Source: Oscillospiraceae bacterium (GTDB lineage Bacteria > Bacillota > Clostridia > Oscillospirales > Oscillospiraceae). From it: a DNA stretch of 32,073 bases. The DNA lies in assembly GCA_017455685.1 (NCBI GenBank), contig JAFSZH010000079.1, positions 1 through 32,073 on the forward strand, read 5' to 3'. The stretch's first letter is position 1. Every line of letters begins with the position of its first letter. A program made the position numbers and the translations under genes. The notes below the pieces were generated by a model. It worked only from the letters and a program-made list of their open reading frames with translations. It ran no database searches and was not told where the DNA came from. Below, piece after piece: positions 1-32,073 of the stretch.

Positions 1-2
1 TT

Positions 3-31
3 ATTATATCAACCGGCAAAATCATCGTCAA
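3..31 (-). promoter_or_regulatory. Strong sigma-A promoter, leftward out of the window
   Basis: On the minus strand a TTGACG -35 box (26-31) is followed by a 17-nt spacer and a perfect TATAAT -10 box (3-8). Immediately upstream of the -35 box, 39-75 is almost pure A/T and resembles an UP element. Transcription would start just beyond base 1, so the target gene is not visible. The combination of near-consensus boxes and an A/T tract is typical of very strong promoters, such as those of stable RNAs; that target is inference. Confidence 0.7.
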
Positions 32-160
32 CGAAATCATGCATATATTTATTTATATATTCATTTACATATTTCCCCGGAAAGCGCGCTTTTCCGCCTC
101 ATCCCCTCCCGCGCGAAAGCGCGCCGGACCCCGAAATGCCCGGGATGCCACCGTTCTCTT

Positions 161-195
161 AAAAAAAGCTCCCCGGAGGGTTTTCCTCCGGGGAG
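161..195 (-). terminator. Intrinsic terminator of the class A PBP gene
   Basis: An 11-bp GC-rich stem (169-179 with 185-195) with a 5-nt loop is followed on the minus strand by seven U residues (the A-run at 161-167). It lies 18 bases past the PBP stop codon. Confidence 0.9.
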
Positions 196-213
196 AGGCG
201 AGTATCCGGTTTT

Positions 214-2445
214 TTATCCCTGGGTCACGTCCTCGTTGGTCTCCGGGAACAGGGGGATCTGTTCCGGGGTCTGGGTGGGCTCCGGGGTGGGCGTCTCGTT
301 GGGGGTGGGCGAGGGCGAGGCGGTGGGCACGGGGGTGGGCTCCGGCGTGACCTCCAGATTGCCGAAGATGCCGGTGTCGCCGCCCCGGTAACTGGGATCG
401 TTGAACTGAATGACAGGCAGGTTGGCGTTGATAGGCTCCATGATCCGCTTCCAGATCTGGGCCGCCGGGTTACCGCTGAAATACATCCGTTCCGGGGTCT
501 CGTAGCCGGTCCAGACCGCGCACACGTAGTAGGGCGAGAAGCCGCAGAACCACCGGTCGTAGTCGTCGGAGGAGGTGGCCGTCTTGCCCGCCACGGGCAT
601 CTTGCCGTAGCCCAGATAGACCTCATAGCCGGTGCCGTACCAGGCGGCGGCTTCCAGCATTTCGGTGATGCAGCGGGCCGTGTCGGTGTTGAAAACGTAG
701 CTGGAGCGCTGGGCGTTGTCCAGCACCACGTTGCCGTCGGAGTCGGTGACCAGAGTGTAGGACCGGGCGTAGTTCATCCAGCCGTCGTTGGGGAACACGG
801 TGTAGGCCTGGGCCATTTCCCGGACGGTGACGCCGTAGGTGAACTGGCCCAGGGCCAGAGGGGCGTAGTCCCGGTCGGCCTCCACCAGCTGGAAGCCCAT
901 CCGGTCGGTGAGGTACTCATAGCTGACGCTGGGGGTGAGCTTGTCGATGATCTGGGCGGCCACGGTATTCTTGGAGGCCACCAGGGCGTCCCAGATGGTG
1001 ATGATGCCCGAATGGGTGAAGTCCGCGTTGTTGGGATACCAGCGGGTGCCCCGGAGCTCGATCTCGTCGCTGTCGTTGACCAGGGTGGCTTCCGTGATCA
1101 GCCCCAGGTCCATGGCCGGACCGTAGGACGCCAGAGGCTTGATGGAGGAGCCGGCGGGCCGCCGGGCGTCGATGGCATAGTTCCAGCCGAAGTTCCGGTT
1201 TTTCTCTCCCACGCCGCCGCCGATGGCCTTGATCTCCCCGGTATAGGGGTCCACCACCATGCAGGCGGACTGGAGGAACTGACCGGAGCGGTAGTAGGGC
1301 TGGGGCAGACGGGAGGTGTCCCGATACACCGCGTCCACCACCGACTGCACGTCCTGATCCACGCAGGCGTAGACCTGGTAGCCGCCGTGGTAGAGCAGGC
1401 GGTGTGCCGCGTCCTCGGACAGACCCAGCCGGGTCTGCAGGTCGTTGAGCACGTCCCGGATCACCATTTCCACGTAGTAGGAGTAGATCTCCTGCTGGTA
1501 GATCTCGTTCTCGCCCCGGACGAAGTGAAGCTCGTCGCTGTTCACCTCTTCCACCGCATCCCGGTACTCCTCCCGGGTGATCAGCCCCTGATCGTACATC
1601 TCATAGAGGATGACCTTGGTGCGGGTCTTGTTGTTGGCCGTGCTGGCGAAGGGGCTGTATTTGGAGGGGTTGTTGGTGATGCCGATGATGCTGGCGCACT
1701 GGGCCAGGGTCAGGTCCTGCACGTCCTTGCCGAAATAGGTATCCGCCGCCTGGGCCACGCCGTAGGCGCCCTCGCCGAAGTAGACGATGTTCAGATACCA
1801 CTCTATGATCTCTTCCTTGGTGTAGGTCTTTTCCAGGTCCAGGGCCCGGAAGATCTCCACCAGCTTGCGCTGGACGGTGACCTCGTCCTCGGTGGTGATG
1901 TTCTTGATGAGCTGCTGGGTGATGGTGGAGCCGCCGAAGTCGTTCTTCATGCCCAGGAACATGTTGACGAAAGCGCCGGCGGTACGGTACCAGTCCACGC
2001 CCTTGTGCTCATAAAAGCGCTTGTCCTCGATGGCCACCGCCGCTTTTTCAAAATAAACGGGGATATCGTCGTAGTCCACCCAGATCCGGTTCTCGTTGGT
2101 CTGCAGCGCCGCCAGCTCCACCCGGCTGCCCGTCTTGTCGTAGGTCCAGATGGTGCTGGACAGGGACACGGTGTAGTCGCTCAGGGTGATGTTCAGCTCC
2201 GTGGTCAGGCTGGTCTTCACGTAGTAGGCGAAGATGATGGCGAACAGCAGCCCCGCCGTCAGCAGCACGAGGATGGCGGAAACGACGATCTTCACCGCCA
2301 GCAGGACAACGTCCTCCACCGAGGTGACGGCGGCGTCGCCCACCCGGGCCGCGGCCCGGAGCTTCTGCCGGGTGGTCCAGCGGGAACGTCGGCGGCGCTT
2401 CGGCCGGTCGGGCGTATTCTGTTTTTTTCGGGAAAACAGGTCCAT
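214..2445 (-). CDS. Bifunctional class A penicillin-binding protein (PBP1A family)
   Basis: Membrane-anchored peptidoglycan synthase with glycosyltransferase (GT51) and transpeptidase domains. The N-terminus is very basic (an RRRRSR stretch), followed by one membrane segment at about residues 50-80. GT51 signatures are EDKRFYEHKG (about 140-150, catalytic Glu) and GGSTITQQ (about 171-178). The transpeptidase has SSIK (about 433-436, nucleophile Ser), SKN (about 491-493) and KTATS (about 621) in place of the usual KTGT/S. The tail is Pro/Thr-rich, as in many Firmicute PBP1s. The first in-frame ATG is at 2457, but GGAGG lies 5 nt before the ATG at 2445 and no ribosome binding site precedes 2457, so 2445 is chosen. 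Length (743 aa) is normal for the family. It is a single-gene unit with its own promoter and terminator. Confidence 0.95.
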   Translation of the reverse strand: MDLFSRKKQNTPDRPKRRRRSRWTTRQKLRAAARVGDAAVTSVEDVVLLAVKIVVSAILVLLTAGLLFAIIFAYYVKTSLTTELNITLSDYTVSLSSTIWTYDKTGSRVELAALQTNENRIWVDYDDIPVYFEKAAVAIEDKRFYEHKGVDWYRTAGAFVNMFLGMKNDFGGSTITQQLIKNITTEDEVTVQRKLVEIFRALDLEKTYTKEEIIEWYLNIVYFGEGAYGVAQAADTYFGKDVQDLTLAQCASIIGITNNPSKYSPFASTANNKTRTKVILYEMYDQGLITREEYRDAVEEVNSDELHFVRGENEIYQQEIYSYYVEMVIRDVLNDLQTRLGLSEDAAHRLLYHGGYQVYACVDQDVQSVVDAVYRDTSRLPQPYYRSGQFLQSACMVVDPYTGEIKAIGGGVGEKNRNFGWNYAIDARRPAGSSIKPLASYGPAMDLGLITEATLVNDSDEIELRGTRWYPNNADFTHSGIITIWDALVASKNTVAAQIIDKLTPSVSYEYLTDRMGFQLVEADRDYAPLALGQFTYGVTVREMAQAYTVFPNDGWMNYARSYTLVTDSDGNVVLDNAQRSSYVFNTDTARCITEMLEAAAWYGTGYEVYLGYGKMPVAGKTATSSDDYDRWFCGFSPYYVCAVWTGYETPERMYFSGNPAAQIWKRIMEPINANLPVIQFNDPSYRGGDTGIFGNLEVTPEPTPVPTASPSPTPNETPTPEPTQTPEQIPLFPETNEDVTQG

Positions 2446-2495
2446 AGCTTCCTCCATCGTCGGTGAGGGCTGCCCTCCGCCGGGGCGTTCGGGTC

Positions 2496-2524
2496 ATTAT
2501 ACCATAGTTTTACGCTATATTGTA
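2496..2524 (-). promoter_or_regulatory. Probable promoter of the class A PBP gene
   Basis: A perfect TATAAT -10 box on the minus strand (2496-2501) lies about 50 nt before the chosen PBP start. The -35 region at 17-nt spacing (2519-2524, TACAAT) is weak, so the call rests mostly on the -10 box and position. Confidence 0.55.
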
Positions 2525-2620
2525 TCCTTGAATCGAAAAAAATAAATCCTTTTTTCTCAAAGACGCTTCCGGCGGCTAAATCGTTCATTTTTGGGGAATA
2601 CTTCCTGTCGAGGTGAGGAA

Positions 2621-2727
2621 ATGAAAAACGGATTGTTCAGCGCTTTCGTCGGCGGGATCACCGCCGCGGCGTCAGCGTGGCCGACGAGGCGGAGCTGGCC
2701 GCCCTGCTGGAGGACTTCAGCCTCTGA
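2621..2727 (+). pseudogene. Short frameshifted coding remnant (tentative)
   Basis: An ATG at 2621 follows an AGGTGAGG ribosome-binding-like sequence and reads MKNGLFSAFVGGITAAA. The reading frame then loses its coding character. In another frame, from about 2671, it reads VSVADEAELAALLEDFSL followed by TGA at 2727, which looks like a natural amphipathic C-terminus. One frame change near 2665-2672 would join the two into a protein of about 35 residues. It could be a decayed small gene, a sequencing error or coincidence. No family is recognised. Confidence 0.25.
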
Positions 2728-2772
2728 CGAGGGGGAGAGCTCCTCTCCCCCGCCGGACTCGCGCGGTTTCAC

Positions 2773-2800
2773 TTGATTTTTCTCCCGTTCATGGTATAAT
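2773..2800 (+). promoter_or_regulatory. Sigma-A promoter of the DUF1292 gene
   Basis: TTGATT (2773-2778), a 16-nt spacer and a perfect TATAAT (2795-2800). The expected start is near 2807, leaving a leader of about 29 nt with an AGGTG ribosome binding site before the ATG at 2836. The transcript may continue into the 6S-like RNA, for which no separate clear promoter was found. Confidence 0.8.
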
Positions 2801-2835
2801 CAAAGACAAGAAAAACACAGAGACGAGGTGCTGAT

Positions 2836-3129
2836 ATGAACGAGGATTTCGGCGGCGATATCATTACCATTGCCGATGAGGAAGGCAACGAATTTGAACT
2901 GGAGATCCTGGACGAGCTGGAGGTGGACGGTCAGAGCTATACCGTGTTCGTCCCCGCCAACATCGACACCATGAACGTGGACGACCCGGATTACGGTCTG
3001 ATCTTCCTGCGTACCCGGGAGGAGAACGGAGAGATCTTCTATGACTCCATCGACTCCGACGAGGAGCTGGATAAGGTCTACGAGATCTATCAGGCGATCC
3101 TGGACGCGGAAGAGGAAGAGGAGAACTGA
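2836..3129 (+). CDS. DUF1292 family protein (UPF0473-like)
   Basis: A small acidic cytoplasmic protein of 97 aa. It matches the DUF1292 pattern: an N-terminal block with ITIADEEGNEFELEILDELEVDG, then tyrosine-containing strands (QSYTVFVPA, YGLIFLRTREENGE), a short linker, and a C-terminal helix with DEELDKVYEIYQAI ending in a run of Glu. The family is widespread in Firmicutes, often near the Holliday-junction resolvase RuvX/YqgF and the alanyl-tRNA synthetase gene, but its molecular function is not established. Here it is alone, with its own promoter, directly upstream of the 6S-like RNA. Confidence 0.9.
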   Translation: MNEDFGGDIITIADEEGNEFELEILDELEVDGQSYTVFVPANIDTMNVDDPDYGLIFLRTREENGEIFYDSIDSDEELDKVYEIYQAILDAEEEEEN

Positions 3130-3156
3130 TCCCGTCCGTCCCGCATAAGGCAAAGA

Positions 3157-3350
3157 AAGGCTCTGCGGTGCCCGTGGCCTTCTTTACCGGGCCCATTTAA
3201 ACCCACATTAGATATAAGGGATGCTTGGCTCCCTCCGTGAATTGCAGGCCTCCCGGTCTCGTACCGGACGTTGGAAGCGTGGAAGCGGCGGGGCGGCGAC
3301 CCACCTGCCGAGACGGTAGGTTCTAATTGGGCCCCCACGACATTGCGGAC
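3157..3350 (+). ncRNA. ssrS: Probable 6S RNA
   Basis: No coding potential and extensive pairing between distant parts. The 5' strand CTGCGGTG (3163-3170) pairs with the 3' strand CATTGCGG (3341-3348). The helix continues with CGTGG against CCACG, and GGGCCC near 3189 pairs with GGGCCC near 3330. The interior holds an open, A/T-richer region (about 3195-3220), an AGGGA/TCCCT hairpin and a CCGGT/ACCGG apical hairpin. A long closing stem, a large internal bubble and about 190 nt total are the hallmarks of 6S RNA, which mimics an open promoter and sequesters sigma-70/sigma-A RNA polymerase. The assignment is from architecture and remembered clostridial 6S sequences, not from a covariance search. 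Another structured RNA is possible. Confidence 0.7.
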
Positions 3351-3384
3351 CGGAGGCTGTCCCGAAAGGGGCAGCCTCTTTTTT
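3318..3384 (+). repeat. Direct repeat copy A: 3' end of the 6S-like RNA plus terminator
   Basis: These 67 bp recur at 4493-4559 in the same orientation with two differences by eye (65/67 identical). The two copies bracket azlC-azlD. Copy A is the one in natural context, as the 3' portion of the complete RNA gene. Confidence 0.95.
3353..3384 (+). terminator. Intrinsic terminator of the 6S-like RNA
   Basis: A perfect 10-bp stem (AGGCTGTCCC at 3354-3363 with GGGGCAGCCT at 3368-3377) with a GAAA tetraloop, followed by CTTTTTT. It defines the direction of transcription of the RNA gene. Confidence 0.95.
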
Positions 3385-3406
3385 ATGCACGGATGGGTTT
3401 TCCCGG

Positions 3407-3435
3407 TTGAATTTCGGCAGTTTTTCTTCTATGAT
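3407..3435 (+). promoter_or_regulatory. Probable promoter of azlCD
   Basis: TTGAAT (3407-3412), a 17-nt spacer and TATGAT (3430-3435), just downstream of the RNA terminator and 36 nt before the azlC ATG. Confidence 0.6.
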
Positions 3436-3470
3436 ATACTATATTTTCCCTTTGAAGGCGGCGCATACCC

Positions 3471-4145
3471 ATGTCTGATCGAGCCAGTTGGCGCAATGTG
3501 TTCAAAACCAGTCTGCCGGTGATGGCCGGGTATATGGTGCTGGGAATGGGCTTCGGCATTTTGCTCCATTCCCGGGGCTACGGCCCGCTCTGGGCAGCGG
3601 CCATGAGTCTTTTCATCTATGCCGGATCCATGCAGTTCGTGGGCGTGGACCTGCTTTCCACCGGAGCGGGCCTGCTCACCGCCGCGGTGACCACTCTGTT
3701 TGTCAACGCGCGGCATCTTTTTTACGGCGTCTCCATGCTGGAGCGCTATCACGGCGCCGGGGCGAAAAAGCCCTACCTCATTTTCACGCTCACCGATGAG
3801 ACCTATTCCCTGGTCTGCGGTGAGGCGGGAGAGGATCTCACTTATTGTATCCGCCTTTCGCTGCTGGATCATTGCTATTGGGTCACCGGGTCGGTGCTGG
3901 GTTCCCTGCTGACCCAGGTGCTCCCCTTTGACACCACAGGCATTGACTTTTCCCTGACGGCGCTGTTCGTTACCGTGTTTTTGGACCAATGGATGAAGTA
4001 CAGCGATCACCGGCCCGCTCTTGTCGGGCTGGGCGTCTCCGGGATCAGTCTGCTTCTGTTCGGGCCGGAAAACTTCCTGCTTCCGGCCATGGCCGGGATC
4101 CTGGCGCTGCTGCTCCTCCCGGACAGAAAGGAGGTCAAGGCATGA
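3471..4145 (+). CDS. azlC: AzlC family branched-chain amino acid exporter, large subunit
   Basis: A 224-aa integral membrane protein of the AzlC (YgaZ-like) family, the larger half of two-component exporters of branched-chain amino acids and analogues. The N-terminus has the family's conserved block: a short lead, then PVMAGYMVLGMGFGILLHSRG, followed by MSLFIYAGSMQFVGVDLL and the NARHLFYGVSMLERY segment. The rest is alternating hydrophobic helices ending in a basic LLLLPDRKEVK tail, and the length is normal. The spacing of its GAAGG ribosome binding site is long. The stop overlaps the azlD start (ATGA), implying translational coupling. The gene pair is bracketed by direct repeats of the 6S-like RNA 3' end, suggesting acquisition as a cassette. 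Confidence 0.93.
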   Translation: MSDRASWRNVFKTSLPVMAGYMVLGMGFGILLHSRGYGPLWAAAMSLFIYAGSMQFVGVDLLSTGAGLLTAAVTTLFVNARHLFYGVSMLERYHGAGAKKPYLIFTLTDETYSLVCGEAGEDLTYCIRLSLLDHCYWVTGSVLGSLLTQVLPFDTTGIDFSLTALFVTVFLDQWMKYSDHRPALVGLGVSGISLLLFGPENFLLPAMAGILALLLLPDRKEVKA

Positions 4146-4471
4146 ACACGCTCCATTCCGTCGCTCTGGTGGGGGTGATGGCCGCCGTGACCGCCGCCAT
4201 CCGTTTTGCGCCCTTTTTGATCTTCCGCGGCGGCAAGGAGACCCCGGCGGTGATCCGACGGCTGGGGACTCTGCTTCCCGGGGCGGTGATGGCAATGCTG
4301 GTGGTATATTGTCTGCGGAACGCGGAGCTCACCGCGCCGCCCCACGCCCTGCCGGAGGTACTGGCCGTGGCCGTCACCGCGGGTCTCCACCTGTGGAAGC
4401 GTTCCACGCTGCTGAGCATCATCGGCGGCACTGTTTGCTATATGCTGCTGGTGCAGCTTGTTTTTGTATAA
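4142..4471 (+). CDS. azlD: AzlD family branched-chain amino acid exporter, small subunit
   Basis: A 109-aa membrane protein with four hydrophobic segments, typical of AzlD/YgaH: LVGVMAAVTAAIRFAPFLIF, LPGAVMAMLVVYCL, EVLAVAVTAGLHLW and LLSIIGGTVCYMLLVQLVF. The AIRFAPFLIF block is characteristic of the family. The ATG at 4142 lies inside the azlC stop (ATGA overlap) and is preceded by AAGGAGG with good spacing. It works as the partner of AzlC. Only 21 bases separate its stop from the second repeat copy, whose terminator would end the transcript. Confidence 0.92.
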   Translation: MNTLHSVALVGVMAAVTAAIRFAPFLIFRGGKETPAVIRRLGTLLPGAVMAMLVVYCLRNAELTAPPHALPEVLAVAVTAGLHLWKRSTLLSIIGGTVCYMLLVQLVFV

Positions 4472-4492
4472 TCTTTGATTTCACTTTATGGC

Positions 4493-4559
4493 AGGTTCTA
4501 ATTGGACCCCCACGACATTGCGGACCGGAGGCTGTCCCGAAAAGGGCAGCCTCTTTTTT
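4493..4559 (+). repeat. Direct repeat copy B: truncated duplicate of the 6S-like RNA 3' end
   Basis: Identical to 3318-3384 except for one G-to-A in the TTGGGCC segment and one G-to-A in the terminator loop region. The 5' two thirds of the RNA are absent here, so this copy cannot form the 6S closing stem. Homology stops abruptly at AGGTTCTAATTGG on the left and at the end of the T-run on the right. Confidence 0.95.
4529..4559 (+). terminator. Intrinsic terminator of azlCD (inside repeat copy B)
   Basis: A 9-bp stem (4529-4537 with 4544-4552) followed by CTTTTTT. It is the duplicated RNA terminator with the innermost pair lost. It is well placed to end the azlCD transcript. Confidence 0.85.
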
Positions 4560-4560
4560 G

Positions 4561-4722
4561 TTTTCAAATGAGACCCGCTTCGCTGGGCTCTCATTTGAGA
4601 AAACTGCGGCCCGCTGCATGCACTCCCTCCGGTCGCACACTTGTGGGCCGAGAAGTATTTTCGCCGACGTACACGCCGCCGGCGAAAATGATCCAGATCG
4701 TATTTGCGCCCGCGGACGCAAA
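4561..4722. repeat. Cluster of three inverted repeats in a non-coding stretch
   Basis: The gap between azlD and the 46-aa gene (4472-4781) holds, after repeat copy B, three consecutive inverted repeats. These are TTTTCAAATGAG against CTCATTTGAGAAAA (4561-4604), ATTTTCGCCG against CGGCGAAAAT (4657-4666 with 4680-4689, perfect 10 bp), and a near-perfect 20-bp palindrome starting TTTGCG and ending CGCAAA (4703-4722). None is followed by a T-run, so they are not standard terminators. No open reading frame here looks real. A REP-like or MITE-remnant origin is possible. Confidence 0.7.
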
Positions 4723-4740
4723 CTCTGCGAGGCTTCGTAT

Positions 4741-4770
4741 AAAAGGACCCGGGTCATCCGACCCGGGTCC
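4741..4770 (-). terminator. Intrinsic terminator of URO-D cassette 1
   Basis: A perfect 11-bp stem (4745-4755 with 4760-4770) with a 4-nt loop. On the minus strand it is followed by UUUUAUA. It lies 11 bases past the stop of the 46-aa gene. Confidence 0.85.
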
Positions 4771-4781
4771 TTGTAGTTTGT

Positions 4782-4922
4782 TTACCGGAAAAGCCGCATC
4801 ATGAAGCTGAAAACGGCGTCCTCATACTCCTGGAGCTTTTTGGCGCCCTCCACGTCCTTGATCTCAGGGTGCTGCGCCAGGTATTCGTCCCAGGGGATGT
4901 AATCCTTCGTTTTGAATTCCAT
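4782..4922 (-). CDS. 46-aa peptide paired with URO-D-like protein (copy 1)
   Basis: Not recognised as a known family. The 46 aa start MEFKTKDY, contain WDEY, HPEI, VEGAKK and QEYEDAVFS, and end MMRLFR. There is no signal peptide or membrane span; most of it could form one or two charged amphipathic helices. GGGAGG lies 8-9 nt before the ATG, and the gene starts 18 nt after the URO-D stop, so the two are surely co-transcribed. A second copy (6289-6429) occupies the same position in the neighbouring cassette, with 37 of 46 residues identical and no gaps, strong evidence that this is a real conserved gene. A role as a small subunit, stabiliser or cofactor-loading partner of the URO-D-like enzyme is inference. 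Confidence 0.85.
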   Translation of the reverse strand: MEFKTKDYIPWDEYLAQHPEIKDVEGAKKLQEYEDAVFSFMMRLFR

Positions 4923-4940
4923 CTGTCCGTCCTCCCTTCC

Positions 4941-6143
4941 TCAATACACCGCGTTGTCGCGGATCCACTCGCTCAGAGCCTTCAGGTTGGAGGCCACGGG
5001 CTCCGCCAGTGAGAACAGGCCCTTGTCAAAGTTGAACACGTAACCGCCGTCCGCCGCCACGATGTCAAAGAGCTTCTTGGCCGCGTCGATGCACTCCTCT
5101 TTGGTGTTGTAGCGGAGCATGTCGGACTGATAGAAGCCGGTGATGATATGCACGCTGCCGGGAGGCGTCTGCTCGGTGAAGAGCTTTTTGACGTACACGG
5201 GATCGCCCTTCTCGAACTGATAGCGGATGCTGCCGGTAAATTCGTTCATGGCTTCCATGTGCCGCATCCAGTCGTCCTCCACGAACAGATCCACGCCGTG
5301 GCCGTAGGCTACCAGGCCGTCCATGACCTTCTTCATGGAAGGATACCAGAATCTCTCGAACTGCTTGGTGCTGATGAAGCTGCCCATGTGCAGCGGGATG
5401 AAGGTCCGGTGGTTGGGGGGCAGTTTTTTGGGGTCGCTGCCCAGGCTCTCCCGGATCATCATGGGGATGATGGCGTCGCAGGCTTCCAGCAGCTTGTCCG
5501 GGCACCGGCGCATGTCGGTGTTGATCCGGGAGAAGCCCCGGAGGAAGTCGGCGATGTAGTCGAAGGGGGCGGTGGAACGGCCGCTGGCCATGCCGGGATA
5601 GCCGTACTTCTGGGAGATCTGCCGCATCATGCCGCCGATCTTCGCCATGTGGTCGGCGTTGGCCTTCATGGCCTTGGCCATGACCATGGCCCGCCGGCCG
5701 GGAGTGGTGTCCAGCTCCGTGTACAGCCGGGGCAGCAGCACCTCGATCTGGTAGGTCATGGGGTCGGCGATGTAGGCGTCGTACTCCTCGGGCTCCAGGC
5801 AGTGGACCTCGGGGTGCTGCATGACGCCGCTTTCGCTCATGATGATGCAGCGGGCGCCCAGGCTCTGGTACAGGATGGGCAGCCGGATGGCGCCCACGCC
5901 GATGGCGGTGTCGGAATAGATCTGGGAATTGATATAGTCGACGATGTCAAACCACAGATCCGGCTCCCAGAAAACCTCCCTGCGGGTCTTGCCCGGCGGG
6001 GTCACGCCCGCGTCGATGGCGTACTGGATCGTTGCTTCGAAGGCGGGGGACTGCTGAACTGGTACTCTCTTGGGCTTTTTTCCGGAATAAATGTCCCGGA
6101 ACAACTGCGCTCGCTCCTCCCGGAGCAGGTTCATATCCTCCAT
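4941..6143 (-). CDS. Uroporphyrinogen decarboxylase-superfamily protein (copy 1)
   Basis: A 400-aa soluble protein of the URO-D superfamily (TIM barrel), which includes HemE and the corrinoid:CoM methyltransferases MtaA/MtbA/CmuA. Family-like features are the N-terminal REERAQLFRDIYSGKKPKRVP block, a mid-protein HMGSFISTKQFERFWYPSMKKVMDGL segment, and the C-terminal GSVHIITGFYQ and GGYVFNFDK strands. The HemE active-site motifs are not evident. The zinc-binding His-X-Cys of the methyltransferases is also missing; the region where I expect it reads GHGVDLFVEDDW. Catalysis therefore probably differs, and it is unlikely to be HemE. It is about 79% identical to the copy at 6441-7643 by hand alignment. 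Own promoter; AGGAGG 7-8 nt before the ATG; followed by a 46-aa partner gene. No corrinoid protein is encoded nearby. Substrate unknown. Confidence 0.85.
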   Translation of the reverse strand: MEDMNLLREERAQLFRDIYSGKKPKRVPVQQSPAFEATIQYAIDAGVTPPGKTRREVFWEPDLWFDIVDYINSQIYSDTAIGVGAIRLPILYQSLGARCIIMSESGVMQHPEVHCLEPEEYDAYIADPMTYQIEVLLPRLYTELDTTPGRRAMVMAKAMKANADHMAKIGGMMRQISQKYGYPGMASGRSTAPFDYIADFLRGFSRINTDMRRCPDKLLEACDAIIPMMIRESLGSDPKKLPPNHRTFIPLHMGSFISTKQFERFWYPSMKKVMDGLVAYGHGVDLFVEDDWMRHMEAMNEFTGSIRYQFEKGDPVYVKKLFTEQTPPGSVHIITGFYQSDMLRYNTKEECIDAAKKLFDIVAADGGYVFNFDKGLFSLAEPVASNLKALSEWIRDNAVY

Positions 6144-6202
6144 TTTTATTCCTCCTCTATCCGGGTCGTCCTATTTGATCGTGCCGGATCAATTCTGTTT
6201 TC

Positions 6203-6232
6203 AGTATACCATTATCCCCGGGCAGTGTGCAA
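6203..6232 (-). promoter_or_regulatory. Promoter of URO-D cassette 1
   Basis: On the minus strand TTGCAC (6227-6232), an 18-nt spacer and TATACT (6203-6208), about 60 nt before the URO-D start. It lets cassette 1 be expressed independently of the upstream transporter/cassette 2 transcript. Confidence 0.75.
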
Positions 6233-6243
6233 GACGGGAGCAC

Positions 6244-6275
6244 AAAAAACCGGGCCGTTTCCGACCCGGTTTTTT
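6244..6275 (-). terminator. Intrinsic terminator of the transporter/URO-D cassette 2 unit
   Basis: A 9-bp stem (6249-6257 with 6262-6270, one G-U pair) flanked by A-run and T-run, so functional in principle in both directions. On the minus strand it lies 14 bases after the second 46-aa gene. Confidence 0.88.
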
Positions 6276-6288
6276 GCCGTCCATTATT

Positions 6289-6429
6289 TCAGCGGAACAA
6301 ACGCATCATCAGAGAGAAAACGGCGTCTTCATACTCCTGGATCTTTTTGGCGCCTTCCACTTCCTGGATCTCGGGATGCAGCTTCACGTATTCATCCCAG
6401 GTATAATAATCCTTCGTTTTGAATTCCAT
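6289..6429 (-). CDS. 46-aa peptide paired with URO-D-like protein (copy 2)
   Basis: Paralogue of the peptide at 4782-4922, also 46 aa, with nine substitutions, most of them conservative (for example L/V, L/I, D/E, F/L). The invariant parts are MEFKTKDY, WDEY, HPEI, VEGAKK, QEYEDAVFS and MMRLFR. GGAGG lies 6 nt before the ATG and the gene begins 11 nt after the URO-D stop. Identical length and conserved ends, alongside scattered silent changes in the DNA, indicate selection on the protein. Function is unknown. It is short enough to be missed by routine annotation. Confidence 0.85.
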   Translation of the reverse strand: MEFKTKDYYTWDEYVKLHPEIQEVEGAKKIQEYEDAVFSLMMRLFR

Positions 6430-6440
6430 GACGGTCCTCC

Positions 6441-7643
6441 TCAGTACGCACAGTTGTCGCGCATCCACTCGCTCAGAACTTTCAGGTTGGCGGCCACAGG
6501 CTCCGCCAGCGAGAACAGGCCCTTGTCGAAGTTGAACACGTAACCGCCGTCCACAGCCACGATATCGAACAGCCTCTTGGCCTCGTCGATGCAGCCCTGC
6601 TCGTCCTTGTAGCGCAGATTATCCGCCTGGTAGAAGCCGGTGATGATGTGCACGCTGCCGGCGGGAGTGTTCTCGGAGAACAGCTTCTTGATGTAGACGG
6701 GATCGCCCTTCTCAAACTGGTAGCGGATGCTGCCGGTGAACTCGTTCATCAGCTCCATGTGCCGCATCCAGTCGTCCTCCACGAACAGATTGACGCCGTG
6801 GCCGTAAGCCACCAGGCCGTCCATGACCTTTTTCATGGAGGGGAACCAGAACTTCTCAAACTGCTTGTTGCTGATGAAGCTGCCCATGTGCAGAGGAATG
6901 GTGACCCGATAGTCCGGAGAGAGCTTCTCCGGGGTGCGGCCCAGGCCCTCGCGGATCATCAGCGGCACCAGCGCGTCGCAGGCCGCCAGCACCTTGTCCG
7001 GGCAGCGGCGCATATCCATGTTGATCCTGGAGAAGCTGCGCATGAAGTCGGACAGGTAGTCGAAGGGAGCGGTGGACCGTCCGCCGGGAGCGGCGGGATA
7101 ACCGTATTTCTTGCTGATCTGAGCCATGATGCCGCCGATCTTCGCCATGTGGTCGGCGTTGGCCTTCAGGGCCTCAGCGATCACCATGGCCCGCCGGCCG
7201 GGAGTGGTATCCAGAGCGGTATAGATTCTGGGCATCAGGACCTCGATCTGATAGGTCATGGGGTCGGCGATATAATCGTCATACTCTTCGGGCTCCAGGC
7301 AGTGGACCTCGGGGTGCTGCATGACGCCGCTCTCACTCATCTGGATGCAGCGGGCGCCCAGGATCTGGTAAAGGATGGGCAGACGGATGGAGCCGGCGCC
7401 CACGGCTGAGTCGGAATAGAAGTTCGCGTTGAAATTGTCAATGACGTCGAACCAGTAATCCGGCTCCCAGTAGATGTCACGGCGGGTCTTGCCCGGCGGT
7501 GTAACACCGCAGGTGATGGCATACTCAATGGTAGCCTCAAAGGCGGGGGATTGCATGATCGGTATTCTCTTGGGTTTGATTCCGGAATAAACGTCCCGGA
7601 ACAGCTTTGCGCGCTCCTCCCGGAGCAGGTTCAAATCATCCAT
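6441..7643 (-). CDS. Uroporphyrinogen decarboxylase-superfamily protein (copy 2)
   Basis: A 400-aa paralogue of the protein at 4941-6143. The two align without gaps, with about 85 differences. These are spread over the whole length, but IPLHMGSFIS, KKVMDGLVAYGHGV, LFVEDDWMRHME, NEFTGSIRYQFEKGDPVY, GSVHIITGFYQ and DGGYVFNFDKGLFSLAEPVA are conserved and probably line the barrel's active site. Like copy 1 it lacks His-X-Cys zinc ligands. It lies 90 nt downstream of the transporter gene on the same strand with no terminator in that direction, so it is probably in the transporter operon. AAGGAG precedes the ATG. Tandem duplication followed by divergence suggests two related substrates or a hetero-oligomer. 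Confidence 0.85.
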   Translation of the reverse strand: MDDLNLLREERAKLFRDVYSGIKPKRIPIMQSPAFEATIEYAITCGVTPPGKTRRDIYWEPDYWFDVIDNFNANFYSDSAVGAGSIRLPILYQILGARCIQMSESGVMQHPEVHCLEPEEYDDYIADPMTYQIEVLMPRIYTALDTTPGRRAMVIAEALKANADHMAKIGGIMAQISKKYGYPAAPGGRSTAPFDYLSDFMRSFSRINMDMRRCPDKVLAACDALVPLMIREGLGRTPEKLSPDYRVTIPLHMGSFISNKQFEKFWFPSMKKVMDGLVAYGHGVNLFVEDDWMRHMELMNEFTGSIRYQFEKGDPVYIKKLFSENTPAGSVHIITGFYQADNLRYKDEQGCIDEAKRLFDIVAVDGGYVFNFDKGLFSLAEPVAANLKVLSEWMRDNCAY

Positions 7644-7676
7644 TCATAATCTCCTTTTCCCAACCGGGATCATGTG

Positions 7677-7718
7677 ATCCGCAGGGCGGAGAGGGAGCCG
7701 CCCCGCGGATCGTTTTTT
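7677..7718. other. Large stem-loop between the transporter and URO-D copy 2
   Basis: A 13-bp stem (7677-7689 with 7698-7710) lies in the 90-nt gap. Only on the plus strand does a T-run follow (7713-7718), so it reads as a plus-strand terminator although both flanking genes are on the minus strand. In the minus-strand mRNA it would be an intercistronic hairpin, which could protect or define the end of one message segment. Confidence 0.65.
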
Positions 7719-7733
7719 ACGCTGCCGTGCCAA

Positions 7734-9179
7734 TCAAAAGATCGCCTTGGCAAGAGGCCAGAAGATCAGCATCACGGCCGCGTACATGGCGATGATGAGG
7801 ATCATGCTGAACTTCAGCGTCTCGCCGCCGTCGATGTAGCCGTCCTTCTGGCCGATGGCCACGAAGCCGCTGCCGCCGGGAGTGGCGATGCCCATGTTGC
7901 AGAGGATGGCGACCAGGGTGCCGTAGGCCATAACGTAGCCCAGAGAGGGGGCCGCGGCCATCAGGGCGGGCACGCACACCACGATGCCGATGGTGCCGGT
8001 GACGCCGTTGGAGGCGAAGTTGGTCACGAAGATCACGAAGAACAGGAACAGCGCGGCCAGAGCGGCGACGGAGATCTTAGATGTCACGGGAGCCACCAGG
8101 GCCTTCAGGAACACGCTGATGCCGCCGCTCTCCATGTTGAACGCGGATGCGTACAGGAAGATGCAGGCGATGAAGATGACGGTGGACCAGCTGATCTTTT
8201 TGACAGCCGACTCATACTTCATGACGGGCTTGCCCTTTACGGTGATGGCGCAGATGATGGCCGTAGCGATCAGCGAGGGAATGGAAGAGCCGACGGCGCT
8301 GATCTTGGCGGCCACGCCGGGCAGGATGGAGCCGATGAAGTCAGGCAGCAGCCAGTAGATGATCAGAGCCACGTAAACGATCAGGGAGATCTTGCCTTCC
8401 TTGGTCAGGGGCTTCATCTCCGCCTTCTGGGCCTCGATGTCGTAGTTGTCGAACTTGGTGCAGTCGGGCTTGACCAGGAACTTGATGATCAGCATGGTCA
8501 GACCCAGGGTCACCAGGGACAGGGGGATGCCGATGGCCATGTATTTCAGCCAAGACACGCTCTCGTTGGTGATCTTGGCCAGATTGTTGAGCATCAGCAT
8601 GGGAACGGGGTGGCCGATGGGGGTGGCGCCGTTGCCGATGCAGGTGATCCAGAGGATGCCAAAGTACATGGCTTTTGCGAAGGTGTCGCCCTTCTTGTAG
8701 CCCAGGCTGTCCAGGATCTCCCTGGCCAGGGCCACGAACAGGATCATGACGGCGGTGGCTTCCATGAAGTAGCAGATCACCAGGTTGGCCAGGAAGAACA
8801 TCAGCAGGAACATGTAGGGCCGCTTGGCAACGAACTTCCGGGTGATGAACCAGTTGGCGATCATTTTGGTCACGCCGTGCTCCTCCAGCGCCACGCACAG
8901 GATCAGGGTGCCGATGACGATGACGGTGGTGGAGTTGCCGAAGGAGTTGGCCATGATGGTGTTGGCCGGGGCAATGCCGGTAAAGGCGAGCAGGCCGATG
9001 GACAGCATGCTGGTCCAGCCGGTGCCGTAGGTGATCCACAGGTAAATGGTGCAGATGAACAGCGACAGGGCAGATGCGCCGGCGGGAGTAATGCCCATGT
9101 CATAGCACCGGCCCAGGATGAACCGCATGACAAAGAACAGGACCGCCGCGATAAGAATGTGTATTTCCTTTTTCTTCAT
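7734..9179 (-). CDS. SLC13/DASS-family carboxylate transporter
   Basis: A 481-aa polytopic membrane permease of the SLC13 (divalent anion:Na+ symporter) type within the ion transporter superfamily. About 12 hydrophobic segments are visible. Two inverted-repeat halves carry the substrate/cation-binding signatures: SFGNSTTVIVIG (79-90) with NGATPIGHP (183-191) in the first, and TNFASNGVTGTI (386-397) with TPGGSGF (433-439) in the second. These correspond to the SNT motifs of the family, the second modified to SNG. Known members import di- or tricarboxylates, or sulfate. GGGAGG precedes the ATG. It is the first gene of the URO-D cassette 2 transcript and is divergent from a PucR-type regulator, so it probably imports the inducing compound. 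Substrate unknown. Confidence 0.88.
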   Translation of the reverse strand: MKKKEIHILIAAVLFFVMRFILGRCYDMGITPAGASALSLFICTIYLWITYGTGWTSMLSIGLLAFTGIAPANTIMANSFGNSTTVIVIGTLILCVALEEHGVTKMIANWFITRKFVAKRPYMFLLMFFLANLVICYFMEATAVMILFVALAREILDSLGYKKGDTFAKAMYFGILWITCIGNGATPIGHPVPMLMLNNLAKITNESVSWLKYMAIGIPLSLVTLGLTMLIIKFLVKPDCTKFDNYDIEAQKAEMKPLTKEGKISLIVYVALIIYWLLPDFIGSILPGVAAKISAVGSSIPSLIATAIICAITVKGKPVMKYESAVKKISWSTVIFIACIFLYASAFNMESGGISVFLKALVAPVTSKISVAALAALFLFFVIFVTNFASNGVTGTIGIVVCVPALMAAAPSLGYVMAYGTLVAILCNMGIATPGGSGFVAIGQKDGYIDGGETLKFSMILIIAMYAAVMLIFWPLAKAIF

Positions 9180-9313
9180 GAATACAATCCTCCCGAATAT
9201 TTCGATTTTTCACCGATTTTCAGAGATTTTTGTCCCATCGGTGCGCACTTTCCCAGACGGGGTGCTGTCTGTTTTTTGCGCTCCGACAAGTGAGTTCTGA
9301 TATTGATTTTTTA

Positions 9314-9331
9314 TTTCAAGTGCACTTGAAA
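9314..9331. promoter_or_regulatory. 18-bp perfect palindrome, probable operator
   Basis: TTTCAAGTGCACTTGAAA is a perfect dyad in the 219-nt space between the divergent transporter and regulator genes. Its right half overlaps the -35 box of the regulator promoter, an ideal place for autoregulation. It lies about 135 nt upstream of the transporter start. The likely ligand is the adjacent PucR-family protein, though this has not been shown. Confidence 0.7.
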
Positions 9332-9354
9332 ATAAACAAATGAATGGATATAGT
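9326..9354 (+). promoter_or_regulatory. Sigma-A promoter of the PucR-type regulator gene
   Basis: TTGAAA (9326-9331), a 17-nt spacer and TATAGT (9349-9354), 44 nt before the ATG. The -35 box is the right arm of the palindrome. No equally clear promoter could be found for the divergent transporter gene, consistent with an activated promoter. Confidence 0.72.
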
Positions 9355-9398
9355 GAAAATGGTACAAACAGACACCCGGCCCCGAAAGGACGTTTCCC

Positions 9399-10877
9399 AT
9401 GAAGCTTAGCATCAACAATCTGCTGGACTGGCTGACTCGCAGAGGCTATACCGTCGCTGCGGATATTCACAATGCCCAGCCGATCCTCACCGGCATCCGC
9501 TTTCTCAGCCAGTACAGTCCCAAAACGAGGCCCATGAACGTGGCCTACGTGGGTCCCGCCTGGCGGTACATCGAGTCCGCCAAGGGGACGATCCTGTGCA
9601 GCAAAAACGACATTGTCTACATCGACAACAGCGACACGGATCTCATCTTCAACGAGTGTATCCAGGCCTTCGACTACTACAATCAGTGGGAGATCGACCT
9701 GCTGGACGCTACCGTGTCGGACGCCAGGCTGGACCGGTTCATCGAGCTGGGCCACCGGGTGTTCCAGTCTCCCATGTTCATTTCCGGTGCCAACGGACAG
9801 ACCTACGCCATCACCCAGCAGTATCCCGCGGACATCCATCCTATCTGGAAAAACCGGCTGGAAAACGGCAATCAGCCCTATTCCATCATCGGCGCGCATC
9901 ACGACGATCCCTATTTCCAGAAGATGTATTCCAGCACCTATCCGCAGATCGCGGACTCCCCCATCTGGGGAAAGAAGATCCTGTTTTCCAACCTGCGCAG
10001 CAAGGGCGATCGGATCGGCTCGGTGATCATTTACGAATATGACCACGAATTCCACAGCGGGGACGTGCATCTGCTGGACGTTTACGCCAAGATCGTGGCA
10101 AAAGCCCTGCTGCTGCATCCCACTACGTATTTTTCCCTGTCCGAGCTGGAAAAGTCCGTGCTGGATATCCTCTCCACCGGGCAAACGAACGCCGATCAGC
10201 TTGTCAGCAAGATGCGCTCCTTCGGCTGGAAAAGACACGACCGGTATCTGGTCCTCTGCGCGGTGCCGCCCTCCGGCATCGACTCGGTGATCACAGGCCG
10301 GATCCGGGATATGATCAAAAACCGTTTTCCGGGTCTTTGTACCGTTTTGTATAACGGACGGCTGTTCGCCGTGGTCAACGGAAATCTGCTCAAACGGCCC
10401 GATCAGCTGCTGGACGATCTCAAGCAGATGACAGACGATAGGATCCGGATCGGCGTGAGCATGGAATTTTTTGATTTCAACCTGCTCTACTATCATTCCA
10501 AGCAGGCTATCGCAGCGGTGGAGAACATTCTGAACACGGATCAGATCGTCTGCCGTTTCCAGGAGATCTATCTGCAGTGCTGCCGGAAGAAGATCTCCGA
10601 CGATTTCCCGGCGCTCCAGTCCTTTATCCACCCGGATATCCAGGCTTTAGTGAAGTCCGACCAGGAAACCAACGGGGAATACGTGAAAACCCTGTACTAT
10701 TACATTCTCTGCGGCTGCAACTACCGGGAGGCCGCCCGGGCACTGCACGTCCACCGGAACACGCTGGTCTACCGGATGGAGAAGATCCGCCCCATGCTGA
10801 CGCTGGATCTGGAGGATCTGTACCAGCGGCAGGTGCTGCTGGTGTCCCTTTTCTTCCTGATGACCTTCTCTTCTTAA
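9399..10877 (+). CDS. PucR family transcriptional regulator
   Basis: A 492-aa DNA-binding regulator. The C-terminal PucR helix-turn-helix (HTH_30) is clear at about residues 430-465, containing NYREAARALHVHRNTLVYRMEKI. The large N-terminal and central part (1-250) would be the sensor region, followed by a segment resembling the GGDEF-like domain often found before the PucR HTH (about 300-400). PucR/CdaR proteins usually activate catabolic or transport genes in response to a small metabolite. It is divergent from the transporter/URO-D operon, with a palindromic site between them, so it is the probable local regulator. AAAGGA precedes the ATG. Confidence 0.88.
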   Translation: MKLSINNLLDWLTRRGYTVAADIHNAQPILTGIRFLSQYSPKTRPMNVAYVGPAWRYIESAKGTILCSKNDIVYIDNSDTDLIFNECIQAFDYYNQWEIDLLDATVSDARLDRFIELGHRVFQSPMFISGANGQTYAITQQYPADIHPIWKNRLENGNQPYSIIGAHHDDPYFQKMYSSTYPQIADSPIWGKKILFSNLRSKGDRIGSVIIYEYDHEFHSGDVHLLDVYAKIVAKALLLHPTTYFSLSELEKSVLDILSTGQTNADQLVSKMRSFGWKRHDRYLVLCAVPPSGIDSVITGRIRDMIKNRFPGLCTVLYNGRLFAVVNGNLLKRPDQLLDDLKQMTDDRIRIGVSMEFFDFNLLYYHSKQAIAAVENILNTDQIVCRFQEIYLQCCRKKISDDFPALQSFIHPDIQALVKSDQETNGEYVKTLYYYILCGCNYREAARALHVHRNTLVYRMEKIRPMLTLDLEDLYQRQVLLVSLFFLMTFSS

Positions 10878-10924
10878 TGCAAATGTAACATTCGGTTCTT
10901 CCTTGTACAATGGACCATATTGAA

Positions 10925-10977
10925 GAAAAGCGCCCCCCATTTGTGCCACATGGCACAAATGGGGGTGCTTTTCTTTC
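10925..10977. terminator. Bidirectional terminator between the pucR-type gene and recG
   Basis: A very long stem: ATTTGTGCC (10939-10947) with GGCACAAAT (10952-10960), extended by C-run/G-run pairing and flanked by A-rich and T-rich arms. It serves convergent transcripts from both sides. Confidence 0.88.
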
Positions 10978-11002
10978 ATGGAATTGCAGGACGGGTTTCC
11001 GC

Positions 11003-13054
11003 TCAGTTCCAGGTAGTTTCTTTCAGGGCGAAAAGCCGGTTGATGTGCTCCCGGAGAGGGGCCAGCTCCGGCCCGCTCAGACCGGGATGGGCCGCCATGA
11101 CGCTCTCCGCGGCGCTCTGGGCCTCCCGCAGGGTGTCCATGCCGCCGGTGAGCTCGGCGATGTGCATCTCCGGCAGGCCGTGCTGCCGGGAGCCGAAGAA
11201 GTCGCCGGGGCCCCGGAGCTTCAGATCCTGCTCCGCCACGGCGAAGCCGTCGGAGGTCTTCACCAGCACCCGGAGCCGTTCCCGGGCCTCGTCGGTGGGA
11301 TTCTGCGCCACCAGTACGCACCAGCTCTTGTGTACGCCCCGGCCCACCCGGCCACGGAGCTGGTGGAGCTGGCTCAGTCCGAAGCGCTCGGCGTTCTCCA
11401 CGATCATCAGCGAGGCGTTGGGTACGTCCACCCCCACCTCCACCACGGTAGTGGAGACCAGGATATCCGTCTCGCCCCGGACGAAGGCGGCCATGGCCGC
11501 GTCCTTCTCTTTCGGTTTCATCTTGCCGTGGACGCAGCCCACCGTGAGGTCCGGGAAGGTCTTTTGCAGCGCCTCGGCGTGCTCGGTGGCGGACTTGACC
11601 CCCTCCAGGGTCTCGCTGTCCTCCACCATGGGGCAGACCACGAACACCTGCCGCCCCTCGGCCACCTGGGCGCGGATGAACCCGTTGAGCCGTGCGCGGT
11701 ATTCCTCGGTGACGGACACGGTGTCCACCTTCTGCCGCCCGGGGGGCAGCTCGTCCAGCACGGACACGTCCAGATCGCCGTAGATCATCAGCGCCAGGGT
11801 CCGGGGGATGGGCGTGGCGGACATGACCAGCACGTGGGGCCGCTGTCCCTTGGCGGTGAGAGCGGAGCGCTGCTCCACGCCGAAACGGTGCTGCTCGTCG
11901 GTGACCGTCAGCCCCAGCCGGGCGAAGGCCACGTCTTCGGTGAGCAGGGCGTGAGTCCCCACCAGCACGTCGTAAGCCCCGTTCTCCGCCGCCGCCTTGA
12001 CCTCCCGCTTCTGTTTGGCGGTGAGGGAGCCGGTGAGCAGCCCCACCCGGAGCCCCAGGGGCTCCAGCAGGGTGGTGAGGGTGGTCATATGCTGCTGGGC
12101 CAGGATCTCCGTGGGGGCCATGAACGCTCCCTGATACCCGGCCTTCCACACGCTCCACAGCAGGGCCGCCGCCACCAGGGTCTTGCCGCTGCCCACGTCG
12201 CCCTGGACCAGCCGGGACATGCAGCCTCCGGAGGCCATATCCGCCGCGGCCTCGGAGATCGCCCGGCGCTGGGCCGCCGTAGGGGCGTAAGGCAGGGAGG
12301 CGTAGAACTCCTCCATGTCCGCCGTCGGGATGGGGAAGCCCGCCGCCTTCTCCCGCCGGCCCCGCAGCAGCTGCATGGCGCAGGAGAGCACGAACAATTC
12401 TTCAAAGATCAGTCGCCGCCGGGCCAAGGCCAGAGATTCATAATCCGGCGGAAAATGAACGTTCCGGTAAGCGTAGCCCGCCTTGGGCAGGGCGTACCTT
12501 TCGCTGATCTCCCCGGGCAGGAGCTCCGGGAGCATGTCGCCGCACTCGTCCAGCGCGCACTCCATGGCGGTGATCAGCAGCTTGTTGGAAATGCCGTGGG
12601 TCAGCCGGTACACCGGCAGGATCCGGCCGGTGGTGATCCCGGCGCGGTCCTCCCGCTCGTAGATCGGGTTGGTCATGGTCTTGCGCAGCAGGGAGCCGCC
12701 CACCTTGCCGTAAAAGACGTAGCTCTCCCCCGCGTGCAGCTGATCCCGGACATAGCTCTGGTTGAAATAGGTCACGTCCGCGCTGCCCGTTTCGTCCACG
12801 ATGCGCAGCTTCACCAGATCCATGCCCCGCCGCACGTGGGTCAGCCGGGGCTCTGTGGCCACCATGGCCCGGATGCAGACGGTCTGCTCGGGCAGCACCT
12901 CCGCGAGAGTGCGCGTCACCGTCCGGTCCTCGTAGCCCCGGGGAAAGTAGTTCAGCAGGTCTCCCAGGGTATGGATGCCCAGGCGGGCCAAAGACTTGGC
13001 CCGCTGCTCGCCGACGCCCTTTATGTAGCGGATGTCCGTGTGCAGATCCGGCAT
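11003..13054 (-). CDS. recG: ATP-dependent DNA helicase RecG
   Basis: A 683-aa branch-migration helicase acting on stalled forks and Holliday junctions. The N-terminal wedge/OB region starts with a helix-hairpin-helix-like IKGVGEQRAKSLARLGI. Helicase motifs are GDVGSGKT (Walker A, about 287), DEQHRFGVEQR (motif II, about 386), MSATPIPRTLAL (motif III) and, in the C-terminal lobe, QLRGRVGRG (motif VI). The DEQH rather than DEAH box is typical of RecG. Length is normal. The start is one nucleotide after the stop of the ABC-F gene, so translation is probably coupled. It is the last gene of the SEDS-PBP-ABCF-recG operon. Confidence 0.97.
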   Translation of the reverse strand: MPDLHTDIRYIKGVGEQRAKSLARLGIHTLGDLLNYFPRGYEDRTVTRTLAEVLPEQTVCIRAMVATEPRLTHVRRGMDLVKLRIVDETGSADVTYFNQSYVRDQLHAGESYVFYGKVGGSLLRKTMTNPIYEREDRAGITTGRILPVYRLTHGISNKLLITAMECALDECGDMLPELLPGEISERYALPKAGYAYRNVHFPPDYESLALARRRLIFEELFVLSCAMQLLRGRREKAAGFPIPTADMEEFYASLPYAPTAAQRRAISEAAADMASGGCMSRLVQGDVGSGKTLVAAALLWSVWKAGYQGAFMAPTEILAQQHMTTLTTLLEPLGLRVGLLTGSLTAKQKREVKAAAENGAYDVLVGTHALLTEDVAFARLGLTVTDEQHRFGVEQRSALTAKGQRPHVLVMSATPIPRTLALMIYGDLDVSVLDELPPGRQKVDTVSVTEEYRARLNGFIRAQVAEGRQVFVVCPMVEDSETLEGVKSATEHAEALQKTFPDLTVGCVHGKMKPKEKDAAMAAFVRGETDILVSTTVVEVGVDVPNASLMIVENAERFGLSQLHQLRGRVGRGVHKSWCVLVAQNPTDEARERLRVLVKTSDGFAVAEQDLKLRGPGDFFGSRQHGLPEMHIAELTGGMDTLREAQSAAESVMAAHPGLSGPELAPLREHINRLFALKETTWN

Positions 13055-13055
13055 A

Positions 13056-14921
13056 TCAGTCGCTCAGCTCCTCCCATTGGACGTACAGTTCTTCCAGCGC
13101 CGCGTCCGCCGCGGCCTTCTCCGCCTCCAGCTCCATAAGCCGCTGGTAATCAGAGGCGCTCTCCTCCATGGCTTTTTCCAGCGCGGCGATGGCGGCCTCG
13201 CTGCGCTCGATATCCTTCTCGATCTTTGAGCGCCGTCGGTCCCGGTTGGGCTCGGTCTTTTTCTTAGGCGCTTTCTGCCGCTGGACGGTCTTTTCCGTCT
13301 GTTCCAGGGCCTCCATGCGCTTGCGGTACTCCCGCCAGGCCTGGAAGCCGCCCTTGAAATCCTCGATCTTCCCGTCCCGGAGACACCAGATCCGTTCCGC
13401 GAATTTCTCAATGAACCACCGGTCGTGGCTGACGAACAGCAGCGCCTCGGAATAGTCCGCCAGCGCGTCCTCCATCCACTCCCGGCTGATCAGGTCCAGG
13501 TGGTTGGTGGGCTCGTCCAGCAGAAGGAAGTTGATGTCATCCCGCATGAGCACGCACAGCCGCAGCCGGCTCTGCTCTCCGCCGGAGAGCACCGACACGG
13601 TTTTGAACACGTCCTCGCCCCGGAAGCCGAAGGCCGCCAGCCGGTCCCGGGCGGTCTGGGTATCGCACTTCGCCTCCCAGAGCATGGTGTCCACCATGTC
13701 CCGCTCCGGGTCGTCGAAGCTCACCAGCTGGGGCAGGTAGGCGCTTTTTACCGAAGGGCCCATGTGGACCCAGCCCTTGTCCGGCGTCTCCTCCCCGGTG
13801 ATGCACCGGAGCAGGGTGGACTTGCCGGTGCCGTTGTCCCCGATGAGGGCGATACGCTCCCCGGCCTCCACCAGCAGCTCCACGTCGTCGAAGAGCCGCT
13901 TCTCTCCGTAGCTCTTGGCCACCTCCGAGAGCACCAGCACCTCGTCGCCGAAAAACTCCTTCTGCCGGAAGCGGACGGTGAGCTTTTTCTCCTCCGTGGG
14001 CTTTTCCGCCTTTTCCAGCCGGGCGATCCGCTTTTCCATGGAGAAAGCCCGCTTATGCAGCTTGTCGTTGCCCATGAAAGCCCACAGATGCAGATCGTCC
14101 GCCGCCTTCTGCAGGTGGGCGATCTCCTTCTGATTCTTCTCGTAGATCTTCAGCGCCTCCTCGTAGCGGCGGCGCTTCTCCTGGGCGTAGAAGGTGTAGT
14201 TACCGTTATAGACCTCGGCCTTTCCGTCCACGATCTCGATGATCCGCTGTGCCACCGTGTCCAGGAACCACCGGTCGTGGGAAATGGCCAGTACCGTGCC
14301 CTTGAAATGGAGCAGGTAGTCCTCCAGCCACTCGGTGGCGTGCATGTCCAGGTGGTTGGTGGGCTCGTCCAGCAGCAGGATATCCGTGTCCTCCAGGATC
14401 AGCCGGGCCAGGTTCACCCGGGTCTTTTCCCCGCCGGACAGCGACTCGAACAGCTGCTCGCGCATGGCGGGCGGGATATCCAGTCCGTTGGCCACCCGGT
14501 TGCGGCGGACCTGGGAATCGTAGCCTCCCAGGGTCTCGAAGCGGGTGAGCAGCTCGTCGTATTCCTCCAGAATGTCCCGGTCGGCGGAGACGGTCATCAG
14601 CTGCTCCAGCTTCCGCATCCGCTGCTGCATGGCGTCCAGCCGGGCCTCGGCGGTGGCGAGCACGTCCTCCACCGTATAGCCCGCCGGGTAGCGGGGGATC
14701 TGGGACACCAGCCCCATCCGCTTGCCCCGAGCCACGTCGATATCGCCCTTATCCTCGCTGATCTCGCCGATCAGCAGCCGGAACAGCGTGGTCTTCCCTG
14801 CCCCGTTGCGGCCCAGGATGCCGACGCGCTCCCCGTGCTGCACCTGAAAGGTGAGCCCGTCCAGAATATTCTTTTTGACCTCAAAGGCCTTGGTCAGATT
14901 GCGTACCGAAATGTCGATCAT
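13056..14921 (-). CDS. ABC-F family ATP-binding protein (YdiF/Uup-like)
   Basis: A 621-aa soluble protein with two ABC ATPase domains and no membrane part, as in the ribosome-associated ABC-F translation factors. Domain 1 has GRNGAGKTT (about 37-45), LSGGEKTRVNLARL and LLLDEPTNHLD. Domain 2 has GDNGTGKST, LSGGEQSRLRL and LLLDEPTNHLD. An arginine/lysine- and glutamate-rich linker joins them, and the C-terminal 90 residues form a predicted coiled coil as in Uup/YdiF. The true start is the ATG at 14921, overlapping the PBP stop (ATGA). An antibiotic-resistance role cannot be inferred from sequence alone. Confidence 0.93.
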   Translation of the reverse strand: MIDISVRNLTKAFEVKKNILDGLTFQVQHGERVGILGRNGAGKTTLFRLLIGEISEDKGDIDVARGKRMGLVSQIPRYPAGYTVEDVLATAEARLDAMQQRMRKLEQLMTVSADRDILEEYDELLTRFETLGGYDSQVRRNRVANGLDIPPAMREQLFESLSGGEKTRVNLARLILEDTDILLLDEPTNHLDMHATEWLEDYLLHFKGTVLAISHDRWFLDTVAQRIIEIVDGKAEVYNGNYTFYAQEKRRRYEEALKIYEKNQKEIAHLQKAADDLHLWAFMGNDKLHKRAFSMEKRIARLEKAEKPTEEKKLTVRFRQKEFFGDEVLVLSEVAKSYGEKRLFDDVELLVEAGERIALIGDNGTGKSTLLRCITGEETPDKGWVHMGPSVKSAYLPQLVSFDDPERDMVDTMLWEAKCDTQTARDRLAAFGFRGEDVFKTVSVLSGGEQSRLRLCVLMRDDINFLLLDEPTNHLDLISREWMEDALADYSEALLFVSHDRWFIEKFAERIWCLRDGKIEDFKGGFQAWREYRKRMEALEQTEKTVQRQKAPKKKTEPNRDRRRSKIEKDIERSEAAIAALEKAMEESASDYQRLMELEAEKAAADAALEELYVQWEELSD

Positions 14922-16225
14922 GATGCATAATACCCGTTCGCAAGTTGAAGTACGTGATTGGCCACGCCGCCCGCGGCGATCAGGCCGCCGCCGCCCTGTT
15001 CCAGGATCACCGCGAAAGCCAGCGGCGGGCCGGAGCGCAGATATCCCACGAACCAGGCGTGGGTCGTGCCGTCGCCCAGCTCGGCGGTGCCGGTCTTGGC
15101 GCAGAGATCCAGATAGGGGAAGTTGTTTTTCCCGTAGGAATACACCACGTTGTAGTTCATGCACGCCCCCAGGTATTCCGCCGTGTCGGCGTCCATGATC
15201 CGCTTTTCCCGGCCCTTGTCCCCGGCCAGCAGGGTCCCCTCCCGGACGACGCCGCCGTTGGCGACGCCCGCGCACAGCCGGGCCATGGCGTAGGGGGTCA
15301 CCAGATCGTTGTACTGGCCGATGCCGGACCACGCCTCCGGGGTGGTGCCCCGGGCGGCCACGTCGAAGCGGCCGGGATTGGTGGCTCCGCCCGCGTAGGG
15401 CAGCGCCCCGACGACGCCCAGCTTCCGGGCGGTCTCATAGATGGTCTGCCCGCCCAGCTCCACGGCGAGTTTGGCGAAGGCCACGTTGCAGGAGTTGGCA
15501 AAGGCCTGCTCAATGGTCTGCTCCCCGTGGACGCCGGTGCAGTTCACCGGCTCGCCGTAGTACTCCACGCTGCCGTCGCAGGTGAAGACGCGGCTCTCCA
15601 GATCCGGGATGTGCTCTCTGGCGGCGGCCAGGGTCACCAGCTTGAACACCGAGCCGGGAATGTACCCCGCGCTGGTGACACGGTTGATATAGTAGCCGTC
15701 GGCGGAGGTCCGGGGCCCTACGGCCGGGTCGTAGGAGGGCGAGGACACCATGCACAGGATCTCGCCGGTTTTGTAGTTCATCACCACCACCGCCCCCGGG
15801 CGGCCGTTGAGGGCGTACCAGGCGCCGGCCTGGAGCCGGCTGTCCAGAGAGAGCGCCACCGTCTCCCCCGCGCCGGAGGTGCCCTCGATGAGGTCGTACC
15901 CCGCCAGCTTGTCGGCGTAGAGCTCCATGGCGGTCAGATCGACGTTGCCCCGGTGGTCCCCCACCGCGTGGAGGGAGGCGAAGCGCACCGCCTCCTCGTC
16001 GGCGTAGGTGTAATCCCCGCCCGAGGCGGTGGCGAGCACCACGCCGTTCCGGTCGGTGAGGGTGCCGGAGTGGAGCACTCCGGCGGTATAGATGTGCTCG
16101 TTGGCGGAATAGGTGGCCCATTCCCGGCCGTGGAGCGCCAGCCGGGAGAGGAAGATCCCCAGCCCCGAGAGCACCAGCAGCGGAAGTACAAGGGCGATCA
16201 GCGCCCGGCGGGAGAGCTTGTTCAT
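14918..16225 (-). CDS. Class B penicillin-binding protein (PbpA/FtsI-like transpeptidase)
   Basis: A 435-aa monofunctional transpeptidase with one N-terminal membrane anchor (about 8-30). It has the three penicilloyl-transferase motifs SVFK (192-195, nucleophile Ser), SCN (245-247) and KTG (377-379). The short N-terminal region resembles actinobacterial PbpA rather than long FtsI/PBP2, matching the sub-450-aa length. The start overlaps the stop of the SEDS gene by ATGA, consistent with a SEDS glycosyltransferase and its cognate PBP forming one synthase. Whether it serves elongation, division or sporulation cannot be decided here. Confidence 0.93.
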   Translation of the reverse strand: MNKLSRRALIALVLPLLVLSGLGIFLSRLALHGREWATYSANEHIYTAGVLHSGTLTDRNGVVLATASGGDYTYADEEAVRFASLHAVGDHRGNVDLTAMELYADKLAGYDLIEGTSGAGETVALSLDSRLQAGAWYALNGRPGAVVVMNYKTGEILCMVSSPSYDPAVGPRTSADGYYINRVTSAGYIPGSVFKLVTLAAAREHIPDLESRVFTCDGSVEYYGEPVNCTGVHGEQTIEQAFANSCNVAFAKLAVELGGQTIYETARKLGVVGALPYAGGATNPGRFDVAARGTTPEAWSGIGQYNDLVTPYAMARLCAGVANGGVVREGTLLAGDKGREKRIMDADTAEYLGACMNYNVVYSYGKNNFPYLDLCAKTGTAELGDGTTHAWFVGYLRSGPPLAFAVILEQGGGGLIAAGGVANHVLQLANGYYAS

Positions 16226-17763
16226 GCTCTGTCCCCCCTTCCGCCGGTTTTTTTTGGCGCGGGTTTTTTCGCCGGGGCGGTCTTCCCGGCGGGCTTCTTT
16301 GCGGTCGGTTTGGTCGCCGCCGGTTTCTTTGCGGTCGGTTTCTTCGCGGAAGCCGTTTTGCCCGCAGCGGTCCCGGCCGCGCTCTTTTTCCCGTTGGATT
16401 TATCCGCAGGCTTTGCGGGCGCTTTTTTCCCGGTCCCCACGGCGGTGAGATGGAGCCGCTCCCCCGCCCGGAGGAAAGCCAGCATGCCCCAGCAGCCCAG
16501 CAGACTGGACCCGCCCCGGGACACGAAGGGGAAGGTCACGCCGGTGAAGGGCAGCAGGTCCAGCGAGCCGAACACGTTCAGCGCCGTCTGGGCGAGGTAC
16601 ATGGTCACGGCCCCGCAGCCCGCGGCGTAGTAAGCTCCGCTGTACACCCGTCCGGCGCTGAACACCGCGTAGGCCGCCAGCAGGATCAGCAGCAGCACGC
16701 AGCACACCGCCGGGATCAGTCCCAATTCTTCAGAAACCAGAGCGAACACCAGATCCGTGTTGGCGGCGTAAACGTCCTTGAGCCAGCCCGTACCGGCTCC
16801 CCGGCCGAAGCAGCCGCCGGCGGCCAGGGCCGACATGGCCCGGACCTGCTGGTAGCCCTTGCCCAGAGGGTCCTCCCACACGTGGCCCCAGCTGGAAAAC
16901 CGCTGGGCCACGTAGGGGTAGCGCGTCACCACCAGCGCCACCGCGGCTCCCGCCGCGGCCACGGCCAGCAGGATCAGAGGGATGCTGCCCGAGCGCATAT
17001 AGGCGATGACCAGATAGGCCACAAAAAACACCAGCGCCGTGCCGAAGTCCCCCATGAGGGCCAGGAGCCCCACGCACACCGCCGAAAAGCCCGTGAAGAT
17101 CAGCACGCTCCGGCGGGAGAGTTTGTCCATGGCGGCGGTGCCCGCGTACAGATACAGGATCTTCACCAGCTCGGAGGGCTGGAAGGTGCTGTTGGATACG
17201 CGGATCCAGCTTTTGGCCCCGAAGACCGTGTCGCCCAAAACCAGCGTGACCGCCAGAACGGCCGCGGCGGCGAGCCCTGCCGGCAGGGGAAGCCGCACCG
17301 CCAGCCGGCTGTGCCGCAGATAGAGCAGCATGATGGCGAACATGCTCAGGGCGCTCAGGTACAGCAGGCTCTGCTTGACCATGCCGTCCGGGGTGGAGGT
17401 CCCCGCCACGGCGAAGCCCACGCCCGTGAGGAAGAAGGCGATCAGCTCCGGGAAGAAGCCGGGCAGGTCCCGGCCCCGCTCCAGCAGAAAGCAGCCCCAC
17501 TCCCCCGCCGTCAGCACGGCGAAGCCCAGAAGCATCCCCGCCGCGTGCTCCGGCCCGGAGACCAGAAGCTGCAGCAGCGTCAGCAGCTGAAAAAGCGTGA
17601 CGAGCAGCAGCGTGACCCCGTCCCGCTTCCTCACGGAAAGGCGGGCGGTGTCGCCCCTGCCGGCGGCGATCACCGTTCGGGCGCAGCGGAGAGTGATCCA
17701 CGCGGCCAGCAGAGAGAGCGCCATGCCCGTATATTGATAAAAAAGAGTTCGGGTCGGGTCCAC
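16222..17763 (-). CDS. SEDS family peptidoglycan glycosyltransferase (FtsW/RodA-like)
   Basis: A polytopic membrane protein of the SEDS family, which polymerises lipid II. Family features include FQPSELVKILYLYAGT and DFGTALVFFVAYLVIAYM. The C-terminal half has AALAAGGCFGRGAGTGWLKDVYAANTDLVFALVSEELG and LLPFTGVTFPFVSRGGSSLLG, the latter being the hallmark PFVSRGGSS. After the last helix comes a roughly 70-residue tail very rich in Lys, Ala, Pro and Thr with KKPA/KKPT repeats, absent from standard RodA. The frame also opens with TTG at 17769, but AAGGAG would then be only 2 nt away; GTG at 17763 gives an 8-nt spacing and is chosen. First gene of the operon. Confidence 0.92.
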   Translation of the reverse strand: MDPTRTLFYQYTGMALSLLAAWITLRCARTVIAAGRGDTARLSVRKRDGVTLLLVTLFQLLTLLQLLVSGPEHAAGMLLGFAVLTAGEWGCFLLERGRDLPGFFPELIAFFLTGVGFAVAGTSTPDGMVKQSLLYLSALSMFAIMLLYLRHSRLAVRLPLPAGLAAAAVLAVTLVLGDTVFGAKSWIRVSNSTFQPSELVKILYLYAGTAAMDKLSRRSVLIFTGFSAVCVGLLALMGDFGTALVFFVAYLVIAYMRSGSIPLILLAVAAAGAAVALVVTRYPYVAQRFSSWGHVWEDPLGKGYQQVRAMSALAAGGCFGRGAGTGWLKDVYAANTDLVFALVSEELGLIPAVCCVLLLILLAAYAVFSAGRVYSGAYYAAGCGAVTMYLAQTALNVFGSLDLLPFTGVTFPFVSRGGSSLLGCWGMLAFLRAGERLHLTAVGTGKKAPAKPADKSNGKKSAAGTAAGKTASAKKPTAKKPAATKPTAKKPAGKTAPAKKPAPKKTGGRGDRA

Positions 17764-17798
17764 AGCCAATACTCCTTAACGAAAACACATACATAGTT

Positions 17799-17827
17799 AT
17801 TATAGCATTAATCTTGCCATAAATAAA
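17799..17827 (-). promoter_or_regulatory. Probable promoter of the SEDS-PBP-ABCF-recG operon
   Basis: A perfect TATAAT -10 box on the minus strand (17799-17804), 35 nt before the GTG start. The -35 sequence at 17-nt spacing (TTTATT, 17822-17827) is poor. It overlaps the divergent tmk promoter, so the two could compete. Confidence 0.5.
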
Positions 17828-17842
17828 GCTCTTTGGTATAAT
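17814..17842 (+). promoter_or_regulatory. Sigma-A promoter of tmk
   Basis: TTGCCA (17814-17819), a 17-nt spacer and a perfect TATAAT (17837-17842). The start would lie near 17849, which excludes the TTG at 17848 as translation start. Confidence 0.8.
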
Positions 17843-17874
17843 ACTCCTTGCAGTACGGGAAAGGACCGATGAAC

Positions 17875-18495
17875 ATGGAAGGCAAATTCATCGTTATCGA
17901 AGGGCTGGACGGCTCGGGCAAAACCACCCAGCTCCACATGCTGGCCCGGCGTCTGCGGGAGATCGGCCGCCGTCCGGCGGAGACCGCCGAGCCCACCGCC
18001 AGCGCCACCGGCGGGCTGATCCGGGACGCTCTCTCCGGCTTCACCCCCCGGACCGGCACGGAGATCGCCGCGCTGTTCATGACCGACCGGGTGGCCCACA
18101 ACGTCAACCCCGTCAACGGCATCAACAAGCTGCTCGCCGAGGGGCGGGACGTGATCTGCGACAGGTATTACTATTCCTCCCTGGCCTATCAGGGTTACGC
18201 CTCGGACCCGGAGTGGGTGTACCACATCAACGTGGACTGCCCGGAGATCCGCAAGCCGGATCTGTGCGTGTTCCTGGACCTGGACGACGAGGCCTGCCTG
18301 CGCCGGATGGAGCAGGGCCGCTCCTACCGGGAGATCTATGAGAACGAAAACACCCTGCTGGCGGTGCGGAAGCGCTATTACGACGTATTCCGCCGTCTGG
18401 AGGGCCGGGACCTGATCCGCATCGTCAACGCCGACCGGAGCCCCGAGGAGGTGGCGGAGGACGTGTTCGCCGCCGTCAGGGAGATCCTGGACTGA
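17875..18495 (+). CDS. tmk: Thymidylate kinase
   Basis: A 206-aa cytoplasmic enzyme phosphorylating dTMP to dTDP. It has the P-loop EGLDGSGKTTQ at the N-terminus, the CDRYYYSSLAYQG block (DRY motif, dTMP binding) and the FLDLDDEACLRRM segment followed by a lid region. Two ATGs, at 17869 and 17875, follow an AAGGA site. 17875 gives 9-nt spacing and the standard MEGKFIVIEG start; 17869 would add two residues. It is transcribed divergently from the SEDS operon. It is followed after 64 bases by a tRNA gene with its own promoter. Confidence 0.95.
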   Translation: MEGKFIVIEGLDGSGKTTQLHMLARRLREIGRRPAETAEPTASATGGLIRDALSGFTPRTGTEIAALFMTDRVAHNVNPVNGINKLLAEGRDVICDRYYYSSLAYQGYASDPEWVYHINVDCPEIRKPDLCVFLDLDDEACLRRMEQGRSYREIYENENTLLAVRKRYYDVFRRLEGRDLIRIVNADRSPEEVAEDVFAAVREILD

Positions 18496-18517
18496 CTGAA
18501 TCTCCCCGCTTTTTCTG

Positions 18518-18546
18518 TTGACAAGCGGGGACGGCCATGCTATTAT
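18518..18546 (+). promoter_or_regulatory. Promoter of tRNA-Ser
   Basis: A consensus TTGACA (18518-18523), a 17-nt spacer and TATTAT (18541-18546), 14 nt before the mature tRNA. The -35 box sits in a hairpin (CCCCGCTT with AAGCGGGG, 18504-18530) that lacks a T-run. Confidence 0.82.
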
Positions 18547-18559
18547 ACTATAGCGGTCT

Positions 18560-18651
18560 GGAGAAGTACCCAAGAGGCCGAAGGGGCTCCCCTGCTAAGG
18601 GAGTAGGCGGTGTTGAGCCGCGCTCGGGTTCAAATCCCGACTTCTCCGCCA
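18560..18651 (+). tRNA. tRNA-Ser (anticodon GCU)
   Basis: A 7-bp acceptor stem GGAGAAG (18560-18566) with CTTCTCC (18641-18647), discriminator G and encoded CCA. The anticodon stem-loop CTCCC-CTGCTAA-GGGAG shows anticodon GCT, reading AGC/AGU. A long class II variable arm (TAGGCGGTGTTGAGCCGCG) and a T-arm with GGTTCAAATCC confirm a serine tRNA. Confidence 0.97.
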
Positions 18652-18658
18652 TATAAAG

Positions 18659-18690
18659 ATGCCCTGCCTGTATGGCAGGGCATGTTTTTT
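18659..18690 (+). terminator. Intrinsic terminator of tRNA-Ser
   Basis: A 10-bp stem (18659-18668 with 18674-18683), then G and TTTTTT. It starts eight bases after the tRNA. The following 188 bases up to the SIMPL gene show no feature other than its ribosome binding site. Confidence 0.92.
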
Positions 18691-18878
18691 CCCGTTCCGG
18701 CGGCGGGCTGAGCCGTGTGGGGCGGAATGGACCTGTCGGAGAAAACGAGCGGTGATCCATCCGGAAAAAGTCGCCCGGCAGGGGACCTTTTTCGCTGCCG
18801 CAGGCGGTATCGTATGGCTGTACAGCTGAAATACGGTCAGCGGCCGCCCCGGCCGGGGCGACCGGGAAAGGAGAAAGC

Positions 18879-19535
18879 ATGAGGACCATTCGCATCACCG
18901 GGAAGGGCCAGCTGAAGCTCAGGCCCGATACCACCCGGATCACCATGACTCTGGAGGGGCTTGACAAGGATTACGAAGCGACGCTGAAGCGCTCCTCCGA
19001 CGATACGGAGGCGCTGAAGGAGCTGCTCACCGGCTTCGGATTTCAGAAGTCCGACGTGAAAACGCTGCAGTTCAGCGTGAACACCGAGTATGAGAGCTAT
19101 CGGGAAGGAGACGAGTACAGGCAGCGCTTTGCGGGCTACCGGTTCCGCCACGTGATGAAGGTGGAGTTTCCCTCCGACAACGCCCGGCTGGGCCGCATCC
19201 TCTACGCTCTGGCCGGCGCCGCCGTCCGGCCGGAATTCCGGCTCAGCTACACGGTCGGCGACCCGGAGGCGGCCAAAAAAGCGCTGTTGGCCAAGGCCGT
19301 GGCCGACGCCCGGGAGAAGGCCGCCGTGCTGACGGAGGCTGCCGGGGTGGCTCTGGGACAGCTCCGGAGCATCGACTATTCCTGGGGAACGCTGTCCTTT
19401 GAATGTGCTCCCATGGACAACATGGTGATGGCAAGGAAGTCTGCGAGCCTTGCGGATGGGGCCTTCGATCTGGACATTGAGCCGGACGACATCGAGGTCT
19501 CCGATACGGTCACCGTGATCTGGGAGATCGAATAA
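18879..19535 (+). CDS. SIMPL domain-containing protein (DUF541)
   Basis: A 218-aa protein fitting the SIMPL/DUF541 family. It begins RTIRITGKGQLKLRPDTTRITMTLEG, the usual first strand with the GxG-x-P pattern, and has a central VEFPSDNARLGRILYAL and a KALLAKAVADAREKAAVLTEAAGVALGQLRSI helix, the family's most conserved part. Most relatives carry a signal peptide; this one has none, suggesting a cytoplasmic form. The biochemical role of the family is poorly defined (linked to oxidative stress and signalling in some bacteria). AAAGGAG precedes the ATG. It is followed 26 nt later by a GNAT gene, probably in one transcript. Confidence 0.88.
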   Translation: MRTIRITGKGQLKLRPDTTRITMTLEGLDKDYEATLKRSSDDTEALKELLTGFGFQKSDVKTLQFSVNTEYESYREGDEYRQRFAGYRFRHVMKVEFPSDNARLGRILYALAGAAVRPEFRLSYTVGDPEAAKKALLAKAVADAREKAAVLTEAAGVALGQLRSIDYSWGTLSFECAPMDNMVMARKSASLADGAFDLDIEPDDIEVSDTVTVIWEIE

Positions 19536-19560
19536 ATAATACTTCAAGGAGAAAAAAGCA

Positions 19561-20190
19561 ATGAACAACACCGGTTGCGTGATCCGTCCGGAAACGCCGG
19601 AAGACTATCGGGCGGTGGAAAACCTTGTCCGGGAGTCCTTCTGGAACGTTTATCGCCCGGGCTGCAGCGAGCATTACGTGATCCACGTGCTCCGGGACGA
19701 TCCGGCCTTCGTAAAGGAGCTGGATCTCGTCATGGAGCAGGACGGCCGGCTGATCGGGCAGAACATGTTTATGAAAACGATCATCCAGGCCGACGACGGC
19801 CGGGTGATCCCCGTGCTGACCATGGGTCCCATCGGCATCACGCCGGAGCTCAAGCGCAGAGGCTACGGCAAAATGCTGCTGGATCATTCTCTGGAGAAGG
19901 CGGCGGAGCTGGGGTTCGGCGCCGTGCTGTTCGAGGGGAATATCGACTTCTACGGCAAATGCGGCTTTGACTACGGCCGGAAGTTCGGCATCCGCTACCA
20001 CGATCTGCCGGAGGGCGCGGACGATTCCTTTTTCCTTTGCAGGGAGCTGATCCCCGGGTATCTGAACGGGATCACCGGCGTTTACCAGACGCCGAAGGGA
20101 TACTACGTGGGCGACGCCGACGTGGAGGTCTTCGACAGGGACTTTCCTCCCAAAGAAAAGCTGAAGCTGCCCGGACAGATATTTGAATAA
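19561..20190 (+). CDS. GNAT family N-acetyltransferase (YhbS-like)
   Basis: A 209-aa acetyl-CoA-dependent acyltransferase. The N-terminus IRPETPEDYRAVENLVRESF is a typical GNAT start. The acetyl-CoA-binding motif A is GPIGITPELKRRGYGKMLLDHSLEKAAELG, with the RRGYGK pyrophosphate loop, followed by VLFEGNIDFYGKCGF (motif B). The C-terminal extension with GITGVYQTPKGYYVGDADVEVFDRDFPPKEK resembles YhbS-type proteins of this size. Substrate unknown. AAGGAG precedes the ATG, and a strong terminator follows after 10 bases. Confidence 0.92.
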   Translation: MNNTGCVIRPETPEDYRAVENLVRESFWNVYRPGCSEHYVIHVLRDDPAFVKELDLVMEQDGRLIGQNMFMKTIIQADDGRVIPVLTMGPIGITPELKRRGYGKMLLDHSLEKAAELGFGAVLFEGNIDFYGKCGFDYGRKFGIRYHDLPEGADDSFFLCRELIPGYLNGITGVYQTPKGYYVGDADVEVFDRDFPPKEKLKLPGQIFE

Positions 20191-20200
20191 GCCCAAACCG

Positions 20201-20241
20201 CGCCCGGCGGGGATCCATCCGATCCCCGCCGGGCGTTTTTT
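20201..20241 (+). terminator. Intrinsic terminator of the SIMPL-GNAT unit
   Basis: A perfect 15-bp stem (20201-20215 with 20221-20235) with a 5-nt loop, then TTTTTT. Confidence 0.95.
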
Positions 20242-20299
20242 CGCTGCGGTAATGTTTTCCCCCGGACGGGCATAGGATCGTCCGAGGGGGTGGTACGCT

Positions 20300-21634
20300 T
20301 TGGCGCTGGAAAAGCTGGGCCGAAATACCGCCGTGCTGACGGTTTCGGCGCTGGTGATGCGTCTGACGGGGATGCTCTGGCAGGTGTGGCTGGCCGGGCA
20401 GATCGGCGCGGCGGGGATCGGCCTGTTCCAGCTGGTGATGAGCGTGGGCTTCCTCTTCGTCACCGTGGCGGTGTCCGGCATCCGTTTCACCGTTACCCGG
20501 CTGCTCTCCGAGGAGCTGGGGCTGGGCCGGGAGGGCAGCGTGGACGCGGTGGTAGGCCGGGCCGGGGTCTACGCGCTGGTTTTCGGCTTTCTCGCCATGG
20601 CCGGGCTGTATTTCGGCGCGGAGCAGATCGCCCGGAGCTGGATCGGGGGCGGGCGGACAGTGCTCTCCCTGCGGCTGCTGGCGCTGGGCCTGCCCGCCGG
20701 AGGCGTCAGCAGCCTGCTGGGCGGGTACTTTACCGCCGTGGGCCGGGTGTGGAAGACGGCGACGGAGCAATTCGTCGAGCAGCTCGTCCGGATGGTCCTC
20801 TCCGCGGCCGCCCTCCGCTGGGCAGCGGGCCGGGAGCTGGGGCTGGTATGCGCCGCCGTGGTGGGGGCCGGGACCGCCGCCGACATCGCCGGGGGCCTCG
20901 CCATGCTGACCCTCTTCGCCTTCGATAGGCGGCGGTACGCCCGTTCCCCGGTCCGGGGCGGCGCGCTGACGGCGCGGATGCTGAAGCTGGCCTTCCCCCT
21001 GGCCCTGAGCGCCTACGCCCGCAGCGCTCTGGGCACCTTCCGGCAGATGCTGGTGCCCCGGGGACTGCGCCTCTCGGGTCTGGACGGCGAGGCCGCGCTG
21101 GCCGGGTACGGCGTCATCAACGGGATGGCCATGCCGGTGCTCACCTTTCTCACCTGTCTCCCGGCGGCGGTGGCGGAGCTGCTGGTGCCGGAGCTCACCG
21201 CCCTGCAGGTCCGGGGCGAAACGGCCCGGCTGCGGGCCACGGCCGAGCGGCTGCTGCGTCTCACGCTGGGCTTTTCCCTGGCGGCGGGGGCATTCTTCTT
21301 CGTCACGGCGGACGCGCTGGGGGCGCTGATCTACCGCAGCGCGGAGAGCGCCAAATATATCCGGCTGTTCGCTCCCATGGTCCCGCTGATCTACACCGAC
21401 ATCGTCACCGACGGCTGTCTCAAGGGGCTGGGGCAGATGATGCGTTCCATGGCCTACAACGTGGCCGAGGCCGCCCTGGGTCTTGTGCTGGTGTGGCTGC
21501 TGCTGCCGGGCTGGGGGCTGGCCGGGTACTCCTTCGTCCTCTACGTCTGCGAGGTCTTCAACTTCGTGCTGAGCCTGCACCGGCTGCGCGTCGTCACCGG
21601 CTGCCGGGTCCTGCCCCTGGGCAGAGACAAATAA
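20300..21634 (+). CDS. MOP-superfamily flippase (SpoVB/MurJ-like polysaccharide exporter)
   Basis: A 444-aa polytopic membrane protein with about 12-14 hydrophobic segments. The start LGRNTAVLTVSALVMRLTGMLWQVWLAGQIGAAGIGLFQLV matches the first two helices of the SpoVB/RfbX branch of the MOP superfamily, which flips lipid-linked sugars such as lipid II. The GTFRQMLVPRGLRLSG and FAPMVPLIYTDIVTDGCLKGLGQMM segments are also SpoVB-like. The start is TTG with GAGGGGG about 10 nt upstream; no ATG fits. A role in peptidoglycan or spore cortex synthesis is inference from family. The terminator at 21631-21662 lies at its end. Confidence 0.87.
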   Translation: MALEKLGRNTAVLTVSALVMRLTGMLWQVWLAGQIGAAGIGLFQLVMSVGFLFVTVAVSGIRFTVTRLLSEELGLGREGSVDAVVGRAGVYALVFGFLAMAGLYFGAEQIARSWIGGGRTVLSLRLLALGLPAGGVSSLLGGYFTAVGRVWKTATEQFVEQLVRMVLSAAALRWAAGRELGLVCAAVVGAGTAADIAGGLAMLTLFAFDRRRYARSPVRGGALTARMLKLAFPLALSAYARSALGTFRQMLVPRGLRLSGLDGEAALAGYGVINGMAMPVLTFLTCLPAAVAELLVPELTALQVRGETARLRATAERLLRLTLGFSLAAGAFFFVTADALGALIYRSAESAKYIRLFAPMVPLIYTDIVTDGCLKGLGQMMRSMAYNVAEAALGLVLVWLLLPGWGLAGYSFVLYVCEVFNFVLSLHRLRVVTGCRVLPLGRDK

Positions 21635-21662
21635 AAACCGGGAGGATCATTCCTCCCGGTTT
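21631..21662 (-). terminator. Intrinsic terminator shared by convergent genes
   Basis: A 12-bp stem (21635-21646 with 21651-21662), loop TCAT. On the minus strand it is followed by UUUUUAUUU. The stop codon of the 115-aa gene lies in the loop, so ribosomes finishing that gene would reach into the hairpin. Confidence 0.85.
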
Positions 21663-21994
21663 ATCTCTTCTTCGGCCGTTTCCACGGTCCTCGTGGGCTC
21701 GTCGCTGACGGCGGTAGCCCGCAGGTTCTGCACCTTGCCGGGGATGCCGTTCTGGGCGGCCATCTCCTGCATTTTCCTCTCCAGCCGGGAGGAGCCCAGG
21801 TTGATGAGCTCCGCTGTCACCCGGTCCTTGACGCTGTCCGGAGAGCTGAGAAAAAGCGTGGTGGTCAGGCCCCCGGTGAGCAGAGAGGCCAGCGGGCTGC
21901 CGCTCTCCCGGAGCTTTTCCGCGATCCGGGGCACGTACTCGTTGAGGATAAAATCGTAATCGATGTCCGTCAGTTCCAGTTCCAGCTTGACCAT
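21647..21994 (-). CDS. Hypothetical protein, 115 aa
   Basis: Not recognised. It is a soluble, mostly helical protein starting MVKLELELTDIDYDFILNEYVPRIAEKL, with a TTTLFLSSPDSVKDRVTAELINLGSSRLERKMQEMAAQ helix in the middle and an acidic, Thr/Glu-rich C-terminus. No signal peptide or membrane span is seen. AAAGGAG lies 8 nt before the ATG, and the gene starts 2 nt after the stop of the MORN-repeat lipoprotein gene. It is therefore the last gene of the minus-strand unit. The shared operon hints at a link with the envelope proteins upstream, nothing more. Confidence 0.8.
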   Translation of the reverse strand: MVKLELELTDIDYDFILNEYVPRIAEKLRESGSPLASLLTGGLTTTLFLSSPDSVKDRVTAELINLGSSRLERKMQEMAAQNGIPGKVQNLRATAVSDEPTRTVETAEEEINREE

Positions 21995-21996
21995 GT

Positions 21997-23319
21997 TTAT
22001 TCTCCTTTTTCCTGTATTCCGTAATATCCGTCCCCCGCCAGCATGACAAGGCAGGGCCGGGTCTCGCCCAGGACGGTGGTATACTCGCTGACAGCCAGAG
22101 GCACGGCGAAAACGTGGATGGGCTGGGTGCGGGAGAGGTAGTCGATCCGCTGGGGGATGATCAGCCGCACCACGTCCACGTAGCTGCCGCCGGAGACGGT
22201 GACCACCGTCATTTCCGGGGCGGCGGGGGACAGCCTGACCACGTTGGCGCGGATCACCCGCAGGGTGTAAATGCGCATCCACCGGGGCACGTCCATGGCC
22301 CCGTCCACGTGCAGACAGTCCCAGATGGTCAGCCGGCTGTCAAAATCCGAAACGTACCGGGAGTAGAAGAAGTTTTCGTGGTCTTCCTCCTCCCACAGCT
22401 CGGGGTGGGCGTTGAGGAACTCGATCCGCTCAGGGGTCAGCTCGAATTTCGCCTCCCCGGTGCCCAGGGACGCCAGCGCCTCCATCCAGGTGGGGGTGTA
22501 GCACCCGGCGGTGAAGGTCCCCCGGCGCAGATAGTAGTTCTCGCCCTCATAGCGCAGGGCGCCCTGGCCGTCCATGGCCCCGGCGCTCCACGCGCCCTCG
22601 TAGGTGAAGGCCACGCCCTCGCCGCTGACGGAGGTGAAGCGGCCCTCGCCCTCCGGCAGGCCGTCCGCACCGGCGCCCTCATAGGCACCGGCGCAGGTTT
22701 GCCCCTCCATCATGGTCAGAAGCCGGTCAGCCAGCAGCTCCCCGGTCCCGGCGGGCTCTCCTTCGGCCCAGCCGCCGTTCCAGCAAAGGCTCTGGCCCAC
22801 GGCGTTTTTGCCCTCAAAAACGCCCTCGCCCTCCGGCAGGCCGCCCACAAGGTCCCCGGTGTAGGTCCCGGCGTAATCGCTATCGCACCAGCGGAGGTCG
22901 GCGGGCAGGGACGCTGCCTCACCGTCCCGGAGCTCCCCGGCGGCAAAGGTGCCGGTGAACGTGCCTCCGGCCAGCTCCGCAGTCCCCTCGCCCTCCGGCA
23001 GACCGCCGACGATGGGGCCGGTATACCGCCCGGTGAACGTCTCTCCGGCGACGGTGAGGCGGCAGGGCAAGGCCTCGCACGTCCCGTCCAGCAGCTCCTC
23101 CCCCCGGAGGGTGCCTTCAAACCGCCAGCTGTCCGCGCCGGTGAGGCGACCGTCGGCGGTCCCGTCCCGGGGATCCGCCGTGCCGGTGAAGGAAGCTTCC
23201 GTCAGCGCGTCCAGCCGGACGGTCCATGGTTCGTTTTCCACTTCCCGGGGCTTTTTTTCACAGCCCGCCAGCAACAGGGCCAGAACCAGCGCCGGGAAAA
23301 GCAGTTTCCATCTTTTCAT
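21997..23319 (-). CDS. MORN-repeat lipoprotein
   Basis: A secreted lipoprotein of about 440 aa. The basic N-terminus and hydrophobic helix end in the lipobox LLAGC, so Cys is lipidated and the protein anchored outside the membrane. At least three MORN-like units carry the GGLPEGEG or DGLPEGEG core, with weaker ones between (GEPAGTGEL, AMDGQGALRY). The last 150 residues, with a WDCLHVDGAMDVPRWMRIYTL block, are a separate non-repeat domain I do not recognise. A GTG at 23334 is in frame, but GAGGAGG sits correctly for the ATG at 23319. The ribosome binding site overlaps the end of the upstream transglutaminase gene. Confidence 0.85.
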   Translation of the reverse strand: MKRWKLLFPALVLALLLAGCEKKPREVENEPWTVRLDALTEASFTGTADPRDGTADGRLTGADSWRFEGTLRGEELLDGTCEALPCRLTVAGETFTGRYTGPIVGGLPEGEGTAELAGGTFTGTFAAGELRDGEAASLPADLRWCDSDYAGTYTGDLVGGLPEGEGVFEGKNAVGQSLCWNGGWAEGEPAGTGELLADRLLTMMEGQTCAGAYEGAGADGLPEGEGRFTSVSGEGVAFTYEGAWSAGAMDGQGALRYEGENYYLRRGTFTAGCYTPTWMEALASLGTGEAKFELTPERIEFLNAHPELWEEEDHENFFYSRYVSDFDSRLTIWDCLHVDGAMDVPRWMRIYTLRVIRANVVRLSPAAPEMTVVTVSGGSYVDVVRLIIPQRIDYLSRTQPIHVFAVPLAVSEYTTVLGETRPCLVMLAGDGYYGIQEKGE

Positions 23320-23330
23320 GGCGGCCCTCC

Positions 23331-24548
23331 TCACTGCGGCAGGAGACCTTCGTTGGTCTCCCGGGGCACCAGATCATCGGTAAAGGGCTGCTCGATATAG
23401 TTGTGCCTTCTGCGGGTCACGTCGTTCATGGCAAAGAAGTTGGCGTCCAGTATCCCTTCCCTGTTCCGCTGGACCATTTCCAGCTCCACGTCGTAGGTCA
23501 GGCGGTAGCCGTCATCCACAACGATCTCCACCCAGCCATGGGGCGCGTCTCCGCCGCAGGTGCCGCTGACGATCTTGGCGTCGTAGCCCACGCCCCGGGC
23601 CAGGGACCAGAACGCGGCGGCGTAGCAGTAGCAGTTGCCCTTGCCGGTGGAAAACATGGTCAGCGCCTCCTGCAGCTGCCAGCCCACGTCCCCCACCTTG
23701 TAATAGTTCCGGCGGAGATAGGTAAAGGAATCGCGCACGTAGCAGTAGCAGGCGTACAGCCGTTCATCCTGGGCCATGGAATCGTCGGTATAGTTTCGGA
23801 TCACGTCCTCCACGTAGCCGTCCAGCTCCCGGCTGCCGGAGGTGTACTTCCCGTCCGGGCCGAAAAGCAGGGTGCCCTGAAAGGCGTTCTTGCGGAAATA
23901 GCCGCTCTCCTCCACGAAATAGAGCCCCCCGTCCACGAACAGCAGCCCCGGTTCGGGATGGCCGTCTTCCCCGGGCCAGGTCCGCAGGCTCACCGCCGCG
24001 GATGCGATATCTCCCGCAGCCCAGTAGCCGGGCTCCACGTCCGGGAAATAGTCTCCTTCGGCGGCCGGTTCGATGCCCAGCAGCCGGTTGAGGCACACCG
24101 CGGTCTCCGCCCGGGTGACCTGCTCGTCCCCCAAATAAGAGATGCTGTCCATGACGGCGCTGACGCGGGACCCGGCGTACTTCTGCACCAGCAGCGCGGC
24201 GAAGCGGTCCTCGGTCAGCTCCTCCGCGGGGTCGTCGATCTCCAGCGTCTGCTCCGCAGCCAGCTCCAGCGCCCGGGCCAGCTCCCCGGCGGTGACGGTC
24301 CGTTCGGGATAAAAGAGTCCGTCTTCGGAGACCATATACCCGGTGTGCACCGGCGGCGCGGGCCGGGGCGTGGCCGTGGGGGCCGGCGTCGCGGCGGGCT
24401 CCTGCGCGGCGGCGTCAAAGCGCAGCCGGGGCCAGACCCACACGTATCCCACGTAAGCCACGCCCGCCAGCAGCGCCACGGTCAGGGACAGTACCGTCAG
24501 CGTCCCGGTCAGAGAGGAGCGTTTTTTCTTTGTCTTCGTTTCCTCCAT
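23331..24548 (-). CDS. Membrane-anchored transglutaminase-like protein
   Basis: A 405-aa extracellular protein with a single N-terminal membrane anchor (about 14-40), then a Pro/Ala/Thr-rich spacer. The middle region is SLH-like, with VTRAETAVCLNRLLG and FPDVEPGYWAAGDIASA (the FxDV...W pattern of surface-layer homology domains). The C-terminal transglutaminase core has GNCYCYAAAFWSLARGVG (catalytic Cys), HGWVEIVVDDGY (catalytic His) and TYDVELE (catalytic Asp). Such bacterial domains act as proteases or crosslinkers, often on the cell wall. CTGGAGG precedes the ATG; 31 nt separate it from asnA and 11 nt from the lipoprotein gene. Confidence 0.87.
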   Translation of the reverse strand: MEETKTKKKRSSLTGTLTVLSLTVALLAGVAYVGYVWVWPRLRFDAAAQEPAATPAPTATPRPAPPVHTGYMVSEDGLFYPERTVTAGELARALELAAEQTLEIDDPAEELTEDRFAALLVQKYAGSRVSAVMDSISYLGDEQVTRAETAVCLNRLLGIEPAAEGDYFPDVEPGYWAAGDIASAAVSLRTWPGEDGHPEPGLLFVDGGLYFVEESGYFRKNAFQGTLLFGPDGKYTSGSRELDGYVEDVIRNYTDDSMAQDERLYACYCYVRDSFTYLRRNYYKVGDVGWQLQEALTMFSTGKGNCYCYAAAFWSLARGVGYDAKIVSGTCGGDAPHGWVEIVVDDGYRLTYDVELEMVQRNREGILDANFFAMNDVTRRRHNYIEQPFTDDLVPRETNEGLLPQ

Positions 24549-24578
24549 GCGAGGAATCCTCCAGGTTGATTCTTTCTT

Positions 24579-25592
24579 TTACAGGAGATGGACGCCCCGG
24601 TCCCGGCACAGGTTCACCGTTTCCTCGTCCCAGACGCCGGACTGCACCTCGCCGATGTGGGCGCAGCCGATGAGCAGCATGCACAGCCGGGACTGGCCGA
24701 TGCCGCCGCCGATGGTATAGGGCAGCTCGCCCGCCAGCAGCGCCTTATGGAAGGGAAGCTGCCGCCGGTCGTCGCAGCCGGAAAGCCGCAGCTGTCTGTC
24801 CAGGCTCTCCGGGCTCACCCGGATGCCCATGGAGGAGATCTCCATAGGCCGGTCCAGCACCGTATTGCGGAAAAAGATGTCTCCGTTCAGCTCCCAGTCG
24901 TCATAGTCGGGGGCACGGCCGTCGTGCTTCTGCCCGGAACGGAGGGTCTTGCCGATCTGCATGATGAACACCGTGGGGTGGAGCCTGGTGATCTCGTCCT
25001 CCCTTTGACTGGGCGTCAGATCGGGGTACATGTCCTCCAGTTCCTGGCTGGTGATGAAGAACACGTCCCGGCTGAGGTGGGCGCGAAGCCGGGGGAATTC
25101 CCATTCCAGCTCGTCCCCGGTCATGCAGATGGCGGTGACGATCCGGCGCACGGTCTCCCGCAGATACGCCTCCGTCCGGTCCTCCGGGCGGATCACCTTT
25201 TCCCAATCCCACTGGTCCACGTAGACGGAGTGGATGTTGTCCAGCACCGCCTCGTCCCGGCGGATGGCGTTCATGTCGGTGCAAAGGCCCTTGCCCTCGT
25301 AGAAGTTGTATTCCTTCAGCGCCCAGCGCTTCCACTTGGCCAGGGAGTGGACCACCTGGCACTCCGCGTCGCCCACGGCGGGCACGTCGAAGGAGACGGG
25401 CCGCTCCACGCCGTTGAGGTCGTCGTTGAGGCCGGTATCCGCCCGGACGAACAGCGGCGCGGACACCCGCTTGAGATTCAGCGCAGAGCCCAGATTTTTC
25501 TGAAAGCTGCGCTTGATGAATTCGATGGCGCGCTGCATCTCATAGACGCTCAGCCGGGGCTCGTAGCCCTGGGGGATGATGCAGGTGTTCAT
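24579..25592 (-). CDS. asnA: Aspartate-ammonia ligase (asparagine synthetase A)
   Basis: A 337-aa cytoplasmic enzyme making asparagine from aspartate, ammonia and ATP; structurally related to class II aminoacyl-tRNA synthetases. Diagnostic segments are VSAPLFVRADTGLNDDLNG, VVHSLAKWKRWAL, GLCTDMNAIRRDE, HSVYVDQWDWEK, and near the C-terminus LPYTIGGGIGQSRLCMLLIG (class II motif 3-like). Length matches the family (about 330). The start overlaps the stop of the WYL regulator gene by ATGA, and GGAGG is inside that gene's end, so the two are co-translated. Confidence 0.97.
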   Translation of the reverse strand: MNTCIIPQGYEPRLSVYEMQRAIEFIKRSFQKNLGSALNLKRVSAPLFVRADTGLNDDLNGVERPVSFDVPAVGDAECQVVHSLAKWKRWALKEYNFYEGKGLCTDMNAIRRDEAVLDNIHSVYVDQWDWEKVIRPEDRTEAYLRETVRRIVTAICMTGDELEWEFPRLRAHLSRDVFFITSQELEDMYPDLTPSQREDEITRLHPTVFIMQIGKTLRSGQKHDGRAPDYDDWELNGDIFFRNTVLDRPMEISSMGIRVSPESLDRQLRLSGCDDRRQLPFHKALLAGELPYTIGGGIGQSRLCMLLIGCAHIGEVQSGVWDEETVNLCRDRGVHLL

Positions 25593-26596
25593 GGGTTTCC
25601 CTCCTTTTCGGGATAACGGGACAGAATACTTTCAAGCAGCCTGCGCATGGCGTCCGCGGCGCTCCGGGGGGCAAGGATGCGCACCCCGTCGCCGAAATTG
25701 CACAGCCAGGCGAAAAACGGCAGCGTCACCGCCGCGGGCACCGTGACGGTGAAGTGGTCCTCGTCCGCCGGGACCAGGATCGCGTCCGCGCCGAACCGGT
25801 CGATGACCGCCCCGGCCAGGTCGTTCCGGAATTCCAGACGCACGTTCACGGGCTCGCCGGAGAACATGCCGAAATGGGCGTTGGCGTAGGCGGACATATC
25901 CAGCTCCCGCAGCAGCTCCTTTCCCTCCCGGGTCCGGCCGGTGCGGCGCAGATCGGTGATCTTGTCCACCCGGAAGTGCTTGATGATGCCGGCCTTGTCG
26001 TCACGGCCCACCAGATAGTAGTTCTCGTTGTCCCACAGCAGGGCGAAGGGGCTGACCTCGTACCAGTCGCCCCCGTGGCGCAGCTGCCGACGGCGCTGGG
26101 GGTCGTAGCGGAAATAGTGGAAAAGGATCTTCTCGTCCGCGTCGATGGCGGTGTGGAGATCGTCCACCAGATAGTAAATGGACTCATTCATGGATTTGAT
26201 CCGGTTTTTGACCCACACCTGCCGCCGCAGGCCCCGGGCCTGATAGGCGCTGGCCAGCTTTTCGATCTTGCCGATGAGCTCCAGAGATTTTTTATGGGTG
26301 ATGAACCGGGAGGACTGGACGCTGTCCACCAGCAGCCGCAGCTCCGGGAGCTGGAAGTCCCGCTCTCCCAGATACCAACCGCTGGCGTTGCCCTGCCGGA
26401 CGCGCTCCACGTCCAGACCGAAGGCGGCCAGGGTCTCCATGTCGTCGTAGATCGACTTCCGCTCGGCGCTGACGCCCTGAGAAGCCAGGTACTTGATCAG
26501 CTCCTGGGTGGAAACGGGATGCTCCTCATCCGTGTTCTGCTCCAGATACTGCCGCAGCAGAAGCAGCTTTTGTTTTTGATTGGGTGATTTCGCCAT
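25589..26596 (-). CDS. WYL domain-containing transcriptional regulator
   Basis: A 335-aa regulator with an N-terminal winged HTH (about 10-75; LLLLRQYLEQNTDEEHPVSTQELIKYLASQGVSAERKSIYDDMETLAAFGLDV) and a WYL effector domain. The WYL part shows SPFALLWDNENYYLVGRDDKAGIIKHFRVDKI, with the typical YYLVG-type strand and basic loop, followed by the WCX C-terminal region. WYL proteins sense nucleic acids or nucleotide-like ligands in the cases studied. Being the first gene of the operon and overlapping asnA, it may control its own unit. The promoter is visible upstream. Confidence 0.92.
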   Translation of the reverse strand: MAKSPNQKQKLLLLRQYLEQNTDEEHPVSTQELIKYLASQGVSAERKSIYDDMETLAAFGLDVERVRQGNASGWYLGERDFQLPELRLLVDSVQSSRFITHKKSLELIGKIEKLASAYQARGLRRQVWVKNRIKSMNESIYYLVDDLHTAIDADEKILFHYFRYDPQRRRQLRHGGDWYEVSPFALLWDNENYYLVGRDDKAGIIKHFRVDKITDLRRTGRTREGKELLRELDMSAYANAHFGMFSGEPVNVRLEFRNDLAGAVIDRFGADAILVPADEDHFTVTVPAAVTLPFFAWLCNFGDGVRILAPRSAADAMRRLLESILSRYPEKEGNP

Positions 26597-26631
26597 TTTT
26601 TCGACCCCTCTCCGGCGGAACTGACCGAATC

Positions 26632-26660
26632 ATTATAATACTCTTTTTCTCAAAGGGCAA
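26632..26660 (-). promoter_or_regulatory. Sigma-A promoter of the WYL-asnA operon
   Basis: On the minus strand TTGCCC (26655-26660), a 17-nt spacer and a perfect TATAAT (26632-26637), 35 nt before the ATG. It is back to back with the PPTase promoter, 13 nt apart. Confidence 0.8.
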
Positions 26661-26673
26661 TGCCGGAAAAACA

Positions 26674-26702
26674 TTGAAACTGCGGTTTTTCCCTTGTATA
26701 AT
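26674..26702 (+). promoter_or_regulatory. Sigma-A promoter of the PPTase gene
   Basis: TTGAAA (26674-26679), a 17-nt spacer and a perfect TATAAT (26697-26702). Only six bases separate the -10 box from the ATG at 26709, so transcription should begin at or next to the start codon. Confidence 0.85.
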
Positions 26703-26708
26703 AAGCAC

Positions 26709-27317
26709 ATGGAAATTTATTTCGTCAACGTTGAACAGCTTGCGGGAAAAGAGGACGCGGCCCTGGCGCTGCTGTCTCCCGCCCGGCGGGAAAAGGCGGA
26801 GCGGCTCCGCTTCGGCCCGGCCCAGCGTCAGAGCCTCGGCGCGGGGCTGCTGCTGCGGCACGTCTTCGGTCCCCGGGACCCGGCGATCGCGCCGGGCGGC
26901 AAGCCTTTTTTCTCCGGGGAGGCGGAATTCTGCCTGTCCCACAGCGGCCGCTTCGCCGCGCTGGCGGTGTCCGGGGAGGCTGTGGGGCTGGATCTGGAAA
27001 CCGTGGCCCCCGTCCGGGAGGCGGTGATCCGCCGGGTGCTCACGCCCGAGGAACGCCGCTGGCTCGCCGACGCCGGAGAAGCGGGCTTCGCCTTTCTCTG
27101 GACCCGGAAGGAGGCCGCGCTGAAGCTGCTGGGCACCGGCGTCGACCGGTCGCTCCGCTCCTTCCGGGTGCTGCCGGAGGACGAGCCCATGCTGGACGGG
27201 CGGCGGATCTGCCTGCGTACCATCCGGTGGGAGGACTGCGTGCTCACCGCCGCGGCGGAGGCGCCCTTTTCCCTGCCGGAGCTCCGGGAGCTCCCGGCGG
27301 AAGAATTGCTCACATAA
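26709..27317 (+). CDS. 4'-phosphopantetheinyl transferase superfamily protein
   Basis: A 202-aa enzyme that transfers phosphopantetheine from CoA to carrier proteins (Sfp-like). The N-terminal half has FCLSHSGRFAALAVS, matching the SHS block of the family. The Mg2+/CoA site is GLDLE (93-97) followed by FLWTRKEAALK (129-139), the (W)xxKEAxxK signature. It is shorter than Sfp (224 aa). An upstream in-frame TTG at 26694 is excluded because it overlaps the promoter. No ribosome binding site is possible if the mRNA starts at the ATG, so leaderless translation is likely. Its carrier-protein substrate is not in the window. Confidence 0.92.
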   Translation: MEIYFVNVEQLAGKEDAALALLSPARREKAERLRFGPAQRQSLGAGLLLRHVFGPRDPAIAPGGKPFFSGEAEFCLSHSGRFAALAVSGEAVGLDLETVAPVREAVIRRVLTPEERRWLADAGEAGFAFLWTRKEAALKLLGTGVDRSLRSFRVLPEDEPMLDGRRICLRTIRWEDCVLTAAAEAPFSLPELRELPAEELLT

Positions 27318-27329
27318 CGGAGGTCGGAT

Positions 27330-28193
27330 ATGGACATTCGCACGATGGGAAAGCCCGGTGCCCCGGCGGTGCTGCTGCTGGGGAACGCCGACGACAGCTT
27401 CGCGCTGCTCTCGGAGACCTTTGCCGGACTGGAAAAGGATTACTTCCTGCTCTTCCCTGTGTTTGACGCTCCGGAGGACGGCGAAGCGCGGGCCCGGGCG
27501 CTGGAGGCCGCTCTGCTGGAGGGCTATGCCGGGCGCATCTGGGGGGCCTACGGTCTCCGGGAGGGGGCCGCGCTGTTGCTGGACGTGTTCGTCCGGGGCA
27601 GGATCTTCTGCCGGACCGCGGTGCTGGAGGGAGCCTTCGCTCTGTCGGGGCCCGTCTACGGCAACGCCGTGGGGCGGATGATCTGCTGGATCAATGCCAA
27701 AGACAAGGCGGCCAAGGCATCCTGGGAGGCCCTGCGGGGCCGGGTGCGGGGGGTGTCCTCCCTGACCATGAAAAAGCTGAAAAAGGACCAGACCTTCGGT
27801 GAGATCCGGCCCGATCTGGCGGTGAAGCGGCTGAAAAAGGAATTCGGCACGGCGGTGATCGTCACCAGCGCGGACGTGCTGCCCCAGTGCTCGGAAACCG
27901 TCTGGCGGGAGCTGAACACCCATATCCCCCGCATGGAGCTCAGCGCGCTGACGGAAAAAGAGCCCACGCTGTGCCTCAGCGACGGCTACGTGATGATCCA
28001 GGACGGCCGCTCCCCCAGGCTGTCCCACTGGAGCCACATGACCCGTCTGGAATCTCTGGGCGAGGACGGTACCATCTGCACCGACCAGGTGGAGCTGGAC
28101 GCCGGGAAGCTCAACGCCCTGGCCGGGCCGCTGACCGGGCTCTATCTGAAGGGCCTCCAGCGGAAGCGCCGCCGGGCGCTGAAAAAGCTCTGA
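27330..28193 (+). CDS. Uncharacterised 287-aa protein, alpha/beta-hydrolase-like N-terminus
   Basis: Not firmly recognised. The first 120 residues look like a degenerate alpha/beta-hydrolase: GKPGAPAVLLLGNADDSF (first strand and turn), LEKDYFLLFPVFD, and GAYGLREGAALLL where the nucleophile elbow G-x-S-x-G would be. Tyr replaces Ser, so normal hydrolase chemistry is not expected. The second half is helical and basic, with KKLKKDQTFGEIRPDLAVKRLKKEFG, and ends RKRRRALKKL. No signal or membrane segment. GGAGG lies 7 nt before the ATG, 12 nt after the PPTase stop; its own stop overlaps the sfsA start by one base, so the three genes form one transcript. Confidence 0.75.
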   Translation: MDIRTMGKPGAPAVLLLGNADDSFALLSETFAGLEKDYFLLFPVFDAPEDGEARARALEAALLEGYAGRIWGAYGLREGAALLLDVFVRGRIFCRTAVLEGAFALSGPVYGNAVGRMICWINAKDKAAKASWEALRGRVRGVSSLTMKKLKKDQTFGEIRPDLAVKRLKKEFGTAVIVTSADVLPQCSETVWRELNTHIPRMELSALTEKEPTLCLSDGYVMIQDGRSPRLSHWSHMTRLESLGEDGTICTDQVELDAGKLNALAGPLTGLYLKGLQRKRRRALKKL

Positions 28194-28864
28194 TGCGCTA
28201 CGGTTCCGTCAGAGAAGGGCGCTTTCTCGCCCGGCCCAACCGCTTCATCGCCCGGGTGGAGCTCTGCGGGGCCGTGGAAACGGTCCACGTGAAGAACACC
28301 GGCCGCTGCCGGGAGCTGCTCGTGCCCGGGGCAAGGGTGATCCTGGCGGCGGCGGACGATCCCCGGCGGAAGACCCGGTACGATCTGGTGGCCGTGTGGA
28401 AGGGCGAGACGCTCATCAACATGGACTCCCAGGCCCCCAATACCGCCGCGCCGGAGCTGCTGCGGCGGCTGTTTCCCGGCTGCGCGATCTTCCCGGAGCG
28501 GACCTTCGGCAGCTCCCGCTTCGACTTCTATCTGGAACAGGGGACGCGAAAGATCTTCGTGGAGGTCAAGGGAGTGACTCTGGAGCGGGAGGGGCTGGCC
28601 CTCTTCCCCGACGCTCCCACGGAGCGGGGCAGGAAGCATCTCGCCGAGCTGGTCCGGGCCGTGGAGCAGGGCTATGAGGCGTGGGTGCTGTTCCTCATCC
28701 AGATGGAGGGCTGCGCCGCCTTCGCCCCCAACGAGGAGACCGATCCGGCCTTTGCCGCCGCCCTCCGCGCCGCCCGGGGCGCCGGGATGGGGATATTGTG
28801 CTATGACTGCGCCGTGACCCCCGAGAGCATGACCCCCCGGGAGAGCATAAAGATCCTGCTTTGA
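28193..28864 (+). CDS. sfsA: DNA/RNA nuclease SfsA
   Basis: A 223-aa protein of the SfsA family, first named sugar fermentation stimulation protein and now described as a nuclease with an N-terminal OB-like fold and a PD-(D/E)XK-type catalytic domain. Visible motifs are REGRFLARPNRFIARVEL at the start, HVKNTGRCRELLVPGARV, GSSRFDFYLE (catalytic Asp), IFVEVKGVTLE (catalytic Glu-x-Lys) and FPDAPTERGRKHLAEL. The start shares a base with the upstream stop (TGATG). Length is slightly below E. coli SfsA (234 aa). Last gene of the PPTase unit. Confidence 0.94.
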   Translation: MRYGSVREGRFLARPNRFIARVELCGAVETVHVKNTGRCRELLVPGARVILAAADDPRRKTRYDLVAVWKGETLINMDSQAPNTAAPELLRRLFPGCAIFPERTFGSSRFDFYLEQGTRKIFVEVKGVTLEREGLALFPDAPTERGRKHLAELVRAVEQGYEAWVLFLIQMEGCAAFAPNEETDPAFAAALRAARGAGMGILCYDCAVTPESMTPRESIKILL

Positions 28865-28871
28865 TACGAAA

Positions 28872-28902
28872 GAGGACCCGCCGTTAAGCGGGTCCTCTTT
28901 TT
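28872..28902 (+). terminator. Intrinsic terminator after sfsA
   Basis: A perfect 10-bp stem (28872-28881 with 28888-28897), 6-nt loop, then TTTTT. The convergent kinase gene stops at 28902, so the hairpin may serve both transcripts, though its minus-strand T-run is weak. Confidence 0.9.
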
Positions 28903-29834
28903 CATTCTTCCACGTCGACGTCCAGTCCCAGCTCCCGGGGCTGGAAGCGGGGACAGGTACTCTCGGAAATGGTGATCACCGAGGCGGCCAGGTGGGTGCC
29001 GATGTCCACCGCCTCCCGCATGGTTTTTCCGTAGGTGAGGCCGATGGCCACCCCCGCGCAGAAGGCGTCCCCGGCGCCGGTGGTGTCCCGGACCTTCACG
29101 CTCTCCGGCGGGCAGAAGCCCCGGTCTCCGTCCAGGGCGGCGTACACCGCCCCCCGGCTCCCCAGCGTCACCACCATGGAGGGGATGTTGGCCCGGGTGA
29201 TGCGCGCGAAGAGCTCCTCGGTGAGTTCCTCCGGGGTCAGGGCGCTGAAATCGTCTACGAACAGGATCCCCGCCTCCTGCAAATTGCACACGAAGCAGTC
29301 GATGGACTGGAGGAAGTCCCGGCGCTGGGAGGCGATGACCATGTTGGAGACCACGGCGTAGACCTTTTTGGAATACTTTTCCGCATAGTGGAAAATGCGC
29401 TTGATGATCTCCTTGTCCATGTCGATCTCCACCACGATGCTGTCCGCGTCGGCGAAGATCTCGTCCCCCTTCTCGTCCAGCAGATCCGCCAGCGCACCCA
29501 TCTCCGGGCGCTTGGAAATGGACCCGGCCAGGTCCCCGGTGTTGTCGAACACCGCCAGCCAGATCCCCATGCCGTCGGGCCGGGTCAGCACGTAGTCCAC
29601 GTCCACCTTGTGCTTGCGCAGCTTGGCGAGGACCTCCGCCCCCGAGGCGGTGTCGTCCACCAGACCCAGGAACCGGGGCCGCAGCTCCACGTTGGCGATA
29701 TCCTCCGCCACGTTCCGGCCCACGCCGCCGTGGACGATCTCCACCCGTCCGGCGTTGCGGCCGGTGGGGTTGTACAAATCATCGGGAAAGCCCTTGATGT
29801 CTACGAACACGGTCCCGATCACCACGATGGCCAT
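28902..29834 (-). CDS. PfkB family carbohydrate kinase (pseudouridine-kinase-like)
   Basis: A 310-aa ribokinase-fold kinase phosphorylating a sugar or nucleoside. The first strand VVIGTVFVDIKG and the substrate-binding GGVGRNVAEDIA are most like the pseudouridine kinase (PsuK) branch. The ATP/anion-hole signature DTTGAGDAFCAGVA (about 249-262) has the catalytic Asp in GAGD. Unlike many PsuK loci, no pseudouridine glycosidase gene is adjacent, so the substrate is uncertain. GGAGGAG precedes the ATG. Convergent with sfsA. A 5'-leader hairpin (29851-29871) lies just before the ribosome binding site. Confidence 0.9.
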   Translation of the reverse strand: MAIVVIGTVFVDIKGFPDDLYNPTGRNAGRVEIVHGGVGRNVAEDIANVELRPRFLGLVDDTASGAEVLAKLRKHKVDVDYVLTRPDGMGIWLAVFDNTGDLAGSISKRPEMGALADLLDEKGDEIFADADSIVVEIDMDKEIIKRIFHYAEKYSKKVYAVVSNMVIASQRRDFLQSIDCFVCNLQEAGILFVDDFSALTPEELTEELFARITRANIPSMVVTLGSRGAVYAALDGDRGFCPPESVKVRDTTGAGDAFCAGVAIGLTYGKTMREAVDIGTHLAASVITISESTCPRFQPRELGLDVDVEE

Positions 29835-29850
29835 AGTCCCACTCCTCCGT

Positions 29851-29871
29851 CCCCGGCGGTTTTCGCCGGGG
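29851..29871. other. Stem-loop in the kinase gene leader
   Basis: A perfect 8-bp GC stem (29851-29858 with 29864-29871). In the minus-strand mRNA it ends a few bases before the GGAGGAG ribosome binding site. On the plus strand it is followed by a T-rich stretch and could act as a terminator. Confidence 0.5.
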
Positions 29872-29896
29872 TTTTCTCTCTTTCGATGTGTTTTTT

Positions 29897-29925
29897 ACTC
29901 TATCACATTCCGCGTGAAATCACAA
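29897..29925 (-). promoter_or_regulatory. Possible promoter of the PfkB kinase gene
   Basis: On the minus strand TTGTGA (29920-29925), a 17-nt spacer and TAGAGT (29897-29902). Both boxes are imperfect; position is suitable, directly after the feo terminator hairpin. Confidence 0.35.
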
Positions 29926-29947
29926 GGGCCGGGAGCATTCCCGGCCC
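29926..29947 (-). terminator. Terminator-like hairpin ending the feoB unit
   Basis: A perfect 9-bp GC-rich stem (29926-29934 with 29939-29947) with a 4-nt loop, followed on the minus strand by TTGTGATTT. The U-tract is weak. Confidence 0.65.
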
Positions 29948-29955
29948 GGTCGTAT

Positions 29956-30102
29956 TTATTTCTTTTTCTCCGCGGGCGGGCAGCCCTGACAGCAGGAGCA
30001 GCTGCCGCCGCAGCCGTTCTTTTTATTCCGGCGGAGCTTCCGCACCGCCAGCACCAGCACCAGCGCCACGACGCCCAGCAGAATGATATCCAACGCGTTC
30101 AT
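29956..30102 (-). CDS. FeoB-associated Cys-rich membrane protein
   Basis: A 48-aa peptide with one N-terminal membrane helix (LDIILLGVVALVLVLAV), a basic RKLRRNKK stop-transfer segment, and a Cys cluster with the spacing CGGSCSCCQGC, ending in KKK. It matches the FeoB_associated family (PF12669), which is found directly after feoB in Firmicutes and is thought to assist ferrous iron uptake, possibly at the membrane's inner face. AAGGAGG precedes the ATG; the gap to the feoB stop is 12 nt. It is below common length cut-offs. Confidence 0.92.
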   Translation of the reverse strand: MNALDIILLGVVALVLVLAVRKLRRNKKNGCGGSCSCCQGCPPAEKKK

Positions 30103-30114
30103 TTCTTCTCCTCC

Positions 30115-32073
30115 TTACAGCACGCCCAGCAGCAGGCACGCCAGATGGGTCAGCCACGCCGCCGCCCAGGCCACGGCGCACTGCCACAGCACGACTCCCG
30201 CGGCCCAGCTCCGGCCCAGCTCCCGCCGGATGGAGGCCACCGCCGCCACGCAGGGGGTATACAGCAGGCTGAAAACCAGCAGGGACACCGCCGCGCCGGT
30301 GGTCAGCGCGGCGCTGACGCCGCCCACGCTGTCAAAGAGCACCCCCAGCACAGAGACCACGCTCTCCTTGGCCAGGAAGCCGCTGATCAGGGAGGTGGCG
30401 ATCCGCCAGTCCCCCAGGCCCAGGGGTCGGAGAAGCGGCGCCAGAACGCCCGCCGCCGCGGCCAGGATGCTGGACTGGGAATCGGTCACGTAGTTCATCC
30501 GCAGATCGAAGCTCCGCAGGAACCACACCGCCACTGTGGCCACCAGGATCACGGAAAACGCCCGCTGCAGGAAGTCCCGGGCCTTTTCCCACAAAAGCTG
30601 GAGCACGCTCCGGGGGCTGGGCAGACGGTAGTTGGGCAGCTCCATCACGAAGGGCACCGCCTCGCCCCGGAACAGGGTCTTTTTGAACAGCAGCGCCGCC
30701 AGGATCCCCAGCACGATGCCCAGCAGGTACAGCAGCGTCATCACCAGCCAGCCCCGGCCGGGAAAGAACACGTTCACGAAGAAGGCATAGATGGGGATCT
30801 TGGCCGTGCAGCTCATGAAGGGTGTCAGCAGGATGGTCATTTTCCGGTCCCGCTCGCTGGGCAGGGTCCGGGTGGACATGACCGCCGGCACCGTGCAGCC
30901 GAAGCCGATGAGCATGGGCACGATGCTCCGGCCGGAGAGGCCGATTTTCCGCAGCAGCTTGTCCATGAAGAAGGCCACACGGGCGATATAGCCGCTGTCC
31001 TCCAGCATGGACAGGAAGAAGAACATGGTCACGATGATGGGCAGGAAGCTCAGCACGCTGCCTACGCCCTCAAAAATGCCGTCGATGATCAGACTGTGGA
31101 TGATGGGGTTCACCTGCCCGGCGGTGAGCAGGCCGTCTACAAGCCCGGTGAGCGCCTCCACCCCCAGGGCCATCAGGTCCTGGAGCCGGGCGCCGATCAC
31201 CGAGAAGGTGAGGAAGAACACCGCGCCCATAATGAGCACGAACATGGGGATCGCGGTGAAGCGCCCGGTGAGCAGCCGGTCGATACGGCGGCTGCGCACG
31301 TGCTCCCGGCTCTCCCGGGGACGGGTGACGCACGCCGAGCAGACCCGGCGGATAAAGGCGTAGCGCATGTCCGCCATGGCCGCGCTCCGGTCCATGCCGC
31401 GCTCCGCTTCCATCTGCAGCACGATGTGCTCCAGCGTTTCCTTTTCGTTCTGGTCCAGCTCCAGCTGCCGGAGGATCAGTTCGTCCCCCTCGATCAGCTT
31501 GGCGGCGGCGAAGCGGACGGGCAGCCCCGCCCGGCGGGCGTGGTCCTCGATCAGATGGGCCGCCGCGTGGAGACAGCGGTGCACCGCGCCGCCGTGGTCG
31601 TCCTCGCCGCAGAAGTCCTGGGCCAGGGGCTTTTCCTGGTACCTGGCGATGTGGAGCGCGTGGCGCACCAGCTCGTCCACGCCCTGGTTCTTCACGGCGG
31701 AGATCGGCACCACGGGCACTCCCAGCATGGCCTCCATGCCGTTCACGTCCACGCTGCCGCCGTTGCCGGTGACCTCGTCCATCATGTTCAGCGCCACTAC
31801 CATGGGCACGTCCATTTCCAGCAGCTGCATGGTCAGATAGAGGTTCCGCTCCACGTTGGTGGCGTCCACGATATTGATGATGGCCCGGGGCTTTTCCCTG
31901 AGCACGAAATCCCGGCTCACCAGCTCCTCGCTGGAATAGGGGGACATGGAGTAGATCCCCGGCAGGTCGGTGACGAGGGTGTCGCTCCGGCCCCGGATGG
32001 GTCCGTCCTTCCGGTCCACGGTGACGCCGGGGAAGTTGCCCACGTGCTGGTTGGCGCCGGTGAGCTGGTTGAA
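30115..32073 (-). CDS. feoB: Ferrous iron transport protein B (N-terminus outside window)
   Basis: Membrane GTPase-coupled Fe(II) transporter; at least 652 residues are visible. The frame stays open to the window edge, reading FNQLTGANQHVGNFPGVTVDRKDG. Only the start and the G1 P-loop (expected as GNPNxGKT just upstream) are missing. Visible G-domain motifs are the PGVT switch I (G2), DLPGIYS (G3), NMMDE (G4) and ISAVKNQG (G5). After the helical GDI region come the two Gate domains: SFLPIIVTMFFFLSMLEDSGYIARVAFFMD and GFGCTVPAVMSTRTL (family signature with Cys), then the GFLAKESVVS segment near the end. Any feoA would lie off-window. The Cys-rich partner follows. Confidence 0.97.
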   Translation of the reverse strand, partial: FNQLTGANQHVGNFPGVTVDRKDGPIRGRSDTLVTDLPGIYSMSPYSSEELVSRDFVLREKPRAIINIVDATNVERNLYLTMQLLEMDVPMVVALNMMDEVTGNGGSVDVNGMEAMLGVPVVPISAVKNQGVDELVRHALHIARYQEKPLAQDFCGEDDHGGAVHRCLHAAAHLIEDHARRAGLPVRFAAAKLIEGDELILRQLELDQNEKETLEHIVLQMEAERGMDRSAAMADMRYAFIRRVCSACVTRPRESREHVRSRRIDRLLTGRFTAIPMFVLIMGAVFFLTFSVIGARLQDLMALGVEALTGLVDGLLTAGQVNPIIHSLIIDGIFEGVGSVLSFLPIIVTMFFFLSMLEDSGYIARVAFFMDKLLRKIGLSGRSIVPMLIGFGCTVPAVMSTRTLPSERDRKMTILLTPFMSCTAKIPIYAFFVNVFFPGRGWLVMTLLYLLGIVLGILAALLFKKTLFRGEAVPFVMELPNYRLPSPRSVLQLLWEKARDFLQRAFSVILVATVAVWFLRSFDLRMNYVTDSQSSILAAAAGVLAPLLRPLGLGDWRIATSLISGFLAKESVVSVLGVLFDSVGGVSAALTTGAAVSLLVFSLLYTPCVAAVASIRRELGRSWAAGVVLWQCAVAWAAAWLTHLACLLLGVL

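Follow-up and report, generated by a model that had tools for sequence, protein, structure and literature searches.

The cassette considered here, in the 32,073-nt window at positions 1 to 32,073 of contig JAFSZH010000079.1 of an Oscillospiraceae bacterium, raises the question of what a 46-aa protein encoded directly behind a URO-D-superfamily gene contributes, and why the arrangement occurs twice in tandem. The features are, in descending order of position:

9399..10877, plus strand: gene for a PucR/CdaR-type regulator, divergent (Pfam HTH_30, GGDEF_2)
7734..9179, minus strand: gene for a DASS/CitMHS-type anion transporter, upstream of the cassette and co-directional (Pfam CitMHS 73.4 bits, Na_sulph_symp 69.6 bits)
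6441..7643, minus strand: 400-aa gene A of the URO-D superfamily, a probable corrinoid-demethylase MT1 (Pfam PF01208; in a partner-bearing clade)
6289..6429, minus strand: small partner gene A, 46 aa, 3' of gene A (profile E 1.9e-23, itself among the profile's 13 sequences)
6247..6267, minus strand: terminator-like hairpin (intrinsic type) 3' of small gene A, weak alone (the region has 6 against 3.9 expected from shuffles)
4941..6143, minus strand: 400-aa gene B of the URO-D superfamily, tandem duplicate of A (Pfam PF01208)
4782..4922, minus strand: small partner gene B, 46 aa, 3' of gene B (profile E 8.3e-24, itself among the profile's 13 sequences)
4743..4772, no strand assigned: terminator-like 13-bp palindromic hairpin 3' of small gene B, listed on the plus strand only; the stem is symmetric

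The two large proteins are 79% identical without gaps, and both pass the PF01208 gathering score (33.4 bits for A and 37.9 for B, cut-off 23.9) and have the URO-D barrel fold of that superfamily. The small proteins are identical at 37 of 46 positions, with both ends (MEFKTKDY and MMRLFR) common to the copies. From the stop of the large gene to the start of the small one there are 11 nt (A) or 18 nt (B), with Shine-Dalgarno matches of 6 nt (11-nt gap) and 5 nt (18-nt gap). The original prediction of a duplicated cassette of two minus-strand units is thus borne out in coordinates, identities and ribosome-binding sites.

In the protein tree, URO-D proteins A and B are sisters (support 98), with the protein of a goat-gut MAG, which has the same kind of URO-D and small gene pair, outside. 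Since the window proteins group together to the exclusion of that relative, the whole unit was most likely duplicated after the two lineages split, in agreement with the joint duplication that had been proposed. Nei-Gojobori dN/dS between the copies is 0.177 for the small gene (a rough value, from 25 synonymous sites only) and 0.227 for the large, which shows that the small genes are no chance open reading frames. The joint selection that had also been claimed is therefore seen as purifying selection, with neither ratio near 1, the value named beforehand as contrary evidence. The small proteins diverge in step with their cognate enzymes, and in Eubacterium callanderi the equivalent position is occupied by a small gene with about 50% identity. 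A terminator-like hairpin lies within about 25 nt of the end of each small gene, as might be expected of a leader or regulatory peptide acting through translation or attenuation. This role is very improbable, however, as the small gene is 3' and not 5' of the enzyme gene, is conserved at the protein level and is found fused in frame to the enzyme, while an Rfam scan of 4500-11200 gave no match at gathering thresholds.

Searched against 398 Bacillota genomes, a profile built from 13 small proteins, both window copies included, gave 40 matches at E<0.01. All 25 of those retrieved as loci (24 outside the window) lie directly behind, or are fused to, a URO-D-type gene, and the window genes share both the position and the profile match. 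Adjacency is thus kept in distant Clostridia, and the in-frame fusions further uphold the conserved partner of the original prediction. Neither Pfam nor NCBIfam has a model for this small-protein family. In the genome of the window itself, a small protein follows by rule all 21 of the URO-D-type genes examined, the weakest candidate being a 37-aa frame with a GTG start. The type-1 profile exceeds 8 bits in only 82 of 187 rule-positive pairs, so that homology may not extend across all small-protein types; the rule-positive frames in carrier clades were mostly assessed from lists. Searches of an open-access library brought up no small subunit of a URO-D-type corrinoid methyltransferase, in line with the lack of a described precedent noted at the outset. 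In the mec cluster, a 37-aa predicted open reading frame lies between mecI and mecJ, its protein undetected (PMC10344839).

The partner is much more widespread than the window cassette, which goes beyond the original prediction. A FastTree phylogeny of 259 URO-D-type proteins, with long branches and an assumed root on the short class, contains six clades in which a small partner accompanies all 188 rows, 184 of them according to a fixed rule and 4 by eye; in 53 rows it is fused. The clade of the window proteins accounts for 101 rows, every one with a partner after rule misses were inspected. Two further clades (49 rows, CdmB included) have none, 46 by rule and 3 by eye. Among the assignments made by inspection, L133, L088 and L270 are rule-negative with a visible small frame; the first copy of L029, missed on its Shine-Dalgarno match, was relabelled by hand before tree building; L128, L140 and L008, rule-positive in partner-free clades without any resemblance, were counted as partner-free; and L257 passed on a wrong frame, the right one being visible by eye. 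Acetobacterium dehalogenans has 22 shorter URO-D proteins (open frames of 325-380 aa) without a partner: 20 are partner-free by rule, and the rule matches of the other two sit inside the next gene. Two more PF01208 genes in A. dehalogenans and four in E. callanderi likewise have no partner. URO-D homologues without the small gene, which the original prediction had named as evidence against it, therefore do exist (the two clades and the shorter proteins) but are not scattered among the carriers.

An estimate that the partner is near-universal (152 of 164 URO-D frames) was discarded, as that sample held mostly top-scoring matches and 73 added frames included 37 without a partner. The wider census, covering most but not all of the remaining listed matches, finds a partner in 197 of 247 frames (139 separate, 58 fused, 50 none; 11 unclassifiable frames excluded). 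With 50 partner-free frames in that census, the association is claimed clade by clade and not for the superfamily. Fused and separate states have interchanged at least four times on the tree. Such alternation would also suit a C-terminal domain decaying after gene fission, but intact frames with ribosome-binding sites, purifying selection and a partner in every row of the six clades, with four rule misses inspected, make a decaying remnant the least credible of the explanations considered. H252 and E289 had been suggested as partner-linked residues by 15 partner-free rows, a proposal refuted by the full 49 (H252 present in 45, E289 in 46); their loss is confined to CdmB-like rows. Carriers commonly have W292 and D373/K374, which non-carriers almost entirely lack; this is only a hint of a tie to the partner, since the pattern tracks the clades, and L162 and L274, the type-2 carriers shown, have no D-K.

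As to the large protein, gene context points to methyl transfer. In one relative (L023) the unit follows genes for a pterin-binding, MT2-type methyltransferase and a corrinoid protein, identified by Pfam, and by analogy with this order the large protein is most likely the MT1 of a corrinoid-dependent demethylase, one of the B12-linked enzymes with which anaerobic bacteria probably strip methyl groups. Similar-looking corrinoid and MT2-type frames, judged by resemblance, occur near another relative (L029). No corrinoid or MT2 gene was found adjoining the window cassette; its genome (72% complete) has two corrinoid-protein and two RACo-type matches, elsewhere than at the cassette. The enzyme is thus most likely a corrinoid-dependent methyltransferase and not a decarboxylase, a point absent from the original prediction. 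Neither window protein matches any NCBIfam family at E<=1, a library that presumably contains the HemE model, and the L023 context likewise differs from HemE in being one of methyl transfer, not haem synthesis. The zinc motif of MtaA/MtbA-type proteins is His-X-Cys...Cys, and the conserved strand that may be its counterpart in the window proteins, FVEDDW, is Cys-free. In the clades that carry a partner, no protein of known activity was identified. The DASS-type character of the neighbouring transporter (NCBIfam dass 105.4, under the cut-off of 198.6) suggests a methylated organic anion as substrate, which this transporter probably imports and to which the PucR/CdaR-type regulator probably responds. 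A Na_sulph_symp transporter gene also adjoins the E. callanderi relative (L025), and transporters are present among the neighbouring genes.

The only PDB sequence match is CdmB (PDB 9rui; profile E 2.5e-39), described as the chloromethane dehalogenase MT1 of an A. dehalogenans corrinoid system (PMC13222342). CdmB resembles the window proteins in its URO-D fold and in ending at the same C-terminal tyrosine, but no small open reading frame follows cdmB (in a genome with an identical stretch, L227), H252 and E289 are replaced by W and Q, and 14 of the 16 rows of its clade have no partner, the two rule-positive ones looking spurious by eye. Membership of that clade and absence of a partner, which mark a CdmB-type haloalkane MT1, are not found in the window proteins. 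As there are 49 rows without a partner, and CdmB was crystallised as an isolated protein according to the same source (PMC13222342), the URO-D fold as such is independent of the partner. Two reports also place OdmB/VdmB/MtvB-type O-demethylases and MtaA-type proteins in the URO-D superfamily (PMC13222342, PMC10418091), the first calling OdmB and VdmB close relatives of CdmB. The short class of A. dehalogenans differs from the window proteins in having no small partner. By size, OdmB and VdmB may belong to this class; their stated relative CdmB, however, falls with the long class in the tree.

In the fusions the small protein is joined in frame to the C-terminal tail of the URO-D enzyme. Only first halves of the small proteins were kept in the fusion alignment, as MAFFT aligned complete small proteins to the QHPEVH motif and their second halves elsewhere. 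In the second fusion model the linker is disordered and the small domain weakly predicted, with block pLDDT values of 30-73 beginning at residue 401. No match at E<=0.001 came from a viral structure library; the VIA rows span model residues 5-384. Judged from its residues, the small protein would consist of a short aromatic N-terminal segment and a hydrophobic C-terminal helix, and W11 and E34 are invariant across the 13 small sequences. The hydrophobic C-termini of most listed small proteins, like the neighbouring transporters, might fit a non-catalytic role, either in assembly or stability or as an anchor to the membrane or a transporter. The final helix looks too short to span a membrane, however, and the repeated changes between fused and separate states favour a permanent subunit, so that this role is improbable.

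It is likely that the 46-aa protein is an undescribed stoichiometric MT1 subunit, a C-terminal helical domain that has been split off and that the enzyme requires in order to function. What is observed is conservation, adjacency, fusions, matched divergence, joint duplication and purifying selection; MT1 function in the window organism and physical binding of the small to the large protein are inferred. The 400-aa proteins would be the substrate-specific MT1 components of corrinoid demethylase systems, each binding its own small subunit and active only with it. Speculatively, the subunit may sit close to the barrel's open face and help to close the cavity in which methylated substrate and Co(I) corrinoid protein come together. 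Counted against a subunit are the weak small domain of the second fusion model and the partner-free state of CdmB and 48 other URO-D-type rows. A subunit that docks the corrinoid protein (or MT2) instead of closing the cavity is a rather unlikely variant: a common element would be useful where 21 partner-bearing genes face only two corrinoid-protein matches in an incomplete genome, and the two invariant residues would suit it, but CdmB, which has a corrinoid protein of its own, functions partner-free, and small proteins that co-diverge with their enzymes are perhaps less uniform than a docking element in common use would be.

A parallel for a small protein that acts on a one-carbon methyltransferase is provided by MtrI and MtrR, which act on the Mtr complex of methanogens (PMC12774963, PMC13370731). 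That enzyme and domain of life are different, and the titles of those reports present the two as a stress-responsive binder and as a modulator dependent on H2, not as a subunit that, like the partner here, is fused to each enzyme or encoded behind it.

The presence of a partner alongside or fused to a whole enzyme branch suggests an overlooked second subunit. More tentatively, two-subunit enzymes might make up a large branch of URO-D-type corrinoid methyltransferases, with the small subunit completing the active site or the lid over it; changes of substrate would have been accompanied by fusion of the subunit, by its separation and by one or two losses, the CdmB branch losing it on turning to small gases. 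On this tentative reading, the subunit would have been overlooked because it has only 40-60 aa and no family model. If a subunit of that size is needed, the large protein expressed alone would show the wrong activity or none, which may help to explain the scarcity of known substrates. The small gene offers a simple marker for this enzyme class, and the natural fusions are ready single-chain versions for structure determination and assay. Acetogens and gut Clostridia have tens of uncharacterised URO-D-type methyltransferases; the E. callanderi genome gives 30 profile matches and that of another member of the Eubacteriaceae 22.

The two URO-D genes of the cassette, read as probable MT1 enzymes of a corrinoid demethylase, are each followed by a small gene, and the minus-strand block in which they lie (4782–9179) is divergent from a regulator gene. 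The other window genes that were scanned look ordinary by Pfam.

Features of the window (those outside 4782–10877 named from Pfam matches)
214–2457, transglycosylase/transpeptidase penicillin-binding protein
3471–4145, AzlC
4782–4922, minus, small gene B (46 aa)
4941–6143, minus, URO-D gene B (400 aa)
6289–6429, minus, small gene A (46 aa)
6441–7643, minus, URO-D gene A (400 aa)
7734–9179, minus, DASS/CitMHS-type transporter gene
9399–10877, divergent from the 4782–9179 block, PucR/CdaR-type regulator gene
11003–13054, RecG
14918–17769, transpeptidase adjoining an FtsW/RodA-type protein
23331–24548, transglutaminase-like protein
24579–26596, AsnA adjoining a WYL regulator
26694–27317, phosphopantetheinyl transferase
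28902–29834, PfkB-type kinase
30115–32043, FeoB

URO-D proteins A and B are 79% identical and the small proteins share 37 of 46 residues. The small genes, both with a Shine-Dalgarno match, begin 11 nt (A) and 18 nt (B) after the URO-D stop. Between copies A and B, dN/dS (Nei-Gojobori) is 0.227 for the large pair and 0.177 for the small pair, the latter a rough value, resting on just 25 synonymous sites. A terminator-like hairpin lies within about 25 nt of each small gene's end, which is weak evidence alone, since six hairpins were found in the region against 3.9 expected. A Na_sulph_symp/CitMHS-type transporter gene adjoins both the window cassette (7734–9179) and its relative in Eubacterium callanderi (L025, 7405–8787), hinting at a similar anionic substrate.

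Corrinoid demethylases whose MT1 is of the URO-D type are already known; what appears to be new is a putative second subunit, very small, that accompanies an entire branch of these MT1s. No small subunit of such enzymes was found in the open-access literature searched. Scanning genome contigs with the two window URO-Ds gave 11 loci (L021–L031). A small gene like those of the window, at about 30–70% identity, lies directly behind URO-D in L021 (a goat-gut MAG), L023 (twice), L024, L025, L026, L029 (twice) and L031; in L027 and L028 such a sequence is fused in frame to the URO-D C-terminus, and L030 has a divergent 62-aa ORF at this position. L022, where the URO-D gene runs off the contig end, stands outside the comparison.

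A profile of the small protein, built from 13 sequences including both window ones, matches in 34 of 398 Bacillota genomes (E≤0.1). Among the matches listed, 40 have E<0.01, and at all 25 of these examined as loci (L032–L056, L032 being the window itself) a URO-D ORF is adjacent or fused. Of five further loci, L058 has its match adjoining or fused with a URO-D ORF, and L057, L059, L060 and L061 (E 0.02–0.054) have neither arrangement. Over all loci, every distinct match at E≤0.01 with upstream DNA is URO-D-linked (66/66; 44 adjacent, 22 fused), a count that is biased because the loci were mostly chosen through URO-D; two further matches, at locus edges, both represent small gene A of the window and are outside the 66. 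One matched stretch (G397:C42:9590-9715) contains a TAA and is possibly a decayed copy.

Starting from the large protein, with up to four candidates scored per genome, URO-D profile matches occur, among those listed, in 79 of the 398 genomes, and also in the five genomes of named loci. The regions around most of the listed matches, with duplicates removed, hold 258 URO-D ORFs scoring at least 60 bits: 58 have a fused partner (C-terminal extension ≥40 aa), 139 a separate one (Shine-Dalgarno-led ORF of 37–75 aa starting −45 to +125 nt from the stop), 50 neither, and 11 are unclassifiable. At the loci of an earlier, narrower census, 17 of 227 other long genes also satisfy the separate-ORF rule; the narrower count itself (152 of 164 URO-D ORFs with a partner) overstated the association relative to the broader census. 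In four genomes (L259, L260, L261, L272) a partner-free URO-D with an open frame of 446–490 aa lies about 1–3 kb from a partner-bearing one on the same strand, an arrangement that would suit a single system with two MT1-like proteins.

A FastTree phylogeny of 259 rows (237 of the long class, to which the window proteins belong, and 22 shorter proteins of Acetobacterium dehalogenans; 10 near-copies dropped) shows that partner presence and absence follow clades. Six partner-bearing clades of 20, 11, 10, 4, 42 and 101 rows (supports 91, 97, 86, 100, 95 and 96), the last including the window genes, comprise 188 rows, 184 with a partner by the strict rule; inspection reveals one in the four rows that the rule misses (L133, L088, L270 and L029, the last relabelled as a carrier ahead of tree building). 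In a further two clades (16 and 33 rows, support 99 each), 46 of 49 rows are partner-free, and the small ORFs of the three rule-positives show no resemblance. Fused and separate forms interchanged at least four times (two on a smaller tree). Rooting on the short class would make the partner ancient within the long class, with one or two losses; the branch that distinguishes these options is weakly supported (37).

Single genomes provide internal controls. G549 carries a stretch 100% identical to CdmB, the chloromethane dehalogenase MT1 of A. dehalogenans, which has no partner there, while all five other long-class matches have one (three separate, two fused). A partner is absent from all 22 of its shorter URO-D proteins (the rule gives 20, and its two hits fall inside the next gene) and, by rule, from further PF01208 genes, two in G549 and four in E. 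callanderi.

The type-1 small profile recognises 82 of the 187 rule-positive pairs, and in these the pairwise distances of the small proteins track those of the large ones (r=0.783; shuffled data reach no more than 0.157). When partners were swapped solely within three genomes with several pairs (9, 5 and 19), r averaged 0.674 and peaked at 0.726; the observed value was not reached in any of 1000 swaps, and paralogous pairs therefore moved as units. Shared descent alone would also yield a fit of this kind.

Several sequence types occupy the same place behind URO-D: the window type (SKYYxTWEEYxxxHPEI, then YEExxFxFIMxLL); one of 55–60 aa, also found fused, that carries CVPW close to its N-terminus and ends in FIWFWVQR; one in genomes G402, G328 and G353 (SWSDIVKEHPELADKD); one of 40–50 aa with YPEG and FLPE; and others. 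Common to them are position and size, by which they are grouped rather than by demonstrated common descent, and in most a hydrophobic C-terminal stretch. Neither seven representatives nor the window small proteins reach a Pfam cut-off or match NCBIfam at E≤1.

In the model of the L028 fusion, the small domain is predicted to form short helices (419–425, 427–431) and a long C-terminal helix (435–456), with block pLDDT 65–84; in that of L027 the last helix alone is moderately confident (residues 395–441 under 50). According to section 8 of PMC13222342, CdmB forms a barrel with a hydrophobic cavity believed to lock around cobalamin. An obvious job for a small helical subunit would be as a lid or docking element at this cavity; CdmB, without one, would take tiny gases via internal channels. 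W292 and D373/K374 (window protein numbering) are frequent among carriers and very rare among non-carriers, a pattern that may only reflect descent.

In the window's own genome (G000, a 1.9-Mb MAG), all 21 URO-D genes examined have a partner by rule (2 in the window, 19 elsewhere; 18 separate, 3 fused), the weakest candidate being on C63 (L240). Two corrinoid-protein matches (PF02607) and two RACo-type activators (PF14574) occur in this 72% complete genome, where a small number of corrinoid carriers seems to serve many substrate enzymes. With P0003 as query (E≤1e-20), G000 has 12 matches, against 0–2 in eight genomes of the same genus.
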